Shown: positions 1 to 64,000 of the stretch, in pieces
Numbering within the stretch: position 1 is the stretch's first letter
How the letters are laid out: every line of letters starts with the position of its first letter
NCBI GenBank assembly: GCA_025560025.1
Contig: CP048487.1
Span: 1 to 64,000 of the forward strand
Source of the DNA: Agrobacterium tumefaciens
GTDB taxonomy: Bacteria > Pseudomonadota > Alphaproteobacteria > Rhizobiales > Rhizobiaceae
Direction: 5' to 3'
DNA: 64,000 nt
Notes under the pieces: generated by a model
Databases searched by the model: none
What the model was told of the DNA's origin: nothing
The model's input: only the letters and a program-made list of their open reading frames with translations
Position numbers and translations under genes: made by a program

Positions 1-1224
1 ATGGCGATAGCGAAAAACGTAGAAGCAACGATCAGTCAGAAGGAAGACGCGGGTGGAAAGATCATGCGTCACGCTGGCCTTCTGTCACAGCAATTGCAGC
101 AGCTTCGCACCCGCATGTATCCTCCGAAGTCGGAGAAGAGCTTGAGGCCCTTCCTTACGAACGAAGTCTCCAAGCTGACGTCCATACCCGATTCCACCCT
201 GAAGCTCATGTCGAGCGAAGGACGCGGTCCGATTCCCGGTCGGCTGGAGAATAATCATCGCGTCTATGCGCTTGCCCAGATAAACGAGTTGCGCGAATTC
301 TTTGCCAGCCAGAAGCCTTCAGAGGCGCTGAGATTTTTGCCGCGCAGACGCGAGGGCGAACATCTTCAGGTCATCGCGATCGCCAACTTCAAGGGCGGCA
401 GCGCGAAGACCACGACCTGCGTTCATCTTGCACATTATCTCGCATTGCAGGGGTATCGCGTCCTTGCACTTGACCTTGATCCGCAGGCATCGCTTTCCGC
501 TCTCTTCGGTGCGCAGCCCGAATTCGATGTCGGCGCCAACGAGACTATCTATGCGGCTCTTCGTTATGACGACGCCGAGCGTCGCCCGATCCGCGATATT
601 ATTCGCAAGACTTACTTCGATGGTATCGACCTGATTCCCGGTAATCTCGAAGTCATGGAGTACGAGCACGAGACACCGCGTGTGCTGGCCCAAAAATCAG
701 GCTCCGGGGCAATCTTCTTTGAGCGCCTGAAGCTCGCACTTGCGGAGGTCGACCAAGATTACGATGTCGTCATCCTCGATACACCTCCGTCACTGGGGTT
801 TCTGACGCTCAGTGCAATCTATGCTGCCACCAGCATGATTATCACGGTACATCCGGCGATGCTTGACGTGGCTTCCATGAGCCAGTTCCTGTTGATGATG
901 GGCGATTTGATCAGCGTGCTGAACGAGAGTGGAGCACAGCTCGATCAGGATTTCATCCGGTATCTTGTCACCCGCCACGATCCGAACGATGCGCCGCAGT
1001 CACAGGTCGTGGCTATGATGCGCCATCTGTTCGGAACTGATGTGCTTCTACCCACGCTGATTGAAAGCACGGCGGTTGAGGCAGCGGGACTTGCCAAGCG
1101 GTCCATTTACGAACTGGAGATGGGCCAGATCGGCCGTGATACGCACAAACGCGCACGCGAGGCGGTGGACGCCGTCAACGAGGCGATATTGAAACTCATC
1201 AACATCAGTTGGGGACGCACATGA
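1..1224 (+). CDS. repA: Replicon partitioning ATPase RepA (ParA family)
   Basis: ParA-type ATPase of a repABC replicon, 407 aa, a usual length for RepA. An N-terminal helix-turn-helix-like region (about residues 50-105) precedes the deviant Walker A motif KGGSAKTT at residues 131-138; the later stretch VVILDTPPSLGFL is the Walker B/switch region. The family moves plasmid copies apart together with RepB and represses the repABC promoter. The start is the first base of the window, so its promoter and any upstream parS are not visible. Its stop codon overlaps the repB start as ATGA, which shows translational coupling. Confidence 0.97.
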   Translation: MAIAKNVEATISQKEDAGGKIMRHAGLLSQQLQQLRTRMYPPKSEKSLRPFLTNEVSKLTSIPDSTLKLMSSEGRGPIPGRLENNHRVYALAQINELREFFASQKPSEALRFLPRRREGEHLQVIAIANFKGGSAKTTTCVHLAHYLALQGYRVLALDLDPQASLSALFGAQPEFDVGANETIYAALRYDDAERRPIRDIIRKTYFDGIDLIPGNLEVMEYEHETPRVLAQKSGSGAIFFERLKLALAEVDQDYDVVILDTPPSLGFLTLSAIYAATSMIITVHPAMLDVASMSQFLLMMGDLISVLNESGAQLDQDFIRYLVTRHDPNDAPQSQVVAMMRHLFGTDVLLPTLIESTAVEAAGLAKRSIYELEMGQIGRDTHKRAREAVDAVNEAILKLINISWGRT

Positions 1225-2261
1225 CCAGCAAGTCGTCGCGTAAATCCATCGTTGCAAATTTCGGACTGCTGTCGGCGGAGCTCGAAAACCGGCTGTCGAC
1301 GGACAGTTCTGCCTCCCCGCAACAATCGCCAGCACCCGCACGTGTGGGCGCTGGCGTCATCGGTGCGGCACATCGGGCAATCGACGACATCAAATCGGAA
1401 CGCGACCGGCTGAAGGCGCTTGTTGAATCGGGCGGCGGTGCGATCCGGGAACTCGATCCGTTAATGGTCGATCCCTCCCCCTTTCCTGATCGTCTTCCAG
1501 ACGACGATGCATCGGACTTCGAGACTTTCAGGAACTCCATTCGGTCCGAAGGTCAGAAAGTTCCCATTCAGGTCCGCAAGTCACCATCCTCACCGGATCG
1601 CTATCAGGTGATCTACGGCCATCGTCGACTGCAGGCAGCCAAAGATCTCGGAATTCCGGTCAGGGCGATCGAGGTCGAGATTTCCGATGTCGAGCTTGTC
1701 ATCGCGCAGGGTATCGAAAATGCCGATCGTCAGGATCTGAGCTGGGTCGAGCGCGCCCTGTTCGCCCGCCGTATGGATGACGCCGACGTGAAGCCTCGCG
1801 ATATCAAGGCGGCATTGTCGATCGATGATCCGGAGCTTGCGCGAATGCGGGCGGTTTATCGCTCAGTTCCCCTCGATATCATCGAGGCGATCGGTCGGGC
1901 TGCCAAGGTCGGCCGTCCGAGATGGGTAGAATTCGGGAAGGTGTTTTCTGAACGTGCTGATCTGCACGAAGAACTGCGTAGAGTGCTGTCAGCCGCCGCA
2001 GAGAAGCGGCTGGGGTCAGACCAGAAGTTTCTAGCCGCCTTCAATGCCCTGAAACCCGCAACAGAGCCCCGGAAGGACGGCAAGAAGATTGCCGGTGCCG
2101 CGGGCGAGCCGCTTGGCAGTTACTTGCGCACGCCCAAGGACATTCGCATTTCGGCGGAGACGCCGGCCGGAGCAGAATTCCTCGATTTTATCGAAGCCGA
2201 ACTGCCTACACTGGTGGAGCGGTTCGCACGCGAGGGGATCCAGGACTTAAATCGAAGCTGA
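1221..2261 (+). CDS. repB: Replicon partitioning protein RepB (ParB family)
   Basis: ParB-like centromere-binding protein, 346 aa. I chose the ATG at 1221 (MTSKSSRK) because it gives the ATGA overlap with repA; an in-frame start 12 bases upstream is less likely. The ParB/sulfiredoxin-like core contains the conserved stretch YQVIYGHRRLQAAKDLG and the following IEVEISD..IAQGIENADRQDLSWVERA segment, then a helical DNA-binding region. RepB binds parS and works with RepA in segregation. I could not identify a convincing 16-bp parS palindrome in the visible part of the cassette. Confidence 0.96.
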   Translation: MTSKSSRKSIVANFGLLSAELENRLSTDSSASPQQSPAPARVGAGVIGAAHRAIDDIKSERDRLKALVESGGGAIRELDPLMVDPSPFPDRLPDDDASDFETFRNSIRSEGQKVPIQVRKSPSSPDRYQVIYGHRRLQAAKDLGIPVRAIEVEISDVELVIAQGIENADRQDLSWVERALFARRMDDADVKPRDIKAALSIDDPELARMRAVYRSVPLDIIEAIGRAAKVGRPRWVEFGKVFSERADLHEELRRVLSAAAEKRLGSDQKFLAAFNALKPATEPRKDGKKIAGAAGEPLGSYLRTPKDIRISAETPAGAEFLDFIEAELPTLVERFAREGIQDLNRS

Positions 2262-2302
2262 CTGGCAGGCTTCGAAATGATTTTACGGAAGGAAAGTGCG
2301 CA

Positions 2303-2356
2303 AAAGAAAAAGGCCCCCGAAACGTTGCCGTCATGGAAGCCCTTCTCGTTGTGTGA
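2303..2356 (-). ncRNA. ctRNA, antisense regulator of repC (incA-type)
   Basis: The 189 bp between repB and repC hold the expected antisense RNA on the minus strand. A promoter is visible as TTGACT (2392-2387) and ATTCTC (2368-2363) with an 18-bp spacer. The transcript ends in a stem (AAGG/CTTCC pairing with GGGGG/CCTT, one bulged G) followed by a U-rich tract at 2311-2302. In repABC plasmids this RNA of about 50-60 nt pairs with the repC leader and induces premature termination or hides the repC ribosome-binding site, setting copy number and incompatibility. The exact ends are estimated from promoter and terminator positions. Confidence 0.85.
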
Positions 2357-2450
2357 GAACTTGAGAATCGCATTTCCATGAATCCTAGTCAAGAGTCTTT
2401 GGCATCGTTTTGGTGAGCGTGGATCTTTTGCCTTTTTGAAAGGTGAGGAC

Positions 2451-3665
2451 ATGGAAGGTGGACAAGTGACGACGCCCTTTGGGCGGCGGCCGGTGAACCT
2501 TGCGCTTGTGAAGCGGCAGATTGCCACGACCAAGATCGAGGAAGGCAAGTCGGCAGACAAATGGAAAGTCTTTCGCGATGCATCGGAGGCAAGAGAAGTG
2601 CTCGGTCTGCAGGATCGTAGCCTTGCGGTGCTCGACGCTCTCCTCAGCTTTTATCCCGAGAATGAACTGCGCCAGGACGCGCAGCTCGTCGTCTTCCCGT
2701 CGAACATTCAGCTGTCAATTCGCGCGCATGGCATCGCAGGTGCCACTTTGCGTCGGCATCTTGCTCTTCTCGTTGAGGCCGGCTTAATCATCCGCAAGGA
2801 TAGTGCGAACGGCAAGCGCTACGCTCGAAAGGATGACGAGGGATCAATCGAACACGCCTTCGGATTCGACATATCCCCGCTTCTTATGCGTGCTGAGGAA
2901 CTCGCATGCCTGGCTCAGCAGGTTGCCGCTGATCGAATTGCCTTCAGAAGAGCAAAGGAAAGCCTGACGATTTGCCGGCGCGATATCCGAAAGCTGATCA
3001 CCGCTGGCGTTGAAGAGGGAGCCTCAGGCGATTGGGGCGGGCTTGAAGAGCGATATCTTATGCTCGTCGGGCGAATTCCGCGCAATCCGACACTGAATGA
3101 ACTTGGCGATCTGTGTGCCGAGATGGGCCGTTTGCGAGCGGATATCCTCAAACTCCTGAATTCTGGCGATTTTTCTTCAAAAATGATCACCAATGATGCT
3201 CAAATTGAGCGTCACATACAGAATTCAAATACCAACCCTCCTAATGAACTTGAACCTAGCTCTAGAAACGAGCATGGAGCGAAGCCGGGCGAGAACAAGC
3301 AGACGGGCCATGTGCCGATCAAGGCTTTTCCTATTGGCCTTGTATTGCGAGCCTGCCCGGAGATTTCGAACTATGGGCCTGGGGGCCAAATCGGGAGTTG
3401 GCGCGAACTCATGACCGCCGCCGTGGTTGTCAGGTCAATGCTTGGGGTTAGTCCCTCCGCATATCAGGAAGCCTGTGAGATAATGGGTCCAGAGAATGCC
3501 GCGGTAACTATCGCCTGCATTCTGGAACGTGGTGGCCACATCAATTCACCGGGCGGGTATCTCAGGAATTTGACGAACAAGGCAAAGCGTGGTGAATTTT
3601 CACTTGGTCCGGTACTTATGGCGCTGTTGCGAGCTGGCGGTCACCAGGTGAAAGCCACGGGATGA
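2451..3665 (+). CDS. repC: Replication initiator RepC
   Basis: RepC initiator, 404 aa. The start is the ATG at 2451 (MEGGQVTTPFGRRPVNLALVKRQ), preceded by AAAGGTGAGG; an in-frame TTG at 2436 lies upstream of that Shine-Dalgarno and is less likely. The N-terminal half carries the winged-helix region, including the conserved stretch RAHGIAGATLRRHLALLVEAGLI. The C-terminal half (from VLRACPEISNYGPGG) is the typical RepC C-terminal domain. In this family the origin lies within repC; the AT-rich stretch near 3160-3260 is the natural candidate here, by inference. Expression is controlled by the antisense ctRNA upstream. Confidence 0.97.
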   Translation: MEGGQVTTPFGRRPVNLALVKRQIATTKIEEGKSADKWKVFRDASEAREVLGLQDRSLAVLDALLSFYPENELRQDAQLVVFPSNIQLSIRAHGIAGATLRRHLALLVEAGLIIRKDSANGKRYARKDDEGSIEHAFGFDISPLLMRAEELACLAQQVAADRIAFRRAKESLTICRRDIRKLITAGVEEGASGDWGGLEERYLMLVGRIPRNPTLNELGDLCAEMGRLRADILKLLNSGDFSSKMITNDAQIERHIQNSNTNPPNELEPSSRNEHGAKPGENKQTGHVPIKAFPIGLVLRACPEISNYGPGGQIGSWRELMTAAVVVRSMLGVSPSAYQEACEIMGPENAAVTIACILERGGHINSPGGYLRNLTNKAKRGEFSLGPVLMALLRAGGHQVKATG

Positions 3666-3805
3666 TGGTTGGCGAAGAGGTGGTATCTATGACGGCCGCA
3701 GCCTGGGACTTCGGAACCGTAGTCAAGGTGGTGAGGCGTTTAACTGCTCACGTCAGGAAGACGGCCATGCCAGTTATCACCACCCGCCCTGCCCTTCATT
3801 GACCC

Positions 3806-3839
3806 GTCCCGTTCACTTCACCGAACTGGTGAACGGGAC
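3806..3839. terminator. Perfect 11-bp inverted repeat between convergent repC and the oxidase operon
   Basis: GTCCCGTTCAC (3806-3816) and GTGAACGGGAC (3829-3839) are exact reverse complements separated by 12 bases. A nested alternative hairpin (TTCACC/GGTGAA) is also possible. It lies between the repC stop (3665) and the end of the convergent catabolic operon (3939), so a bidirectional transcription stop is the simplest reading. There is no clear T-run. Some repABC plasmids carry their centromere-like site downstream of repC, so a partition role is a second possibility. Confidence 0.5.
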
Positions 3840-3938
3840 AAGATCAATCCACGTCCGGTCGATAATTGGTGCATGCGGCAAAATAAGCCCGCCGTTAGTT
3901 CGGCAGGCTCGTCCTCCGGAAATCTTCCTAAAATGGTT

Positions 3939-5066
3939 CTAGCCCGCGAAACGCTCGGGACGGAAGGTCGCCAACATCGGATGTTCCGCTCCCGTTGCAA
4001 TCTCATAGGCCAGCAGCTCGCCGGTAATAAGACCAAGCGTTGCGCCACTGTGGCTGAAGGCGACGTAATAGCCGGGAATGGCCTTGATGGCTCCAATCAC
4101 CGGCTCGCCGTCGCCCGGGATCGGTTTCCCACCAACACCGATCGAAGCGACTTCGAGTTGCGGATTGCCTTCCATCACCTTGGCAGCCTCCACCAGAAGC
4201 TCGGCAACAATGTTGTCATCGATCTCATAGGTGCCGTCCGCACGCACTGTCACACCCTCGTCGGCCGCCCAGTCGGCATCCAGCGAGAAGGAGCCACCCG
4301 GCGCGGGGCGAACAGCGACGCGCGGTGTATTGAGGACAGCGCGCAGGGGATGGGCCAGCGGCTTGGTTTGCACGAGAAGCGCGATCGGTGTCCCGTCACC
4401 GATGGTCTGTCCGCTTTCCGCAGCCATCTTGGGCACGGCCGGGCCTGTCGCGAGCACGACAGCATCCGCCCGATGGAGGTGACCCTTTGCAGTTTCCGCA
4501 CCAACAGCACGACCACCCTCGAGCATGACCCGCGCGGCACCCTGGTCCGTTACCAGAACGCCTCCGAGCGCGAAAAACTCCTTGAGAAGCACACCGATCA
4601 ATGTCGGCAGATCAACCCAGCCCTCCCCGGCATTGAAAATTGCACCCTGCGGGGTGATTGCGCCTGCATCGACACCGGGCGCGACACGGGCGACTTCGGC
4701 TGCGGAAAGCCGCTGCGCGTCATAGGCAAGCGAAACCTCGTGGCGATAGGCCGCGTCGATCTCGTTGCGCTCGTCATCCGCATCCCAGGTCAGGCCACCA
4801 TCGAAGCGAAGCCATTCTGCGTCGGGATTCCGCGACGCCAGCGTCCGATATCGGTCGATGCCGGCCATACGCAGTCGATGATATGGTTCCGAGCGCATAC
4901 GGGCCGAGTTGAGCCAGGAGAGCGAGCGACCTGAGGCGCCATTCGCGGGCGGGCCGTCATTAAGGATCGTGACCTGGATGCCGCTTCGCGCAAGCTGCAC
5001 GCCGGTGGAAACTCCGAAGATACCGGCACCGATGATGACGGCCGAAGAGATGGTGTTGTCGGTCAT
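3939..5066 (-). CDS. FAD-dependent oxidoreductase, DAO family
   Basis: Flavoprotein of the D-amino-acid oxidase/glycine oxidase superfamily, 375 aa. A Rossmann dinucleotide site GAGIFG is visible near residues 12-17 (AVIIGAGIFGVSTGVQLARSG). A C-terminal second FAD-binding segment (GYYVAFSHSGATLGLITGELLA) is typical of the family. Such enzymes oxidise secondary or primary amines to imines. It is the last gene of a minus-strand operon with an amino-acid-type ABC transporter and a Gfo/Idh/MocA dehydrogenase, 44 bases after the latter. The likely substrate is an imported amino compound, possibly an amino-acid conjugate; the exact compound cannot be read from the sequence. Confidence 0.88.
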   Translation of the reverse strand: MTDNTISSAVIIGAGIFGVSTGVQLARSGIQVTILNDGPPANGASGRSLSWLNSARMRSEPYHRLRMAGIDRYRTLASRNPDAEWLRFDGGLTWDADDERNEIDAAYRHEVSLAYDAQRLSAAEVARVAPGVDAGAITPQGAIFNAGEGWVDLPTLIGVLLKEFFALGGVLVTDQGAARVMLEGGRAVGAETAKGHLHRADAVVLATGPAVPKMAAESGQTIGDGTPIALLVQTKPLAHPLRAVLNTPRVAVRPAPGGSFSLDADWAADEGVTVRADGTYEIDDNIVAELLVEAAKVMEGNPQLEVASIGVGGKPIPGDGEPVIGAIKAIPGYYVAFSHSGATLGLITGELLAYEIATGAEHPMLATFRPERFAG

Positions 5067-5110
5067 GGGGTTGGCTTTCGTTCAATTGTCATACGGATGG
5101 TGTGAAGCGG

Positions 5111-6118
5111 TCAGGGCTTTTCCCAGCGACCACTGGCGGCGGAGCGGAAGAGGGCGTCGATTGCCTTCATGTTCGCAATCGCGTCGCCAAGCCCCGTGTC
5201 GAGTGGCTCTCCGGAGAGAATGGCCTCGGCGAATGCATCGGCCTGTTCGCGATACTGGTCGACCTGCCCGATCATGATCTCCTCGCGCCCACCGCCAGTA
5301 AGATCACGGCCGTCATCGAAGATAAGGACAGTCGGTTCATCGGCCGGTGCATTGAAAGGAATTGGAATTTCCAGACGCCCGCGCGTTCCAAGCACCGTAA
5401 CCTTTTGCGTGAGGGACAGTTGCGTGGAACAGGTGAAGGCAAGCTGCTTTCCCTCCGGGAACGCTAGCAACCCGCTCGTCAGCCGGTCCGTGCCAAAGAC
5501 GGGATCGCGCTCCATGAGCGCAATCGCCTGCACCGGTTCCGCGTCGAACAGAAAGCGCGCGGTGTTGATGGCATAACAACCGACATCGAACAGACCGCCG
5601 CCACCAATATCGGCCTGGTTGCGCACATTCCCGGGGTCATCGAGATAATAGGAAAAGATCGTCTGGATGGCTCTGACCTCGCCGAGGCTCCCCTCGGCGA
5701 TCATCGCACGCGCCTTCTTCCATTGCGGATGGTGGCGCACCATGAAGGCTTCTGCGACCGGCAGGCCTGTCGCCTTTTGTGCGGCCGCCAGTTGCATCGC
5801 CTGCGCGGCATCGAGCGCAATCGGCTTCTCGCAGAGCACGGGTTTGCCCTGCTCCAGCGCCTTGATCGTCAAGGGCACATGCAGATGATTGGGCAAAGGG
5901 TTGTAGATTGCATCTATTTCCGGATCAGCAAGCAGATTCTCGTAGCTGCCATAGGACTTGGCGATGCCGAAGCGGGCCGCCATTTCCTTCGCCTTGGCGG
6001 CATCGCGCGAGGCGATCGCCGCAACGTGTCCCAGGCGGCTGGACTGGATGGCGGGAATGACCGCCTTGGCGGCAATGCCCGCGCAACCGAGCACGCCCCA
6101 TCGTATCGTTCTTGTCAT
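5111..6118 (-). CDS. Gfo/Idh/MocA family NAD(P)-dependent oxidoreductase
   Basis: 335-aa dehydrogenase. The start MTRTIRWGVLGCAG at 6118 is preceded by a clear Shine-Dalgarno (GGAGAAAAAG); a longer in-frame version would run into the upstream ABC gene. The N-terminal nucleotide-binding fold contains GVLGCAGIAAKAVIPAI, and the conserved EKPIALDAAQA holds the Lys of the EKP motif. Family members oxidise sugars, inositols and opine-like compounds; MocA acts on rhizopine. The 19-base gap to the ABC gene indicates cotranscription. Together with the DAO oxidase it points to catabolism of a polar amino or sugar-amino compound. Confidence 0.9.
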   Translation of the reverse strand: MTRTIRWGVLGCAGIAAKAVIPAIQSSRLGHVAAIASRDAAKAKEMAARFGIAKSYGSYENLLADPEIDAIYNPLPNHLHVPLTIKALEQGKPVLCEKPIALDAAQAMQLAAAQKATGLPVAEAFMVRHHPQWKKARAMIAEGSLGEVRAIQTIFSYYLDDPGNVRNQADIGGGGLFDVGCYAINTARFLFDAEPVQAIALMERDPVFGTDRLTSGLLAFPEGKQLAFTCSTQLSLTQKVTVLGTRGRLEIPIPFNAPADEPTVLIFDDGRDLTGGGREEIMIGQVDQYREQADAFAEAILSGEPLDTGLGDAIANMKAIDALFRSAASGRWEKP

Positions 6119-6137
6119 CTTTTTCTCCTCCCGACGC

Positions 6138-7646
6138 TCAGAGCACTTCCGCAAGGAAGCGCTGAAGACGCGGGCTCTGCGGATTGTCGAATATCGCCTC
6201 CGGCGTGCCGGCTTCCACCACGCGCCCCTCGTCCATGAAGACAACCTGATCGGCGACCCGGCGGGCGAAGCCCATTTCATGCGTGACGACGACCATGGTC
6301 ATGCCGCGCGTGCCGAGTTCGGCCATGAGGTTGAGCACGCCCTTGACCAATTCCGGATCGAGCGCACTCGTTACCTCATCGAAAAGGATGACTTCCGGTT
6401 CCATCGCAAGCGCACGGGCAATGGCGACGCGCTGCTGCTGCCCGCCGGAAAGACCGCCCGGACGGTGATGCTGGCGGCTCGCAAGACCAACATCGGCAAG
6501 CCTTGCCTTGGCAATGCGCTCGGCCTCGGCTGCCGGCAGGCCCTTGATCTTCGTCAGCGACAGCATGACGTTTTCCAGTGCCGTGTGATCCGGAAAGAGG
6601 TTGAAATGCTGGAAGACCATGCCGACCCGGCGGCGCAGCGTTTCCGGCTTCATGGCGAGAATGCTTTCACCATCGATGAGAATATCGCCGCTCTTCGGCT
6701 CGACCAGACGGTTGAGCCCACGCAACAGGGTCGACTTGCCGGAACCGGACGGGCCGATGATGCAGGTGACGCTGCCCGGTTTTACCGAAAGGTCGACCCC
6801 CTTCAGCACGTCGAGATCGCCATAGGCCATGCCGAGACGGCGCACATCGAGGCTGCCGCCCTTGAAAGAGACACCGGTGGCGCGGGCTGCACTATCGAGT
6901 TCACTAACCTCCTCCAACCCACTGGTGATGGTCGAGGGGCGCTGCTTGCCAATCCGCAGGCGATTGTCGATCGCATTGACGACATGGGTGAGCGGTACGG
7001 TGACGATGAGATAAAATACGCCCGCCAGCAGCAGCGGTGAAAGATTGCCCGTCACCACCGCCTGATCCTGCCCTACACGAAAGATCTCGCGCTCGGAGGC
7101 CAGAAGCCCAAGGAAATAGACAAGGCTTGAATCCTTGACGTTGCCGATGAACTGGTTGACGAGGGCCGGCAGCACGCGGCGCACGCCCTGCGGCACGACG
7201 ATAAGGCGCATGCCCTGGCCGTAGCTCATCGACAGAGCCCGGCAGGCCTCCATCTGGCCACGGTCGACGCTCTGGATACCAGAGCGGAAAATTTCGCCAA
7301 TATAGGCGCCGGCAATCAGGCTGAGCGCCAGAATGCCGAGCGGATAAGGCGACGGGCCGAAGAGTTCGCGGCCGATGCGGGCAAAGCCCTGACCGATCAG
7401 GAGGATTGTAACGATGGCCGGCAGGCCGCGGAAAATATCCGTATAGAGACGAGCGGGGATGCGCAGCCAGGGCGAGCGGGAAATGCCCATGATGGCGAGC
7501 ATCATGCCGATGGCGACGCCAAGCACCGTCGAGGTCGCAGCCAGGATCAGCGTATTCTTCAGGCCAACCGTGATCATGGTCGGCAGCACTTCGGCCATGG
7601 CATTCCAGTCGAGGAAGCTACGGCGCAGGTTTTCAAGCCAGTTCAT
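6138..7646 (-). CDS. Fused polar amino acid ABC transporter permease/ATPase
   Basis: 502-aa fusion of two normally separate subunits. Residues 1 to about 225 form a His/Glu/Gln/Arg/opine-type inner-membrane permease (several membrane helices; EAA-like loop [32 protein letters not shown]). After a short linker comes a GlnQ-type ATPase with Walker A GPSGSGKS, signature LSGGQQQR, Walker B VILFDE and a switch His in VVVTHEMG. Permease-ATPase fusions occur in this transporter class. It lies 60 bases downstream of the solute-binding protein gene. The import substrate is predicted to be a polar amino acid or an opine-like conjugate. Confidence 0.93.
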
Positions 7647-7706
7647 CAGGATATCCCTTGAAAGAAAGGCCGGTCCGACCGGTAAGGGCCGGACCGGAAG
7701 GCGGCA

Positions 7707-8540
7707 TCACTGCTTGGGAAGATATGCCTGCGGCATCGGCGTGCCGGGGAACCATTTTTCGTGCAGCTTTTTCCAGGTGCCGTCCTGCATGGCCTCTTTC
7801 AGGCTCTTGTTGAGCGCCTCGCGCAATGCATCGTTACCCTTGCGGATGACGAAGCCGGCCGGTGCATCGAAGCTCGGAATATTGACTGCAACCTTCAGCG
7901 CCGGGTAACGGGCGGAATAGTCCTTTGCCGCCTCGAAATCGAGGAAATGGGCATCGACCGTGCCGTTGTTGAGGGCGGAAACGGCAGAGTTGTTGTCCGG
8001 GAACTTCACGAGATCGGTGCCGGCAAAGTTCTTTTCGGCATAGATTTCCTGCAGCGTGCCCTGCACGACGCCGAGACGCTTGCCCTTGAGGCCCGCTGCA
8101 TCGGTGATGCCGGCCTCCGAAGTAAGGACGCTCAGGAAACCTGCGAGATAACCATCGGAGAAATCAACGGTCTCCTTGCGCTTGGCCGTCGTACCGATTG
8201 CGGCGGCTGCAACATCGAAACGGCCGTTGGCGACCGAGGGCATCAGGGCCGAGAATTCCTGACCGGTGAAGACCACCTGCTCCTTCTTGAAGCCAAGGCG
8301 TCCGGCGACATTGAGGAAAAGCTCGATGTCGAAACCGGTGAAGTTACCGTCAGCGGTGGTGAAGGCATAGGGCTTGGCATCGCCCATCGTACCGACACTG
8401 ATGGTGGCGGGATCAATGAGGCCAAGCGGATTGTCGGCAAGCGCCGGCGTCGCCGCGACTGAGAGGACACCGAGCGTGACCGCGATGGCGGTGGCGCGGA
8501 TTTTGGTAAAGGGGGAAGTGAAGGCTTCGGTAAATCGCAT
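7707..8540 (-). CDS. Periplasmic amino-acid-type solute-binding protein
   Basis: 277 aa. The ATG at 8540 ([11 protein letters not shown]) is preceded by GAGGAG; it gives a normal Sec signal peptide ending near TPALADNP. The remainder is a family 3 periplasmic binding protein: [28 protein letters not shown] near the mature N terminus, then [23 protein letters not shown]. It is the first gene of the operon and lies downstream of two LacI-type operators, so it should be derepressed by the inducer of the divergent regulator. Confidence 0.92.
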
Positions 8541-8662
8541 TGGTTTCGTCTCCTCTGGTGTCGTTGTCTGCGATGTATTCAAGGCGCACGGGTCCCATCC
8601 GGACGGCGGCATGACCTCACCTGCCCGGCCCATGCAGTTCGCATGTCGGAAGTCTTTTCTGC

Positions 8663-8682
8663 TATTGAGACCGGTCTCAATA
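8663..8682. promoter_or_regulatory. LacI-family operator O1 (20-bp perfect palindrome)
   Basis: TATTGAGACCGGTCTCAATA is a perfect 20-bp palindrome centred on CG, the symmetry expected for a LacI/GalR-type dimer site. It lies in the divergent region between the ABC operon (8540) and the lacI-type gene (8767). Its centre is exactly 21 bp from that of a second site, two helical turns, so both face the same side of the DNA. Confidence 0.85.
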
Positions 8683-8684
8683 AT

Positions 8685-8702
8685 AAAGAGACCGGTCTCT
8701 TT
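8685..8702. promoter_or_regulatory. LacI-family operator O2 (18-bp perfect palindrome)
   Basis: AAAGAGACCGGTCTCTTT is a perfect 18-bp palindrome sharing the 12-bp core GAGACCGGTCTC with O1. It sits 65 bp upstream of the regulator start codon, which suggests that the regulator also represses its own gene. Confidence 0.85.
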
Positions 8703-8766
8703 GATTGTTGGCAATTGTTATCTTCGCATTTGCCACTCGTCAAGTTCTCTTGTAAGGCTACCGTTT

Positions 8767-9831
8767 ATGGATAAAAGCCTCTCTAAATCTCCTTCCGTCA
8801 CCGTGGCTGACGTCGCACGCAGGGCCGGCGTCTCGAAGGCAACGGCTGCACGCGTGCTTGGCGGCTACGGAACTGTCAGCGACAGGGTGCGCGAGGCTGT
8901 CACAGCTGCCGCAAGTTCCCTTGCTTATCGCCCCAATGAGCTTGCCCGCAGCATGACGACGGGCCGCTCCGGCACAATCGGCGTCGTAGTGGGGGATATC
9001 GAGAACCCCTTCTTCAGCCTCGCGGTACGCGGCATCACGGATATCGCCCGGCAGGCGGGCTTTACCGTCATTCTTATCAATTCGGGCGAGGACGCGACGG
9101 CGGAGAAGGCCGCGATCTGCACATTGCTTGCCAAACGCGTCGATGGCCTGATTGTTTCCCCTGCCAAGGAGAATGATGTCGATCACCTCAGGGAGGCCAT
9201 CCGTTCAGGCTTGCCACTCGCATTGCTCGACCGTTGCGGCGAGGCGTTGGACGTAGATACTGTCATAGCCGACGACCAGAACGCTGCGGAGAATATTACC
9301 CGCCAGCTGATCACACTTGGTCACCGCCGCATCGCCTATCTTACCGCCTGCGACACGCCGGATCATCGCTTCCATACGCCGCGGGACATCAGCACCGGTT
9401 CGGTGCGGCGCCGCATCGAAGGGTATCTTAGTGTCTGCCGTGAGGCTGGCCTTATCGGTATGGAGGACTGGGTGAAGGTTGGGGCCGTTACACCGGAACG
9501 CACACACCGGATCGTTATCGAAATGCTCCAGTCGGGACACCGTCCGACGGCGATCATTGCGTCGGACAGTATAATCGGTCTTGAAGTGTTCAGGGCACAT
9601 CGTGAATTGGGATTAAATATTCCGGGTGATCTATCTCTGGTGTCGTTCCATGACGCAGACTGGACATCTGTAACCACCCCCCCGGTTACTGTCGTGCGGC
9701 AACCCGTCTACGAACTGGGAGCGACGGCGGCCAAGCTCTTGGTTGAGCGATTAAATGGCGAAGATCGGGCCGCGCGCAAGATGGTTCTAAAAACCGAGGT
9801 CGTTGAACGCGCTTCCACGCAAGCTATTTGA
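8767..9831 (+). CDS. LacI-family transcriptional regulator
   Basis: 354-aa repressor. The start MDKSLSKSPS at 8767 puts the N-terminal helix-turn-helix (VTVADVARRAGVSKATAARVLGGYGTVS) in the usual place. A longer open frame upstream covers the operators and is not credible. After the hinge (RPNELARSMTTGRSGTIGVVVGDIENPFF) follows a ribose-binding-like ligand domain. It is divergent from the ABC/dehydrogenase/oxidase operon, with two perfect palindromic operators between them, so it very probably controls that operon. A LacI regulator with an amino-acid-type transporter hints at a ligand with a sugar part; this is inference. Confidence 0.93.
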   Translation: MDKSLSKSPSVTVADVARRAGVSKATAARVLGGYGTVSDRVREAVTAAASSLAYRPNELARSMTTGRSGTIGVVVGDIENPFFSLAVRGITDIARQAGFTVILINSGEDATAEKAAICTLLAKRVDGLIVSPAKENDVDHLREAIRSGLPLALLDRCGEALDVDTVIADDQNAAENITRQLITLGHRRIAYLTACDTPDHRFHTPRDISTGSVRRRIEGYLSVCREAGLIGMEDWVKVGAVTPERTHRIVIEMLQSGHRPTAIIASDSIIGLEVFRAHRELGLNIPGDLSLVSFHDADWTSVTTPPVTVVRQPVYELGATAAKLLVERLNGEDRAARKMVLKTEVVERASTQAI

Positions 9832-10747
9832 CACCAACCGTCGCTCCTGGTCCGCGGATTTCCACGTTGCTTCCGTTTCCGGCATGGCCGCGACGTCCTC
9901 AATCATCGCAGGACCAACGTGCGGCCTTTGGGTCGATACTGTCGAAGACGCACCAGCCATCAGGGGCAACCGGTTTGGAAAGGGATTCTATCTCCTCGTC
10001 ACCGCAGACGGAATAGTAATCTTTTGGTGCGCCGTGCAGACAAATGTATCCTGGCGGCGTGTTGAAAACTTATGTAGGCCTCACGAGAGAGGCATACGTT
10101 GCAGGCCCCTCCCCTTCTCCGGTATTGACCACGCGGTGGTATCACTGATGGGTAAGTCACTTCCGGCTATCTTGCAGTTGCGCGTTGTTAAAGAACTGGC
10201 GCTTCGGACGTTCCCGGTGCATTTCCCGTTTACGGCGAATAAAATGACACCGGGCGAGTTTGAAGAGTTCCACGGTCGCGGCGAACCTCGTCATCCCGCA
10301 GCGGCTTTTCTGGCGTTAGCGGGGGGCTCGCGGTTATTCCGTAACGGGGTTGCATATAAGTGGAGTCATTGCAGCGTGTACGTTTCGCGAGCAGCTCACA
10401 CCTTCTCTCAAGTGGATATGCGGCCTTGGTTTGCGACGGCTGATACCGCCGTTCTGGTTCGCGCTCGACCGGAGAGATTCACCTTGGTGGAGTGCCAAAA
10501 TTGAGCCCGTTGTTCGTCCACATCGTAGACATGCCGGCACTTGGGAAGTGGCTCCTTTGGCAGCGTACTATCATGCCGGTCAGTGGCCCCTCCCCTGCCC
10601 GCCTTCCCTCCCTCGTCCCTGCGGAAGTATGTCGGCTCTCTTTCGTGGCCGAGCTATGCCAAGCGGTGTTTTTCGCAAGGCAATATTGAGCTCTTCGGCA
10701 TCCCTGCTTCACCTGAGCAGTGTTCCAAGCGAATGTTTCACTTTTGC

Positions 10748-10771
10748 AAACCTTGTCAGCTGACAAGGTTT
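10748..10771. repeat. 24-bp perfect palindrome, copy 1
   Basis: A perfect 24-bp palindrome with the core CCTTGTCAGCTGACAAGG flanked by AAA/TTT. A second copy starts exactly 120 bp downstream. Its size and symmetry suit a dimeric regulator such as a TetR- or MarR-type protein; no adjacent regulator gene is visible. Confidence 0.7.
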
Positions 10772-10867
10772 TTGGTGCGGCGTGCCAATTGATTCCTAAT
10801 TCGCCCGGGTTCTCTCGGTGCAACTCCGTTGGCTTCGGAGGCTAACAAGGGCGACTCAGCGCTTTGA

Positions 10868-10891
10868 AAACTCTGTCAGCTGACAAGGTTT
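10868..10891. repeat. 24-bp palindrome, copy 2 (imperfect)
   Basis: Same sequence as copy 1 apart from CT replacing CT-symmetric bases in the left arm (AAACTCTGTCAGCTGACAAG...). It keeps the central CTGTCAGCTGACA and the right arm AAGGTTT. Identity is confined to the palindrome, so a shared binding site is more likely than a longer duplication. Confidence 0.65.
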
Positions 10892-11439
10892 TTCAGAGGT
10901 GCCTTCCAAGCCAAGCAGTGAAGATCGCACCCAATGGTATCAAGAAATGAACACGCCGTAGACTGAAGGGACTTATTCAAAGTGACGATGAAATACATGT
11001 AGCCGCGCTTGTAGAATCCGACCTGCCGTGGTGGAGGCGCCTGCACTTTCCAGGCACGCTGCCCCACTTGGCAATGTCGGACAGTCCGGATCGCGCGGCA
11101 TTTGTCCCGTCTGCCTGGAGGCGATCGGCAAAGCGGCCGCGATCAATACGTTCGCAGACGCTGGTCGGGCTCCGAGACCGTGGCTTGCCCCATCCACCGA
11201 GTTTGCCTGCGCTTCTCCTGCATGAAATGTTTCACGCGATACGACTTCCGGTTCGAATATAGGGATGGATTGGCCGAGCTGATTTGCTCCGGCGGCCTGG
11301 CACCTGTCTCGTGCACCGCTGGCACACTTTTTGAGGTCCGTCACGCCGACCTGCTCATCGCGACGATGGAGGCGACCGGACTGACGACGGTTGCCATTTG
11401 CGTCCACCGCGCGCGGGCCGCTCCCCCATCGGGCCGGGC

Positions 11440-11590
11440 ACGTGATGCGCCGGATCCGTGCTCCTGAAAAATCCGCTCGCAGCCGGCGGCGCGCAACTTG
11501 TCCATCTGAGCGTCATGGACCTGATCGTCCATCGAGACGCGTCATAGCCGATAAGCCGTCTGGGTGCTGACGATGGATTTTCGCCTGGCC
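11440..11590 (-). pseudogene. Serine recombinase (resolvase/invertase) N-terminal remnant
   Basis: Translated on the minus strand, the region gives RLIGY, then after a frame change RVSMDDQVHDAQMDKLRAAGCERIFQEHGSGA. This is the signature N terminus of Tn3-type resolvases (GYARVS...Q...AL..AGC.RIF.E..SG). The frame breaks at the GYARVS motif, and the catalytic-domain remainder is unrecognisable, so the gene is dead. It marks a former transposon end. Confidence 0.7.
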
Positions 11591-11868
11591 GTTTTACCAT
11601 GGTTTTCTCAGGCGTTTTCAGGTGCTTTGTACAGATAAGGAATGCGCGAGAAAATGATCAGTTGCAAGCGGGGCCCATGATCGTAATACAACGTCGTCAG
11701 GCTCGAAATGCGGCGGTCGATGGATGCCATCAGATAGCCAGCATGAAATGCGTTCTGGTGGCCGTCTTTTGCAGAAATTGCTTACAGTGTGGCGTTTGTT
11801 TTGGTCTTCAGGCGCAACGAACATGCATGATGGCAAAAACGCAGGGCTAAATATCAGAAACACCTGAA

Positions 11869-11902
11869 AGCCATCGAGATGGCATCTGCCATCTCGATGG
11901 CT
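11869..11902. repeat. 34-bp near-continuous inverted repeat upstream of the VapB-like gene
   Basis: AGCCATCGAGATGGCA (11869-11884) and its exact reverse complement (11887-11902) are separated by only TC. It ends 43 bp before the VapB-like start, so it could be the operator of the former toxin-antitoxin pair. A transcription terminator is less likely because no T-run follows on the plus strand. Confidence 0.6.
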
Positions 11903-11945
11903 GTATCAATTTAAGTTAGATTGGATTTAGACGAAGGAGCATTCA

Positions 11946-12193
11946 ATGGTAACACCGCACCTATCTGTCCGCAGTTCCAAAGCGCGCGACCTTGCACAAA
12001 AGCTTGCCCGCCGAGAAAATCGCACGATTGCCGATATTGTCGAGCGCGCGCTCGAAACCTACGAGGCTCGTGAGGCGGGACGTGAACCCGCTGCGAAATT
12101 CTATAGCCGTCTTCATCGCAGTCGGGTACGGATATCGATGTCGACAGCATCATCGATGAAAACAGACGCGCTCACAAAGGCGTCGAGCTTTGA
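11946..12193 (+). pseudogene. VapB-type antitoxin, frameshifted
   Basis: Begins MVTPHLSVRSSKARDLAQKLARRENRTIADIVERALE, a VapB/PSK-type antitoxin N terminus, with AAGGAG upstream. One base appears to be lost near 12120. In the neighbouring frame the expected C terminus SGTDIDVDSIIDENRRAHK continues to a TGA at 12191-12193, which overlaps the toxin start as TTGA. The uninterrupted original frame instead runs on into unrelated sequence. The DNA-binding N terminus is intact, so a truncated product could still bind an operator. Confidence 0.75.
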
Positions 12194-12232
12194 TTTTTCT
12201 CGACACGAATGTGATGTCGGAGACTTTGAAGA
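12190..12232 (+). pseudogene. VapC toxin, N-terminal stub
   Basis: Starts TTG-ATT-TTT (MIFLDTNVMSETLKKAP), the diagnostic first strand of a PIN-domain VapC with its first catalytic Asp. The match ends after about 14 residues, at a junction with an unrelated fragment. No PIN domain follows, so there is no active toxin here. Confidence 0.75.
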
Positions 12233-12385
12233 AAGCTCCTCCTTTTTGCCCTCTCGCTTTCGATCGTCGCTCTGCTCTTTTCCTCTGTCGGTCAGGCGGG
12301 GGCACCGGCTATGTGGCGCTGATGGGGCTGGCCGGGTTCGCGCCCGCCGTTATCAAGCCTTCAGCCCTCGCCCTCAACATTCTCG
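12233..12385 (+). pseudogene. TauE/SafE-family permease, N-terminal fragment
   Basis: The two plus frames together give FALSLSIVALLFSSVGQAG and GTGYVALMGLAGFAPAVIKP followed by SALALNIL. This is the first two membrane helices of a sulfite-exporter TauE/SafE-type protein, including the characteristic glycine-rich turn. A one-base frameshift separates the two parts near 12300, and the rest of the gene is missing. It is fused directly behind the VapC stub. Confidence 0.65.
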
Positions 12386-12540
12386 GCGGCGATCAGAAAG
12401 TCCTTCGGAAGATCGACCGGCAATAAATCGATGCTAATGGCGGCCAGTTCCTGCGGTGCGAGTTGTCGAAGAAGGTTGTTCTTGATGGTGTGCGAATCCG
12501 GGGCGGAGATAGCGCTCTCCTGTTCTGCAGGCGGGAGCAC
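12385..12540 (-). pseudogene. Crp/Fnr-type regulator, N-terminal fragment
   Basis: On the minus strand the region translates to IKNNLLRQLAPQELAAISID followed by LLPVDLPKDFLIAAE. This resembles the first helices of the cNMP-binding domain of rhizobial Crp/Fnr regulators (N.LL..L...D...L...L..V.L). It stops at the junction with the TauE fragment, and no remaining domain is present. Confidence 0.55.
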
Positions 12541-12686
12541 TTAAAGACCCTCAGCAGCCATCACAGTTACCTATTCGGAATAGTGACAATGGCCGAGCGT
12601 ACACGGGAAAGCTGAGCTGTGCATCTTCTCTTTCGAACTGCCTCTGGCCCCGGTCTCGTAAGAACCGATGAAAGGGCACGTCGCCC

Positions 12687-12739
12687 TTGTTAAAGCAGAA
12701 ATTGTAACCATATACAGGTGATCGACCATTGCTTGCGAT
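12687..12739 (+). promoter_or_regulatory. Cold-shock-type promoter and leader element, copy A
   Basis: TTGTTA (12687-12692), a 16-bp spacer and CATATA (12709-12714) form a plausible sigma-70 promoter. The block 12708-12739 matches 29 of 32 bases of a block upstream of the cspA gene (16121-16152), including the invariant ATCGACCATTGCTTG. It lies about 150 bp upstream of the small gene at 12882. The long leader and the sharing with cspA suggest a common cold-inducible promoter/5' UTR. Confidence 0.65.
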
Positions 12740-12881
12740 CTTGAACGGAAGCTCGCTTCACGATTTTGCACGGTACAATCGATCTGATCGGCGAGTGTCG
12801 CCGGGGCACGACGGGTCCAGCCGCCCCCGTGGAAGTCAACGTCTCTGCAGACGGCCTCACCCCAAACAGAAGGAGGACGTG

Positions 12882-13076
12882 ATGTCTTCCAATCAATATG
12901 CCGCATGCGTCTCGCAAAACCTCGTGCGAACAAGTACGTTCGGCTACCACGAACAGGCCATGGTCTCCACAAAGGTGCTGTTCTCGGGCAGCATGCAACA
13001 GATGCCGCCGGCGGGTATGAGGGCGCTTCCAGCTGGCGCCTCGCAGTGGAAAGCACAGGCCCTCCCGACACCATAA
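12882..13076 (+). CDS. Small protein with cold-shock-type leader
   Basis: 64-aa product starting MSSNQYAACVSQNLVRTST, with an ideal Shine-Dalgarno (AGGAGG) six bases before the ATG. It is rich in Met, Ala and Ser with no recognised domain, membrane helix or signal peptide. The leader shares a promoter block with the cspA transcript, so the two genes are probably coregulated. A longer in-frame version starting upstream would cover that leader and is unlikely. Function unknown. Confidence 0.6.
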   Translation: MSSNQYAACVSQNLVRTSTFGYHEQAMVSTKVLFSGSMQQMPPAGMRALPAGASQWKAQALPTP

Positions 13077-13286
13077 AAACCGGGCGCAAGGTTGGGGAAT
13101 CTCTCGACAAACGGTGCCAAGGCGCTTCGGAGGCCTATGGGGCCAGACAGGCAAGGCCGCATGAATGATGCTTCACGTTCAGCTCACGGCTGATTCACGG
13201 CCTCGCTACAGCCATTTCTGCCCGGATAATTAATCGAGTCGGCCGTGCCACGCCACGTGGCGCGCTTGCCATTGAAGGATTTCATA

Positions 13287-13490
13287 ATGAATGACACATT
13301 CCGCCAATCCGCCGACGCGCTGTTTCCCGCTAAATGTGCCGAGGCAGGCTCTAATGCGGAAAAGCTCATAATCCTGCGAAAGGGGATGCAGCGGCGAATG
13401 CATGAGCTGCGAGAAACGGAGCGCATCGCTAGAGAGGCCGCACGCCTCCACGCCCAATCTCCCTCCGCCGCCAGGAGGACCGCAACTTGA
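13287..13490 (+). CDS. Small helical hypothetical protein
   Basis: 67 aa (MNDTFRQSADALFPAKCAEAG...), AAGGA Shine-Dalgarno upstream. Predicted mostly helical and charged (LRKGMQRRMHELRETERIAREAARLHA). Its stop overlaps the TTG start of the next gene as TTGA, so the two form a coupled pair. I recognise no domain. The downstream neighbours (desaturase, transglutaminase, cold-shock protein) suggest a stress-related setting. Confidence 0.65.
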   Translation: MNDTFRQSADALFPAKCAEAGSNAEKLIILRKGMQRRMHELRETERIAREAARLHAQSPSAARRTAT

Positions 13491-13732
13491 CTCTTTTCGA
13501 CTACACTGGCGGGGCGGGGCTTTACGCTGGTAAAGCACTTGGCGGGAGGCGCCGGCCCCGCTACAGGCGCTTCGAGAGTGCCGCCGAAGCTCTACGTTTT
13601 GCGATCGAAGACATGCCTGGCGCACAGCAGCTGGGTTCTCTCCTCGAAGTCGACGAAGCTCGCTTCGACTATAGAGCGATCCGCGCGCTTTATGACGCTC
13701 CGGGTTATCCGCTACATCGCCGCATCAAATAG
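13487..13732 (+). CDS. Small basic hypothetical protein, coupled to the preceding gene
   Basis: 81 aa starting at TTG (MTLFDYTGGAGLYAGKALGGRRRPRYRRFESAAEALRFAIE), with CAGGAGGA 8-9 bases upstream. The motif YRRFESAAEALRFAIEDMP recurs in small rhizobial hypothetical proteins, as far as I remember. No catalytic motif is visible. The four-base overlap with the upstream gene indicates translational coupling. Confidence 0.65.
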   Translation: MTLFDYTGGAGLYAGKALGGRRRPRYRRFESAAEALRFAIEDMPGAQQLGSLLEVDEARFDYRAIRALYDAPGYPLHRRIK

Positions 13733-13806
13733 CGAGTTTAAGTCGGCGGTTTCACGCGAAACGACCCGCTGGGCATAATCTGATCCTCCGACGAAAAGGC
13801 AAGATT

Positions 13807-14835
13807 TTGAACACGACGACACCGTCCATCCGCAAGGACGAGAAGACCGAATTAGCTTGGCTGAAGATCGTTGCCAGCTACCGTAAGCCCAGGTTGGCTC
13901 GAAGCCTGTACGAGCTCGGCGTGACGCTGATCCCGTTCGTTCTGCTGTGGACCGGCGCGGCGATCGCGCTGCAGTTCGGATACTGGACAGGCCTCATCTT
14001 GGTCGTCCCCGCCGCAGGCTTTTTGCTGCGTCTCTTCATGCTGCAGCACGACTGTGGGCATGGTTCGTTCTTCGGTAGACGACGTTTGGATGACTGGACC
14101 GGTCGCGTCCTCGGTGTCCTGACGCTCACACCCTATGATTACTGGCGATGCGCTCATAACGAACATCATTCCTCAGCTGGTAATCTCGACGAACGTGGTG
14201 TCGGCGACATCACGACCCTCACGGTCTCGGAGTATCGCGATCTGACGCCGCGGCGACAGCTTGGCTATCGCCTTTATCGAAATCCATTTGTCATGTTCGG
14301 CATTGGCCCCGCCTTTCTGTTCCTCTTCAAGCAAAGGCTGCCGTTCGGCATGATGCGCTCGGGGACGCTGCCTTGGATCTCGACCATGGCGACCAACCTC
14401 GCCATCGCCATATCGGCGGCTTTGCTCATCTGGAGCGTGGGGATCATCCCTTTCCTCGTAATCCATCTGCCGATCGTTCTCATTGCCGGATCCGCGGGGG
14501 TCTGGCTGTTCTATGTCCAGCACCAGTTTGAGGGCACGCACTGGTCGCGACCGCCGGACTGGGCATTTCCGTACGCCGCCATGCATGGAGCCTCCCACTA
14601 TGACCTGCCTCGCGCGTTGCGCTGGATCACCGGCAACATCGGCATGCACCATGTTCATCATCTGTCGAGCCGGATACCATTCTATCGGCTGCCCGAGGTG
14701 CTTCGGGACCATCCTGCACTTGCAAACGTCGGCCGGATTGGACTTCGAGACAGCTTGGCCTGCGTCAAACTTGTTCTCTGGGACGAAAAAACGCAACGAT
14801 TGATCTCTTTGAGGGAAGCCGAGAAGAACGCTTGA
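13807..14835 (+). CDS. Fatty acid desaturase, membrane di-iron type
   Basis: 342 aa from a TTG start preceded by AAAAGGCAAG. The three histidine boxes of acyl-lipid desaturases are present: HDCGH at 81-85, HNEHH at 117-121 and HHVHH at 281-285. Four hydrophobic stretches anchor it in the membrane. Such enzymes introduce double bases-pair-independent unsaturation into acyl chains and raise membrane fluidity in the cold, which fits the cold-shock protein gene 1.4 kb downstream. The family (delta-12/omega-6-like) is inferred from the box spacing. Confidence 0.92.
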   Translation: MNTTTPSIRKDEKTELAWLKIVASYRKPRLARSLYELGVTLIPFVLLWTGAAIALQFGYWTGLILVVPAAGFLLRLFMLQHDCGHGSFFGRRRLDDWTGRVLGVLTLTPYDYWRCAHNEHHSSAGNLDERGVGDITTLTVSEYRDLTPRRQLGYRLYRNPFVMFGIGPAFLFLFKQRLPFGMMRSGTLPWISTMATNLAIAISAALLIWSVGIIPFLVIHLPIVLIAGSAGVWLFYVQHQFEGTHWSRPPDWAFPYAAMHGASHYDLPRALRWITGNIGMHHVHHLSSRIPFYRLPEVLRDHPALANVGRIGLRDSLACVKLVLWDEKTQRLISLREAEKNA

Positions 14836-15164
14836 TAGCAGCCGGTTGGTTGCTGGTTGCCCGCTTTTGTTGACGGCTTGCTGTTGCCGATGTCGAGTTC
14901 GGATGTCGCATCGGAGCCGATGCCACGGTGGCGGATACGACGATAGACGGGGCGATGACCGAGTAGGTCATAGAAGGTGCTATGCGGTCCGCAGGGCAGA
15001 TGACATGAACGTGTTCCTGGCCGCCACGGCGAGCGTCTCAGTTGGAGCCGCAATAGTAACTGGTCAGGGCTCTCAGAAGCCAAGCCTGGCCACGAGGACT
15101 GTCCCCGCCATTTGGAATACGTGAACTTTTCCACTGGTAGGTCTTTTGTCTGTGAGGAGCGGCA
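14836..15164. other. Intergenic 329 bp, no gene recognised
   Basis: No frame with a credible start and domain. It must carry the promoter of the transglutaminase gene, but I cannot point to a convincing -35/-10 pair. Confidence 0.4.
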
Positions 15165-16034
15165 ATGCCAAAACTTTCCATTCGTCACCGGACGACCTAC
15201 AGCTACCGATGTCCCGTTCATCTCTCCCCCTATCGGCTTTTGCTTCGACCGCGCGAGGGGCCCGATCTCCTGCTGCAAAGTCATCAGGTTACAGTTTTGC
15301 CGGAAGGCAGGGTGGCGTGGACAACGGATGTATTCGGAAACGCAGTAGCGACTGCGACCTTCGCCGAGCCGTCGCACCAGCTTGAGATTGTAAGCCAGGC
15401 GGATGTCGAACTGAAATCGGAAGCTTGGCCGGTGTTCGACATCGCTGCGTCGGCCGCGAGTTACCCGTTCCTCTACGATGATCAGGATTGGAAGGACTTG
15501 AGCGCTCTAAGGGACGTTCAGTATGCCGATCCTTCCGGCGACTTCCGGCGGTGGGTCAGGGGATTCGTGATGGCGGAGCCGACTGATACACTTTCGCTGT
15601 TGAAGGATCTCAGCGCAGGTGTTTCGAACGGCGTTGCCTACCAGGCGCGCGATACAGAGGGAACACAACCTCCGCTGCAGACTCTTGGCCTACGATCCGG
15701 GAGCTGCCGGGATCTCGCGACGCTGCTTGCGGAATGCGTCCGGGTTCTCGGCATCGGGGCGAGGATCGTGTCCGGATATCTCTACGACCCGGCGCACACC
15801 CTCATCGGTTCGTCGCCGGGCGGCTCGACCCATGCATGGGTTGAAGTGTTCCTTCCGGGTGCGGGATGGATCGCCTTCGACCCGACAAACAGGAGCATGG
15901 GCAGCGCCAACCTGATCCCCGTGGCGGCCGCGCGCGACATTACCCAGCTCGTGCCGGTATCGGGATCGTTTATCGGTCCGGCAGATGGTTTCATGTCGAT
16001 GGATGTGGCCGTGGACATCTCCTTTATTGCCTGA
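15165..16034 (+). CDS. Transglutaminase-like protein
   Basis: 289 aa, with GAGGAG upstream of the ATG. Residues 1-80 match the bacterial transglutaminase-like N-terminal beta domain (LSIRHRTTYSYRCPVHLSPYRLLLRPRE). The papain-like core has the triad Cys181 (GLRSGSCRDLA), His223 (STHAWVEVFLP) and Asp239 (GWIAFDPTN). There is no signal peptide, so it is cytoplasmic. Members of this family are probably peptidases rather than cross-linking enzymes, and the target is unknown. Confidence 0.92.
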   Translation: MPKLSIRHRTTYSYRCPVHLSPYRLLLRPREGPDLLLQSHQVTVLPEGRVAWTTDVFGNAVATATFAEPSHQLEIVSQADVELKSEAWPVFDIAASAASYPFLYDDQDWKDLSALRDVQYADPSGDFRRWVRGFVMAEPTDTLSLLKDLSAGVSNGVAYQARDTEGTQPPLQTLGLRSGSCRDLATLLAECVRVLGIGARIVSGYLYDPAHTLIGSSPGGSTHAWVEVFLPGAGWIAFDPTNRSMGSANLIPVAAARDITQLVPVSGSFIGPADGFMSMDVAVDISFIA

Positions 16035-16099
16035 TGAAGGGGAACGCAGGTCTAGACAGTAGTCTCCGCGGCGAAGCTGAGTTTAGTCCAGCGCGTCCC

Positions 16100-16152
16100 T
16101 TGTAAAATCGTAACGTGCACCCATATATAGGTCATCGACCATTGCTTGTGAT
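16100..16152 (+). promoter_or_regulatory. Cold-shock promoter and leader element, copy B (cspA)
   Basis: TTGTAA (16100-16105), a 16-bp spacer and CATATA (16122-16127) mirror copy A in sequence and spacing. The 32-bp block 16121-16152 is conserved with 12708-12739. It leaves a leader of about 120 nt before the cspA start, typical of cold-shock genes whose 5' UTR folds in a temperature-dependent way. Confidence 0.7.
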
Positions 16153-16254
16153 GTTGGTCCGGAGCCTCGCTCCCGTCGGATTTCCTCTCAAATCATCGAT
16201 CTTCCCCGCAAGGCATCGCGGGACCCACAACGATTGCTTTGAAAGGAAATCGTC

Positions 16255-16464
16255 ATGACGACTGGCACCGTAAAATGGTACAACTCCACCAAGGGCTTCG
16301 GCTTCATCCAACCGGACAACGGCAGCACGGACGTCTTCGTCCATGCGTCGGCTGTGGAGCGCGCCGGAATGCGTTCGCTTTCGGATGGCCAGAAGATCTC
16401 CTACGAGGTTGTTCAGGACCGCAAGTCCGGCAAAAGCTCGGCCGAAAATCTTCAGGCAGCTTAA
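16255..16464 (+). CDS. Cold-shock protein, CspA family
   Basis: 69 aa, a complete cold-shock domain. The RNP1 motif KGFGFI (13-18) and the RNP2 motif VFVHAS are intact. AAAGGAAA serves as the Shine-Dalgarno. It binds single-stranded RNA/DNA and melts RNA structure. The long conserved leader suggests post-transcriptional temperature control. Confidence 0.97.
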
Positions 16465-16524
16465 AGATTTCATTCGCTGCGCTGACCACGGATGCACTGG
16501 CAGCAGAGCTGAGTGGCTGTGAGA

Positions 16525-16550
16525 GGTCGGGTTAACGCCCGGCCTTTTTT
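16525..16550 (+). terminator. Intrinsic terminator after cspA
   Basis: GGTCGGG (16525-16531) pairs with CCCGGCC (16538-16544) with one G-T pair and a six-base loop, followed by TTTTTT (16545-16550). It ends the cspA transcript 60 bp after its stop. Confidence 0.85.
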
Positions 16551-16626
16551 CAAGCCGGGCTTTCCCGGCCTGATCCACCGTCGACCGGTTGGATGCGTCC
16601 GGGCCGGAGACCAAAAGGAGATTATC

Positions 16627-16848
16627 ATGACCATGACCGAGCAGGCATTTTTCAAGCCCGAAAAGGTTTCCGCGCGAGACAAGGCCGCGACCACGAGTGA
16701 AGTGGCGCGGCAGATCATAGAAGCGGAAGCAACTGACCGGATCCGCAAAACCGCGCGCCTTCGCCAGCTGCGCGAAGCTCAGCCGATCGAGCTGAAACCG
16801 GTTCGTCCAGCGCGGCGCCGAAAGACAGGGCAATCTGCGGCAGTGTGA
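16627..16848 (+). CDS. Small charged hypothetical protein downstream of cspA
   Basis: 73 aa (MTMTEQAFFKPEKVSARDKAATTSEVARQII...), AAAAGGAG upstream of the ATG. Highly charged, helical, no cysteine and a basic tail (RPARRRKTGQ). Similar small genes commonly lie behind csp genes in rhizobia, as I recall, but no function is known to me. It follows the cspA terminator, so it may use its own promoter or read-through. Confidence 0.75.
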   Translation: MTMTEQAFFKPEKVSARDKAATTSEVARQIIEAEATDRIRKTARLRQLREAQPIELKPVRPARRRKTGQSAAV

Positions 16849-17024
16849 TGAGGGAGCTACCCGCGGGATGATCCTGGTCATCAGACCGACACGTTAACGG
16901 AAGGAGAGGATGTGCCTCCCACCCACAACATTGTTTCGCCAAGCTATTCCAGCGCCGCTCCAACAATCGTCGTTGTGATCAGCTTTGTTTTTGTTTTATT
17001 CTTGATCACGGAGGGCTGGCTTTG

Positions 17025-17507
17025 GTGAACATAACCGACATGAAGCAGTCTCTTTTGCGAAGGCTTCTTAAAAGAGCGGACTATGCGACGCTTGACCTGA
17101 AGCCCGCGGCGGGAGCAGACCACGCGGCGGAGACCTCTCTCATCGAGCAGATCCGGGCCGGCATGATCGCTTACGAGGATTATCCCGCGTCTAAGAGTAC
17201 AGTCGACGCGCAAGCGGGAGGCGAGGAGGTAGGTTCCCTAAACGAGATGAATCGTACGCGTGAGAGCTGCGATACGGAAGAGCAGATGGAATTCGCCGTG
17301 AGCGCCAACGGCGACCGCTGGTTTTTGTGCTGTCAGAGCAAGGGTGACGTCGTCTTCGTCCTGCATCGCGCAAATCCCTCGTCGGGGGGGCACGAGACAC
17401 GCAGGTCCGTCGACGCATTCCTCGATCTGAAACCCATTGGGCCCGAACACGAGGCCCTGCGAGCGCTGCTTAGATCGAACGATGGAAGTCTGATTCTGGG
17501 ACGTTGA
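17025..17507 (+). CDS. Hypothetical protein with conserved C-terminal region
   Basis: About 160 aa. I chose the GTG at 17025 (VNITDMKQSLLRRLLKR), 12 bases after GGAGG; TTG 17022 and ATG 17040 are alternatives. The N-terminal third is charged and helical. The C-terminal part (EFAVSANGDRWFLCCQSKGDVVFVLHRANPSSGGHETRRSVDAFL) reads like a small folded domain found in rhizobial stress-plasmid proteins. No active site is recognisable. Confidence 0.7.
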   Translation: MNITDMKQSLLRRLLKRADYATLDLKPAAGADHAAETSLIEQIRAGMIAYEDYPASKSTVDAQAGGEEVGSLNEMNRTRESCDTEEQMEFAVSANGDRWFLCCQSKGDVVFVLHRANPSSGGHETRRSVDAFLDLKPIGPEHEALRALLRSNDGSLILGR

Positions 17508-17565
17508 GCAACCTTTCTGACTTGAGCAGCCACCGTTCTGGCACAAAACGCGGCCAGTGGGGCGT

Positions 17566-18804
17566 TTATAACAAGCGCGCAGCCCGGCCGCTCCGCCTCG
17601 TCGCACTGTTGTAGTAGCTGGAAGCCTGCTGGACCGAGCGGTGACGCGACTGCTCCATGGCCTCGGGGAGGGGGATGCCGCGATTGGCGGCCTCGGTCAG
17701 ATATCCTGACCGCAATCCATGCGCCGAAAACTCCCCCCGATCTAACCCAGCCATCTCCGCCCGCTGCTTGAGGATCGCATTGATCGACTGCGGATCAAGC
17801 GCCCGTTTTGACACTGTTCCCCAACGGCCGATCCCCCGAAACACGCTGCCCTTGTCGATTTTCGCAGTCGCCAACCACGCATTTAAGGCCTCGACAGGTC
17901 GGCCGGTGAGGTAGACGACCTCGTCCGCTTCACCGGTTGTCGTTTTGGTGCGGCCGAGATGAATGACCAAAGAGGGGAGGGGAGGGCCGCCTTCAATTTC
18001 GATTGGAGCTTCCACGGTCAGTTGTTCTAGGCGAAGGCCTGCGATTTCGCTGCGGCGGCGGCCCCCGGAGGCAAAGGCGACCATCAGGATCGCCCGGTCA
18101 CGGACATCGCGCAGGCTTTCAGTGGCGCAGGTCGCCAGCAGTTTTGCCAGCACATCTGATGTTACCGCCTTGGCGCTCTTGCGGCGACGCTGTCTCGGGA
18201 CGGCGCGCACCGCCAGACGAATGGCGGATTTGAGGGCAGGGGAGGCGAAGGCGCCGTCGAGTCCGCGCCATTTCGTGAGGGTCGACCAGCTGGCCAGCCG
18301 CCGGCGCACCGTATCCGGTGCGTGCGGGCCGGTGGATTTCAGAAAGCCTTGGCGCCGGAGATTGTCGTCAACCTCATCAGGCATGCCGTGGTCGGGGTCA
18401 GTCGCACGTTTCTCCGGATCCCACAGATGATGGGCCACAAACTTGAGGAGCAGCGCCTCGGGCGCTGGCCATGGCAGCGATCGTCCTGTGGCCGCCAGTC
18501 CCCAGGCTTCGAGATAGGCGAGGTCGGAGGTTAGTGCCCTCAGGGTATTGTCCCCCATTCCTTGGTTGACGAGATGGCGCAGCGTCTCGACGTCCTGATC
18601 GGTCAACAGCTCGGCGAGCTCGTCGCGGCGTTCGAGCGGTAGGACGGACGCAATGGTATCGAGCTCTTCGGCGCGCCGCTCGGCGGACGTCTGTGATGTC
18701 GTCGCTTTGGCCACGAGGGACTCCAGAATCGCGGGTTTCGGCGCCCGCTGGGACCGTGATTTGCCCCGATTTTCCCCGATTTGCGCCGCGAAATCAACTA
18801 CCAT
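17566..18804 (-). CDS. Tyrosine recombinase/integrase
   Basis: 412-aa phage-integrase-family protein. An N-terminal SAM-like/core-binding region (DVETLRHLVNQGMGDNTLRALTSDLAYLEAWG) precedes the catalytic domain. The catalytic domain holds the first Arg (SGGRRRSEIAGL), HxxR (SAHGLRSGYLTEA), a second His/Arg (SRHRSVQQ) and the nucleophile Tyr (ASSYYN). On repABC plasmids such enzymes resolve multimers or integrate cassettes. The start codon lies in a perfect inverted repeat (18800-18828) with the geometry of a recombination core site. It borders the defence island on its left. Confidence 0.93.
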   Translation of the reverse strand: MVVDFAAQIGENRGKSRSQRAPKPAILESLVAKATTSQTSAERRAEELDTIASVLPLERRDELAELLTDQDVETLRHLVNQGMGDNTLRALTSDLAYLEAWGLAATGRSLPWPAPEALLLKFVAHHLWDPEKRATDPDHGMPDEVDDNLRRQGFLKSTGPHAPDTVRRRLASWSTLTKWRGLDGAFASPALKSAIRLAVRAVPRQRRRKSAKAVTSDVLAKLLATCATESLRDVRDRAILMVAFASGGRRRSEIAGLRLEQLTVEAPIEIEGGPPLPSLVIHLGRTKTTTGEADEVVYLTGRPVEALNAWLATAKIDKGSVFRGIGRWGTVSKRALDPQSINAILKQRAEMAGLDRGEFSAHGLRSGYLTEAANRGIPLPEAMEQSRHRSVQQASSYYNSATRRSGRAARLL

Positions 18805-18828
18805 CGATAAGGGTTATTTATCGATGGT
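18800..18828. promoter_or_regulatory. 11-7-11 inverted repeat at the recombinase start: candidate core site
   Basis: ACCATCGATAA (18800-18810) and TTATCGATGGT (18818-18828) are exact reverse complements separated by GGGTTAT. Two 11-bp arms around a 6-8-bp centre is the standard geometry of tyrosine-recombinase crossover sites such as dif or loxP-like sites. It covers the recombinase initiation codon (18804-18802). An autoregulatory operator or an mRNA hairpin hiding the start codon are alternatives. Confidence 0.6.
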
Positions 18829-19036
18829 TAGAAGCTTAAATTCCAACCGTACGATATGCTGAACTCTAATGCCAAGATAGCTTTCGTATAATCAATTGTT
18901 AACCATAATTTCAATGGCTTACGGTCTCACAAAAATCAGCATGACTCGGTAGCTGAAGGGGTAGGTGGGGCAGATTTGGTGGCGGTGCCGTTGGTCAACG
19001 TAGATGGCGTAGCCGAGCTGAAGCGGCTCCGGATTT

Positions 19037-19645
19037 TCAAGCCGGAGCGAGAATGATCGTCGGTAGGGGTGGAAGCGCTAGGCCGACGTTGTCGATGCCA
19101 AGCCGGTCACCCAAATAATGGTAGAAAGATAGTCTAAGCGTTTGGCAGGTCTTGAGAAGGCCAAGCATGACGTCGCGCGCGACGCGGCCATCACGACTCA
19201 TCGTGCCGCCGGAGATCTTTCGCTTTGTAACAAAACTCCGCAGATCATTGTCGGATGCATTCGGGATGATCGAGCACCTTCAGCAGTTCCGTCTTCCTTC
19301 GAAGCAGCCGCTCAAGCCGCTTGTCAAGCGCCTCATACCCCGTACGCAAGCTGGAGATACGGTCGAACCGTCGTCGGAAGGCGGACCGGCCTGCGGTGAA
19401 GGTTTCTGCTTATAAGCTTTCAGCGCTTTGTAGAAACGCCAGACGAGATCGCGGACCATGGGAGGAGACTGCTATTTCTTTGCCGTTCCTGGTATCAGCT
19501 TTTGCAGGAGACGCTCGGCATGAACCCAGCACAGCGCGTGATTGCCAACTCGGAACTGGCCGGCGTCGTCTGACACGATCACCGTGCTACCATCAGGCCG
19601 TGGTGAGGGATAGCACCCTGCAGGCCGGTCTCGCGTGCGTGTCGA
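19037..19645 (-). pseudogene. IS66-like DDE transposase remnant
   Basis: Read on the minus strand in several frames it gives VIVSDDAGQFRVGNHALCWVHAERLLQKL, then FDRISSLRTGYEALDKRLERLLRRKTELL, then SDNDLRSFVTKRKISGGTMSRDGRVARDVMLGLLKTCQTL up to a TGA at 19039-19037. These are successive blocks of the DDE domain and C terminus of an IS66-type transposase. At least one in-frame stop, a frameshift and a deletion before the SEND-like block inactivate it. Confidence 0.7.
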
Positions 19646-19727
19646 TCTCTTGTCGGTTGAAGATGTCGATATGCCCAATTTCCGTGCCGGCGCTGAAATG
19701 CTGCCACCGACTTTGCTCCAAGTACCG

Positions 19728-20681
19728 TCATTCGTCTTGATACCCGTGCATCTCCTCACCATACTCACGAATGATCTCGCTTGTGTCGACATATTCCATC
19801 GGGTCGACGCCGAAAAAATCTACCGGATCCCGCTCGTCAAGGGTTGTGATCTCGTGAGGCAGACCTGCTGCCATGAGTTCAGCAAGCCCGGTCAATTTGA
19901 GACCACAGACATCACACGAAAAGCTCGTCGGAACCGCGCGCGCCTCGTACATGAGGGACCCGTCACGCAAAAACTCGCGGCTGACGCCGACCGGTTTTGC
20001 GCCGAGCACGGCCTGCGACCCGCAGGAAGGGCACTTATGAGATTTCAAATGTGTCCCGTTCGTCTGCACCGCGTAGCCAAATGCGGCTGCCCTTTTGCGC
20101 AGTTCTGCCTGTTCTTCACTTGTTCGCTCATAGAACCGGTCCTTTGCATTCTTAATGTCGCTCCTGACGCGCTGCGATCGATCCTTGAGCTTCGCGGTCG
20201 CCGCCTCAGAAGCGGCAATGGCGTCTTCCGCTCCCATGAGATCAGAGAGATCGAGCTTGGTGGCCTCGGCGCCTTTCACGGCGAGCAGGTACACGGCTGG
20301 AAGGATCTGGCTGAGATCCTGCGCGCTGATGTCATCACCCTCGCCATGCAGCTCGCGGTTTCGTGCCTCGATAAGCACCGAGATGGGGTCGAAGGTCACG
20401 GCATTGAGGTCTGGGTAAGCAGATTTAAGGCGTGTGATAGCGGTGCGGAGCCCGACAGTCTTGGCGTTTTCGAAGCCTTCGACGCCGGCCGCATGAAGCA
20501 AACTATCCTCGGAAAGATCGGCATTTAAGACAGGACTCTTGAATATTAGGACCCCGCGAATGAAAAATTCACAGAAGAACGAAACGTTCAGAAGGAATTG
20601 GTCATCGTCACGAGGCAGTTCCGATGCTTTCGACCAATAGCGCTTGGCCTTCGCGAAATATTTTGATGCGTCCCAAGTCAT
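19728..20681 (-). CDS. HEPN-like protein with C-terminal zinc ribbon
   Basis: 317 aa. The N-terminal helical region contains EARNRELHGE; R107-N-x3-H112 matches the Rx4-6H motif of HEPN ribonucleases. A coiled helical linker follows (about 150-200), then two CxxC pairs (C217/C220 and C256/C259) forming a zinc ribbon. HEPN domains are common in RNA-cutting defence and toxin proteins. Its ATG overlaps the stop of the dioxygenase-like gene (ATGA), and it lies downstream of the Mokosh I-like pair in the same direction. HEPN assignment is by motif only. Confidence 0.75.
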   Translation of the reverse strand: MTWDASKYFAKAKRYWSKASELPRDDDQFLLNVSFFCEFFIRGVLIFKSPVLNADLSEDSLLHAAGVEGFENAKTVGLRTAITRLKSAYPDLNAVTFDPISVLIEARNRELHGEGDDISAQDLSQILPAVYLLAVKGAEATKLDLSDLMGAEDAIAASEAATAKLKDRSQRVRSDIKNAKDRFYERTSEEQAELRKRAAAFGYAVQTNGTHLKSHKCPSCGSQAVLGAKPVGVSREFLRDGSLMYEARAVPTSFSCDVCGLKLTGLAELMAAGLPHEITTLDERDPVDFFGVDPMEYVDTSEIIREYGEEMHGYQDE

Positions 20682-21307
20682 GTGTGCGTTTCCAAAGCTA
20701 TACGCCAGAGCCAGCCGGTTTGCTCCGGGGTCGGTTCGCGTCCATGGAGGAACGACCAGTTATCGATGATTATCCAAGAGATTTCGTGCCAATAGATGAT
20801 ATGGTCCGGCATTGCGAGATCGATTGCCGCGGCAAGACGTTGGGCATCCCTGTCTAGAGGGTGCATCACGTCGGCGTTGTAACGATAAAAGCGGCCGTGC
20901 TTACTCGTGTTCACGAAGGTTGCAGAGTACGACTTCGTAGCCGTCTTGATGCGGAAGGTTCCAGAGGGCAGTCCCACGTGAAGTCGCTTGCCGCAATACA
21001 AGGTCGTGCCACCTGGCCGCGCGACTGGACAGAAGAGTGCGACATAACGAGGCGGCAACGAGCGAAGCGCAAAGTCAGTATGAGGCGGAAAAAGGCCGAG
21101 TCCATGGTTAGCCGACAAAGTATTCAGTCGGGCTGACTCGATATCCCTCGGGCGCAGCTTATCAACCCGCGTTGTATTCGGCTGGAGTTTTGCAATACAC
21201 GCTCGAAGCGTTTTCAACTCAGAAGCGTCGGTTCGTGGATGCGCGTAAAAACCCACTCTCTTAAGCGAGATTATAATCTCCTCCGAGTCTTTTTGGTCGA
21301 AACTCAG
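20678..21307 (-). CDS. Fe(II)/2-oxoglutarate dioxygenase-like protein (TauD/TfdA type)
   Basis: Short TauD-like protein. Iron ligands appear as H-x-D in FPPHTDFALRSL and a distal His in NWSFLHGRE, followed by an Arg in GWLWRI that could bind 2-oxoglutarate. The start is unclear. GTG 21256 has no good ribosome-binding site. The frame is open to CTG 21307, which has AGGAGG seven bases upstream and overlaps (CTGA) the stop of an 18-codon frame beginning at ATG 21360, only 15 bases after mkoB. Either CTG is the start, or a frameshift has split a gene starting at 21360. Confidence 0.7.
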   Translation of the reverse strand: MSFDQKDSEEIIISLKRVGFYAHPRTDASELKTLRACIAKLQPNTTRVDKLRPRDIESARLNTLSANHGLGLFPPHTDFALRSLPPRYVALFCPVARPGGTTLYCGKRLHVGLPSGTFRIKTATKSYSATFVNTSKHGRFYRYNADVMHPLDRDAQRLAAAIDLAMPDHIIYWHEISWIIIDNWSFLHGREPTPEQTGWLWRIALETHT

Positions 21308-21375
21308 CCTGGCGCCTCCTCGCTAGCCTCCACCTCATAAACTTTGGTGGTGACGGTCATAACCAATTCTAGTCG

Positions 21376-23142
21376 TTAATTGCCTAAATTTTCCTGCGTG
21401 ACGCGCCGAATTGCAGACTGGAATTTTTCAAGAAGCGTAGTCGCCAGACCGGGGCCTTCGAGGAAAAGTCCGATCTCGTCCATGGGGTTGTCCGTGTCGG
21501 CTGACTGAGATCCCCAATTCAGGCTACTGACAACGATTTGATCATTGTCCCATGCAAGAAACTTCGCGTGAAGCTGGGGTTCGGGCACGCCATGAAGGTC
21601 GACTTGTCCTTGCATTCGTTTCCGGTGCTCAGCGACGTGACTGCGTTTCACTGGCCCTCCCCGCCGGGAATAGTAAATCATCACCTCATCAAGCCTCTGG
21701 CCAGCTACTTCGGCTGGGTCGAAGAGGGCAGGCACCATGTTAGCCCCTACTCGGTTCGTACAGCAGATGAATCGAGTCTTCGCATCATGTGCAGCAATTC
21801 GTAGCAAGCGATTGTGGTCCGACGCATGGAGAATGCGCATGGCAGTCCTTACGGATCCGGGTGAGGGGGTCGAGGTTGAAAGACGGCTCCGATTGCGTCG
21901 CAGTTCGGCAGCCATGAATTGGAGTGCTTCAATCGACTGACCGGCAGTCGATATTTTGGCAATGATTGAGTGCATCACGTCCATTGCTGCGCCTGCGGCG
22001 TTCGCCTCAGTCAATTCGACCGACACTTCAACGGCACTAAACGGGGACGATAACCAATTGCAGGATCCCATCGAAACAATCGCTCCGCCTTTCCCGTCAT
22101 CCGCAACCAAGAACTTTGCGTGGCTATCAACCGAGTCGCGATGAGCAAGTACGTAGCCGCGCGTTCGGCGGATAGCGGACAGGCGCTCACCCAATTCATG
22201 CATCGCTGCTGTATGCTTTGGGACGTCAATGGATGTTCCAAAGAAGAGGTGACATTTGACGCCCCGCTGGCACGCATCGTCGAGAGCCCGCCACAACCGA
22301 TCGCGGTTTTCCTTGCACCGCTCGTCATTTTGCGAAGCGACAAAGGTAGACAGCACGAAAACATGTGATGTTGCCGCTTTGACGATTTGTTCAAAACGCT
22401 CAAGTTGCTGGAGCGAGCCCACCACGATCTGATCGGGACAAACTTCTGTCGAGATCGTTGCTGGTTCCTCAGACGCTGAAGACGCGGCCTTTGGCAATAT
22501 TCCCGTTCGTATCGTTGATCTAAGTGCTTCTATCAGCTTTTCGCTCGCGCCCGGCGGGCTCATACCGTCTTTGACGTCGTTGAGATCGATCTCGAGAAAT
22601 TTGCGCTCCAGGTACGAGCTGTTGGCCTGGATGCCGCGAAGCCACTCACCCGGGCGAAGCATGCCCGACATGAATTCCGTCACGCGCTGCATCATGGAAT
22701 AATCGGTCTCCGCGGGGCCAACAGGGAAAGCAACGATCTTTCCGGCTGCGGGTAACCTGCCAACCGAGATGGTATCAACGTCCCTGTAACGGAAGACCGA
22801 TTCTCCGACCTTCTCATAGATCACGCTAATACCGATCTCTCTCTCCGCGGACCTCTCAGGAAGCGCGCGACCCGATCGAATGAACTCTCGACCGACGATG
22901 TTGGTTGAAAGCACGGGCCGAGGTGCCATGCGGACCTCAATCAGGCCAAATTGCATTAGTCGGGCCACAGTGGAAGCGGCAACCTGACGCGGGATTTTAA
23001 GCGACGAGACCAGTTCATCGATGGTGCCAGGCGTGGCATCGAGCGTCAGCAAGACCATTTCCTCGATCGGGCTCCATCCCCAAACCCGCTGGACGAGACC
23101 TGGCGCTCGATAGTGCCACGCAGGAATATATATTTTGCTCAC
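21376..23142 (-). CDS. mkoB: Mokosh type I-like MkoB, PLD-family nuclease
   Basis: 588 aa. An N-terminal winged-helix-like region (residues 25-75, IDELVSSLKIPRQVAASTVARLMQFGLIEV) is followed by two phospholipase D motifs. The first is H341-x-K343-x4-D348 (SHAKFLVADD) with a downstream GSCNW; the second is H525-x-K527-x4-D532 (LHAKFLAWDN) with SSLNWGS. Two HKD motifs form one active site. The ATGA overlap with the helicase gene shows coupling. Known Mokosh type I systems pair a helicase/kinase-like protein with a PLD nuclease against phage; the assignment here rests on domains and gene order. Confidence 0.85.
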   Translation of the reverse strand: MSKIYIPAWHYRAPGLVQRVWGWSPIEEMVLLTLDATPGTIDELVSSLKIPRQVAASTVARLMQFGLIEVRMAPRPVLSTNIVGREFIRSGRALPERSAEREIGISVIYEKVGESVFRYRDVDTISVGRLPAAGKIVAFPVGPAETDYSMMQRVTEFMSGMLRPGEWLRGIQANSSYLERKFLEIDLNDVKDGMSPPGASEKLIEALRSTIRTGILPKAASSASEEPATISTEVCPDQIVVGSLQQLERFEQIVKAATSHVFVLSTFVASQNDERCKENRDRLWRALDDACQRGVKCHLFFGTSIDVPKHTAAMHELGERLSAIRRTRGYVLAHRDSVDSHAKFLVADDGKGGAIVSMGSCNWLSSPFSAVEVSVELTEANAAGAAMDVMHSIIAKISTAGQSIEALQFMAAELRRNRSRLSTSTPSPGSVRTAMRILHASDHNRLLRIAAHDAKTRFICCTNRVGANMVPALFDPAEVAGQRLDEVMIYYSRRGGPVKRSHVAEHRKRMQGQVDLHGVPEPQLHAKFLAWDNDQIVVSSLNWGSQSADTDNPMDEIGLFLEGPGLATTLLEKFQSAIRRVTQENLGN

Positions 23143-26100
23143 TTCTTCAATCTCCCGTTCTCGTCCGCCACGACGACGGAAACACCCGGCCCCAAATGAG
23201 GGAAATCCTGGGTTTCCAGCTGGGAGATCTCATTGAGCATCAAGGTCAGGAACCGAAACTCCTCATTGGTATTATCCGGGTCGATACCGTCAACGGCGTT
23301 TTTGATGAACTTCCGGCTCGTCGCAAGAATCAGTTTCTGCTTTGCGCGACTGAGCAGAACGTTCATACGTTGCGGGCTTTTGATAAAGCCAAGCGCGCGA
23401 GTGCCGACGAAGACATTGTTTCGGACGAGGCTCGCGAGAACAACGTCAGCTTCTCCGCCTTGGAAGCTATCACTTGTATATACGAACTTGCCGTTACCAC
23501 GAGGGCTGGAAAAGCCGAAGAGCGTGTCGGATCGAACATTGATAAACTGGCGGAGCTTGCGCTCCAAATGGTTCACCTGCGCCAAATAGGGCGAGAGGAC
23601 AACAAGCGTCGGCCGACGGCCGTCCTTTCCGATCACAGGTTTTAAGTCTTTCATAGCAGTGATGAGTGCGGCAGCTTCGACCTCATTCTTGTACGATCTC
23701 TTCACTTTCTCCTCAAACGATCGGCGTCGCGCGACGCTTAGCGAAGGCAGGTCGAGAAGAACGATCGGTGAGGCCGGCAGTCCATTGACTACGTCAACCT
23801 TCTGTTCCCGCTCTTTCACGCGGTCGGAGGACACGAGCTTTTTTTGATAGAATGTATTAGACACAAGGTCACAGATCGCTGGGTGCATGCGGCTCTGTTC
23901 CTGGAGAGTCGTCGATATCGAACTCTCACGGCCCGTAGCGGCTTGACGTTCGTCTTCGCGCTCGGCAATTGTGCGGAACGGCTCTTCAAGACGTGTTGCT
24001 GCAGCCAGAACGTCGCTCAATAGAAAAGAATTGGACTTCAGGCTACTGAACGCTTCGTCGACCTCAGGCGGCAGGTCCGAGATAGCCGATAGTTTTTCCT
24101 GGGCGTCGACCAGGAGCTCTGCGGCCGTGGAGGGATCGTAGAAACGCTGTCGTTCAGCGCTGTCGAATGGTGACAGCTGTTTATGGTCACCGATCATGAC
24201 GCGTCGGTTTCCTAACAGCAAAGCGCCAATCAATTCGGCGCCGTTGGCGCGGGCAGCCTCTTCGATGAACACCCAATCGAACTGTTCGCCGTCCGCGATC
24301 ATTTCTTCAATGGTATTCGATGACGTCGTCGCAAGAGTGACGTCGGCGGAACGGAGCATCAGATTGTCGGTGTCGCGCAGAATTCTATCCGCTTGTGCCG
24401 CTTCAGCAGTATCAATAGGCTTCAGTGTCTGCTCAATCTGCCGGCTCTGATTTCTGGTAATCGCCGGTCGACTTCCAACGGACTGCGCAGCCGATTTCAA
24501 CAAGGCGACCGAGCTCTGTCGCAGCGTGCTGTCTTCGACGCTATTTTGCGACTTCTCTACACGCACGATGATTGATGCCCGTTCCGCAAGGCACTTGCGG
24601 AGCTCATCTTCCATATGAACGAGTGTCTCGTGGTTCTGTGCCGATACGAGAATTTTAGCGTCTGGCGTTCGCTGCAAAATGCTTTTCACGAGATTGGAGA
24701 TGAGGAAGGTTTTTCCGACACCGGGTGGTCCGACGACCACATTTATCGATCGTCCAGCAACGATGCTATCCCAGGCAGCGATCTTGGTAGGGTCCATGTC
24801 TTCAATTGGCTCGCCAGGCGCAGCGATCTCGCGTAGGACGTCATCCAGAGCTACCTGTGCCGGATCATCGAGCGATCTGAGAAGCTCCACGTTCTGTCGT
24901 GCGGCGACGATGTTGAGCAGGCGACGGCGAATGGCGCGCTCAGTTCCAGTATCTCTCTTCGGGCGTAGGAACAGGTTGTCACCAAGCGTCGGCAGGTGAT
25001 TGGTGGTGAAGGTGAGTGTCAGCTGGCCCTCGACCAACTTGCACTCTTCAAAACTGAGCTCCGGACTTCTTTCGCGACTGAAGACCAAATCATCGACTGG
25101 CGATAAGGTCCAATTCGGTTTGCCGTCGTCGTAGCGCATTTCCGACTGAAGAGCTGTTACAGTCTTTTTCAGGCCAATGCGCTTTCGGCGCTCTTCCCGT
25201 TCGGGATCCTCGACCAGAATCACCGTCACCACATCTTTCTCGTCCGGATCGACCATGGGTGAAATCTGAACAGGATAGATTCGAAATTGCTCCCTTAGTA
25301 GGGTAAAGGCTTCAAGCAGGATCAACGCATACCACGTCGACACGTCATCCGGTTTGCGATCATCTTCTGGGTGGCCGAACAAATCCTTCCACCGCTTTGC
25401 ACCATGTCCAAGCCTGCGAACGCGCTCCTCCGCGCCGCCGCGGTGCCGTGAAAGCTGGAGACGATGAGCGATTTCGATCGCCCCATCCAACCAATCGTTT
25501 GGCTGTCTTTTGTGAGCCGCTTCGATGGTAGCCGTAAAATCGGTCTGTAACTTCAAATCATAGACCGCGACGTCCGTTATCAGCCGGACCTTATCTTGGC
25601 CGGTCGACTTGGCGCGAACGCTGGGGTTTAGAAGGTCGTTCTCAACGAACTTGAAAATCTCGTCTGTTTCGGTGGCCTGAATAACGCCGGAAGTTAGAAA
25701 GGGCAGGTCGCGTTGGGCAACGCCGTGGCCAGGGTAGAGGACGAGTTCGCCTTCTGCGCTAGATCCTGCCCGGCCAACGTCCGAGATGACCTCGTCCAGT
25801 TCTCTGATAACTACATTCCCATCAAAGAGTTGGAATTGTGGAGGTTCCGCCAACCTCTCGAGCATTCGGCGTTCGATTGCTGAGAGAGCTGGCCCCTCGT
25901 CGCTATCAGCTCCAAGGATCGATCTGGCGGTTCGTGCGAGATCCTTCCAGTCCTGTCTAAAAGAGATCGATGCTGAGGGGTCAAAGAGGTGTTCGTTTGC
26001 CCCAAGCACACCATCGGAGATGTGGATGCATGCTTCGAAGCCGCCGAGCCGATACCCTTCGGTTTCGTCACTCGCGCCAAATATTGTCTGCTCAGACACC

Positions 26101-26567
26101 GAGCCATGTACAATTCCGGCGTCGTGAATCAGGCGCAAACCCTCCGCGACCCGTCTAATATTGCGCCAAAAAACGTAGCGACCCGTATTCGTCATGAAGC
26201 GGCTTTTGCGCGCCTTCTTTCGGTGCGACGAGCCTGCGATGGGGCTGCCAGGGTCAAGCATGACGATCGCAATCTCGTCTTTATCCTCGGCAACCTCAAG
26301 CACCTCAACAAGAACGTCGCGCGCCACTTTCGATGTGAGCACACGCCGAATTCGCCTTTGGGCTCGTGCCACGATGCCTTTCAGGTCTTCGTCGAAAGGC
26401 GTCCGCGTCTTGGGAAATAAGCGCAACACATAATGTTCGCCGTCATCAATGCCGACGGCAGAACGTAGGTGTGAGTTCCATCGATCGACTGGGGAATGAA
26501 ACGCATCTTCCGCGAACCGGAACCGGCTTCCTAGCGATTTGTTCTTTGCATCTTTATCGCGAGCCAT
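23139..26567 (-). CDS. mkoA: Mokosh type I-like MkoA, pseudokinase-SF1 helicase
   Basis: 1142 aa. Residues about 30-260 resemble a Ser/Thr kinase, but the catalytic loop reads HGSVSEQTIF (154-163) instead of HRDxKxxN and the DFG position reads GFE, so it is probably a pseudokinase. Residues 590-1100 are a UPF1/DNA2-like (COG1112) SF1 helicase: Walker A GPPGVGKT 613-620, Walker B FIEEAA about 767, GDHKQLSP 793-800, QSRMHP 891-896, SFQGGEAD about 1034 and LLSRAKQK about 1071. STK-plus-helicase with a following PLD gene is the Mokosh type I architecture. Transcribed from the short divergent region at 26568-26656. Confidence 0.85.
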   Translation of the reverse strand: MARDKDAKNKSLGSRFRFAEDAFHSPVDRWNSHLRSAVGIDDGEHYVLRLFPKTRTPFDEDLKGIVARAQRRIRRVLTSKVARDVLVEVLEVAEDKDEIAIVMLDPGSPIAGSSHRKKARKSRFMTNTGRYVFWRNIRRVAEGLRLIHDAGIVHGSVSEQTIFGASDETEGYRLGGFEACIHISDGVLGANEHLFDPSASISFRQDWKDLARTARSILGADSDEGPALSAIERRMLERLAEPPQFQLFDGNVVIRELDEVISDVGRAGSSAEGELVLYPGHGVAQRDLPFLTSGVIQATETDEIFKFVENDLLNPSVRAKSTGQDKVRLITDVAVYDLKLQTDFTATIEAAHKRQPNDWLDGAIEIAHRLQLSRHRGGAEERVRRLGHGAKRWKDLFGHPEDDRKPDDVSTWYALILLEAFTLLREQFRIYPVQISPMVDPDEKDVVTVILVEDPEREERRKRIGLKKTVTALQSEMRYDDGKPNWTLSPVDDLVFSRERSPELSFEECKLVEGQLTLTFTTNHLPTLGDNLFLRPKRDTGTERAIRRRLLNIVAARQNVELLRSLDDPAQVALDDVLREIAAPGEPIEDMDPTKIAAWDSIVAGRSINVVVGPPGVGKTFLISNLVKSILQRTPDAKILVSAQNHETLVHMEDELRKCLAERASIIVRVEKSQNSVEDSTLRQSSVALLKSAAQSVGSRPAITRNQSRQIEQTLKPIDTAEAAQADRILRDTDNLMLRSADVTLATTSSNTIEEMIADGEQFDWVFIEEAARANGAELIGALLLGNRRVMIGDHKQLSPFDSAERQRFYDPSTAAELLVDAQEKLSAISDLPPEVDEAFSSLKSNSFLLSDVLAAATRLEEPFRTIAEREDERQAATGRESSISTTLQEQSRMHPAICDLVSNTFYQKKLVSSDRVKEREQKVDVVNGLPASPIVLLDLPSLSVARRRSFEEKVKRSYKNEVEAAALITAMKDLKPVIGKDGRRPTLVVLSPYLAQVNHLERKLRQFINVRSDTLFGFSSPRGNGKFVYTSDSFQGGEADVVLASLVRNNVFVGTRALGFIKSPQRMNVLLSRAKQKLILATSRKFIKNAVDGIDPDNTNEEFRFLTLMLNEISQLETQDFPHLGPGVSVVVADENGRLKK

Positions 26568-26656
26568 TTTTAGTTGTCTCAGCCGGTTAAATTGTAAGAA
26601 TCATCTGAAAAATATTAGGTTCGCCAGCATACGTTTTTCAAGCGGCGGAAAAATCT

Positions 26657-28894
26657 ATGCACGAACTTCGCGCTAATGGTGTATCGAATCGATATGAGGG
26701 GCCCAGGGCGACGCCGAAGGAGAAGGCATTGGAAGAAGCTGAGACTGTCCAGAGGACGGAAAGTGAAGTCTTTGCCGAGCTCGAAATCTTGTGCGCTTCT
26801 CCGGGATTTATTCACGCGATCGCCTATTTTTGCTTTCGGGATAATCTCATCCGATACAGCGGCCAGCTCGGCGTCAGAGACATGGATTCTCATTATGAGG
26901 GCTCCAGTCTCCTGCGAAGTGAAATCTCGACATTGATAGGCCTGATGGTTCGCAGTCCGTGGACAACGGATATGCCGGCGCCGGAAGCCCTGCAGGGCTA
27001 CATCGATAGCACCGACGAACTTATGCAAGAGCTTCATCATGCCATGGCCGCCGAGGCTTTCTTCGGCGGGAGAGATCTGGCAGGTCTGTTGGCCGGCAGA
27101 GATCCGTTTCAGGATGGAGCCGCGATGCGGGAACCCATCTTCTACGGCGGTGAATCTGCTTACAATTTCCAGTACAAAGCCCTTACCGAGCTGAAATACC
27201 GCGCCGATGAGGAGTGGCTCGAGAAGACACGCGGCTTCAGCATCACGGAGGCACTCTTAGTCGCGAAGGCGATTGGTGACCATCACCTTCATCGCCTAGG
27301 CCTTCTTCGCAAGGAAATGCGAGCACAGTCCCCGGACCAATGGACGTTTCTTCCCGCTTTTACCTTTACGATCAAAGATATTGCGGCTCGCGCTGAGATC
27401 GCAATTGGGAGGGTCGAAGCGATCCTAGCTGCATTCAAGTTTGGCAGGCACGAGCGCAACAGCGCATTTATCGGCTTGAGTGAATTCAATGAGGCGAACG
27501 CCCGGCCGATTCTAGCTTGCGGAGACGGCGGCTATATCCTCCTGCAACACTACCAACTGCAGGAATCACTCTACGAGTCGCCGTTTTTCTGGATGATGGC
27601 GGACGACGATTATCGCTCTACCGCTACCGCCAACCGGGGCATTTTCACAGAATCCTATTCGAGTGAGCGCCTTCGCTCGGTGTTTGGCCCCTCCCGTGTC
27701 CTAACGAATATTGACATCTACCGCGGGAAGAATCGGTACGCGGAGGCCGATGCGCTCGTCCTTTTCGGTAACCAGGCGATTGTTGTTCAAGCGAAATCAA
27801 AACGCCTTACTCTGAATGCGCGCAAAGGAAACGACCTGGCGCTCAAAGACGATTTTAAAAAGGCCGTTGCGAACGCCTATGATCAAGCGCTTCTCTGCGC
27901 AGGCGCATTGCAGCGTCCGAGCGACTTTGTCTTTCGAGACATGCAGGGACGGGAACTTAAGATTGCCGGCCCAGTTGAAATCATCTATCCGATGTGTGTC
28001 CTCGCCGATCACTATCCCGCTTTGACTTTCCAGGCGCGGCAGTTCCTCAAGATAGAGGCCGACAAGATCGTCCGAAGTCCGCTCGTCACGGACGTGTTCA
28101 CACTAGACATCATCGCGGAATTTCTGGAGACGCCGCTCCACTTTCTGAACTACCTGGATTTGCGCGCACGCTCTTACACCAAGCTGCTGATCACCAACGA
28201 GTTGATCCCGCTTTCGTACCACCTCAGGAATAACCTATGGCTCGATGACAAGTACGATATGGTCAATCTTGGTGACGACTTTACGGCTCACGTGGACGTA
28301 GCCATGGCGGTCCGGCGTCAAGGCGCTTCTGGAAGCCGAGAGATCAAAGGAGTTTTGACTCGATATAGGGGCACGCCGCTAGGAGCGATAGTAGCACAGA
28401 TCGAAGCCAGTGCGAGCCCGGAACTGACAGAACCGGGAATGTGGCTTTTGCAACTTTCGGACAGCTCAGCAAATGGTCTTTCACGTGCTTTAGACTTGCA
28501 AAATAAAGCGGCTGTCCGCGAAGCGAAGACGAAGGATATTTCACTTCCTTTCGACGCACAGCACGCAGGTATGACGATCCATATAAATTCGCTTCCTGAG
28601 GATCTCGCGAGAGAGAAAATCCTGCAACATGCGCGAATAAAGAAGTACGAATTGAGGGCTGAACGATGGTATGGGATGGTCCTACACTCCGGTGATCTCC
28701 AAATGAGGCAGGCCGTAGTGTTGTCCGATCCATGGCAGCCGAGTTCGGTGATGGATGCGACCCTAGCAAAATTGCCTCGTCGGTCACCGGCGCCACTAGA
28801 TCAGGTCAGTTTGCGGGTTGGCAAAATAGGTCGCAACGAGCAATGCTCATGCGGAAGCGGCCTCAAGTTCAAAAAGTGTTGTCTCAATCGATGA
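26657..28894 (+). CDS. PD-(D/E)xK nuclease-like protein with C-terminal SEC-C motif
   Basis: 745 aa, no close family recognised. In the middle, NRYAEADALVLFGNQAIVVQAKSKR has the spacing of a PD-(D/E)xK (NERD-like) active site: D365 and Q378-x-K380. The last residues CSCGSGLKFKKCC form a SEC-C zinc motif, often an accessory nucleic-acid or protein-binding tail. It is divergent from mkoA with an 89-bp shared upstream region and convergent with the Hxs operon. Its place between two Mokosh-like loci suggests a defence role. The start 26657 has a weak ribosome-binding site (GCGGAAAAA), and other in-frame starts are possible. Confidence 0.75.
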   Translation: MHELRANGVSNRYEGPRATPKEKALEEAETVQRTESEVFAELEILCASPGFIHAIAYFCFRDNLIRYSGQLGVRDMDSHYEGSSLLRSEISTLIGLMVRSPWTTDMPAPEALQGYIDSTDELMQELHHAMAAEAFFGGRDLAGLLAGRDPFQDGAAMREPIFYGGESAYNFQYKALTELKYRADEEWLEKTRGFSITEALLVAKAIGDHHLHRLGLLRKEMRAQSPDQWTFLPAFTFTIKDIAARAEIAIGRVEAILAAFKFGRHERNSAFIGLSEFNEANARPILACGDGGYILLQHYQLQESLYESPFFWMMADDDYRSTATANRGIFTESYSSERLRSVFGPSRVLTNIDIYRGKNRYAEADALVLFGNQAIVVQAKSKRLTLNARKGNDLALKDDFKKAVANAYDQALLCAGALQRPSDFVFRDMQGRELKIAGPVEIIYPMCVLADHYPALTFQARQFLKIEADKIVRSPLVTDVFTLDIIAEFLETPLHFLNYLDLRARSYTKLLITNELIPLSYHLRNNLWLDDKYDMVNLGDDFTAHVDVAMAVRRQGASGSREIKGVLTRYRGTPLGAIVAQIEASASPELTEPGMWLLQLSDSSANGLSRALDLQNKAAVREAKTKDISLPFDAQHAGMTIHINSLPEDLAREKILQHARIKKYELRAERWYGMVLHSGDLQMRQAVVLSDPWQPSSVMDATLAKLPRRSPAPLDQVSLRVGKIGRNEQCSCGSGLKFKKCCLNR

Positions 28895-28997
28895 GCGGTT
28901 GGGGAGCGTCAAATGCTTGCAATTCAAGCACTTAACTGAGGTTTATCACGGGTCGCCGGTTCAGATCCCATCAAGAACTTAGTGTTCCTCCTGTGAG

Positions 28998-29657
28998 TTA
29001 ATCGCTCCGAAGGAATTTCGCATTTACCCATCCATCTCGGCCGGTTTCCGTCACAAGGATGTGCACCCATCCGGATTCCTCCATTATAACAGCGACCACG
29101 GTCCCCGTCGGCAGTATCTCAATCAATGGTGACGTCGGATCAGGCGATTTGCGCATGTTGAGGTTGGTTATGGTTCTGGCAGGTTTTGCGTTCTTTTGAT
29201 CCGAGACTGGAGCGATCGCGATTTGGGGTGTTGATTTTATCTCTTTCGTGATCAGTGGCGGGAGAGGGGGAACTACGGCGTCAGTTACGGCTGCGATAGA
29301 GCCATTTTCGATTTTTTGCGCCAATGCGGATTTAACTGCGACATCGAATGCCAATTTCAGGTCTTCTTCGATATTTCGAGATTGCCGAGCAGACGTCTGT
29401 CCTGGCGCCACTTTTTGTTCGTCCGCGAGTTTGCTGTTGTTCGGATTAGTTGGAAGCGGTGTTGTCAGAGAATCACCAGATAGGCCTGTGCTTGCATCCT
29501 TGGCCCCGAGCGAGACCGAACCCGAATTCGCATTTTGATATCGCGCAGAAGTGTTTTCACCGTGCGATGTTTTATGCTTGGAAGATATGTGCGCCAAAAA
29601 AGTAGCGCCGGCAGTCATGCCAACGATGATCCAGAAATTTCGATAGGGTGCGGACAT
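28998..29657 (-). CDS. Membrane-anchored SH3-domain protein, last gene of the mkoC-hxs operon
   Basis: 219 aa. An N-terminal hydrophobic segment (NFWIIVGMTAGATFLAHI) anchors it, then a long low-complexity linker, and a C-terminal bacterial SH3 domain (TITNLNMRKSPDPTSPLIEILPTGTVVAVI ... GWVNAKFLRSD). Such SH3b domains bind peptidoglycan or peptides in the envelope. It starts 6 bases after the stop of the upstream HhH-protein gene, so it belongs to the same transcript. The HxsA product also has a peptidoglycan-binding domain, which links both ends of the operon to the cell wall. Confidence 0.8.
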   Translation of the reverse strand: MSAPYRNFWIIVGMTAGATFLAHISSKHKTSHGENTSARYQNANSGSVSLGAKDASTGLSGDSLTTPLPTNPNNSKLADEQKVAPGQTSARQSRNIEEDLKLAFDVAVKSALAQKIENGSIAAVTDAVVPPLPPLITKEIKSTPQIAIAPVSDQKNAKPARTITNLNMRKSPDPTSPLIEILPTGTVVAVIMEESGWVHILVTETGRDGWVNAKFLRSD

Positions 29658-29663
29658 CGGTTG

Positions 29664-30545
29664 TTATCCTCTGTCAACTTCGACTTGTTTTAAACGAACC
29701 AGCGCGTCAAGCATCGTTTGCGGCGGCGCATTACGAAAAGTCTCTGTTGCTTCCTTTAAGCGATGTAAATCATCAGATGCGTTGCCGAGTTCGCGTTCGA
29801 TCTTCGCGCGTTGTTCACCAATTTTGTTTTTGACGTCTTGAACAGCTTGGGGGTCCGTAGGGATTGACGCGTTGAAAACGAACTTCTTGGTGATCGAACT
29901 CGCCCATGCCTCCATTTCCCCCACAAGAGAAGGTCCGAAGCCCGGTACGCTACCAATACGTCCGTTGCGAACGTCCCATGCCGTTTGGAAACCGTAAGAG
30001 GCAAGCGTGACTTTGCGACCCTGCCCGATGCCAGAAATTTTCGCACGATCAATTGATTGGGATTTCATGTAGCTGATGAACTGAATTTCGCGCTTTTTCT
30101 GTTCAAGCGCGTTGAGCATCTCATGCTCTTTCGCTGGGAGCTTTGCATGGGTATTCGCAAGCGACAGATAGTGATTTCTTGCCTTCTCGAATTTCTCGGG
30201 CCCGGCTTGATTCCGCCAAATCGTTCGTTGCTCTTCCCAGGCTGTTTGGGCACCATCATATTGGGCTTTAAATTTCGTTTTTATGTCTAATGAGCAAACA
30301 GTGGTGAATATTGTGCCAACTGCAAGCGCGGTTCCCCAGAAACCATGCACAGCCAATGCGAGGTAGGAGCCAATCGCAAGAGCCGTTGCGCCAGCAAGGA
30401 CGGTGACATTGCGTTCAAATCTTGCCGCGCGGCCCGCCGCTGATATCTGCACGAGGGGAAGTGGAGCGAGCGCTGCTTCAAGCTCCGGTGGCGCTGTGGG
30501 AGCTGGGATCGCTCGGATTGTCGAAAGAAGCTGGCTAATATCCAT
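29664..30545 (-). CDS. Membrane protein with helix-hairpin-helix domain
   Basis: 293 aa. Two adjacent hydrophobic segments (about 47-65 and 68-85: VTVLAGATALAIGSYLALAV, WGTALAVGTIFTTVCSL) are followed by a charged coiled-coil region and a helix-hairpin-helix module (ISGIGQGRKVTLASYGFQTAWDVRNGRIGSVPGFGPSLVGEME). A second coiled coil lies at the C terminus. The HhH part would face the cytoplasm and might bind DNA or act as a protein module. The family is not recognised. Spacings of 6 bases to both neighbours put it firmly in the Hxs operon. Confidence 0.75.
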   Translation of the reverse strand: MDISQLLSTIRAIPAPTAPPELEAALAPLPLVQISAAGRAARFERNVTVLAGATALAIGSYLALAVHGFWGTALAVGTIFTTVCSLDIKTKFKAQYDGAQTAWEEQRTIWRNQAGPEKFEKARNHYLSLANTHAKLPAKEHEMLNALEQKKREIQFISYMKSQSIDRAKISGIGQGRKVTLASYGFQTAWDVRNGRIGSVPGFGPSLVGEMEAWASSITKKFVFNASIPTDPQAVQDVKNKIGEQRAKIERELGNASDDLHRLKEATETFRNAPPQTMLDALVRLKQVEVDRG

Positions 30546-30551
30546 AGTGAT

Positions 30552-31160
30552 TCAGTTAGCGACGATACCGAAGGCGTTGAGCACTTCGGGCGTAATGGTT
30601 CCGGTGACTTTCAAATTGTAGTCGGTCTGCATGGCGATCAACGCGGTTTTACTGCCTGGGCCGACCTGCCCGTCGATCAAGCCGGAATAATAGCCATACG
30701 CGGTCAACGCTGTTTGCACCTGCATCACAATCCGTTTGAACTTGTCGGTGTTGCCTGCAAGAGGTTTCAGCGGGATGGCAGGTGGTGTCGCCGGCGCGCT
30801 ATAAAGCGGTGCAGGTGTTGCCGGCACGGCCGGTGCTACGGGTACGCTGGGTGCAGACGGGTAGATTGAGCGCGCGGGTGGGGTATAGGATCGAGAGGGT
30901 GATGAATAGGTTGATGACCCACCATAGCTATAGCCTCCGCCGCTGCTTGATCTATGGCTTGAGTGTGAGCGATGACTGGAATGAGATCGGTGTGATCGGT
31001 GGCCCGCAAGGGTGAAAACGTGTTTGAGCTTCAACCGCTCCAGGATAGTTGGAACCGAGCTCTTTTTCTCAACGACTCCGCCAATAGGCATGGCCGCTGT
31101 CTTTGACGGCAGAAAACCCGCCGCCAAAAGCGACGGGATCAGAAATAGCCGCGATTTCAT
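30552..31160 (-). CDS. hxsA: His-Xaa-Ser repeat protein HxsA
   Basis: 202 aa. A Sec signal peptide (residues 1 to about 23) is followed by six tandem H-x-S triplets at residues 54-71 (HRSHRSHSSHRSHSSHRS), a Ser/Tyr/Pro/Ala-rich linker and a C-terminal peptidoglycan-binding-1 domain (about 140-200). This is the architecture of HxsA, the proposed target of two radical-SAM maturases in His-Xaa-Ser systems. The modification is expected at the repeats, but its chemistry is not known to me. Its ATG overlaps the hxsC stop (ATGA). It is probably exported and wall-bound after modification. Confidence 0.92.
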   Translation of the reverse strand: MKSRLFLIPSLLAAGFLPSKTAAMPIGGVVEKKSSVPTILERLKLKHVFTLAGHRSHRSHSSHRSHSSHRSSSGGGYSYGGSSTYSSPSRSYTPPARSIYPSAPSVPVAPAVPATPAPLYSAPATPPAIPLKPLAGNTDKFKRIVMQVQTALTAYGYYSGLIDGQVGPGSKTALIAMQTDYNLKVTGTITPEVLNAFGIVAN

Positions 31161-32245
31161 AATGGCCCCAATGCAGTAAACCCCTCGCTATGATCATACC
31201 ATTGAAAAAAACCACCACAAGTTTCGCGAGCGCTGCAATTATCGCAAAAATCGAGATACTTTCGTTTCCAGTCTGAAATCGTTGATGGAGCATTGGAACG
31301 GTAGGATTCCGGGACGGAGCAGGCCGGGAAATTGTAGAGCCAAGCCTGTGTTCCTCGAACTGTCACAATATCAAGCGCCCGAGCGAGTGGATCAAAATCG
31401 ACAGACGTATCTTTAAACGACGACGTCCAATTCATGCGGCCATAGCCTATGCGCTCGAGTTGCATGACTGCCCAAAACGAAATAAAATTCAGCCTTGTGG
31501 AGATGAATTCGGCAAGCGCCGGGAGGTCATTCCAGTTTTGCTGTAGTACGACCGTTCGAAGCTCGACAGAGGCACCGGCACGCAGCAGCGTAGCAAGTCC
31601 GCGTTCAAGCGTTTTGAATGCACCCTCTTTGCCCACTATTCGATCATGAACTTCGGCTGTTGCAGAGTAGAGTGGAACACCCCACAGGACACGATCCCAA
31701 CCGAAGCCTGCGATTTGTTCGACGTCATTCCCATCGAGGTGCTGTGCGTTCGTTAGAACGTGAAATCGGATGTCGGGTCTTAATTCAATGACCGTGGAGA
31801 GCATTTCGAACAAACGATGCTTGTGAAGCAGCGGCTCGCCGCCGGAGATGCCGATTGTCGCACCCGATGGGGCAAGCATCGCCGCTAGCGCGAAATGCTC
31901 AAACATGTCCTGGTGATACTTTTTAGGCGGCTGCGAGCACATGACGCAAATCTGATCGCATTGTTCGGTGACAAGAAAGGTATTGTGCTCCGAATGAGCT
32001 CGGATCAGGCGATGGGCGCTGACTTGCCCCGGCAGGAGTAGCAGCACGTCACCGTCCATAATCTCACCGGTTCGTGCATAGACACCCAGGGAAAAGCCGT
32101 TGAAATCATACTCCCGGCGGTCTCCGGCAACATCCAGCAGAACAGCATCGTGCGGACCTCGGTCTTCGCACAGTTCTTCACGGAGCCGAACTACGAGCGG
32201 AGTGTCGATCGGTAGCGGATCAACTTTGAGGCGCAAATCGATCAT
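31157..32245 (-). CDS. hxsC: Radical SAM maturase HxsC
   Basis: 362 aa from ATG 32245 (MIDLRLKVDP), which overlaps the hxsB stop as ATGA; a longer frame extending into hxsB is not used. The radical-SAM cluster motif is C-x3-C-x2-C in TEQCDQICVMCSQPPK. GISGGEPLL is the glycine-rich SAM-binding strand. A C-terminal cysteine set (FCDNCSARETCGGF) could hold an auxiliary cluster. HxsC works with HxsB and HxsD on the HxsA repeat protein in this predicted peptide-modification system. Confidence 0.92.
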   Translation of the reverse strand: MIDLRLKVDPLPIDTPLVVRLREELCEDRGPHDAVLLDVAGDRREYDFNGFSLGVYARTGEIMDGDVLLLLPGQVSAHRLIRAHSEHNTFLVTEQCDQICVMCSQPPKKYHQDMFEHFALAAMLAPSGATIGISGGEPLLHKHRLFEMLSTVIELRPDIRFHVLTNAQHLDGNDVEQIAGFGWDRVLWGVPLYSATAEVHDRIVGKEGAFKTLERGLATLLRAGASVELRTVVLQQNWNDLPALAEFISTRLNFISFWAVMQLERIGYGRMNWTSSFKDTSVDFDPLARALDIVTVRGTQAWLYNFPACSVPESYRSNAPSTISDWKRKYLDFCDNCSARETCGGFFQWYDHSEGFTALGPL

Positions 32246-33651
32246 CGGTGAAACTTCGAAAATGATCGGTCGAACCGGACAGATCCCGACCAAATCGCGA
32301 GGGACTTCTGGACCTTGGGATCCTCTGAGTAGATCAGGGAAAAAATCTTGTCGAAGATATAAGTGTGGCGCTGGCAAAAGTCAGTGAGATGCTTTGGATG
32401 GTCGATACGTCCATAACGTGATAGATCGTCGACCAGATCAACACCGCAAAAAGCCTGATAGGGACAGTGGACGCAATCGGGATGGAAGTTGTTGACCGCT
32501 TCGCCGTTCAGGACCTTGATCTTGTCTGGTTTCAGACCAGTGAAAACATCCCCCATTGACAGATCGAGTTGCCCCACACGGGTGACCATTCGCGCTTCGT
32601 CGGTCGGATAAAACTTGCCATCGTAGTCGATCACAACATAGCTTTGGCCAATGATGTTGGGGTTGCGGAGATCGGTGTGATGGTTGTGGCCTGACCGCAG
32701 GACACGCCTTAGACAGTGCGTAAAGTAATATTCTTCTACGGCCAGATCTGCATCCCAGTTGTATGAAATCAGTTCATCGATGAACAGGAAGTGATATCGG
32801 TTCCAGGCAGCAGCACTCGCCCGGGCATCAAACCTTTTGCGTGCAAAGCCCTGATAGTTCACGGGTCGCAGATAAATCGACCGGATTCCATAGTGAACAA
32901 AAGTGTCGATCAGCGCCCTTGGGACCGGGGGATTGCGCGGGTCAACGGTTGGAAGGGCAGAGACTTTGTCGGCACCGAGCCGTTCGACCGCGGCGTCAAG
33001 GTTCTCGAAGAACGCGGATGTTCTTTCCGTTGTTACGGTACGCTGAGCCTGATGGATTTCCCGGGTTGCATCGAGTGAGGTGCTCGTGAAAACATCTGGC
33101 TCATTCAGGACTGCCCAAGCCTCGTCCGAGACATCTTGCAGGTTTGTACAGATGACAAACTCGCATTGATCAAATCTGGCCCGACAGAATGCCAGCACCT
33201 GCTTGATGACATCCAGACGGAGTAAAGGTTCGCCCCCCTGGAACTCTATCTTGATGTTCCTGGTCGACAGTCCGCCCAGGAACTCAAAAACGGCTGCCAG
33301 CGTCTCCTCGCTCCAGTCGAATCCCGGCGTACCTTCGTTCACCCGCGAAACCTGGCAGTAGCCGCAGGCGAGATTGCATCGCAGCGTTGGTACCAGGATC
33401 ACGTAGTCCATTTCGGACGGGAGGTAGAGGCGGCTGGCGAAGCGATGTTCGAAGCCCAAATACGCGAGGTCACCCAATTCATCAAAAGCGTGGCCATTGG
33501 CGTTCAGAAACTGGAGGTCAGAGGAACTCAATTCGTCGCGGGCATACCGGTCAAGAAACGCCTCGTCTGCTTTGAAATAACCGCCGGCGTCATCTGCGAA
33601 AAGTACGTGCCCGTCGTTGCCGATGCGAAACTTAAGAGGAGCGACCAGCAA
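32242..33651 (-). CDS. hxsB: Radical SAM/SPASM-type maturase HxsB
   Basis: 469 aa from a TTG start at 33651, inside the end of hxsD (20-base overlap). The motif C-x3-C-x2-C is in TLRCNLACGYCQVSR and the SAM-binding strand is EFQGGEPLLRL. The C-terminal half has the extra cysteines DCVHCPYQAFCGVD, as in SPASM-type maturases that carry auxiliary Fe-S clusters and modify ribosomally made peptides. An N-terminal domain of about 80 residues may recognise the substrate. Confidence 0.92.
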   Translation of the reverse strand: MLVAPLKFRIGNDGHVLFADDAGGYFKADEAFLDRYARDELSSSDLQFLNANGHAFDELGDLAYLGFEHRFASRLYLPSEMDYVILVPTLRCNLACGYCQVSRVNEGTPGFDWSEETLAAVFEFLGGLSTRNIKIEFQGGEPLLRLDVIKQVLAFCRARFDQCEFVICTNLQDVSDEAWAVLNEPDVFTSTSLDATREIHQAQRTVTTERTSAFFENLDAAVERLGADKVSALPTVDPRNPPVPRALIDTFVHYGIRSIYLRPVNYQGFARKRFDARASAAAWNRYHFLFIDELISYNWDADLAVEEYYFTHCLRRVLRSGHNHHTDLRNPNIIGQSYVVIDYDGKFYPTDEARMVTRVGQLDLSMGDVFTGLKPDKIKVLNGEAVNNFHPDCVHCPYQAFCGVDLVDDLSRYGRIDHPKHLTDFCQRHTYIFDKIFSLIYSEDPKVQKSLAIWSGSVRFDRSFSKFHR

Positions 33652-33907
33652 GGCCGGTTACTCCCTCGATCAGTATTTTGCGTAGCGGCAACGTCTGCTC
33701 AAAAATTTTCTGACGGTAGAGACAGAACTGGAAGTCCTGTTTCACGCGTGGATCGTCTGCATTCGGTCCCGTAAAGCGAACCGAACTCCCTTCCACGGTC
33801 AAGTCGACCTCCGGGTATAAATATCGGAAGCGAACGGACGCATCCGGGAGCCATGGCTGTAGCTTCTCATCGATGAACAATTCTGAACCGCTTCGTTGTG
33901 TTTCCAT
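33632..33907 (-). CDS. hxsD: His-Xaa-Ser system protein HxsD
   Basis: 91 aa, mixed alpha/beta, no signal peptide. Position directly before hxsB, size and sequence (IDEKLQPWLPDASVRFRYLYPEVDLTVEG..., a helical C terminus with LYRQKIFEQT) fit HxsD, the small accessory component found in every Hxs locus. It may be a substrate-recognition or scaffold subunit; this is inference. Confidence 0.85.
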   Translation of the reverse strand: METQRSGSELFIDEKLQPWLPDASVRFRYLYPEVDLTVEGSSVRFTGPNADDPRVKQDFQFCLYRQKIFEQTLPLRKILIEGVTGLAGRSS

Positions 33908-33960
33908 TTCTAAACCAGTCCACAGAGTTGACCCTCACAGGCTGCAAGACAAGAGATATA

Positions 33961-35097
33961 CTATCTCAGGTTTTGCGAAAGGGAAGTCAAGCATTGGTCG
34001 GATGCGCCGACTTTGTGCTTTAAAAGCTCGATCCATTCGCCGTCATCGAAACCGTAAAACTGGATAACACATTCGCCTGATTCAGAGTCTGACCATTGGG
34101 CTGTCATCAACCGGCTGGAAAGCTCGTATTTCAAGGTAAGGTCCAGGTTGGCTCGGCCCCCCACGGGCAGCTTGAATACTTCTCCGGTGCGTACGTTCCC
34201 GACATAGGCGTTTGAACATCGTGCCCCGCAATCGATTTGAATGACTGCAAGTTCGCCGGCAAAAGCGGGACCTTCGGCCATTCTGCTTGTGATCTTGTCC
34301 TGGTAGTTTCGAAGCGTTGCGCTCTGACCACCAAGATCGGGTGGGTTCCTGGGGCCTGAATAAATGCGCGCAACAGGCAATTGTGAAGGTTTGATCCGTG
34401 CGAGCGATATCTGTCTTTTACGTCCCGCAGCCATATTATCCGTCGGTTGCCAAACAATCGGACGATATCCCACATCAACCACCGATGTCGTCCCGCCAAG
34501 GGTCTCAAAGTACCTGATATCAGAGAGCGCCACGGAGTGGAGCGTAGCCACAGTAGCCATGTGAGCATACGCATCGGCGCCGTACCGGCGTTTGAGATCG
34601 ATGAGACCCGAGCGACTTATCTTCGTCACGAAAGTTGCGACAACGGCAGAGTCTGCGACCTCGTAAAAACTCGAAATCGCCACACCACCGTCCGAGGTGC
34701 TCACAACGGGCGAACCACTTGCTGGCATTATTCCGAGATTGCCGAAGCGCTGCCTGATTGCTGCGAGGGTTGTTTTACCGAACCGAAAGTCTGAAAAATA
34801 CGCGAGTTGAGATAACCCTCGGCCATCCCATGCGGCCTCCAGGCGCACCAGTTTCTCTGTCGACTTTTCGGATGTGATGGACACTTTGACGCCATTTGCG
34901 GCATTGAACGTTCCATCCACGTATCCGTCGAAGCTATTCTGCCAGCTAACATTCTCCAGGTTCGACCGATTTTCGCCGATGAAATGACCGGCAATTGACT
35001 GAGCCGAAGCGCGCCCACCAAGGATGAGAGAAAGCATGGCTGCAAGACCAAGTAAGCCGACCCAACGGGAAAAAAATCGTGACTGTTCAGAGAACAT
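33961..35097 (-). CDS. Predicted secreted protein of the mkoC-hxs operon
   Basis: 378 aa from ATG 35097 (MFSEQSRFFSRWVGLLGLAAM), which gives a proper signal peptide ending at GRASAQS; a GTG at 35154 would extend it and overlap the previous gene. The mature part is beta-rich, with two CxC-type cysteine pairs (DCGARCSN; a later GECVIQF and DQCLTS), suited to the periplasm. I do not recognise the family. It lies 53 bases upstream of hxsD and 41 bases downstream of a second small secreted protein. Confidence 0.75.
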   Translation of the reverse strand: MFSEQSRFFSRWVGLLGLAAMLSLILGGRASAQSIAGHFIGENRSNLENVSWQNSFDGYVDGTFNAANGVKVSITSEKSTEKLVRLEAAWDGRGLSQLAYFSDFRFGKTTLAAIRQRFGNLGIMPASGSPVVSTSDGGVAISSFYEVADSAVVATFVTKISRSGLIDLKRRYGADAYAHMATVATLHSVALSDIRYFETLGGTTSVVDVGYRPIVWQPTDNMAAGRKRQISLARIKPSQLPVARIYSGPRNPPDLGGQSATLRNYQDKITSRMAEGPAFAGELAVIQIDCGARCSNAYVGNVRTGEVFKLPVGGRANLDLTLKYELSSRLMTAQWSDSESGECVIQFYGFDDGEWIELLKHKVGASDQCLTSLSQNLR

Positions 35098-35138
35098 TTG
35101 TGCCAGCCCCCCGCGGCAATTTTTGACACCCCGATTGC

Positions 35139-35462
35139 CTAACGGCGCTCCCACACCTTTAGATATGGCAAGCCGCCCATCTCAGCGACGGCCTCTGCAG
35201 CTTCCTCGCACGACATATGTGCAAGTGTTTTCGCAATTCGCGGCCGCAATACCTGCAACTGCGATTTTGCTCGTTCGTATTCTTCATTTGTCAGATTACT
35301 CCCAATAGTCGCGTCCACAAGCGAGTAATAGTCGTTGCATCGATCTTCAACTGCGCGAACACCGGCTTCAAATCGGGCGAAGCGATCAGCTGCGTCAGCA
35401 TACGCAACTAAGGGGACCGCTGTCATTACAACTGAAATGACAAGTTTTTGGATTTTTGTCAT
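35139..35462 (-). CDS. Small predicted periplasmic protein coupled to mkoC
   Basis: 107 aa. The signal peptide MTKIQKLVISVVMTAVPLVAYADA is followed by a helical mature domain of about 83 residues with two cysteines (EDRCNDYY; HMSCEEAA), probably a disulfide. It starts in an ATGA overlap with the stop of the helicase-PLD gene, so it is translationally tied to a cytoplasmic defence-type protein. That is an unusual pairing. The family is unknown. Confidence 0.8.
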   Translation of the reverse strand: MTKIQKLVISVVMTAVPLVAYADAADRFARFEAGVRAVEDRCNDYYSLVDATIGSNLTNEEYERAKSQLQVLRPRIAKTLAHMSCEEAAEAVAEMGGLPYLKVWERR

Positions 35463-38400
35463 TGAGTTGCCTCTCGAGTAGCATTCGCGGCGAACCTGCT
35501 GCTGATGTGATCTTGGTTGTATTCTGATACGTGCCGCGGCTGCATTTGCCTCAAGAGGGCTGCCCGGTTTTTAAGGCTGCTTTCCAAAGTCGCTATTTCG
35601 CTTGCCAGATGGGGTCCGCGATAAACGATGGAGGTTTCATGACGAGCATAGTCGCCCGATCGATGGGCGCTGCACCAGTTGAAGGATCCGACCGCAAGGA
35701 GCGTATCATCGACCCAAAGCAGTTTGCTGTGCAATTGTTCTACGGGGCGAACGATAACTCCGAACCTAGAGAGAAGATTGTCTGCCTCTTCGAATAAATC
35801 TGCATTGCTGGCTGTTCCCCGGGTAAGAACCGGATCCGCATAGACACTCATCTGAACGCCGCGCGCTTGAGCCGCGCGGATCGCGGAGATCAGGCCGACT
35901 TGCTCCATCGTTCCGATTTTGATCCATGGCGACACAATCGCGACGCGCTGCTTTGCCTCTGACAGCGCGCGAAGCATAAAAGCGTCATGCTCAGCGGAGT
36001 CCCGCAGCATTTCAACCGCAAGCGAACCCTTCGAAAGATCGACGCGAGCTTGTTGCTCAAACACGATCTCGTTTTCGGGGTGCTCAAACAGAAAGCGGGC
36101 AAGAAGTGAGCGGGGCGTAGCTGGTGCGACGGCCGCAAAGACATCCATGTCGCCAAAAACGAGGAACGCGTCCTTGGCGCGTGACACCGCGACATTCAAC
36201 ATACTGGGAGACTGGTCGATAAATCCGCCATCCGCATGTTTCGTATAGACCGGGGAAAAAATAACGATCTGCCGCTCGGCACCCTGAAGGGCATGGACGG
36301 TCCCGACGGTGATTCCGGTTTCCTTGCTCGCGTCGATTCCAAACTCCCGGCAGGCGGTGCGGATTTCAGAAACCTGCCGGCCGAAGGGCGTTACCACGCC
36401 AATAATCTCACTTAAGGGCTTTCTGTAACGTTTCTCGAGATCCCCGGCATTGGCCTTTATCCATGCGGCAATCATGCGTGCTTCAAGCAGGTTGTAGCGG
36501 CTACCGCCGGCTGCCTGGGCAATGCCGTCGATATGCAGATAGCCCATCGGAGGAATATCCATATCGGCCGATGGACCACGTTTTGGCTGGAGCGTTCCCT
36601 GGTAACAAAGCTCATTGCAAAACCGAATAATGTCGTCGTAGCAACGGCGGTGTTCGAACAGATAAAGCCCGCGTTCGAGGTTTTCGTAGGGATGGAAGCG
36701 GCAGGCCGATTGAGCCAGGCGCATCACGCTGCCGGTTCTTGATGTCATGCCAACGGCTTCCAAGTTCTCCAGGGCTTCTCCCGCGCGCCCATGAGGTATC
36801 AGTCCTGCCTCGGCGAGATTGCCTGCGTCGACAGTGGCGGTCAGCGATGTGATCGGTTCGATTTGCTGCGTATCTCCAATGACCAGCGCCCTCTTGGCCA
36901 AAGAGAACGACGGACCGGCAACTTCGGGCAGTACCTGTCCTGCCTCATCGACAATCAGAAGATCGATGTAGTTGTAGAGGTATTCAGTCTGGTAGCTGCG
37001 TCCAACCTTGTCGCGGCAAGTCATCTTGCCGGGCAGGGTGGCAAATGTCGAAACTGCGCAGGGTGTGATCATCATGCGCATCCGCCAAAGCGCCTCAACC
37101 ATATCGCGGTCGCTTTCACCTCTTTTATCCTTGCGGACCTTCTCCAGCGCGGGAAGGACCTTTTCCAATTCAAGAAGCCAGCGACCCTCCCAGTAATGCG
37201 TCGCCAGTAGAAACATCGAAAAGCGGATGGTCACATCGGCGTGGCGGTCGAAGTCCAGAATATCAGGATCCGCTTTCTTGCCGCCGATACCACTATATAC
37301 CGTCTGGAACGCACTGATGTGGTCCCGCAAATTCGTTATTTCGCGTTGCGACTGGTGATAGGTTTCAGCAGCTTGACGCGCCGTGTTCTGTTTATTCGTG
37401 ACGAAGGCTTTGAGATTCGCTTCGATGCGTTCAAGCCGTGTCTCGTCGAGCAAAGTCTCGTCAACACCCAATTCGCGCAAGAAAATTCTGGCGCGGATAA
37501 CGCGCTTTTGCGCAACAAAAGGAAGGAAGCTGAGCGCGGAGGTGAGCCATGGTTCTTTGGCCAGCCAAATATCCCAGAGCTTTAACAATTCGCTTGCCGC
37601 CGCCGCAATCGTTTCGCTCTCTACCTTCGTTGCCAACAGCCGCCGAATGGCATTGTCGGGGTCGACACCTAGCGTTTGGCGGACCCTGGCGCGCGCATTT
37701 ACAAGATTGCGCCAGGTTTCATCAGCGTCGAGGAGCTTCCGGCTGTAATGCTCGATGTTTGCGCGTAGCTGCTTGACCACTGTTTCAACAGTCGGTTGTT
37801 TCAAGTGCGGAAATGCGAGTTTTGCGGCGTTTAGATAAGCAGTCCTTGCCTTTGCGAGGAATGGCGCTGTTTCTCTCTGCCTGAAAAATGTATCGGTCTG
37901 GTACTTTCGCGTTGCTTCATTTTCTTTTGAGAAGGATGCAAGGAAAAAGCCAAAGCTGAAGAACTCCGGCAGCCATCGTCCTGCAAAAACTCCATCTCCT
38001 TTCGCAAAATCTTTCGCGAATGCATCAATGATGTTGGTGACAGCTTGATTGTTGGTTGAAGCCGCGATGATTAGCGGCGGATTGCCACCGGCAAGTGCTG
38101 CCTTTATCCACTCTCCCGCAATTGCCGACAGCAACATGGTCGTCTTTCCGGTTCCGGGAGGTCCGTTCACCGCAAGGATCTCACCGGTTCCGGCTTGAGC
38201 AAGATGCGCCAGTACTTCCCTTTGCTGGTCGGCGACTGGAAACGTCTGATTGGAGTGACCCAGTCGATCGTGAAGAATGAAGGGCAGTCCGATGGTGGGC
38301 TCGATCTCCCGGATTTTCGTCCTTGCAAAATTGGCGAGCAAAGGTGCGTCCGGCTGTTCTTTGATCAGAGTATCGCTTAGCGCGAGAATCTGGCGAACGG

Positions 38401-38986
38401 TCTGTGAGGTATTGGTTGCCAGGCAGATCAGACCGGAGTCGATAGTGGTGTAATCTTTGTCACCGTGGGGCCAGCCTGCTCCAACCTCTTCCATCATCTT
38501 TTTCCAATAGGCCTGGTATGCGGACCACATGGCGGGGTCTGCAGGATTGGCCTCAAATGGCTTCATGGTAAGAAAGCGATCGAAGTCGCGCATGTTTCCG
38601 ATGGAAAATCCACCACCAAGAAGGGGGTCGAGGATATCGCGAGCGATCCGCGTGTGGCCGGGTATGATGCGGCCTTTTCGATCGACCGCCGCGTCAGTCA
38701 GAATAGGAGCAACCTCAGCTGGCAATCCGTCGTTCTTGACTGCTCCACGATCAAGCATCCTGCGAACGTGCAGTGGCCTGTACAGTACTTCGACCTGCTT
38801 GAGGGTATCCGGTTTATCTTTGAAAAGAGCGTCGATCGTTTCCTGAGACAATCGTCCGGTTCGTGCCTCTTCGGATGAGACCGTCTGAAACTCTTTGCTT
38901 GCCTTCGTTGTCAGGCAAGCATCCCGCGATGCACTGTCGGCCACTGCGGCGCGCCAGTATTTCAGAACGGACAGATTGGCTTTCAT
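35459..38986 (-). CDS. mkoC: Mokosh type II-like MkoC, helicase-PLD fusion
   Basis: 1175 aa. A SF1 helicase (COG1112/UPF1-like): Walker A GPPGTGKT 275-282, Walker B VDEAG 679-683, GDTQQIEP 704-711, VGTVHALQGAERQIVIF 894-910 and VAVSRAKDA about 932. A long insertion (about 340-640) separates Walker A and B. The C-terminal 190 residues are a PLD nuclease with one HKD motif, H1086-x-K1088-x4-D1093, and GSFNW. One motif per chain implies dimerisation. Helicase and PLD in one chain is Mokosh type II. Here it is the first gene of an operon with an Hxs system, an arrangement not known to me. Confidence 0.87.
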   Translation of the reverse strand: MKANLSVLKYWRAAVADSASRDACLTTKASKEFQTVSSEEARTGRLSQETIDALFKDKPDTLKQVEVLYRPLHVRRMLDRGAVKNDGLPAEVAPILTDAAVDRKGRIIPGHTRIARDILDPLLGGGFSIGNMRDFDRFLTMKPFEANPADPAMWSAYQAYWKKMMEEVGAGWPHGDKDYTTIDSGLICLATNTSQTVRQILALSDTLIKEQPDAPLLANFARTKIREIEPTIGLPFILHDRLGHSNQTFPVADQQREVLAHLAQAGTGEILAVNGPPGTGKTTMLLSAIAGEWIKAALAGGNPPLIIAASTNNQAVTNIIDAFAKDFAKGDGVFAGRWLPEFFSFGFFLASFSKENEATRKYQTDTFFRQRETAPFLAKARTAYLNAAKLAFPHLKQPTVETVVKQLRANIEHYSRKLLDADETWRNLVNARARVRQTLGVDPDNAIRRLLATKVESETIAAAASELLKLWDIWLAKEPWLTSALSFLPFVAQKRVIRARIFLRELGVDETLLDETRLERIEANLKAFVTNKQNTARQAAETYHQSQREITNLRDHISAFQTVYSGIGGKKADPDILDFDRHADVTIRFSMFLLATHYWEGRWLLELEKVLPALEKVRKDKRGESDRDMVEALWRMRMMITPCAVSTFATLPGKMTCRDKVGRSYQTEYLYNYIDLLIVDEAGQVLPEVAGPSFSLAKRALVIGDTQQIEPITSLTATVDAGNLAEAGLIPHGRAGEALENLEAVGMTSRTGSVMRLAQSACRFHPYENLERGLYLFEHRRCYDDIIRFCNELCYQGTLQPKRGPSADMDIPPMGYLHIDGIAQAAGGSRYNLLEARMIAAWIKANAGDLEKRYRKPLSEIIGVVTPFGRQVSEIRTACREFGIDASKETGITVGTVHALQGAERQIVIFSPVYTKHADGGFIDQSPSMLNVAVSRAKDAFLVFGDMDVFAAVAPATPRSLLARFLFEHPENEIVFEQQARVDLSKGSLAVEMLRDSAEHDAFMLRALSEAKQRVAIVSPWIKIGTMEQVGLISAIRAAQARGVQMSVYADPVLTRGTASNADLFEEADNLLSRFGVIVRPVEQLHSKLLWVDDTLLAVGSFNWCSAHRSGDYARHETSIVYRGPHLASEIATLESSLKNRAALLRQMQPRHVSEYNQDHISSRFAANATREATQ

Positions 38987-39292
38987 GTTGTTGCCTCAAG
39001 CAGATGCACTTTGTTCTCGCTGGAGCCCAGCCGCGTAGTCGTAGTGCGCACCTTTGCAATTTACGCGTTAACACTTTGTGTTATGCTCGCTAAAAGCTGG
39101 CTGACCAAGCCGAAAACGGCTTCCGCCTCCCAGCAAGTGCGGCATCGATTGGCCGCTATCGCAATTTGGATATTATAAACTGACAGTATGCTCGCGGCCC
39201 GCCAATCGGTGTAACCGGTGTTCTGGCCCCACGTTGTCCGCTGTGCCTAATCTGTTATCGAGTTTCCATGGATGAGCAAAGGGGAGATTCTC
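38987..39292. other. Upstream region of mkoC with small palindrome
   Basis: No gene seen in these 306 bp. TAACACTTTGTGTTA (39069-39083) is an inverted repeat of two 6-bp arms with a 3-bp spacer, 83 bp upstream of the mkoC start, and could be an operator. The left end of the neighbouring IS66 remnant lies inside this stretch, but its terminal repeat was not identified. Confidence 0.4.
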
Positions 39293-39679
39293 CTTGGAGA
39301 CTACGTTGGAGGTTCTCACCACGCGGCGGGGCCGACGTGAGGCTCATCGCCAATGGCCGGACGAGGTTAAGGTACGGGGGTCGTGTCGGAGAGTTTGCGG
39401 CCGGGTGTGACGGTGAACGAAGTAGCGGAACGTTACGGGCTGAAGGCCAATCATCTGTCGTCAGGGCGAACACTGGCGCGACAGGACAAGCTGGTTCTGA
39501 CCGAGCCGGAAGATGCGGCCGAGTTCGCCGCCGTAGTCATCGAGACCTGCGCCGGAGCCACCGACGGTCAAAGCAGCCTCCCGCGCCGAGATCGTCGTCG
39601 GTCCAGTCACCATCCGTCTTAAGGAAGGTACGTCTGCCGCCCGGATCGCCGCCATCGCGCGTGCCCTGGCGGTGGCGAC
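39293..39679 (+). pseudogene. IS66 TnpA, frameshifted
   Basis: Reads LETTLEVLTTRRGRREAHRQWPDEV, then after a frame change [38 protein letters not shown]. This is the helix-turn-helix accessory protein TnpA of IS66. The original ATG is replaced by TTG and at least one indel lies near 39375. Together with the next entry it is a remnant of one IS66 element. Confidence 0.8.
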
Positions 39680-39799
39680 ATGATCTTCCCGTCGAACCGC
39701 GTGCGGATCATTGTGGCGACCAAACCCGTGGACTTCCAGATCGATGAGCTTTTGCCATGGAATCCTCCTGCCCTTTGCGCCCAACTCGCCACTTCCTAG
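39680..39799 (+). pseudogene. IS66 TnpB N terminus joined to TnpC C terminus
   Basis: ATG 39680 starts MIFPSNRVRIIVATKPVDF, the exact style of an IS66 TnpB N terminus. The frame then continues as QIDELLPWNPPALCAQL, which matches the last residues of IS66 TnpC (IDELLPWN). An internal deletion of roughly 2 kb has therefore fused the two ends in frame. The product is not a transposase. Confidence 0.75.
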
Positions 39800-39827
39800 A
39801 GGGTGGTTCTTGAAGTAAAACACGTCG

Positions 39828-40112
39828 ATGAAAAACGAATTGGTTCATGAAATCTGGCTCGATCCCGAGCCAGATGGTCAACTGCTCCCCGGTCTTTGTC
39901 TGGCTGGTCCCATGGGAGACAATTTTAGAGCGCTCCTCAATGAGGGGGCCGTGAAGGCGGGCGAAATAACCGGGCACAGCTATTTCGATGTCATGACGAA
40001 ATACTGGAAGCTTCAGAGCTGGGGCGAGTACCAGACGGAGCACCGACAGGATCACGAGCCATATCCGGACGAGTGGGTTCGAATCCAACGCCCTTTTATC
40101 GACAGTATGTGA
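39828..40112 (+). CDS. Small hypothetical protein
   Basis: 94 aa (MKNELVHEIWLDPEPDGQLLPGLCLAGPMGDNFRALL...). Acidic and Trp/Tyr-rich toward the C terminus (KYWKLQSWGEYQTEHRQDHEPYPDEW). Proteins of this kind recur on rhizobial plasmids as far as I recall, with no assigned function. No signal peptide or membrane helix. It follows the IS66 remnant by 28 bases, so it may be under a promoter within that debris. Confidence 0.65.
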   Translation: MKNELVHEIWLDPEPDGQLLPGLCLAGPMGDNFRALLNEGAVKAGEITGHSYFDVMTKYWKLQSWGEYQTEHRQDHEPYPDEWVRIQRPFIDSM

Positions 40113-40629
40113 ATTGCAGATTGACTGCGATGACCACTCAGTCGCTTGGCGCTGAACACCACTGATCTTACAGGTGAGCACCGTACTTTTGGTCAAGTGT
40201 GATCGACACATCGCTTACCAATCGGTGATACTATCAAGCCAAGTTCCTGATGAGCTTACGGGTCTCACGCTGAGGGAATTTGTGAATAACAGCGCAGGGA
40301 GCAGGCTTTGCTCCTGAAACAGACGGTAGCACCTCAACCAACTCACCGGCCGAGGCTGACGCCAATCCTGGCCGACAGCAGGCGCTCGGAAACTTCGTCC
40401 ATACGGAATAACCCGATCGCCCCTCACCGCCGCTGATAGGGACAGTGAGGCAAAGTGCCTCCGGCCTAGTGGCCGATTTTCGTGGGGTGTTGCTACTGTA
40501 TGAATATTCCATTAGGCCTTGACTTCAGCCAGAACTAGTGTGGACTGTTGCATAGTATTGCTGTGCTCTGAGTCCCCGTCATAAGGTACGCGCAGGCTTA
40601 TTTTCGTAGATCAAGGAAGGAGAGCATTC
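40113..40629. other. 517 bp without a recognisable gene
   Basis: A minus-strand frame near 40240-40420 weakly resembles the C terminus of a LysR-type regulator (GELVEVLPSVSGAKPAPCAVIHKFPQRE), but it lacks the rest. The right end supplies the promoter and strong ribosome-binding site of the small gene at 40630. Confidence 0.35.
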
Positions 40630-40755
40630 ATGGCACTTAAACCAGGACCAAAGCCGATAGCGAAATCCACAGGGAAACCGGATCAGCGCCGCCGTGATAA
40701 CAAAAGCACACCAGGGAATACACCGTCCCTCAAACCCAGCAAGTCCACCAAATAA
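40630..40755 (+). CDS. 41-aa basic small protein
   Basis: ATG 40630 is preceded by AAGGAAGGAG, one of the strongest Shine-Dalgarno sequences in the window. The product MALKPGPKPIAKSTGKPDQR... is Lys/Pro/Ser-rich, strongly basic and probably disordered. It resembles tiny cationic proteins rather than a folded domain. Too short for domain evidence, so confidence is moderate. Confidence 0.55.
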   Translation: MALKPGPKPIAKSTGKPDQRRRDNKSTPGNTPSLKPSKSTK

Positions 40756-41000
40756 GGCACCTCAGAGAGGTGCTCTCGCTGATTTGCACTTCTACCGCAG
40801 TATTCGATTGAACCTGCGCGAAATGCCGCGCGGACTGCGTGCCTGTCGGATGTAATGTCAGCTTTCTCGAATTCCCCGCCGATACCCGTCACCTTCTTTC
40901 ATCGCCGATCGACGGCCTCTTCAGGCATGGAGGGTCCGTTAAGCTATTGGATTTCGCCTCAGACCCTTTCAACTTGTTCGACCTTGAACCCTTACTCAAC

Positions 41001-41624
41001 TCATTTCTTAGGTAAGACTTTCTGTTTCGGTTGATACAGACGCCGTTTGACGTTTGAGCGCAGAGCGTTGCGGAGATCCTTGTCCACCACCGCCAGGTCG
41101 AACCATTCCGGGTCAAAGTAGCCACCGCACCAACGAATGGTCTCGGCATATTCTGGATCTTCCCGATCGGCGATGATCTCCAGGAACCGCTCATAACCTG
41201 ACACACCACCAACATCTTCCGGCGGTCGCGCCCTTTCGCCGGCGATGCAGCTACCGTTTTTGGGTGTTGACGCGAGCGTCAGGAACTCCTCCACCATAAC
41301 CGTATGCCGCCAGCCATCCCCGAAATCATAGTGGTAGCTGAAGACTGCACCTTGCTCGAAGTCCAGCAAGCGAACCTCTCTCTGATCGAAGACCCGAGGA
41401 TCGTCATCGGTCGCATCCTCCATCAGGGCCTCGACGTCGCCATACCGCAGACCACCGATGCGGAATTCATAGAGATGATAGTTCCACCAGTTGAATGCGG
41501 CCTGAATTCCGAGATGCAGGTGCTCCAGGTTCCAATGGGCAGGCAGGACCAAACGGCGCCAGACGTCCGGCTCGATCTCGTCGATGGAAACTCTGATCTG
41601 CACAGCGTTTGCGGCTTTGAACAT
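41001..41624 (-). CDS. Plasmid pRiA4b ORF-3-like protein
   Basis: 207 aa from ATG 41624 (MFKAANAVQIRVSIDEIEPDVWRRL); a much longer frame upstream has no domain and covers the divergent genes. The sequence VWRRLVLPAHWNLEHLHLGIQAAFNWWNYHLYEF and the stretch FSYHYDFGDGWRHTVMVEE are the hallmarks of the pRiA4b ORF-3 family. The family is common on rhizobial plasmids; its function is unknown. The start lacks a strong ribosome-binding site. Confidence 0.88.
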   Translation of the reverse strand: MFKAANAVQIRVSIDEIEPDVWRRLVLPAHWNLEHLHLGIQAAFNWWNYHLYEFRIGGLRYGDVEALMEDATDDDPRVFDQREVRLLDFEQGAVFSYHYDFGDGWRHTVMVEEFLTLASTPKNGSCIAGERARPPEDVGGVSGYERFLEIIADREDPEYAETIRWCGGYFDPEWFDLAVVDKDLRNALRSNVKRRLYQPKQKVLPKK

Positions 41625-41776
41625 TGGAAGAATGAACAAGGTTGGGAGAAGATCGTCAAGAAGGCCGCTCGATCGTGGCACTTTTATTGGAGTTGGATCG
41701 TCCTGGCGGCGATCCGACGGCTTGTGCAGCCTTCGATGCTCACTATCTCTGAGATGACCCTGAACAGGAGCATCGC

Positions 41777-41953
41777 ATGGATCAAAGCGCGGCCGATCTG
41801 CTGTCGAAAGTCTGCATCGAAATTCTTCCGCCGGATCGCGATGAAACGTGGGCGTCGGATGCAACGACATGTCCGTGTTGTGGAAAGTTGCGCCCGGCAT
41901 CCAGCATGGATGACGACGGCTGCGGGATCTGTGACGAATTGCTCGCGCCTTGA
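41777..41953 (+). CDS. Small zinc-ribbon protein
   Basis: 58 aa, AGGAG seven bases before ATG 41777. The C-terminal half has two knuckles, CPCCGKLRPAS...CGIC, a treble-clef/zinc-ribbon type site. The N-terminal part (MDQSAADLLSKVCIEILPPD) is helical. Its stop overlaps the TTG start of the next gene (TTGA), so the pair is coupled. Divergent from the pRiA4b ORF-3-like gene. Confidence 0.72.
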   Translation: MDQSAADLLSKVCIEILPPDRDETWASDATTCPCCGKLRPASSMDDDGCGICDELLAP

Positions 41954-42264
41954 CCTCCTACAGAAAAGCACCTCCACCTGTCCTGGCGACGTTCGAAGAA
42001 GCGCTTGCGAAATTGCCGGAAGGCTATGTTGACGGAAATTTTGGTAATCGATCATGGGGCGTGACCGTCAAGGGGTCGGAGGATGGCAAACGAACCTGGC
42101 TTTATGGCGAGGAGCTTGGCGGAACCGATATCGTCAGCTTTAACTTCTATCGATTGATTGGGTCGGGGCCGATGCTGATGCCGTGCGAAATGTCCTCTGC
42201 GACGGTGGTCGAATTCGTTCTCGGCTTCGAGCCGAGTACGGAGAAAGCTGCGCCTACACCATAA
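41950..42264 (+). CDS. Hypothetical protein coupled to the zinc-ribbon protein
   Basis: 104 aa from a TTG start in a four-base overlap with the upstream gene. Sequence APPPVLATFEEALAKLPEGYVDGNFGNRSWGVTVKGSEDGKRTWLYGEELGGTDIVSFNFYRL looks like a small beta-rich domain. I recall similar rhizobial hypotheticals but no function. Probably cotranscribed with the zinc-ribbon gene. Confidence 0.72.
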   Translation: MTSYRKAPPPVLATFEEALAKLPEGYVDGNFGNRSWGVTVKGSEDGKRTWLYGEELGGTDIVSFNFYRLIGSGPMLMPCEMSSATVVEFVLGFEPSTEKAAPTP

Positions 42265-42370
42265 TGGCCGAAAAATGAGCACAAGATTACGTTGCATTGC
42301 AGCAAGCGCATGGCTGTGCTGCGATCTGAGCGCTAGCGATCGGGGCAGCCTCTGGTATCTTCAGGACATC

Positions 42371-42521
42371 GAAGCAATGCACCTCCTCCCGCAGAGCTTC
42401 GTGTTTCAGGTGACCCATCCTCCTCCCAAGGGACGCCTGACGGAACAGCGGCACTCCTCCTCCCAGCCGTTGTTCAATTCTTTCGAAAGCCTGCCGCACC
42501 TCCTCCCGCGGCAGGCTTTTT
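42371..42521 (+). ncRNA. Cuckoo/CcsR-type small RNA array with four CCUCCUCCC hairpins
   Basis: Four consecutive stem-loops each expose CCTCCTCCC in the loop: SL1 42371-42400 (GAAGC..TGC/GCA..GCTTC), SL2 42406-42440 (TCAGGTG-CCC/GGG-CGCCTGA), SL3 42443-42475 (GAACA-CGGC/GCCG-TGTTC) and SL4 42486-42519 (12-bp perfect stem followed by TTTTT, an intrinsic terminator). The motif copies start at 42382, 42419, 42456 and 42499. This matches the alphaproteobacterial CcsR/cuckoo family, whose anti-Shine-Dalgarno-like loops act in stress responses. I did not find the DUF1127 gene that often precedes them. Confidence 0.85.
42486..42521 (+). terminator. Intrinsic terminator ending the cuckoo RNA array
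   Basis: AAAGCCTGCCGC pairs perfectly with GCGGCAGGCTTT around a 10-base loop that contains the fourth CCTCCTCCC motif, followed by a T-run. Terminator and last sRNA hairpin are the same structure. Confidence 0.9.
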
Positions 42522-42897
42522 CGTTTCGATACAAGCCCGGAATTCAGGCGTCAAAGCAGATTGCCTTATTCCACCAGCTCTCCGGATTTCGAAACGATCA
42601 TGGATCCGTACGGTTCGCGGGACGAGGGCACATATGACGTGATGGAAGCGGGTAAACCTGAGGCTCCTGTGGCGGCGATCATCATCAATCTCAAACATTC
42701 CCAAGGCAGCGCGGCTGGATGCCGCGCGCCACTCGCTGAAATCCAATCCTCTACAAATCTCGGTGCTATTCAAGCGACAAGCCGCCGACTGTAGTCCCTG
42801 ACGGACATTGGGTCCATTGCTTGACCGGTAGCATCTTGAAAAGAATAGCGTCGCACGTAATGTAATAGTGCTATTCAAGGTTGCCGGCTTAAGAAAG
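42522..42897. other. 376 bp with no firm gene
   Basis: A 65-codon frame starting at ATG 42600 (MDPYGSRDEGTYDV...) is open but has no ribosome-binding site or recognisable domain. Nothing else is visible. Confidence 0.35.
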
Positions 42898-43062
42898 ATG
42901 AACAACGGGCATTTGGCATTGATGTATCTCGGTATTGCCTTTCTGGCCACTGGCTGCGCAACGTTTTTGGGCGGTCTGGTTTATCTCTTTTGGCTTATAT
43001 TTAGTGAACCAGCGATCATCACAGGTGAAAGCACCATCCGCGCCTTAATGCGCCAGGGCTAG
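42898..43062 (+). CDS. Small single-pass membrane protein
   Basis: 54 aa from ATG 42898 (MNNGHLALMYLGIAFLATG). One or two hydrophobic stretches span residues 6 to 35, with a short polar tail ending IRALMRQG. The ribosome-binding site (AAGAAAG) is weak. The composition is that of a genuine membrane peptide, but no family is recognised. Confidence 0.45.
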   Translation: MNNGHLALMYLGIAFLATGCATFLGGLVYLFWLIFSEPAIITGESTIRALMRQG

Positions 43063-43532
43063 GAGCCAGTCTGTTGGGCGGAAGCTGTCGTTGCCGGATC
43101 TCAGGATGTGGCAACGTATCCGGAGATGTCCTTATAGGCCGGGGAGGCGGGCAGCTTTCATATGACATGCGACGGAGCGAACCTGTCGCTCGGCCTCTCG
43201 GCTTTCAGCAGGTGGACAGAATGGTCACGACAGCGTCGAAGGCTGGGCTTCTTGCTCGATAGGCCTGTCTCATCGGCGGAATGCGGCGCCAGCATCGCTA
43301 CCGATTATATCACGGTCCTCCCACGATGCGCACCTCAAGTAGATCAGGTTTTCCGCGGCGGTAGTTTTTGCCGTTTTATGAGCTTGAGCTTTGTGACTTG
43401 GCCTTGCGTCAGGCCGTGCGACCACTTGGAAAGTATCGCGTTCTGGACTGCGGCGCGGTCTCGGATAACGCTATTCAAAAAAATGATGTGACCAAGGGTT
43501 TGCGTTGGTGGCCTTCGATCTGAGCCGGAGGA
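43063..43532. other. 470 bp with no recognisable gene
   Basis: Short frames only, none with a domain or good start. Probably eroded sequence. Confidence 0.35.
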
Positions 43533-43811
43533 CTACCCGGCTGCGAAATCGTTTTCACGCAGCAACGCGATGAACGCTTCTTTCAGGTTCAGGCAACGAT
43601 AAAGCAGATCGGCCTTTTCCTCTTTTAGCCGTCGCAGGAGGATCAACTCTCTTTCGTTGACGTTATTCGCCATTGCCCGGAGGCGAAGATCGATTTCGAT
43701 CTCCCTAACTGCCATTTCGCAAGCGGCGATTTCCTCAAGCAGCCGTTCCCAATGTTTTTCCAGCACAAAGCTCACTTTGTGGCCCCACCCAATCGCCCTG
43801 TTTACCAACAA
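43533..43811 (-). CDS. Small coiled-coil hypothetical protein
   Basis: Up to 92 aa from TTG 43811; a GTG closer to VLEKHWERLLEEI is equally possible. Almost entirely helical and charged with heptad-like leucines (WERLLEEIAACEMAVREIEIDLRLRAMANNVNERELILLRRLKEEKADLL). No domain recognised. It is of the same style as the small minus-strand protein at 47702. Confidence 0.55.
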   Translation of the reverse strand: MLVNRAIGWGHKVSFVLEKHWERLLEEIAACEMAVREIEIDLRLRAMANNVNERELILLRRLKEEKADLLYRCLNLKEAFIALLRENDFAAG

Positions 43812-43944
43812 TTAACAACCACAGGGGATTTGGACCAGCGTTTCCAGATATGGTTAACGCCCCGGCTGAGTTACGATCCGTTGACGTTTGGTCTCGCACG
43901 CCGGGGCGTTCGACACTTTTTCGATGCGGCAACATCCAATTGTG

Positions 43945-44169
43945 ATGTCCAGGATTTTTGGTAATCTTGACCGCTTTGAGGCGTTTGCCGCGCTTCTCGA
44001 CAAAATCGGCGAGCTCTCCAATGATGTCGTATTGCGACGATCGGGAATGCGACGATTGTGCGCCATCACCACAGCTCTTGCGCAGGGGTCAAAATATAAT
44101 ATCTTCAAGTTTATTGGGTCTTCTGCGAGCCTGCCAGCAGACATTTCAGCATTCGACGAGTACCCATGA
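43945..44169 (+). CDS. Possible small protein before the histidine kinase
   Basis: 74-codon frame MSRIFGNLDRFEAFAALLDKIGELSNDVVLR... ending one base before the kinase start, so it could be coupled. The composition is protein-like (amphipathic helix, then a hydrophobic tail), but no ribosome-binding site or family is visible. An upstream ATG at 43924 is an alternative start. Confidence 0.35.
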   Translation: MSRIFGNLDRFEAFAALLDKIGELSNDVVLRRSGMRRLCAITTALAQGSKYNIFKFIGSSASLPADISAFDEYP

Positions 44170-44170
44170 G

Positions 44171-45256
44171 ATGGAAGAATATCCCCACGCCGATGATGGC
44201 GCAACGAACGAAGCCCGTCTGCAGCGGCGGCTGACACAATTGAAAGGAGCGCAGCCGGGATATGAAGCTGCGGCTTTCCTTGCGGCAATCGTCGAATCGT
44301 CCGAGGACGCCATCATCAGCAAATCGTTGCAAGGGATCATTACCACCTGGAACCTGAGCGCGGAGCGGCTGTTCGGCTATTCAGCTGACGAAGCAGTGGG
44401 ACGACCAATTACCATGCTGATCCCGGAGGATCGTCTGGACGAAGAGCCTGCGATCCTTGCAAGGATCAACGCGGGAGAGCGTGTCGATCATTTCGAGACA
44501 GTCCGCCGTCGCAAGGACGGCACCCTCATTGACATTTCCCTCACGATCTCACCCATCCGGGCCGGTGACGGCACGATCATCGGCGCGTCCAAGATCGCCC
44601 GTGACATCTCTGAGCGGAAACGTGCAGCAGAACATCAGGATATGCTGCTCCGGGAGATGCATCATCGGGTAAAAAATCTTTTTACGATCACCGGCAGCAT
44701 TATAACTCTGGCCGCACGCACGGCGCAGACGCCTGCTGAACTCGCCGACGGCATGAAGAACCGTTTGATTGCTTTATCGCATGCTCACCAGCTGACCTTG
44801 CCCAGCTTCAGCGGCGGCGAATCCCCATCGGAACGATCCACGACCCTCTTTAATCTCCTGTCGAACCTGCTTTCTCCGTTTGCAGACAAAGACGCCGGGC
44901 GATGGCATCTGCATGGCGAGGACCCGCACATCAGTGCGGAACGCGTGACAAGTCTTGCGCTGCTGTTTCACGAGTATGCTACCAACGCAGTGAAATACGG
45001 TGCTCTTTCTGCGGCGGACGGACAACTGGATGTGACGGTGACGTCAGAGCCGGACTGTTTCGAGATCGCATGGCAGGAATCGAACGCGAGAGCCGCAACA
45101 GCCGGGCAGGCCGAGAAAACTGGCTTTGGAACGACCCTCGAAAAGATGTTGGTGCAGAGCCTGAATGCCCGGGTATCGAGAGAGTGGCAACCGCGCGGAC
45201 TTCTGATTAAGCTCACTCTTCCGCGCGACCTGTTTGCGCTTGCAACCGAGACATAA
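44171..45256 (+). CDS. PAS-domain sensor histidine kinase (HWE/HisKA_2 type)
   Basis: 361 aa. A PAS domain (about 35-150: FLAAIVESSEDAIISKSLQGIITTWN...RLFGYSADEAVGRPITML) with a PAC tail ending in SKIARDISERKR feeds directly into the kinase. The phospho-acceptor region is MLLREMHHRVKNLFTITGSIITLAART. The ATP-binding part includes LALLFHEYATNAVKYGALS (N box) and GFGTTLEKMLV. There is no membrane segment, so it is soluble. In alphaproteobacteria such kinases often feed the general stress response; the partner is not encoded next to it. Confidence 0.9.
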   Translation: MEEYPHADDGATNEARLQRRLTQLKGAQPGYEAAAFLAAIVESSEDAIISKSLQGIITTWNLSAERLFGYSADEAVGRPITMLIPEDRLDEEPAILARINAGERVDHFETVRRRKDGTLIDISLTISPIRAGDGTIIGASKIARDISERKRAAEHQDMLLREMHHRVKNLFTITGSIITLAARTAQTPAELADGMKNRLIALSHAHQLTLPSFSGGESPSERSTTLFNLLSNLLSPFADKDAGRWHLHGEDPHISAERVTSLALLFHEYATNAVKYGALSAADGQLDVTVTSEPDCFEIAWQESNARAATAGQAEKTGFGTTLEKMLVQSLNARVSREWQPRGLLIKLTLPRDLFALATET

Positions 45257-45396
45257 GCCGGGAACGAACGCGTTCCACGAAATATGATCCTGCGGGAAGC
45301 GATCAGGGTAGCCTACCGCAGGCGCGCAATCGAGGACGTCACGGTCGGCGCATCGCTGAACGGGCCGATCGCGAACATGCACACAAGCCGAAACCG

Positions 45397-45740
45397 TCAG
45401 CCCGCTACAGCGGCCGCGGCCCGGACGTTACCTGCCGATTGATGGCCGATCAAGTCAGCGTAAAATCCTCCCATTTCCACCAGGTCGTGATGCGCTCCTC
45501 GCTCTACGATCCGACCATCGCGCATAACAAGAATTTCGTCGGCAGCCCGAATGGTCGAAAGACGATGAGCGATGATGATTGTCATTCGATCAACCATCAG
45601 CTCATCGAGAGCCCTGCGAACATGCGCCTCACTGGCTGCATCGAGATGGGACGTTGCCTCATCGAGGATGAGGACCGGAGCGTTTTTGAGGAATGCCCGC
45701 GCGATGGAAATCCGCTGTCTCTGCCCACTGGATAGAGGTC
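45397..45740 (-). pseudogene. ABC exporter ATPase, C-terminal remnant
   Basis: About 115 codons without a start: [20 protein letters not shown], then [16 protein letters not shown], then [33 protein letters not shown]. These are the signature, Walker B, D-loop and H-loop of an exporter-type ABC ATPase. The membrane domain and Walker A are missing; the break is near 45740, shortly before the MFS gene. Confidence 0.85.
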
Positions 45741-45820
45741 TCGTTTCGTTTCTATGGCAAGCGACGCGGTTTTGCCGTTGCTGTTATCCGAGCGTCATAC
45801 TTCGGCTCTACGAGTGAACA

Positions 45821-47167
45821 ATGCATCGTCATCTCTTTGTGTTGTTCCTGCTTGCGCTCACCCAGATCACCGGTTGGGGCATGGTGAGTATCCTGCCTGT
45901 GATCGCGACAACGGTCGCGAAAGAATTCCGAACCTCGCTGCCGATGGTCTTCGTGGGGACGTCTTTGATGTTCGTCACGATGGGGCTCGCCGCCCCTTGG
46001 ACGGGCCGCGCATTTCGCATGTTTGGAGCACGTTCAGTCATGGCAGTGGGCGCAGGCCTGATCGGGGCAGGGCTTAGCCTCCTGGCTTTGATGCCGAGCC
46101 TTTCGCTATTCTGGGCTGCTTGGGTATTGATCGGGATGGCAGGCTCGATGTTTCTGACACCATCGGCTTATGCTTATATTGCGGATTACGCAGAGGATCG
46201 GGCGCGCAGTCTCATTGGCACATTAATGCTGGTGACGGGTCTTGCGGGCAGCGTCTTCTGGCCCGTTACCGCATTTCTCGAGAGTGGAGTTGGCTGGCGT
46301 GCAACAGTTCTAATCTATGCCGGTATCATGGCTTTTGTCGTCTGCCCGCTCGTTCTAATCGGCCTGCCGGCGACTGGAACAGCGACCGTGCCTGCCACCA
46401 GCGCAAGAAGTGCTCGCAAGGGCCCTGTCTTCGCCCTTCTCGTGACCGCCATCGCTTTGAACAGCTTCGTGACGTTTGGCATTGAAGCGGTAGGCATCCA
46501 ACTCTTGCAGGCGACCGGAATGGAACTTGCCAGAGCCGTCGCGGTTGCCTCGCTTTTGGGGGTCTTTAAGGTCGGCGGGCGCGTGATTGACCTCCTCGGC
46601 GGAAATCGATGGGACGGGCTGTCCACCGGGATCGTGTCCGGCGCAATGATACCCATCGGTCTTGCGGTAATGTGGATTGGCGGTCAAGGCATCCTGTCTG
46701 TGGCTGGCTTTCTCGTGATCTACGGCGTAGGGAGCGGGGCTTTCGCTGTTGCCCGAGCGACAATGCCGCTCGTCTTCTTTGAGAAATCCGACTATGCCGC
46801 CGCAATGGCTACTATTGCCTTGCCGATGAACCTGATCAACGCACTGGCACCGCCGGTACTGGCTGCGCTGATGGCGGGGACCGGAGCGCATCCGGTCCTT
46901 GCGGTTCTTGGAGCTCTGAGCACGATGGCCTTTCTCGTTTTGTGGCAATTGAATCGCAAGCGGTCGTGGAGTGCAATCGCTGGGTCATTGTGGCCGACGC
47001 ACTTTTGTTTCAACCTCCATAATGCCGCAAGCGGGGAGGTGAGCATCTGCAACAATAGAGATTGTCCAGATCTGGACGGGGTAGAGAAGGCGGCATCCGG
47101 TCAGGCAATCAAGCGTTCCAAATTTTTTAAATTCTTATTGAAACCGATAATCTCAGAGAGATTTTGA
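45821..47167 (+). CDS. MFS transporter
   Basis: 448 aa with about twelve hydrophobic segments. The first helices (LFVLFLLALTQITGWGMVSILPVIATTVAKEF) and the loop APWTGRAFRMFGARSVMAVG (MFS signature-like) identify the superfamily. After the last helix (about residue 385) an unusual hydrophilic tail of about 60 residues follows, possibly read-through into former intergenic sequence. An ArsR-family gene begins just downstream, suggesting ligand-controlled export. The substrate is unknown. Confidence 0.87.
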   Translation: MHRHLFVLFLLALTQITGWGMVSILPVIATTVAKEFRTSLPMVFVGTSLMFVTMGLAAPWTGRAFRMFGARSVMAVGAGLIGAGLSLLALMPSLSLFWAAWVLIGMAGSMFLTPSAYAYIADYAEDRARSLIGTLMLVTGLAGSVFWPVTAFLESGVGWRATVLIYAGIMAFVVCPLVLIGLPATGTATVPATSARSARKGPVFALLVTAIALNSFVTFGIEAVGIQLLQATGMELARAVAVASLLGVFKVGGRVIDLLGGNRWDGLSTGIVSGAMIPIGLAVMWIGGQGILSVAGFLVIYGVGSGAFAVARATMPLVFFEKSDYAAAMATIALPMNLINALAPPVLAALMAGTGAHPVLAVLGALSTMAFLVLWQLNRKRSWSAIAGSLWPTHFCFNLHNAASGEVSICNNRDCPDLDGVEKAASGQAIKRSKFFKFLLKPIISERF

Positions 47168-47305
47168 ATGAGCCAGGAACCAGACAACCCGCGTTGGCAG
47201 TCCGTGCCGGATCGACCTACAGGGACCATTCTGCACTTTCGAAAAGACGGAAACCCACGCAAATGTTATGACGAAACCCATGGAAATCTGCGGGGGAGAA
47301 CGAAG

Positions 47306-47623
47306 ATGCGTCGATTGTCTGAACAGGATAGCTCCCTCTATTTGCGACGTTGCAGTCAGGTGCTCAACATCCTGTCAAACGCAAAAAGACTGGAGGTCGT
47401 GCTGACATTGCTCAAAGGCGAGCGGAGCGTGACGCAGTTGGCGCACCAGATCGATCTGTCGCAATCGGCGCTTTCGCAGCATCTTGCAAAAATGCGAGAG
47501 GCGGGCGTCGTGGAAACAAGACGCCACGGACTTGTTGTCTATTATCGCATCGCGATGCCGGGGGTCAGCGGGCTACTGGAAGAGGTCAAGCAATTCCTTG
47601 AAGCAAACCCTGAAAAAGGGTGA
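47306..47623 (+). CDS. ArsR-family transcriptional regulator
   Basis: 105 aa from ATG 47306 (MRRLSEQDSSLYLRRCSQ), with GGGGGAG seven bases upstream. An in-frame ATG directly after the MFS stop (47168) would add 46 unconserved residues. The winged helix LEVVLTLLKGERSVTQLAHQIDLSQSALSQHLAKMREAGVVETRRHGLVVYYRI is complete. No metal-binding CxC motif is seen, so a non-metal or redox signal is possible. It probably controls the upstream MFS gene. Confidence 0.88.
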   Translation: MRRLSEQDSSLYLRRCSQVLNILSNAKRLEVVLTLLKGERSVTQLAHQIDLSQSALSQHLAKMREAGVVETRRHGLVVYYRIAMPGVSGLLEEVKQFLEANPEKG

Positions 47624-47701
47624 TGCCTATATGCGCGCGGGATGCTTTCTTGCCTGCGCGCGACTGGTCCCCGATGCTTACCGCTTCATTCATGACAAGG
47701 C

Positions 47702-47917
47702 CTAGCTGGCGGCAAGACACGCCGTAACGCGCCATTCTTCATCGCGCAGGCGTGCCAAGTTCTCATCCAATTCGCTCAGCCTCATCATATGGGCTGTGAT
47801 CTGCAATGAGATGATGTGTCGATCATCTATCGAGAAACGTTCCCACCTTTTGAGATTGTCGATGACCTCAATAAGGTCGAGACGTTCCTGTTCGAGCTTC
47901 TCCAAGTTCCAGATCAT
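47702..47917 (-). CDS. Small helical hypothetical protein
   Basis: 71 aa from ATG 47917 (MIWNLEKLEQERLDLIEVIDNLKRWERFSID...), with GGGAGG nine bases upstream; an ATG at 47974 has no such site. Two long helices with regular leucines suggest a coiled coil. Unknown function. Confidence 0.55.
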   Translation of the reverse strand: MIWNLEKLEQERLDLIEVIDNLKRWERFSIDDRHIISLQITAHMMRLSELDENLARLRDEEWRVTACLAAS

Positions 47918-47974
47918 CGTAGCCGGCCTCCCGTTTCGACTTGCCTGAAACGTAGCATGGGCGGATCGGTTCAA

Positions 47975-48576
47975 ACCGTTAGCATTTAGCGTAAATTTTA
48001 TCTAAACTTTGCGGCCTGCTGCGGCTTTCCTGGACACCGAGTTATGGTGCTTCCAATCAAACTTAAACTTCAGAGTCCGCCAAGGGCCGAACGCAGACAA
48101 CTCTAGCCGAGGCGCGCGAATGTCGCGTTACGCTTTGCGCCACCCCAGCGGACAGTCCCGCTCGCGGCCCCATTCCGGGCGTCTTAAATTGATTAAATAC
48201 TTGAACTGCCTCGTTTATCTGCCGGCTTTCATCGAAAGCTATGGCGGGTCGGCGAAGGCGTGCGCTACCGGTTCTATATGTGATGGCCAACTTGATCTGA
48301 AGGCTGACGGGAAAGTCGGCTTCGGTCCCCTTGGTGCCCGCCGCGTCACCGAGATCGGCCTCCAGGTGCTCTTCCTTTTCCCTTTGGCGAGCCGAAACGC
48401 GGAATCTGCTAATCTGGCCGTAGCGCCGAGTCGATTAACTGCCTTCACGAGATCGACGTCGCAATGTGGCTCTCGCCGCCATGCAGGTCGTTCGCGTTGA
48501 AGTAACTGAAAGCTGGCCTTCCGCTCCGCGAGGCGTCATCTCATCCACAGCGTCTGCAATTGGCGCGAACTGTGCA
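47975..48576. other. 602 bp without a recognisable gene
   Basis: Only short overlapping frames, no domain and no structured repeats noticed. Confidence 0.4.
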
Positions 48577-49293
48577 TTATTTTGTATTCTCATGCCGTCG
48601 GGCCAGCCACGCCCCCCAAAACAGGCTCTCGAAGAACCGAAGTGGTTGCTTGAAACCTGCGCCGGTCAGTAATGAAATGACCTCGTCTTCCGATCGGGGT
48701 GGCTCCGCACCCTGCAGAATCTTGCCCATTTTAGCCTGCACCTCTTCGGGGCCGGCGCCGGTCATACGCCAGCGTGCTGCCCAGGCTGCCATGAGCAGGG
48801 GCTGCGACGCGTAAACCCGGTAATTTCCCGCGACAATCAGGGGTGCTTCGGGATATAGCCGCGCTGAAATCTGCGTCAGAATATCCTGCTTCGCGGCGTC
48901 CCCCGGTAAATGGTGCAGCACGCCGATCATAATTGCGGCGTCAAACGACGGGGCTCTATCCAGATCGGCGACCGCTCCGAGAACCGTCTCCACCCGGTCA
49001 GACACTTCTGCCTTGGCCAGATGTTCGCGTGCAAGGTCAAGCATCGGTGCAGAAGGATCGATGGCCACAAAGTCCCATTTCGACTCCAACCGTGCGGCGG
49101 CGATGATTTCGCCCGCCGTGCCGCCAGCCCCGACGACCAGAACCCGTGCCGCCTTTCCTTCACCCATGGCCGCCGACAGCATGCAAGCCGAAAGCTCGTG
49201 GCAGGCGTCATAGCCGGCCAGCGCGATCCGGCTCTGGCGTGCGTATTCCCCGGCACGGGAGGCGTCGAATTTGGCTGCGGAATTCTTTGTCAT
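48577..49293 (-). CDS. SAM-dependent methyltransferase, class I
   Basis: 238 aa. Motif I VLVVGAGGTAGEIIAAA, acidic motif II (FVAIDPSAPMLDLAREHL) and the post-motif region (DAAIMIGVLHHLPGDAAKQDIL) are in order. The C-terminal part may define the substrate. It is divergent from an AraC-family gene starting 85 bases away, which is probably its regulator. The methyl acceptor cannot be inferred. Confidence 0.9.
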   Translation of the reverse strand: MTKNSAAKFDASRAGEYARQSRIALAGYDACHELSACMLSAAMGEGKAARVLVVGAGGTAGEIIAAARLESKWDFVAIDPSAPMLDLAREHLAKAEVSDRVETVLGAVADLDRAPSFDAAIMIGVLHHLPGDAAKQDILTQISARLYPEAPLIVAGNYRVYASQPLLMAAWAARWRMTGAGPEEVQAKMGKILQGAEPPRSEDEVISLLTGAGFKQPLRFFESLFWGAWLARRHENTK

Positions 49294-49377
49294 GCTGTCT
49301 CTTGTCCGTTTTCGGCGGCCTGGCGTGCTACGTCCAGAAAGGATACAAGATTTACGATCAGGAGAGGGAGGAAATAC

Positions 49378-50172
49378 ATGACTGAAAGTTCAAATACCGA
49401 CCAAAAACATGATCGGCTGACGGCTTTCCTGAAAGCCTTTCAACTGGGCGCCTTACGTCGCGATTCCGCTGAAGCAGCGAACCTCCTCATCGTCGATACC
49501 CATGGCGCAGGCGCACCGACTCATCTGCTTTATCGCGCCAGATCCACGGCGTCGCTGCCGGATGGCGCGGCTATGTGCGCTGGTGCCGCAGTGGATTTTG
49601 GCGGCAGTGCCAATCCGTTGATCGGTGCGCTGCCTGACGAATTGTGGTTTTCACTGGCCGACGAACCGAAATTGGGTGGCTTGTGCGAACTGATGGTGGC
49701 CGAAGTCGAGGTTGCCCGCTGTGGTGGCGGCACCATCGAGGAGCGGCTATGCGAGATCATCGTCGTGCTCGCGATCCGCAAGGCGATAGCGATCGGAACG
49801 GTCGATGCGGGATTACTGGCAGGTCTAGCGCATCCCCAACTGCATCCCAGCCTCGTCGCCATACATGACAATCCCGCGCGAAATTGGCAGATTGCGGACC
49901 TTGCCGCCATAGCGGGCATGTCGCGCGGACAATTTATTTCCACCTTCACGCAAATCGTTGACCAGCCGCCGATCGCCTACCTCAATGGCTGGCGCCTGGC
50001 GCTGGGACGAGCCAAACTGCGAGCCGGACGGAGTGTCAAATCGGTCGCCGCCGAAGTCGGCTTCGGCAGCGCCGCCGCATTTTCCCGTGCTTATTCCCGC
50101 AAGTTCGGTTCCCCCCCGTCCAGAGCAAAATTCAAGCCGGCGGTTCGCGAACATGGAAACTGGAAAGCTTGA
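49378..50172 (+). CDS. AraC-family transcriptional regulator
   Basis: 264 aa from ATG 49378 with GAGGGAGG upstream. The N-terminal half is a cupin-type ligand domain (LLIVDTHGAGAPTHLLYRARSTASLPDGAAMCAGAAVDFGG). The C-terminal 100 residues carry both helix-turn-helix units (WQIADLAAIAGMSRGQFISTFTQIVDQPPIAYLNGWRL and VKSVAAEVGFGSAAAFSRAYSRKFG). Divergent from the methyltransferase gene. Confidence 0.92.
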   Translation: MTESSNTDQKHDRLTAFLKAFQLGALRRDSAEAANLLIVDTHGAGAPTHLLYRARSTASLPDGAAMCAGAAVDFGGSANPLIGALPDELWFSLADEPKLGGLCELMVAEVEVARCGGGTIEERLCEIIVVLAIRKAIAIGTVDAGLLAGLAHPQLHPSLVAIHDNPARNWQIADLAAIAGMSRGQFISTFTQIVDQPPIAYLNGWRLALGRAKLRAGRSVKSVAAEVGFGSAAAFSRAYSRKFGSPPSRAKFKPAVREHGNWKA

Positions 50173-50193
50173 TTAGACTTTTCCGGGCGAGTG

Positions 50194-50328
50194 GATGCAA
50201 TTGCGCGTGTTCATAGCGCCTTCCATGTTCAGGGTTGGTCGGTGACGAAGATCGTCCGATATCCGCATGTCTCCCGCAATACCATCCGCCAAAATTTACG
50301 CTACGATGAGGCGAGCTTCCTTATCTGA
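50194..50328 (+). pseudogene. IS21-type IstA N-terminal fragment
   Basis: RVHSAFHVQGWSVTKIVRYPHVSRNTIRQNLRYDEAS is the N-terminal helix-turn-helix of an IS21 transposase. The frame stops at TGA 50328 and nothing of the catalytic domain follows. Confidence 0.6.
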
Positions 50329-50331
50329 GCG

Positions 50332-50502
50332 GTAACCTCTTCGCGGTCGCAGACGCTTATTCACGGTCCCCGGCTGGATGAAGGGATTGGCGTCGACCTT
50401 GGCCGCTGGCCGAAACTCACAGCCTACATGCGGCGCATCGAGGTTCGGTCTTCGGTCACGGCGGCGCTGGAACGGGAAACCGTAGTCGCGTCTGTAGCGT
50501 AA
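50332..50502 (+). pseudogene. Glutathione S-transferase C-terminal remnant
   Basis: Across three frames it reads FAVADAY, LFTVPGWMKG and GVDLGRWPKLTAYMRRIEVRSSVTAALERE up to TAA 50502. This is the C-terminal helical end of a GST (VADAYLFT..W....IDL..WP.L..Y..R). Multiple indels, no N-terminal thioredoxin fold. Confidence 0.65.
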
Positions 50503-50583
50503 GTAACTGCCTTTCAGAATAGTGAGAAATCGGGACGTGTGCCGGCCGCCCTTTGCGGGGAGTGGGGCTTGGACGCCGAGGCT

Positions 50584-51183
50584 TTAACAATCGCTTTCGG
50601 TTCGATGAATTCCAAGAGCATCGGACAAGCGTGACGTAATCGTTTTCATTACGTCGGGCGCGCTTCTATCGACGCCATAGACGAACCCAGGAAAATCCAG
50701 TGTATTCTGGATTGCCCAAATGGCTTCGTGCTGATCCGGCGACAGAATTTGCGCGGGGTCACCGACAGCCACCCAACCAATCGGCACGGTCGAGCCTGCT
50801 TCCAACCGCGTTCGCAGGTGCACGGTTCCGTTGATGCGGACTTCCGACCCATGTCCGATCTGCGCCCCGTGAAACACAGCGGCTCCGGTGGCGACAAAAA
50901 CTTCGGCGTCGATTTGGGCGCCAACCACATGGCTGTTCGGACCAACGATGCAGTGGTCCCCAACGGTGCAGTCATGCCGGCTGGTGGCGCGGATGACCGC
51001 ATTCTCGAAGACGATGCAGTTGCGTCCGATGCGGATGGAGCCGCCGGCTTCCGCCACCAGGCGAGCGCCATGCATGATCCTGCTACCTGCATCAATAGCA
51101 ACATCACCACAGACCGTCGCGTCCTTAGCAACCCAGGCATCCGGATCGATTGATGGCAACCGTTCTTCGTACGACAAAATCAT
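50584..51183 (-). CDS. Gamma-carbonic-anhydrase-like left-handed beta-helix protein
   Basis: 199 aa from ATG 51183 (MILSYEERLPSIDPDAWVAKDATVCGDV), AGGAG upstream. Hexapeptide repeats run from about residue 15 to 150 (VAKDAT-VCGDVA-IDAGSR-IMHGAR...SIRIGRNCIVFENAVIRATSRHDCTVGDHCIVG). Histidines in SRHDCTVGDH and HVVGAQIDAEVFVATGAAVFHGA are placed as possible metal ligands. A carbonic anhydrase/acetyltransferase-type fold is clear; the activity is unproven. Confidence 0.87.
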   Translation of the reverse strand: MILSYEERLPSIDPDAWVAKDATVCGDVAIDAGSRIMHGARLVAEAGGSIRIGRNCIVFENAVIRATSRHDCTVGDHCIVGPNSHVVGAQIDAEVFVATGAAVFHGAQIGHGSEVRINGTVHLRTRLEAGSTVPIGWVAVGDPAQILSPDQHEAIWAIQNTLDFPGFVYGVDRSAPDVMKTITSRLSDALGIHRTESDC

Positions 51184-51214
51184 GGTTCTTGAACTCCTGC
51201 CTCTATTCTGGCCA

Positions 51215-51595
51215 CTACGACGATGCGCGTACAGTTTCGAGATGCCAGACCTTGGCAACGATCCGCCAACCGTCAACGCCCTTCACGAAGCAAAGATGGT
51301 CGACGAAGACATTCGCGTGAATTCGCAACCTCACCTTCACAGTCGCTGCGGCTGGCGAAAGCCAATCAATCAGGATGATCTCGTCTTCGCGATCCTGCGC
51401 GCGGCTTGCGGGGGATTCACGCTTTGCGATCACTTGGCGGTAGTCGGCAATAGGGTCGACCGTAATGACGCCTTCGTCTGCATCGAACAGGCTGCAGGCC
51501 GGATGAAAGACGCGGTCGAAAAGCACGAGATCGCAGGCGTAGAGGGCATCGAAATAGGTCTGTATGGCGTTTAGCAGCTCGGTACCGCGGTTCAT
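51215..51595 (-). CDS. NTF2/SnoaL-like protein
   Basis: 126 aa from ATG 51595 (MNRGTELLNAIQTYFDALYACDLVLFDRVFHPACSLFDADEG), GGAGG upstream. Cone-shaped NTF2-like fold with the typical helix pair and sheet (VKVRLRIHANVFVDHLCFVKGVDGWRIVAKVWHLE). Such proteins are often isomerases, cyclases or binding scaffolds. It sits divergent from the GlxA-type regulator and 31 bases before the beta-helix protein gene, so those two may be a regulated operon. Confidence 0.85.
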   Translation of the reverse strand: MNRGTELLNAIQTYFDALYACDLVLFDRVFHPACSLFDADEGVITVDPIADYRQVIAKRESPASRAQDREDEIILIDWLSPAAATVKVRLRIHANVFVDHLCFVKGVDGWRIVAKVWHLETVRASS

Positions 51596-51687
51596 TGCGC
51601 TTCCTCCGTCGTTTGTTGGCGAGTGACCGTGTCGCACGCCAACAAGCCGAGTTGCCAGTGGCAGGATTGCCAGATAAGACGGCATTC

Positions 51688-52722
51688 ATGCCAAAAAACG
51701 AGATACCATCCTTTCCTCCAAACAGGCGTGTCGTCAGCCTCGTCTATGACGGCCTCTGTACCTTTGAGTTCGGAATCACGGCCGAGGTTTTTGGACTGCA
51801 TCGCCCGGAGGCAGGACCAGACTGGTATCAGTTCAAATCGGTCTCGCTGGAGGATCTGGTTCTTCATGCCTGTGGTGGCCTGACGGTCTCAGCGACAGGC
51901 ACTGAAGCCGATCTGCATCAGGCCGGAACGATCATCGTTCCCGGCTGGCGCGGACCCGATGCGCCTGTGCCCGATCAGATCTGCGACGCCCTGGTTCGCG
52001 CTCATCGGGGCGGCGCCCGGATCATCTCCATCTGTGGAGGTGCTTACGTGCTCGCAGCCGCCGGTCTGCTCGATGGCCGACGTGCCACAACGCATTGGCG
52101 TTTCGCCGAGGACCTGGCCCGCCGCTATCCAGCTATCGAAATCGACGCGAGCTGTCTCTATGTCGATGAGGGGGACATTCTGACTTCGGCGGGCAGCTCT
52201 GCAGGCATCGATCTGTGCCTGCATATCGTCCGGGCGGATTTCGGGGCGGAACTTGCCAATACGGTGGCGCGTCGTCTGGTGATGTATAGCCATCGCCAGG
52301 GTGGACAATCCCAGTTCATCGAACGCCCCGTGCCATTGAGGCGAGAGGCTGACCGCCTGTCATCGATCCTCGATCACATTCTGGCCAACCTTCAAGATCC
52401 GCACACAATCAGTTCACTTGCCCGCCACGTCGGTATGAGCGAGCGTACTTTTCAGCGTCGCTTTCAGTCCCTGACCGGTTTATCCCCGCTCAAATGGATC
52501 CTGAGGGAGCGGCTGGAGCAAGCCCGCATCCTGCTGGAAACCAGCTCTACCGCACCCGATGAGATCGCCAGAGTGACTGGGCTTGGAAGCGCCGAAAACC
52601 TGAGGCTTCAGTTCGGTCGATGTTACGGGGTCAGCCCCGTGGCTTACCGCAATCGTTTTGCCTTACGGTCAGCAGGTGACCAGATGCGCCTCAACGGCGC
52701 CAATCAAATTTCTCCAATTTAG
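51688..52722 (+). CDS. GlxA/FtrA-type regulator (DJ-1/PfpI plus AraC)
   Basis: 344 aa from ATG 51688 (MPKNEIPSFPPNRRVVSLVYDGLCTFEFGITAEVFGL). The N-terminal DJ-1/PfpI-like amidotransferase-type domain has the conserved cysteine elbow ISICGGAYVLAAAGLLDGRRATTHW. The C-terminal AraC domain has two helix-turn-helix units (TISSLARHVGMSERTFQRRFQSLTG; ARVTGLGSAENLRLQFGRCYGVSP). It is divergent from the NTF2-like gene and probably activates it. Confidence 0.93.
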   Translation: MPKNEIPSFPPNRRVVSLVYDGLCTFEFGITAEVFGLHRPEAGPDWYQFKSVSLEDLVLHACGGLTVSATGTEADLHQAGTIIVPGWRGPDAPVPDQICDALVRAHRGGARIISICGGAYVLAAAGLLDGRRATTHWRFAEDLARRYPAIEIDASCLYVDEGDILTSAGSSAGIDLCLHIVRADFGAELANTVARRLVMYSHRQGGQSQFIERPVPLRREADRLSSILDHILANLQDPHTISSLARHVGMSERTFQRRFQSLTGLSPLKWILRERLEQARILLETSSTAPDEIARVTGLGSAENLRLQFGRCYGVSPVAYRNRFALRSAGDQMRLNGANQISPI

Positions 52723-52756
52723 TTGGGGTGAATACCGTCCCCCGGGACTGCACGAT

Positions 52757-54016
52757 TCATGCGACAAGAAACGCGCCGCGAATATGTGGTCCGACGGTCG
52801 CTTCCGACGAACCCGCCGGGGTTTGCTGTGCTGCCACTTTCGGAGGCGGCATGCGTGTGCCAACGGCGAACAAGATGGCGCTGAGACCCGCAAAACCGGC
52901 AAACAGCAGGAACATGCCGGCTCCGCCAAAAGCACCAAGCATGGCGCCGCCGAGTGTCGGTCCGATGAAGTTGCCGACGGTCGAGAACGAATGAGCGCCA
53001 AAATAGCTGCCTCGGTTTCGGTCGTTCGCAATTCCGTCGACCAGCATGTATTCGCAGGGCACAACCAGGATCTCTCCAATTGTGAAGACGACCATTGAGA
53101 CCGCGAGACCCCAAAACCCGGCGGCGCTCATGAACCCGATTTCACCCAAGGCAAACAAAGTGCACCCGATCACAAGGCCATGGATTGCGCCTACGCGTTC
53201 AATGAACCGGCGGGCGAACGGATTTCCGATCAGGACAGCGGCACCATTGATTGAAACGAGATAGGCGTAAATTTCCATGCCTCCGGCGACATGGCTGGTG
53301 AGGTACGGGGCAAGCGTCGCTGACCATTGGCCATAAACCGCCATCAGCAGGATGCCGCCGCCGACAAAGAAGGTCAGCCGCGGATCGCGGATCGCAGCCC
53401 TAAGGCTCTCCAGCAACGGGACGGGTGCGTTCGCCTGAGGAACGACGTCACCTTGATGGATGGGCACGTGCAACAGGTGCAAGGCTACGGCGAACGCCAC
53501 ATAGACAGCGCCTGCAATGATGAAAAGAGTGGTGGAGGCCGCGCCCGCAGCTATGCCGATCAATGGGCCTATGGCCCAGCCCGCATTCGTCGCAGTGTAG
53601 CGCCATGAGAAATATTTGAGGCGCAGTGGTTGCGGGCACACGTCGCTCATCAGCGCGCGCGATATCGGCTCATAGATCGCGAGCGCGACCGCGGCGACGA
53701 TCTGGGCAACGCAAAAGGCGATGACGGTTTCCGCCAATCCCATAACGATCAGCGCAAGCGCCATGGAAAGCAGGGTAAGCGTCAGCATGGTCCTGCGGCC
53801 CACCCTGTCCGACAGGGAGCCTGCGAAAGGAGCTGCGACAGCGCCCACCAGGGGACCGATCCCCAGTAGCGCACCGATAGCGGCAGGACCGAGCCCGAAC
53901 GACTGTTGCAGCTTGATGGCCAGGAACGATAGCGTCATTGCACGTGCGATGGTCACCAGTCCTGATCCCGTAACCAGAAACAGGACGTAGTTCAGTCGTT
54001 GTCTTTCCTGCTTCAT
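52757..54016 (-). CDS. MFS transporter, multidrug-type
   Basis: 419 aa from ATG 54016 (MKQERQRLNYVLFLVTGSG), with GAGG five bases upstream; an ATG at 54058 is an alternative. Twelve predicted helices; the loop FAGSLSDRVGRRTMLTL is the canonical MFS motif A (GxLxDRxGRR). It ends 34 bases after the convergent FtrA-type gene. It follows another MFS gene in the same direction. A drug/metabolite exporter is likely. Confidence 0.9.
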   Translation of the reverse strand: MKQERQRLNYVLFLVTGSGLVTIARAMTLSFLAIKLQQSFGLGPAAIGALLGIGPLVGAVAAPFAGSLSDRVGRRTMLTLTLLSMALALIVMGLAETVIAFCVAQIVAAVALAIYEPISRALMSDVCPQPLRLKYFSWRYTATNAGWAIGPLIGIAAGAASTTLFIIAGAVYVAFAVALHLLHVPIHQGDVVPQANAPVPLLESLRAAIRDPRLTFFVGGGILLMAVYGQWSATLAPYLTSHVAGGMEIYAYLVSINGAAVLIGNPFARRFIERVGAIHGLVIGCTLFALGEIGFMSAAGFWGLAVSMVVFTIGEILVVPCEYMLVDGIANDRNRGSYFGAHSFSTVGNFIGPTLGGAMLGAFGGAGMFLLFAGFAGLSAILFAVGTRMPPPKVAAQQTPAGSSEATVGPHIRGAFLVA

Positions 54017-54143
54017 TGCATCCTCATCAACTTCATCGTCGGGGCGGTATAACCGCATTCGCGAAACTTCCGGTCTCTTAAATCAAATGAAACATCGATT
54101 TTTGCAACGTAGAGCGCTGCGACCTGCCATGTCGCGAATTCAG

Positions 54144-55349
54144 TCAAATGATGCGCTTTTCAGGAGAGAAACGCGTCGCGAGCGAGATGAGCAGGCAGAT
54201 GCCGACAGCCATCATGACCCAGGCCTGTGACAAGTCATCTGAATGGCCGCGCAGCCAGCCGGCTGCAAAGGGCATGATGCTTGCGATAATGTAGCCGCCG
54301 CCCTGGACGAAGGCCAAGAGCCGGCCGGCACTCGCCGGTTCGTCAGCGTGATCGAGCGTCACGATCAACGACAGAGGAAACAGCGCGCCGATCCCCAGTC
54401 CAAGCAGGATCATCGCGGAAAGTGCCATGGTCAGCGGCATGATGATGAGGCAGATCAGGCCCCCGAGAATGGCGAAAAGAGCGACGACCAGCGGTCCCCG
54501 ACGATCAGGAAAGCGATTGATGAACGCCGAAACAGCAAGACCGGCGACAACCTCCATCAGCGTAAGACCCGCGAGCATATAGCCGGCAATATCTTCGCTG
54601 CGCCCCAGTTGAACATAGAAAGGTGGCAGCCATGCCAGGACAAGCGTATAGGCGCCCGTACCGACGCCAAAGAAGATAAGCAGGAGCCAGGCTTTGCCGC
54701 TTCGTGACGGGGACAGACCCACGGTTTGACGGGATGCCGTTCGCTGTAAGGAGGCATCCGAAGGCGATGCTCCTTGCCACAGAACAAGTGCGAGGAGAGC
54801 AGGCAGCCCCCAAAGTCCCAGCATTGCTTCCCAGCCTACGAAACGGGACAAGCCAGCCGCTGTCGCGGCTGCGAGCGTTGCGCCGCCCATGATGCCGGTT
54901 GAGTACAAGCCCATCACGCGCCCTGCGCCGGACGGGAATACCTGCTTGATGAACCCCGGCATCAACGCTTGAACGCCAGCAATGCCAAGACCGCATGCTG
55001 CCGCACTGGCAAGAAGCCCGGCGCTGGAAAACCAGAAGAGCCGCGCTATGCAGGCAAGAGCGATGATCGCCACTCCCAGAGCAATGCCGCGTCTATCCCC
55101 AATCCATTGCTGCAGGGAAGAGCCGGCGAGCGCCCCGAGACCCATCAGAAAAACCGGAAGGGTGGTTAGCGCGCCCGCGCCGGTCGATGTGAGGCCCGAT
55201 GCAGCTTCAATCCGGTCGAGAACGGGGCCCAAAGCCGCAAGGGCCGGCCGCAAGTTCAGCGCAACGGCGACAACGGCGATTATCGAAAGGGTGTTCGAAG
55301 CGGAGGATGTTTCATAGCTTTTGCGTTGCACATCTTGATGTTTTAGCAC
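54144..55349 (-). CDS. MFS transporter, CynX/NimT type
   Basis: 401 aa, twelve helices. The first helix region VALNLRPALAALGPVLDRIEAASGLTSTGAGALTTLPVFLMG is diagnostic for the cyanate/nitroimidazole (CynX/NimT) subgroup. It is divergent from a MarR-type regulator gene (243 bp between them), a usual arrangement for a regulated exporter. Confidence 0.9.
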   Translation of the reverse strand: MLKHQDVQRKSYETSSASNTLSIIAVVAVALNLRPALAALGPVLDRIEAASGLTSTGAGALTTLPVFLMGLGALAGSSLQQWIGDRRGIALGVAIIALACIARLFWFSSAGLLASAAACGLGIAGVQALMPGFIKQVFPSGAGRVMGLYSTGIMGGATLAAATAAGLSRFVGWEAMLGLWGLPALLALVLWQGASPSDASLQRTASRQTVGLSPSRSGKAWLLLIFFGVGTGAYTLVLAWLPPFYVQLGRSEDIAGYMLAGLTLMEVVAGLAVSAFINRFPDRRGPLVVALFAILGGLICLIIMPLTMALSAMILLGLGIGALFPLSLIVTLDHADEPASAGRLLAFVQGGGYIIASIMPFAAGWLRGHSDDLSQAWVMMAVGICLLISLATRFSPEKRII

Positions 55350-55592
55350 TTTCTATATCTCTTTCTATTAAGAATCTTGACATCGAGATAAACTACATGG
55401 TTGAAAGCAGCAACAGGTTTGTGCGACCGCGTCGACGAGTTGCGTGCTTGCGCAGGATTAAAAACTAACGGCTGAACCGATGCTCAGAGAACAGAAAGCC
55501 AGATATGCCAGTTGGATCCGCGACCGGCCATGACAGTAGCTACCGGTACACGGTTGAATCATCGCGAACATTCTTAGAAGCGAGGCACGAAC

Positions 55593-56114
55593 ATGAGTGA
55601 GCCTATCAACGGCTTGGATCCCGCAGCCGCTGCAGCAGAACAGTGGCGGAGGGAACGACCTGACATTGATCCCTTTCCGATGGAGGTGCTCGGCCGTCTC
55701 GGAGAGATCACGCTGATCATCATGCGCGATCGTCTCATCCCCTTTTTTGCAGAGCATGGCCTACAAAGCGGGGAGTTCGACGTATTGGCAACATTGCGGC
55801 GCTCGGGTGCACCCTACGAACTCACCCCCACCCAGCTCTATGAATCCGCAATGCTCTCTTCAGGTGGAATGACGGCTCGTATAGATCGCCTTGAACGAGA
55901 GGGTTTGGCGGAGCGACGAAACCATCCGACCGATCGACGGGGTACACTGGTGGCTTTGACCCCCAAAGGTGTCTCGTTGATCGACGGGATCCTTGCGAAG
56001 CATGTCGAAAACGAGCGCCGGGCGCTGGCAGGATTAACAACGGCCGAGCAACATCAGTTCAACGCCCTTTCCATTAAGCTTCTTGCAGGCTTACGACATA
56101 CAAAATTACGGTGA
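55593..56114 (+). CDS. MarR-family transcriptional regulator
   Basis: 173 aa. The winged helix ELTPTQLYESAMLSSGGMTARIDRLEREGLAERRNHPTDRRGTLVALTPKG is complete, including the DxR wing tip. The N terminus is longer than usual (GLDPAAAAAEQWRRERPDIDPF...). Divergent from the CynX-type MFS gene, which it probably represses. Confidence 0.92.
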   Translation: MSEPINGLDPAAAAAEQWRRERPDIDPFPMEVLGRLGEITLIIMRDRLIPFFAEHGLQSGEFDVLATLRRSGAPYELTPTQLYESAMLSSGGMTARIDRLEREGLAERRNHPTDRRGTLVALTPKGVSLIDGILAKHVENERRALAGLTTAEQHQFNALSIKLLAGLRHTKLR

Positions 56115-56263
56115 ATGCGCCAGGAGCGGTTCTTCCGAAGGCATGCTGATGGGATGAGCCGCCTGCGAGGGGAACAAGCGCGCTATCAACTTTTGCGCGC
56201 GTCAGGGTTTCGCGGCCGAATCTACCCGGATGGTCAAACCCTTACCGGCTATCCATTCCAGCT

Positions 56264-57448
56264 ATGCCCGATGCCAGCGCGTTCCCAGACCTGAACTTTG
56301 AACGTATTCGCAATAGTATGTCCTCTCTTACGGAGCCGTATAATGGCACTGAAGCTCTCTCGGCCCTCCCGCCGATGCACATGAAGCTCTCGCTCAAGCT
56401 TGTTTCCTTGGGCCTGGTTGCACTGGTCGTTCTGCCGGTCGCAGTGGGCAGCGTCTACGAGGTACTGTCTCGGCATTGGACCAAGGCAAAATACCCGCCT
56501 CCGGGCAGACTGATTGACGTGGGAGGACGGAATATCCACCTCGATTGCCGTGGCCAAGGATCGCCGACCGTCATTCTTGAGGCGGGATTGGACCATTATG
56601 GGACGCTTTCGTGGGCAAAGGTACATGACAGCGTCGCACGCCTTACTCGCGCTTGTGCCTATGATCGCGCCGGAATTATGTGGAGCGAGCCGAAGGCCAC
56701 GCCGCAGCACGCCGATGCCGTGGCAGAGGATCTTCGGGCTGTCCTGACCGCGGCAGGAGAGAAGGGACCTTTAATTCTGGTCGGCCATTCGATCGGTGGG
56801 CCTTACAGCATGGCCTACACCCGGAAATTTGGTGACGAAGTCGCGGGCCTGGTGTTCGTCGACGCCTCGCATCCGGATCAGGTCGCTCGGTTCGCGGAGG
56901 TTGCGAACACACCGCCGGACTACATCAACGAGGCTATGCAGATCGCGTCGAGCCTTGCGTGGACAGGGATTATCCGCCTCATGGCGACGGCTGACGACGC
57001 ACATGATGTCCCGGTACGCGTCACGGAGAAGGCCAACGCCTTTGTCAGCACATCGCTGGCGGCCGTGGTGTCCGAGAATATGAATGTCGATCAGACGCTG
57101 GAGGAGGCCGGCGGCCTCCGCACTTTGGGTGACCGCCCCTTGGTCGTGCTCACGGCAATGGCACCGCTCGGCAAAGACGCTGTAAATGCAGAGAAAATGT
57201 CTCGGCAGGAGGACACGCGTCGTCGTGACGTTTGGAGGAAGCTGCATGAGGACGAAGCCTCCTGGTCAACGCGCAGCCGGCACCAGCTTCTGGCTGATTC
57301 CGGACACTATATCCAGTTCACTCGGCCTGACGCGGTCATTGCCGCCATTCTCGAGGTCGTGGATCACGTGCGGTTTGAAAACACCGGCGTGGGCGATTTG
57401 CGCCGACGGCAAAGTGCTTTGTCGGCGTCACCTGCTTTTAACAAATAA
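56264..57448 (+). CDS. Membrane-anchored alpha/beta hydrolase
   Basis: Up to 394 aa; ATG 56381 (MKLSLKLVSLGLVALVVLPVAVG) would begin with an N-terminal membrane anchor and looks the best start, though none has a clear ribosome-binding site. The alpha/beta fold has the nucleophile elbow GHSIGG, an upstream strand ending in YDRAGIMWSEP, and a C-terminal His in DSGHYIQFTRPDAV. Broadly an esterase/epoxide-hydrolase-like enzyme; the substrate is unknown. Confidence 0.83.
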   Translation: MPDASAFPDLNFERIRNSMSSLTEPYNGTEALSALPPMHMKLSLKLVSLGLVALVVLPVAVGSVYEVLSRHWTKAKYPPPGRLIDVGGRNIHLDCRGQGSPTVILEAGLDHYGTLSWAKVHDSVARLTRACAYDRAGIMWSEPKATPQHADAVAEDLRAVLTAAGEKGPLILVGHSIGGPYSMAYTRKFGDEVAGLVFVDASHPDQVARFAEVANTPPDYINEAMQIASSLAWTGIIRLMATADDAHDVPVRVTEKANAFVSTSLAAVVSENMNVDQTLEEAGGLRTLGDRPLVVLTAMAPLGKDAVNAEKMSRQEDTRRRDVWRKLHEDEASWSTRSRHQLLADSGHYIQFTRPDAVIAAILEVVDHVRFENTGVGDLRRRQSALSASPAFNK

Positions 57449-57462
57449 TGGAATAGAACGAC

Positions 57463-57921
57463 ATGTCTCCTAAATACCTTCCACTTGTTGCCCTGCTGGC
57501 ATCCTGGCCACACGTAGCGGCCGCCGCTGACGAATTTCCAAAGCGTCAGTCGGGTTTGTGGGTATTCGACTCTCCGGATAATCGCTTGGTAAAGGGGAGT
57601 TTGTGCGTCGATGACACTCGCACCAACTTCGTGGAGACGGATATCTGGTCGAATTTTGCGCAGGAGTGTGTTGTGTCCAATAATGTGGGCAGCCTCGGGC
57701 CTCAGAAAATTGAGGCGAACTGCCAATCGTCGATGACTGGCAAGGTAAAACTCACCGTCACCTATGACGGGGATTTCAAATCCCGTTACCACTTTGTTTC
57801 GGTCAGTTTGTTTGAGGGGATGGGCGGAAAAGACGACCAACTGACTTCGACGGTCGAAGCCGTGTATCAAGGACAATGCCCGGACGGCATGAAGCCAGGC
57901 ATGCGAAGACCCGGCACCTGA
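57463..57921 (+). CDS. Secreted DUF3617-like protein
   Basis: 152 aa with a signal peptide ending at VAAAADE. The mature part has the layout of DUF3617 proteins: a start near KRQSGLWVF, four cysteines including SLCVDD and QECVVS, and an end of the type GQCPDGMKPGMRRPGT. It begins 14 bases after the hydrolase stop, so both are probably cotranscribed. No function is known to me. Confidence 0.72.
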   Translation: MSPKYLPLVALLASWPHVAAAADEFPKRQSGLWVFDSPDNRLVKGSLCVDDTRTNFVETDIWSNFAQECVVSNNVGSLGPQKIEANCQSSMTGKVKLTVTYDGDFKSRYHFVSVSLFEGMGGKDDQLTSTVEAVYQGQCPDGMKPGMRRPGT

Positions 57922-57977
57922 CGATCTCTTGAAGCCGGCACGATCTCCGGGATGTTTCTTAAAAATGTGAATGACCC

Positions 57978-59189
57978 ATGACATATTCCATCAGCTTCCG
58001 CGAGCGCATTATCCTCTATGCCCTTCTAACCTCGTTGACCTCAATCAGCATCGATGCGCTCCTGCCGGCATTACGCCAGATCGGAGAAGAGGTCGGTGTC
58101 GCGCCGCCGCTATCCACGCAGCACATCATATCACTCTTTATCTTCGGCATGGCATTCGGGGAATTGTTGGTGGGGCCGTTGTCCGACGCGATAGGGCGCA
58201 AGAAAGCGCTCGTGCTCGGTGTTTGCCTCTACGCGGTCGGAACCATCACGGCGATGCTGGCCGGATCGCTCGAAATAGTCATCATTGGCCGGTTCCTTCA
58301 AGGCGTAGGAGCGTCGGGCCCCAAGATCGCAACACGGGCCATGATCCGCGATCAATTCGACGGCGATGCGATGGCGCGCGTCATGTCCTTCATGTTCACG
58401 CTCTTCATTCTCGTGCCGATGCTGGCTCCAGCCATGGGTCAGGGCATGATCTCGTTTGGCGGGTGGCGCAGCGTCTTCGGAATTTGTCTTGCGATTGCGC
58501 TCCTGCTTGGTATCTGGCTGGTGATGCGACACCCGGAAACATTGCCAGTCCCTAAACGCATACCGCTCCAGCCGACACTGTTGGTTCGGAATGGCGGGCG
58601 GATCCTGTCAAAGCGCCGTGTGACCTTACTGATCATCGCAACCGGGATCGTGTTCGGCGCGCAGCTCCTCTATCTCAGCACGGCGGCGGATTTGTTCTTC
58701 GACGCCTATGGGATCAAGGAAACATTCCCATTCTACTTTGCTGTCCTGGCCACAGGAATAGGCTTGGCATCGTACCTTAATGCAAGGTTCGTACAGAAAT
58801 TCGGCATGGATGCTATGGCGCGCGCCGCCTTCATCGGGCTTGCATCCGTTGGTCTCTTTATGCTGCTCGCCTCGATGCTCTGGGGCGGCCGTCTGCCTCT
58901 TGTCGCCTTAATGCTGTTCGGGTTTTCCGCATTCTTTGCCGTTGGGATATTGTTCGGCAATCTCAACGCGATGGCGATGCGCTCTCTTGGCCAGGTTGCC
59001 GGCCTGGGCGCTTCCCTGATCGCGTCGGGATCGAGTTTCGTTGCGACCCTGTACGCCATCGGCATAGGAAGTTTCTATGACGGAACGGCCATAAATCTGG
59101 CAGTCGGTTTCTTTGTCGCAGGTGTCAGCGCCCTGGTTCTGGCGGAACTCGCAGGGGATGACGCCTCGCCGGTCGAAGCCGCTCGTTAA
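57978..59189 (+). CDS. MFS drug transporter, Bcr/CflA type
   Basis: 403 aa, twelve helices. The start ITSISIDALLPALRQIGEEVGVAPPLSTQHIISLFIFGMAFGELLVGPLSDAIGRKKAL contains the Bcr/CflA signature and motif A (GPLSDAIGRKK); motif C-like glycines follow (GRFLQGVGASG). Likely a proton-driven drug exporter. It lies 56 bases after the DUF3617-like gene. Confidence 0.92.
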   Translation: MTYSISFRERIILYALLTSLTSISIDALLPALRQIGEEVGVAPPLSTQHIISLFIFGMAFGELLVGPLSDAIGRKKALVLGVCLYAVGTITAMLAGSLEIVIIGRFLQGVGASGPKIATRAMIRDQFDGDAMARVMSFMFTLFILVPMLAPAMGQGMISFGGWRSVFGICLAIALLLGIWLVMRHPETLPVPKRIPLQPTLLVRNGGRILSKRRVTLLIIATGIVFGAQLLYLSTAADLFFDAYGIKETFPFYFAVLATGIGLASYLNARFVQKFGMDAMARAAFIGLASVGLFMLLASMLWGGRLPLVALMLFGFSAFFAVGILFGNLNAMAMRSLGQVAGLGASLIASGSSFVATLYAIGIGSFYDGTAINLAVGFFVAGVSALVLAELAGDDASPVEAAR

Positions 59190-59257
59190 GCAGAAGCCAA
59201 GACAGGAATTCATGAAAGCCGAACAAACGTCAATTCGCCCGGCTTTGCGTAGCGGCT

Positions 59258-59634
59258 TTAAATCACCTGGCCGACATCGATACGATTCCCGTCCGGGTCC
59301 TCGAATACAAATGCTCGCAGGCCGTAATCCTTGTCCTGAAGGCTTTTGATGATCCTTGCGCCGTGTCGCTTGCAAACAGCATGGAGGGCATCAATGTCAT
59401 CCACCACCAGGTGGGCAACATTGAAATCCGCAGCTTTGTGACCGGCTGCAAGGTCAGATGTAGCTCACCCTGATCGCGCTTCAGGATCATGAAGCCGACA
59501 GGATTACCGTTCTCGAAAATCTTCTGGAAGCCGAGAACCTGGGTATAAAAACTATGGGACTTACTCATGTCCCTTACGGGGAGCGTGGCGGCAATTCGTC
59601 CAAAACGGACGCCGTGACTGGCGATATCGTGCAT
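59258..59634 (-). pseudogene. VOC (glyoxalase/bleomycin-resistance) protein, frameshifted
   Basis: Starts MHDIASHGVRFGRIAATLPVRDMSKSHSFYTQVLGFQKIF, a normal VOC N terminus. A one-base loss near 59445 changes frame. The neighbouring frame continues AHLVVDDIDALHAVCKRHGA and ends EDPDGNRIDVGQVI-stop at 59258. Without the shift it would be a complete protein of about 125 aa, so the lesion is recent or a sequencing error. Confidence 0.8.
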
Positions 59635-60056
59635 CGCAGAGCCTCTGATTGCAAAGCCGCGATCTCATCTCCAGACGGTGCTGGTCGATGTGGTGCGCTT
59701 TGTTGTTTGAATCAGCAGGACGGTGCCTACGAGGTCTGTTTAACCTGTCTCGGTCCCTCGGGGAATAGGGATTTTGTCGCTGAACTCCGAAGACTGTCGT
59801 AAGATCAGGATTTCGGCCTCGGTCATGTAAATTAAACTGCGATGCGATTTCCTTCGCTATCGGTAATTCCAGCGACAACCACTTCCGCTGCCCGGCGTCT
59901 ATGGCAATAGGCAAGTGGTGAAGGACGACAAGGTTATCGGCAGTTGGAGGGATGTATTACGAAAAGTGAATGTCGCCTCCACCGCAAGAGCCTGCAGCAT
60001 CGATTTGCTGATCGCCGATCTGCCGAGGGACTGCGTGACGACCTCGATCCAACGGA
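59635..60056. other. 422 bp with no recognisable gene
   Basis: Short frames only. A plus-strand stretch VVKDDKVIGSWRDVLRKVN has a protein-like look but no start or family. Confidence 0.35.
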
Positions 60057-60590
60057 TCACACGCGGCTCATGAAAGCTCTCAGAAGTGCCAGACCCTCTG
60101 GCCAATCGCCAAGTTGGCTTTGGTCGTTGATATGGCCAGCCGCGCCGACCACCTTTAAATCGCCGCCCCATTGCTCTGCCCGCATCTTGACATAAGGCAG
60201 TGAACCGTAGGGATCATTGGTGCTTGCCACGATAAGAGAGGGAAATCGGAATTTAGCCTCAGGCGCGCCTGCAAAGCTTATCGCCTGTGGGGGAAAAGCC
60301 GGAGATGCCGGGTCAGGCACGGCAACCAACATCGCCCCTCTGATTTGCAGATCGGAAACTTGATGCCAATGGGCGACGAGCAGGCAGGCCAGGCTATGGG
60401 CAACCAGAATGGGCGACGTTTGCGCGGCACGCACGGCTACCTCCAACGCCACGATCCAGTTGGAAAGATCTGGGTCATCCCAACTTGTCGGGGCAAAACG
60501 GCTTATGGAGGATTCGGCGTCCTCCCAAAGTGTATGCCAGTGGAGCTTGCCGGAATTGCCGATACCCGGCAAATGAATGATTTCTGTCAT
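60057..60590 (-). CDS. RBBP9/YdeN-type serine hydrolase
   Basis: 177 aa from ATG 60590 (MTEIIHLPGIGNSGKLHWHTLWE); a longer frame overlaps the divergent regulator and is rejected. The nucleophile is Ser in VAHSLACLL, the acid is Asp in STNDPYGS and the His is in GAAGHINDQS, matching the RBBP9 family. Divergent from an Lrp-type gene. Confidence 0.88.
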   Translation of the reverse strand: MTEIIHLPGIGNSGKLHWHTLWEDAESSISRFAPTSWDDPDLSNWIVALEVAVRAAQTSPILVAHSLACLLVAHWHQVSDLQIRGAMLVAVPDPASPAFPPQAISFAGAPEAKFRFPSLIVASTNDPYGSLPYVKMRAEQWGGDLKVVGAAGHINDQSQLGDWPEGLALLRAFMSRV

Positions 60591-60692
60591 ACTGCGCCTC
60601 TTCGTTGTTCGCCGCCATGATGGGCATTTACGAGAACGAGAAAAATAGGCATTCATCGGAAAAGAACTCCGAAACCCGATAGATTCAAGGTC

Positions 60693-61167
60693 ATGACAAA
60701 GCATTTCGACGCCCGTACCGAACTCGATCCAACAGACATTTCCATGATCGAAATATTGCAGGACGACGGGCGCATCAGCGTTTCTGAACTTGGAAGAAGG
60801 GTCGGCCTCTCTCAGCCGGCCACGTCCGAACAGCCTGAAACGGCTTGAAGAACGCGGCATCATCAACGGCTACAGGGCTGTCATCGATCCTGCTTCTGTA
60901 GGTCTTGGAATGATGGCGATCGTCCGCCTGCGCACCACACACGAACACATCAAAACTTGTCTGAAGCAGTTTTCCGAGATGCCGCAGGTCATTGAGGTCC
61001 TGAGGCTGACAGGAGAGGACTGCTTCCATCTGAAAGTGATCGTGCCCACACCAGCCGAGCTGGAAGGCACTGTCGATGCGGTTGCTCGCTATGGTTCGGT
61101 CACTACGGCGATCGTTCTGCGCAGCGAGCCGGTCAAGCGTATTGGACGTGAGCTACTGAAAGGCTAG
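60693..61167 (+). pseudogene. Lrp/AsnC-family regulator, single-base frameshift
   Basis: ATG 60693 opens MTKHFDARTELDPTDISMIEILQDDGRISVSELGRRVGLSQPATSE, the winged-helix half. An extra base near 60830 then shifts the frame. The continuation RLEERGIINGYRAVIDPASVGLGMMAIVRLR...GEDCFHLKVIVPTPAELEGTVDAVARYG is the intact ligand-binding RAM domain. Every other position is normal, so this is a very recent lesion or a sequencing error. A late start at 60790 would yield only the RAM half. Confidence 0.82.
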
Positions 61168-61203
61168 GTGTCCAAGACCTGGAATTCTGCTCCAGGTAGA
61201 CGG

Positions 61204-61809
61204 TCAGCCGGGTCGAAGTTCTTGAATCCAGGCATGTCCTGGATGCAGTGCCTCCAACCATCGATGAAGGGCGGATCTCTCTGTGGATTCCAAGCGAGGT
61301 AAAGCATTGCGGAAGTCCTGATCATCTTTCTCGCGGGCGTGCCTGGCTTTGAAGAGCAGGACGATGTGTGGCGCGAGATACCGGATGCCGCCGGCTGTCG
61401 CGCGTATGGCTTTGGCTCTGGGAAGGGTCAAAGATGGATCGCGTTTGTAGACCCACATGTCCAGCGATCCCCGATCGACCATCATGTCGACGCGCCAACG
61501 CCCGGCACCGATATCCGCACCCCAGAGCTGCCAAACATCCTCGGGCAGTGGTTCTACCCGGGGGAGATGATCGAGTTTGCCATCCCTCGCTGTAAAGAAC
61601 TCCAGATCCGACAGGACGCTGCGATAGCCTTGGGCCTGGCATGCAGGCACCGAAAACTCAAGGTCTTCATGTGCGCGGGTCTGCTCGCCGTGCCAAAGAT
61701 CCAGGGCCCAGCCGCCTACAATATACCAGTCGGTGTCAGCACGGCCGAGACGAGCGACCAACTCCTCCGGGGACCATGCTTCCCAAGCGTCATCTGGTGG
61801 TGGCTGCAT
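61204..61809 (-). CDS. Nucleotidyltransferase-like protein (aminoglycoside adenylyltransferase type)
   Basis: 201 aa. WYIVGGWALDLWHGEQTRAHEDLEFSV carries the GG(W/S) strand and the D-x-(D/E) metal pair of the aminoglycoside-2''-adenylyltransferase-like domain. APHIVLLFKARHAREKDDQDFRNALPRL is the conserved C-terminal segment. Such chromosomal/plasmid homologues are widespread and many are not resistance enzymes, so the substrate is open. Confidence 0.82.
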   Translation of the reverse strand: MQPPPDDAWEAWSPEELVARLGRADTDWYIVGGWALDLWHGEQTRAHEDLEFSVPACQAQGYRSVLSDLEFFTARDGKLDHLPRVEPLPEDVWQLWGADIGAGRWRVDMMVDRGSLDMWVYKRDPSLTLPRAKAIRATAGGIRYLAPHIVLLFKARHAREKDDQDFRNALPRLESTERSALHRWLEALHPGHAWIQELRPG

Positions 61810-61825
61810 TGAAGCGTTTCTCCTG

Positions 61826-62182
61826 ATGGGACAAGAACGTCTGATACGTCAACTGACCCCCGATGTTCAACGGCGGCTCGCGGCGGTACTGCTCTGGTTT
61901 GCGATTACCGATCAGTTTTTCAAGGGTTCCCGGAACATCTGCATCAGTCACCTTCGGCCGCGGCAATACCTGGCAGGGCTGATCGATACTTTGATCGGTT
62001 ACTGGGTCGTCGGCATTCCCGCGATGTTCGCCTTCGGATACGGAGCCGGATGGGGAAGTTACGGCGTATGGTTCGGGGTATGCATTGGCTTTGCGGTGAC
62101 GAGCGTTCTGCTTTGGCTGCGTTTCGTTTCTGAACTCCGCAATGCCTCCGAACCGGGACAGGTGCCGGCGGTCTCCATCTAA
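61826..62182 (+). pseudogene. MATE efflux transporter, C-terminal remnant
   Basis: LLWFAITDQFFKGSRN followed by LIDTLIGYWVVGIPAMFAFGYGAGWGSYGVWFGVCIGFAVTSVLL resembles the last membrane helices of MATE/NorM proteins (GYW.IG.P....G...G..GVW.G). The segment between, where MATE proteins have RG..DTR.P, is scrambled, and the first ten helices are absent. Confidence 0.55.
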
Positions 62183-62759
62183 TCGCCTACCGTTGATCCA
62201 GCGCCTCACAAATCCATTAAAACATGTTTAATCAATGAAGTCACAAACTGGCCGACCTACTACCCATCCTCCATGAAGGTCGACGAGATCGTCAGTGAGA
62301 TGAAGGCGCACTGATCGCACCATTGACGACAGATCAGGGACAGGCGCTGGGTCCATCCGGCGCTTGTTCTTGTTGCTGTCTGTGAATTGGTGTTTCGTGC
62401 CGCGGCTGGCATGAGCTGCTCGAACTTCAGCGCACATTCCGCCATGGCCTGCTATTCCAATGGCTAGTTTCACACCTCGATAGGTCGGGGTCGCGGAGTG
62501 CAGGATTGAACAACGGGTCGGCGGTGCGGATCCATTCAAGGCAAGGCGCTCATTTCGGTGGTTAGCGGCCCGATCACTCAAGTTGCATGTTTTCATCCGG
62601 ATCTGAGCACTGTCCTCTACCGCGCAAACTATTTCATAAACAGCAATAAACTCAAAATTATTCCTGCAATTGTGAGCGGAGACATCTGGCGGCAATATCA
62701 ACCTGTCAGACGAACACAGCGTCGCCTGAAGTTTCAATAACGAAATCGCAGGACGCGAA
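62183..62759. other. 577 bp with no recognisable gene
   Basis: No credible frame. It must contain the promoter of the haloperoxidase gene, in the AT-rich part around 62630-62700. Confidence 0.4.
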
Positions 62760-63740
62760 ATGACCCAGAACATCCCTCCAATGACACGCAGAGGCGTGCT
62801 GCTTTCCGCAGGCGCTGCCGCAGCGGCTGTCGCAATTCCTCCCGCTTTTAGTTTTGCGGCGAAGGCTGCATCCGCCGCCAACCCAATCGAAGGAAACAAG
62901 ACCATGGCCTATGTAACCACCAAAGACGGCGTCGAAATCTTCTACAAGGACTGGGGCCCGAAGGATGCCCAGCCGATCATGTTCCACCATGGGTGGCCGC
63001 TCTCGTCCGATGACTGGGATGCGCAGATGCTGTTCTTCGTTTCCAAGGGTTTTCGCGTCGTCGCCCATGACCGCCGTGGCCATGGCCGTTCCGCCCAGGT
63101 TGCCGACGGTCACGACATGGATCACTACGCCGCCGACGCCTTTGCCGTCGTCGAAGCTCTCGACCTGAAGAATGCCGTCCATATTGGCCATTCCACCGGC
63201 GGTGGCGAAGTCGCCCGTTATGTCGCAAAACATGGCGAACCCGCCGGCCGTGTCGCCAAGGCGGTTCTCGTTTCCGCCGTGCCGCCGCTGATGCTCAAGA
63301 CCGAGGCCAATCCGGAAGGCTTGCCGATGGAGGTTTTTGACGGCTTCCGCTCGTCGCTCGCCGCAAACCGTGCGCAGTTCTTCAGCGATGTGCCGGCCGG
63401 CCCCTTCTATGGCTTCAACCGCGATGGTGCGACCGTTCATGAAGGCGTTATCCAGAACTGGTGGCGTCAGGGCATGATGGGCGGCGCAAAGGCCCATTAC
63501 GACGGCATCAAGGCCTTTTCGGAAACCGACCAGACCGAAGACCTGAAGAATATCAGCGTCCCGACACTGGTGCTGCATGGCGAAGACGACCAGATCGTGC
63601 CGATTGCCGACTCCGCCCTGAAATCGGTGAAGCTGTTGAAAAACGGCACGCTGAAGACCTATCCCGGCTTCTCACACGGCATGTTGACCGTGAATGCCGA
63701 TGTGCTGAACGCCGATCTGCTGGCCTTCATCAAGGGGTGA
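62760..63740 (+). CDS. Tat-exported non-haem haloperoxidase (alpha/beta hydrolase)
   Basis: 326 aa. The N terminus has a twin-arginine signal ([32 protein letters not shown]), so the enzyme is exported folded. The mature domain starts [23 protein letters not shown], as in cofactor-free chloroperoxidases. Catalytic Ser is in [10 protein letters not shown], Asp in HGEDDQIVP and His in FSHGM. An internal ATG at 62904 (MAYVTTKDG) has its own AAGGAAA site and could give a cytosolic form. A RidA gene follows 98 bases later. Confidence 0.93.
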
Positions 63741-63838
63741 TCGACGCTGGCGGCGGGTGCGGCCTCCCACGCGTCCGCCGTCTTTCAAATTGCTAATCCA
63801 CACGCGCGGATCGCGCTGCCTCACATTAGGAAACCATC

Positions 63839-64000
63839 ATGACGAACACGAAGAAAATCGCAAACCTCGGCGTCGCCTGGGAGCAAGCTTTCGGCTACGC
63901 ACAGGCCGTTCAGGTCAAGGATACAATTTATATCTCCGGACAGTTGAGCCACGACGGCGATGGCAACCTCGTCGCGCCAGCTATTCTCGATGATAAAGGC
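63839..64000 (+). CDS. RidA-family protein, cut by the window end
   Basis: First 54 codons from ATG 63839 (MTNTKKIANLGVAWEQAFGYAQAVQVKDTIYISGQLSHDGDGNL). The segment TIYISGQLSHDGDGNLVAP is typical of RidA/YjgF proteins, which hydrolyse reactive enamine/imine intermediates. Cotranscription with the haloperoxidase is likely. The active-site Arg lies beyond the window. Confidence 0.88.
   Translation, partial: MTNTKKIANLGVAWEQAFGYAQAVQVKDTIYISGQLSHDGDGNLVAPAILDDKG

Follow-up and report, generated by a model that had tools for sequence, protein, structure and literature searches.

A Mokosh II-like gene beside a rhizobial Hxs module on an Agrobacterium pAt plasmid: a probable join of two mobile modules

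Nine minus-strand open reading frames (ORFs) stand in an unbroken row (28998–38986) in the window, a stretch of 64,000 nucleotides from a pAt plasmid of Agrobacterium tumefaciens (NZ_CP042276), with the Mokosh II-like gene mkoC first and the gene of an SH3 protein last. Does this row encode one system or two? The initial annotation had cast MkoC as the nucleic-acid effector of an envelope sensor built on a His-Xaa-Ser (Hxs) radical SAM system, a role that the analysis did not support. We consider it highly probable (roughly 85%) that the row arose when two independently mobile modules, a mkoC cassette and a rhizobial Hxs envelope module, came together on a pAt plasmid of Agrobacterium.

Gene content of the row

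The ORF list bore out the gene arrangement first described, with overlaps of 4 bases at mkoC/per107, hxsB/hxsC and hxsC/hxsA and of 20 bases at hxsD/hxsB, and with intergenic gaps of 41, 53, 6 and 6 bases (Table 1). The starts of hxsC and of the gene for the 378-aa protein (sec378) were taken from the NZ_CP042276 annotation and not from the longest ORFs, which begin at 32377 and 35154, respectively. A promoter and terminator scan of the minus strand called three terminator-like sites within mkoC, none from its end to hxsD, and a single promoter-like site within per107, the gene of the 107-aa protein (35426–35397). Since promoter-like and terminator-like sites both occurred at chance frequency (9 vs. 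9.2 expected; 18 vs. 18.0 expected), the scan neither supports nor excludes a single transcript. The hxs genes may here be transcribed from the mkoC side.

Table 1. Features of the mkoC–hxs row, with positions in the window.
Feature	Positions	Strand	Basis
mkoC, SF1 (Upf1-type) helicase with C-terminal PLD	35459–38986	-	PADLOC MkoC, Pfam
per107, 107-aa protein	35139–35462	-	ORF; N-terminal hydrophobic stretch, two Cys
sec378, 378-aa secreted-type protein	33961–35097	-	annotated start; recurrent partner
HxsD-like protein, 91 aa, upstream of hxsB	33632–33907	-	position, size
HxsB, radical SAM maturase	32242–33651	-	TIGR03978
HxsC, radical SAM maturase	31157–32245	-	TIGR03977; annotated start
HxsA, His-Xaa-Ser repeats and peptidoglycan-binding domain	30552–31160	-	TIGR03979, PG_binding_1
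HhH protein, predicted counterpart of YegI-like kinase C-terminal region	29664–30545	-	homology
SH3 protein, module end	28998–29657	-	SH3_3
Hxs module	28949–35507	-	blastn; outer homology end 28949 (pAt1D1460), 28964 (A. leguminum)
mkoC module with ~130–143 upstream bases	35561–39129	-	blastn; common to G295 (to 39116) and A. fabrum (to 39129)
Seam between mkoC and Hxs modules	35507–35568		blastn homology ends

The gene identities given initially were largely right (a Mokosh II-like helicase-PLD protein, HxsA–C, and envelope proteins of SH3 and HhH type). MkoC matched the PADLOC MkoC model PDLC03924 over its length, helicase and PLD included (1243.7 bits; profile positions 5–1135 of 1136, residues 4–1141 of 1175), in agreement with Mokosh type II, and AAA_11, AAA_12 and PLDc_2 were above the Pfam cut-off. 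The nearest solved chains in a PDB sequence search were Upf1-type helicases. Read by eye, the translation contains GPPGTGKT and HSKLLWVD, which we take to be the Walker A and HxKx4D motifs, respectively. MkoA and MkoC are assigned to SF1_Upf1 in a passage of PMC10925250. As in Mokosh type II, helicase and PLD lie on one chain, and mkoC also occurs without hxs in A. fabrum and in another genome of the genus (G295); unlike Mokosh type II, the mkoC of the window stands before hxs and has a 34-residue tail behind the PLD (codons ~1142–1175), apparently made by the seam between the modules. The two closest MkoC relatives lack this tail, and four more distant relatives align only up to residue 1141–1143. 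Together with ~130 upstream bases, mkoC would form a one-gene Mokosh II-type defence cassette, in which the Upf1-like helicase would engage nucleic acid that is foreign or abnormal, for the PLD domain to cut. Mokosh type I (MkoA, MkoB), which also combines helicase and PLD, is present in the window as two genes (21376–26567), but these form a minus-strand unit separate from the mkoC–hxs row, beyond a plus-strand SEC-C gene.

The Hxs system (HxsABCD) is attributed to Haft and Basu in a passage of PMC9062424 that terms its maturation step putative, and hxs genes are among the P. aeruginosa genes listed in part of PMC8446631. HxsA, HxsB and HxsC of the window scored above the NCBIfam cut-offs (TIGR03979, 175.8 bits, cut-off 121.65; TIGR03978, 404.4 bits, cut-off 370; TIGR03977, 308.1 bits, cut-off 267.9), and HxsA contains six consecutive His-Xaa-Ser triplets (residues 54–71) and a C-terminal PG_binding_1 domain (51.4 bits, Pfam). 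The description of the system as complete held for these three genes, whereas HxsD rests on the position of a small gene whose product the curated models did not recognise (its only NCBIfam match at E ≤ 10 was to an unrelated family, at 0.18). This 91-aa protein was conserved across eight aligned sequences and weakly similar to the proteins at the HxsD position in seven further Hxs loci (hhalign, E 0.0029, probability 10.6%); from position and size, its HxsD identity is plausible. Judged by family, HxsB and HxsC, with HxsD, would modify the His-Xaa-Ser repeats of an exported, peptidoglycan-binding HxsA.

Unlike the Hxs system as described, the module has recurrent extras, namely sec378, the SH3 protein and a YegI-type kinase tail. 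Of the neighbouring genes, those of sec378 (four Cys invariant in ten aligned sequences; no credible solved-structure relative in a PDB sequence search) and the SH3 protein (SH3_3, 39.1 bits, Pfam) did recur with this Hxs type, and their products would be envelope partners of the rhizobial Hxs module; mkoC did not recur, and per107 was detected in 23 plasmid records, all from Agrobacterium. The SH3 protein is probably anchored by its N-terminus, as judged by eye; a hydropathy scan called no anchor.

The HhH protein and a kinase–phosphatase trio beside hxs

The HhH protein owes its label to the initial annotation and to homology with the C-terminal region of YegI; a Pfam search assigned it no HhH domain, and a PDB sequence search returned nothing credible. 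It has one strong hydrophobic stretch, is 26.6–32.9% identical to E. coli proteins, two of them labelled YegI (27.6% and 31.1%; E 1e-12 and 2e-12), and can be aligned to the C-terminal portion of the kinases encoded next to hxs at loci L049–L052 and L055. By these alignments it is a predicted stand-alone counterpart of the membrane and HhH tail of a YegI-like Ser/Thr kinase, without the kinase domain. A tree of the HhH regions (n = 14) had long branches.

In Sinorhizobium and Rhizobium, a vWA–PP2C–kinase (HhH) trio recurs beside this Hxs type. Of 50 plasmid records, 15 contained a vWA relative of ≥80% identity, all 15 with hxs genes within 8 kb; in one of them (NZ_CP032692) the gene at the hxsB place was shortened and lay beside IS256. 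No hxs was found in the stretch of four examined among the other 35 records. The rhizobial trio has the gene order of E. coli YegL-PphC-YegI, a TerY-P-like set of vWA protein, PP2C and Ser/Thr kinase; its vWA protein shares 63.6% identity with one labelled YegL, and the HhH protein is a homologue of the C-terminal region of YegI; the E. coli stretch examined, however, contained no hxs, and the window has the kinase tail only. No VWA, PP2C or Pkinase match was obtained among the window proteins scanned, and no PP2C or vWA relatives were detected in the genome of the window with queries that matched the control genomes G373 and G175. The trio would have been lost from the window locus, while its kinase, PP2C and vWA members are still beside hxs in related rhizobia. 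Tentatively, the rhizobial Hxs module could be half of an envelope-to-cytoplasm signalling machine, in which radical-SAM-modified, wall-bound HxsA, together with its secreted partners, would be read by a dedicated YegL-PphC-YegI-type phosphoswitch with a membrane/HhH tail on its kinase; in Agrobacterium the switch would be stripped to this tail, and on pAt the output rewired through the Mokosh II effector in front. The literature searched (mostly open-access titles, abstract openings and passages) and passages of PMC10250203 yielded no description of a MkoC-Hxs or Hxs-TerY-P link, and a literature search for TerY-P combined with radical SAM found nothing.

Rather doubtful, and compatible with the two-module explanation, is that the Hxs module and the YegL-PphC-YegI-like trio by themselves form an anti-phage or anti-plasmid system in defence islands. 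The flanks of ten Hxs loci matched DISARM DrmA/DrmB, QatA, an RT-associated NERD-helicase and SoFic, an SduA-domain gene was present in the R. tropici stretch, and a passage of PMC11090510 presents TerY-P-like modules with an OB-fold kinase as stand-alone antiphage systems. The flank comparison covered 95 ORFs of the ten loci and 95 control ORFs at the same PADLOC threshold, the controls coming from six of nine regions (L162, L163 and L165 were left out so that both sets were equally large). The control ORFs matched Mads mad3, which was in both sets, an RT and several helicase models; the samples are small, and the models matched are named without numbers of matching ORFs. In the flanks, the Pfam families met most often were those of sugar transport. 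No PADLOC model matched HxsA, the HxsD-like protein, sec378, per107, the HhH protein or the SH3 protein, HxsB and HxsC matched viperin models only, and weakly, and E. coli YegI and PphC are given no defence role in a passage of PMC13232886 on them.

The seam between mkoC and the Hxs module

Each half of the row was found alone in relatives (blastn). A. fabrum pAtl-11a carries mkoC without hxs (94.7% DNA identity over 35568–39129), as does G295 (85.3% over 35561–39116), and A. leguminum p1 carries per107–hxs without mkoC (92–94% over 31079–35507). Because relatives carry each half alone and homology ends there (at 35507 for A. leguminum, 35568 for A. fabrum and 35561 for G295), the seam is placed inside the last 34 codons of mkoC. 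A 231-base query spanning it matched end to end only in the genome of the window among 39 genus genomes; in G295, 100 bases on the mkoC side matched. The mkoC and Hxs modules exist separately. The 53–60 seam bases, assigned to neither module, count against a two-module join. The same ATGACA stands at the per107 start in the A. leguminum leader, without mkoC; the ATGA overlap of mkoC and per107 was thus rejected as an evolved coupling.

Co-occurrence was surveyed in three overlapping genome samples. In the family sample (394 genomes), HxsB was detected in 12 and MkoC in 16 (>1000 bits in 6), both in the genome of the window and in G250, whose MkoC match was weak (206 bits) and on another contig. 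In the phylum sample (398 genomes), each was detected in 15 (MkoC at >700 bits in 8); three genomes contained both, adjacent only in the genome of the window, whereas G640 had hxs and a mkoC match with stops on different contigs and G667 had the two ~150 kb apart. Each was found in two of the 39 genus genomes, and both only in that of the window. The initial annotation had suggested checking whether the helicase-PLD gene recurs in hxs operons; of the 80 other Hxs loci, none had mkoC adjacent to hxs; these loci are not independent, and eight of them have <5 kb upstream of hxsB. A conserved MkoC-Hxs system was rejected on these counts.

The joined unit, tail included, is common to two plasmid types (96.7% over 28949–42254, blastn). 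Eight of its nine genes have been under purifying selection since these types parted (dN/dS 0.14 for mkoC and 0.10–0.40 for seven others; hxsD was left out). Against the two-module explanation stands that the junction is not a fresh one: it is shared by two plasmid types and its genes are under purifying selection, so the arrangement has been kept. Among the plasmid matches listed (the best 40 of 58 for MkoC and 60 of 69 for HxsB, the latter at E ≤ 1e-90, a threshold detecting only close HxsB relatives), MkoC and HxsB occurred together in an identical set of 21 records, which represent two sequence types.

The locus of A. leguminum is visibly degraded (hxsA breaks off after 82 bases, hhh is missing, and the per107 copy next to hxs contains a stop), so that it could derive from a once-joined unit in which mkoC disappeared. 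That the joined state was ancestral to these Agrobacterium plasmids, with mkoC deleted in A. leguminum, is nevertheless improbable: among other Agrobacterium/Rhizobium units, those of CNPSo 675 and A47a have the Hxs module without mkoC and without per107, that of Y9 has it without mkoC by annotation, and the closest MkoC relatives end ahead of the tail. A true joint defence operon of pAt plasmids, in which modified HxsA and the envelope proteins would sense phage DNA entry and MkoC destroy the DNA, is very unlikely, for although co-orientation is unbroken with a 4-base overlap, the unit is kept under purifying selection in two plasmid types, Mokosh I lies next door and no terminator-like site (in a scan at chance level) separates the halves, the 80 other Hxs loci lack an adjacent mkoC, the genes lie apart in G640 and G667, and the seam falls within coding sequence, with the ATGA present without mkoC.

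The joining of two mobile modules would mean that a plausible new operon can emerge at a single seam, even with a misleading ATGA overlap. Hxs gains a recurrent, testable partner in rhizobia, the YegLKI-type kinase-phosphatase trio, and the two could be studied jointly in standard rhizobial strains.

Gene identities and the seam inside mkoC

The nine minus-strand open reading frames (28998..38986) had the order and spacings described in the initial annotation, as seen in the ORF list and the gene annotation. The first was strongly matched as a Mokosh type II-like helicase-PLD protein, as had been claimed (MkoC, 1243.7 bits in PADLOC). The claim of a complete His-Xaa-Ser radical-SAM (Hxs) system held for HxsA, HxsB and HxsC, which exceeded the NCBIfam cut-offs, but HxsD was represented only by a 91-aa protein at the expected position, recognised by no curated NCBIfam model. 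A profile comparison of this protein with its positional counterparts in seven other Hxs loci gave a weak match (E 0.0029, probability 10.6%), suggestive of HxsD. By family membership, MkoC would be a nucleic-acid helicase-nuclease acting in defence, and Hxs a putative peptide modification system acting on HxsA; where PMC9062424 describes Hxs, the modification step is likewise putative. Inside the first codons of hxsA, a GC-rich hairpin preceded T-rich sequence; such sites occurred at chance frequency.

In DNA comparisons, the mkoC of A. fabrum pAtl-11a was 94.7% identical over 35568-39129 and that of sampled genome G295 was 85.3% identical over 35561-39116; hxs genes were absent from the fetched stretches around both. 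A. leguminum AT13 p1 carried the genes for the 107-aa protein (per107) and the 378-aa secreted-type protein (sec378), together with hxsD, hxsB and hxsC, without mkoC, and matched the window at 94.1% over 31079-35120 and 92.3% over 35119-35507. The mkoC-side and hxs-side homologies therefore ended 53–60 bases apart, within the 3' end of mkoC. The two closest MkoC proteins ended approximately where this seam begins, while MkoC of the window continued for 34 residues, the last approximately 16 of which were encoded by DNA corresponding to the per107 leader in A. leguminum. Its stop codon was the TGA within the ATGACA start of per107, a motif also present in A. leguminum without mkoC. The A. leguminum locus had decayed: hxsA breaks off after 82 bases and runs straight into the end of sh3, hhh is gone, and per107 contains a stop. 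By itself it is therefore no proof of which way the event went. mkoC is also absent from the Hxs units of CNPSo 675, A47a and Y9, and these point the same way. Most probably, the joint arrangement is a seam where two modules meet.

Linkage across genomes and selection

The joint mkoC-Hxs system proposed in the initial annotation was not reflected in general co-occurrence: in overlapping family, phylum and genus samples, a helicase-PLD gene adjoined hxs only in the genome carrying the window. HxsB was matched in 12 and MkoC in 16 of 394 family genomes (E<=1e-60; six of the MkoC matches >1000 bits). Both occurred in that genome; the only other case was G250, with a weak MkoC match (206 bits) on a contig other than that of HxsB. 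HxsB and MkoC were each matched in 15 of 398 phylum genomes (eight MkoC matches >700 bits), and three had both: the genome carrying the window, G640, with the two on different contigs and an MkoC match interrupted by stops, and G667, with MkoC approximately 150 kb from HxsB. Among 39 genus genomes, MkoC and HxsB were found in two each, and together only in the genome carrying the window. MkoC was beside hxs in none of 80 other Hxs loci from named genomes (E<=1e-5), several of them near-copies of one another; by match positions, 72 included 5 kb or more of sequence upstream of hxsB. In L074, a weak match (27% across 208 residues) lay at the far edge of the locus. Within the samples covered, the mkoC-hxs link appears not to be general.

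All nine genes were also on plasmid pAt1D1460, which was 96.7% identical to the window across 28949-42254 and had other neighbours at the SH3 end. For the eight genes other than hxsD, dN/dS values (NG86) between the two plasmids were 0.14 for mkoC, 0.10 for hxsB, 0.12 for hxsC, 0.12 for hxsA, 0.24 for per107, 0.25 for hhh, 0.32 for sec378 and 0.40 for sh3. The 34-residue MkoC tail was identical in both plasmid types. The dN/dS values show that each half is under selection, but do not imply joint action of the halves.

Plasmid and defence setting

The MkoC search returned identical coordinates in plasmid pAt of A. tumefaciens strain 186 (NZ_CP042276.1, 386,412 bp); the window starts with the repABC genes of this plasmid and was the same across the compared stretch (18000-50000). 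MkoC-like proteins were present in 58 plasmid records and close HxsB relatives in 69. Among the matches listed (40 of 58 and 60 of 69), exactly 21 A. tumefaciens records had both, with MkoC identities of at least 99% in 18 and 97% in three. The 107-aa protein occurred in 23 plasmid records, all Agrobacterium (20 listed). On several plasmids, an integrase and/or RHE_PE00001-family gene, or DNA like window 18799-18944, flanked one side of the Hxs module, hinting at a common insertion hotspot.

A Mokosh I pair (MkoA 723.1 bits, MkoB 250.7 bits; PADLOC) adjoined the Hxs module, so that both Mokosh types lie within 18 kb on this plasmid; the gene for a 745-aa protein lay between the pair and the module. 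Among the 95 ORFs flanking ten Hxs loci were DISARM, Qat, RT-associated and SoFic matches, and 95 control ORFs contained mad3, an RT and helicase-model matches. Because neither comparison gives the number of matching ORFs, flanking of Hxs loci by defence genes is suggestive only.

Coordinates of features in the window and in fetched loci
Feature	Sequence	Position	Strand	Remark
Integrase / RHE_PE00001-family gene or similar DNA	window	17566-18944		
Integrase / RHE_PE00001-family gene or similar DNA	L129	3484-5977		
Integrase / RHE_PE00001-family gene or similar DNA	L126 (A. leguminum)	1101-2249		
Integrase / RHE_PE00001-family gene or similar DNA	L048	3768-3913		
Mokosh I pair	window	21376-26567	-	
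745-aa protein, SEC-C motif	window	26657-28894	+	NERD (nuclease-related) match just under cut-off
Hairpin and T-rich sequence	window	31117-31137	-	
Decayed Hxs locus	L126 (A. leguminum)	7447-11991		
967-aa protein	L127 (pAtA47a_a)	818-3721	-	adjoins sh3
Shortened gene at hxsB position	L167 (Rhizobium sp. CCGE532)	16693-18880		next to IS256 transposase

Recurrent partners of Hxs

Long matches to the 378-aa protein preceded hxsD in 9 of the 80 Hxs loci (L046-L052, L055, L061); L079 and L100 had short, weak matches only. The SH3 protein was matched in eight loci, the HhH region in ten and a vWA-PP2C-kinase trio in nine. The trio followed hxsA on the same strand in L049-L052 and L055 and was on the opposite strand in L062-L065, which are near-copies. 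In the nine trio loci the HhH region was the C-terminal part of the kinase. L047 and L048 had SH3 and no HhH match, and L046 ended at a contig end. As no trio was seen in the other 71 loci, some of which end at contig ends, the trio belongs to part of the Hxs family. In Rhizobium sp. CCGE532, hxsA, hxsC and the trio remained beside the shortened gene at the hxsB position. The 967-aa protein of pAtA47a_a gave a peptidoglycan-binding match below the cut-off and resembled HxsA along 32 residues.

The HhH region was 26.6–32.9% identical to E. coli proteins, two of them labelled YegI, and the one E. coli example opened had a yegL-pphC-yegI row. The three rhizobial trio proteins matched the Pfam families VWA, PP2C_2 and Pkinase. 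Relatives of the vWA protein occurred in 50 plasmid records; in 15 the identity was at least 80%, and all 15 had hxs genes within 8 kb. These 15 come from Sinorhizobium and Rhizobium and are therefore not independent. For the other 35, hxs was not seen in the stretches of four (Mesorhizobium NZP2077, Methylocystis rosea, Sphingomonas panacis, E. coli), and none of the accessions was among 60 listed HxsB matches, from a query that detects close HxsB only. The genome carrying the window had no PP2C or vWA relatives in a search that was positive in two control genomes. In a tree of 14 HhH regions, three Agrobacterium stand-alone forms grouped together (100/100); the stand-alone form may have arisen once or several times.

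In PMC11090510, TerY-P trios are hypothesised to be metal-sensing phosphorylation switches, and a related OB-fold variant is described as acting against phage on its own. According to the sources of PMC13232886, YegI is a Ser/Thr kinase of the membrane, and PphC dephosphorylates it. Because the genes are linked and the HhH region is fused to the kinase, Hxs and the trio may be functionally connected. A partnership of Hxs with YegLKI-type genes, present in the window in reduced form, is a more interesting lead than a joint mkoC-Hxs system.
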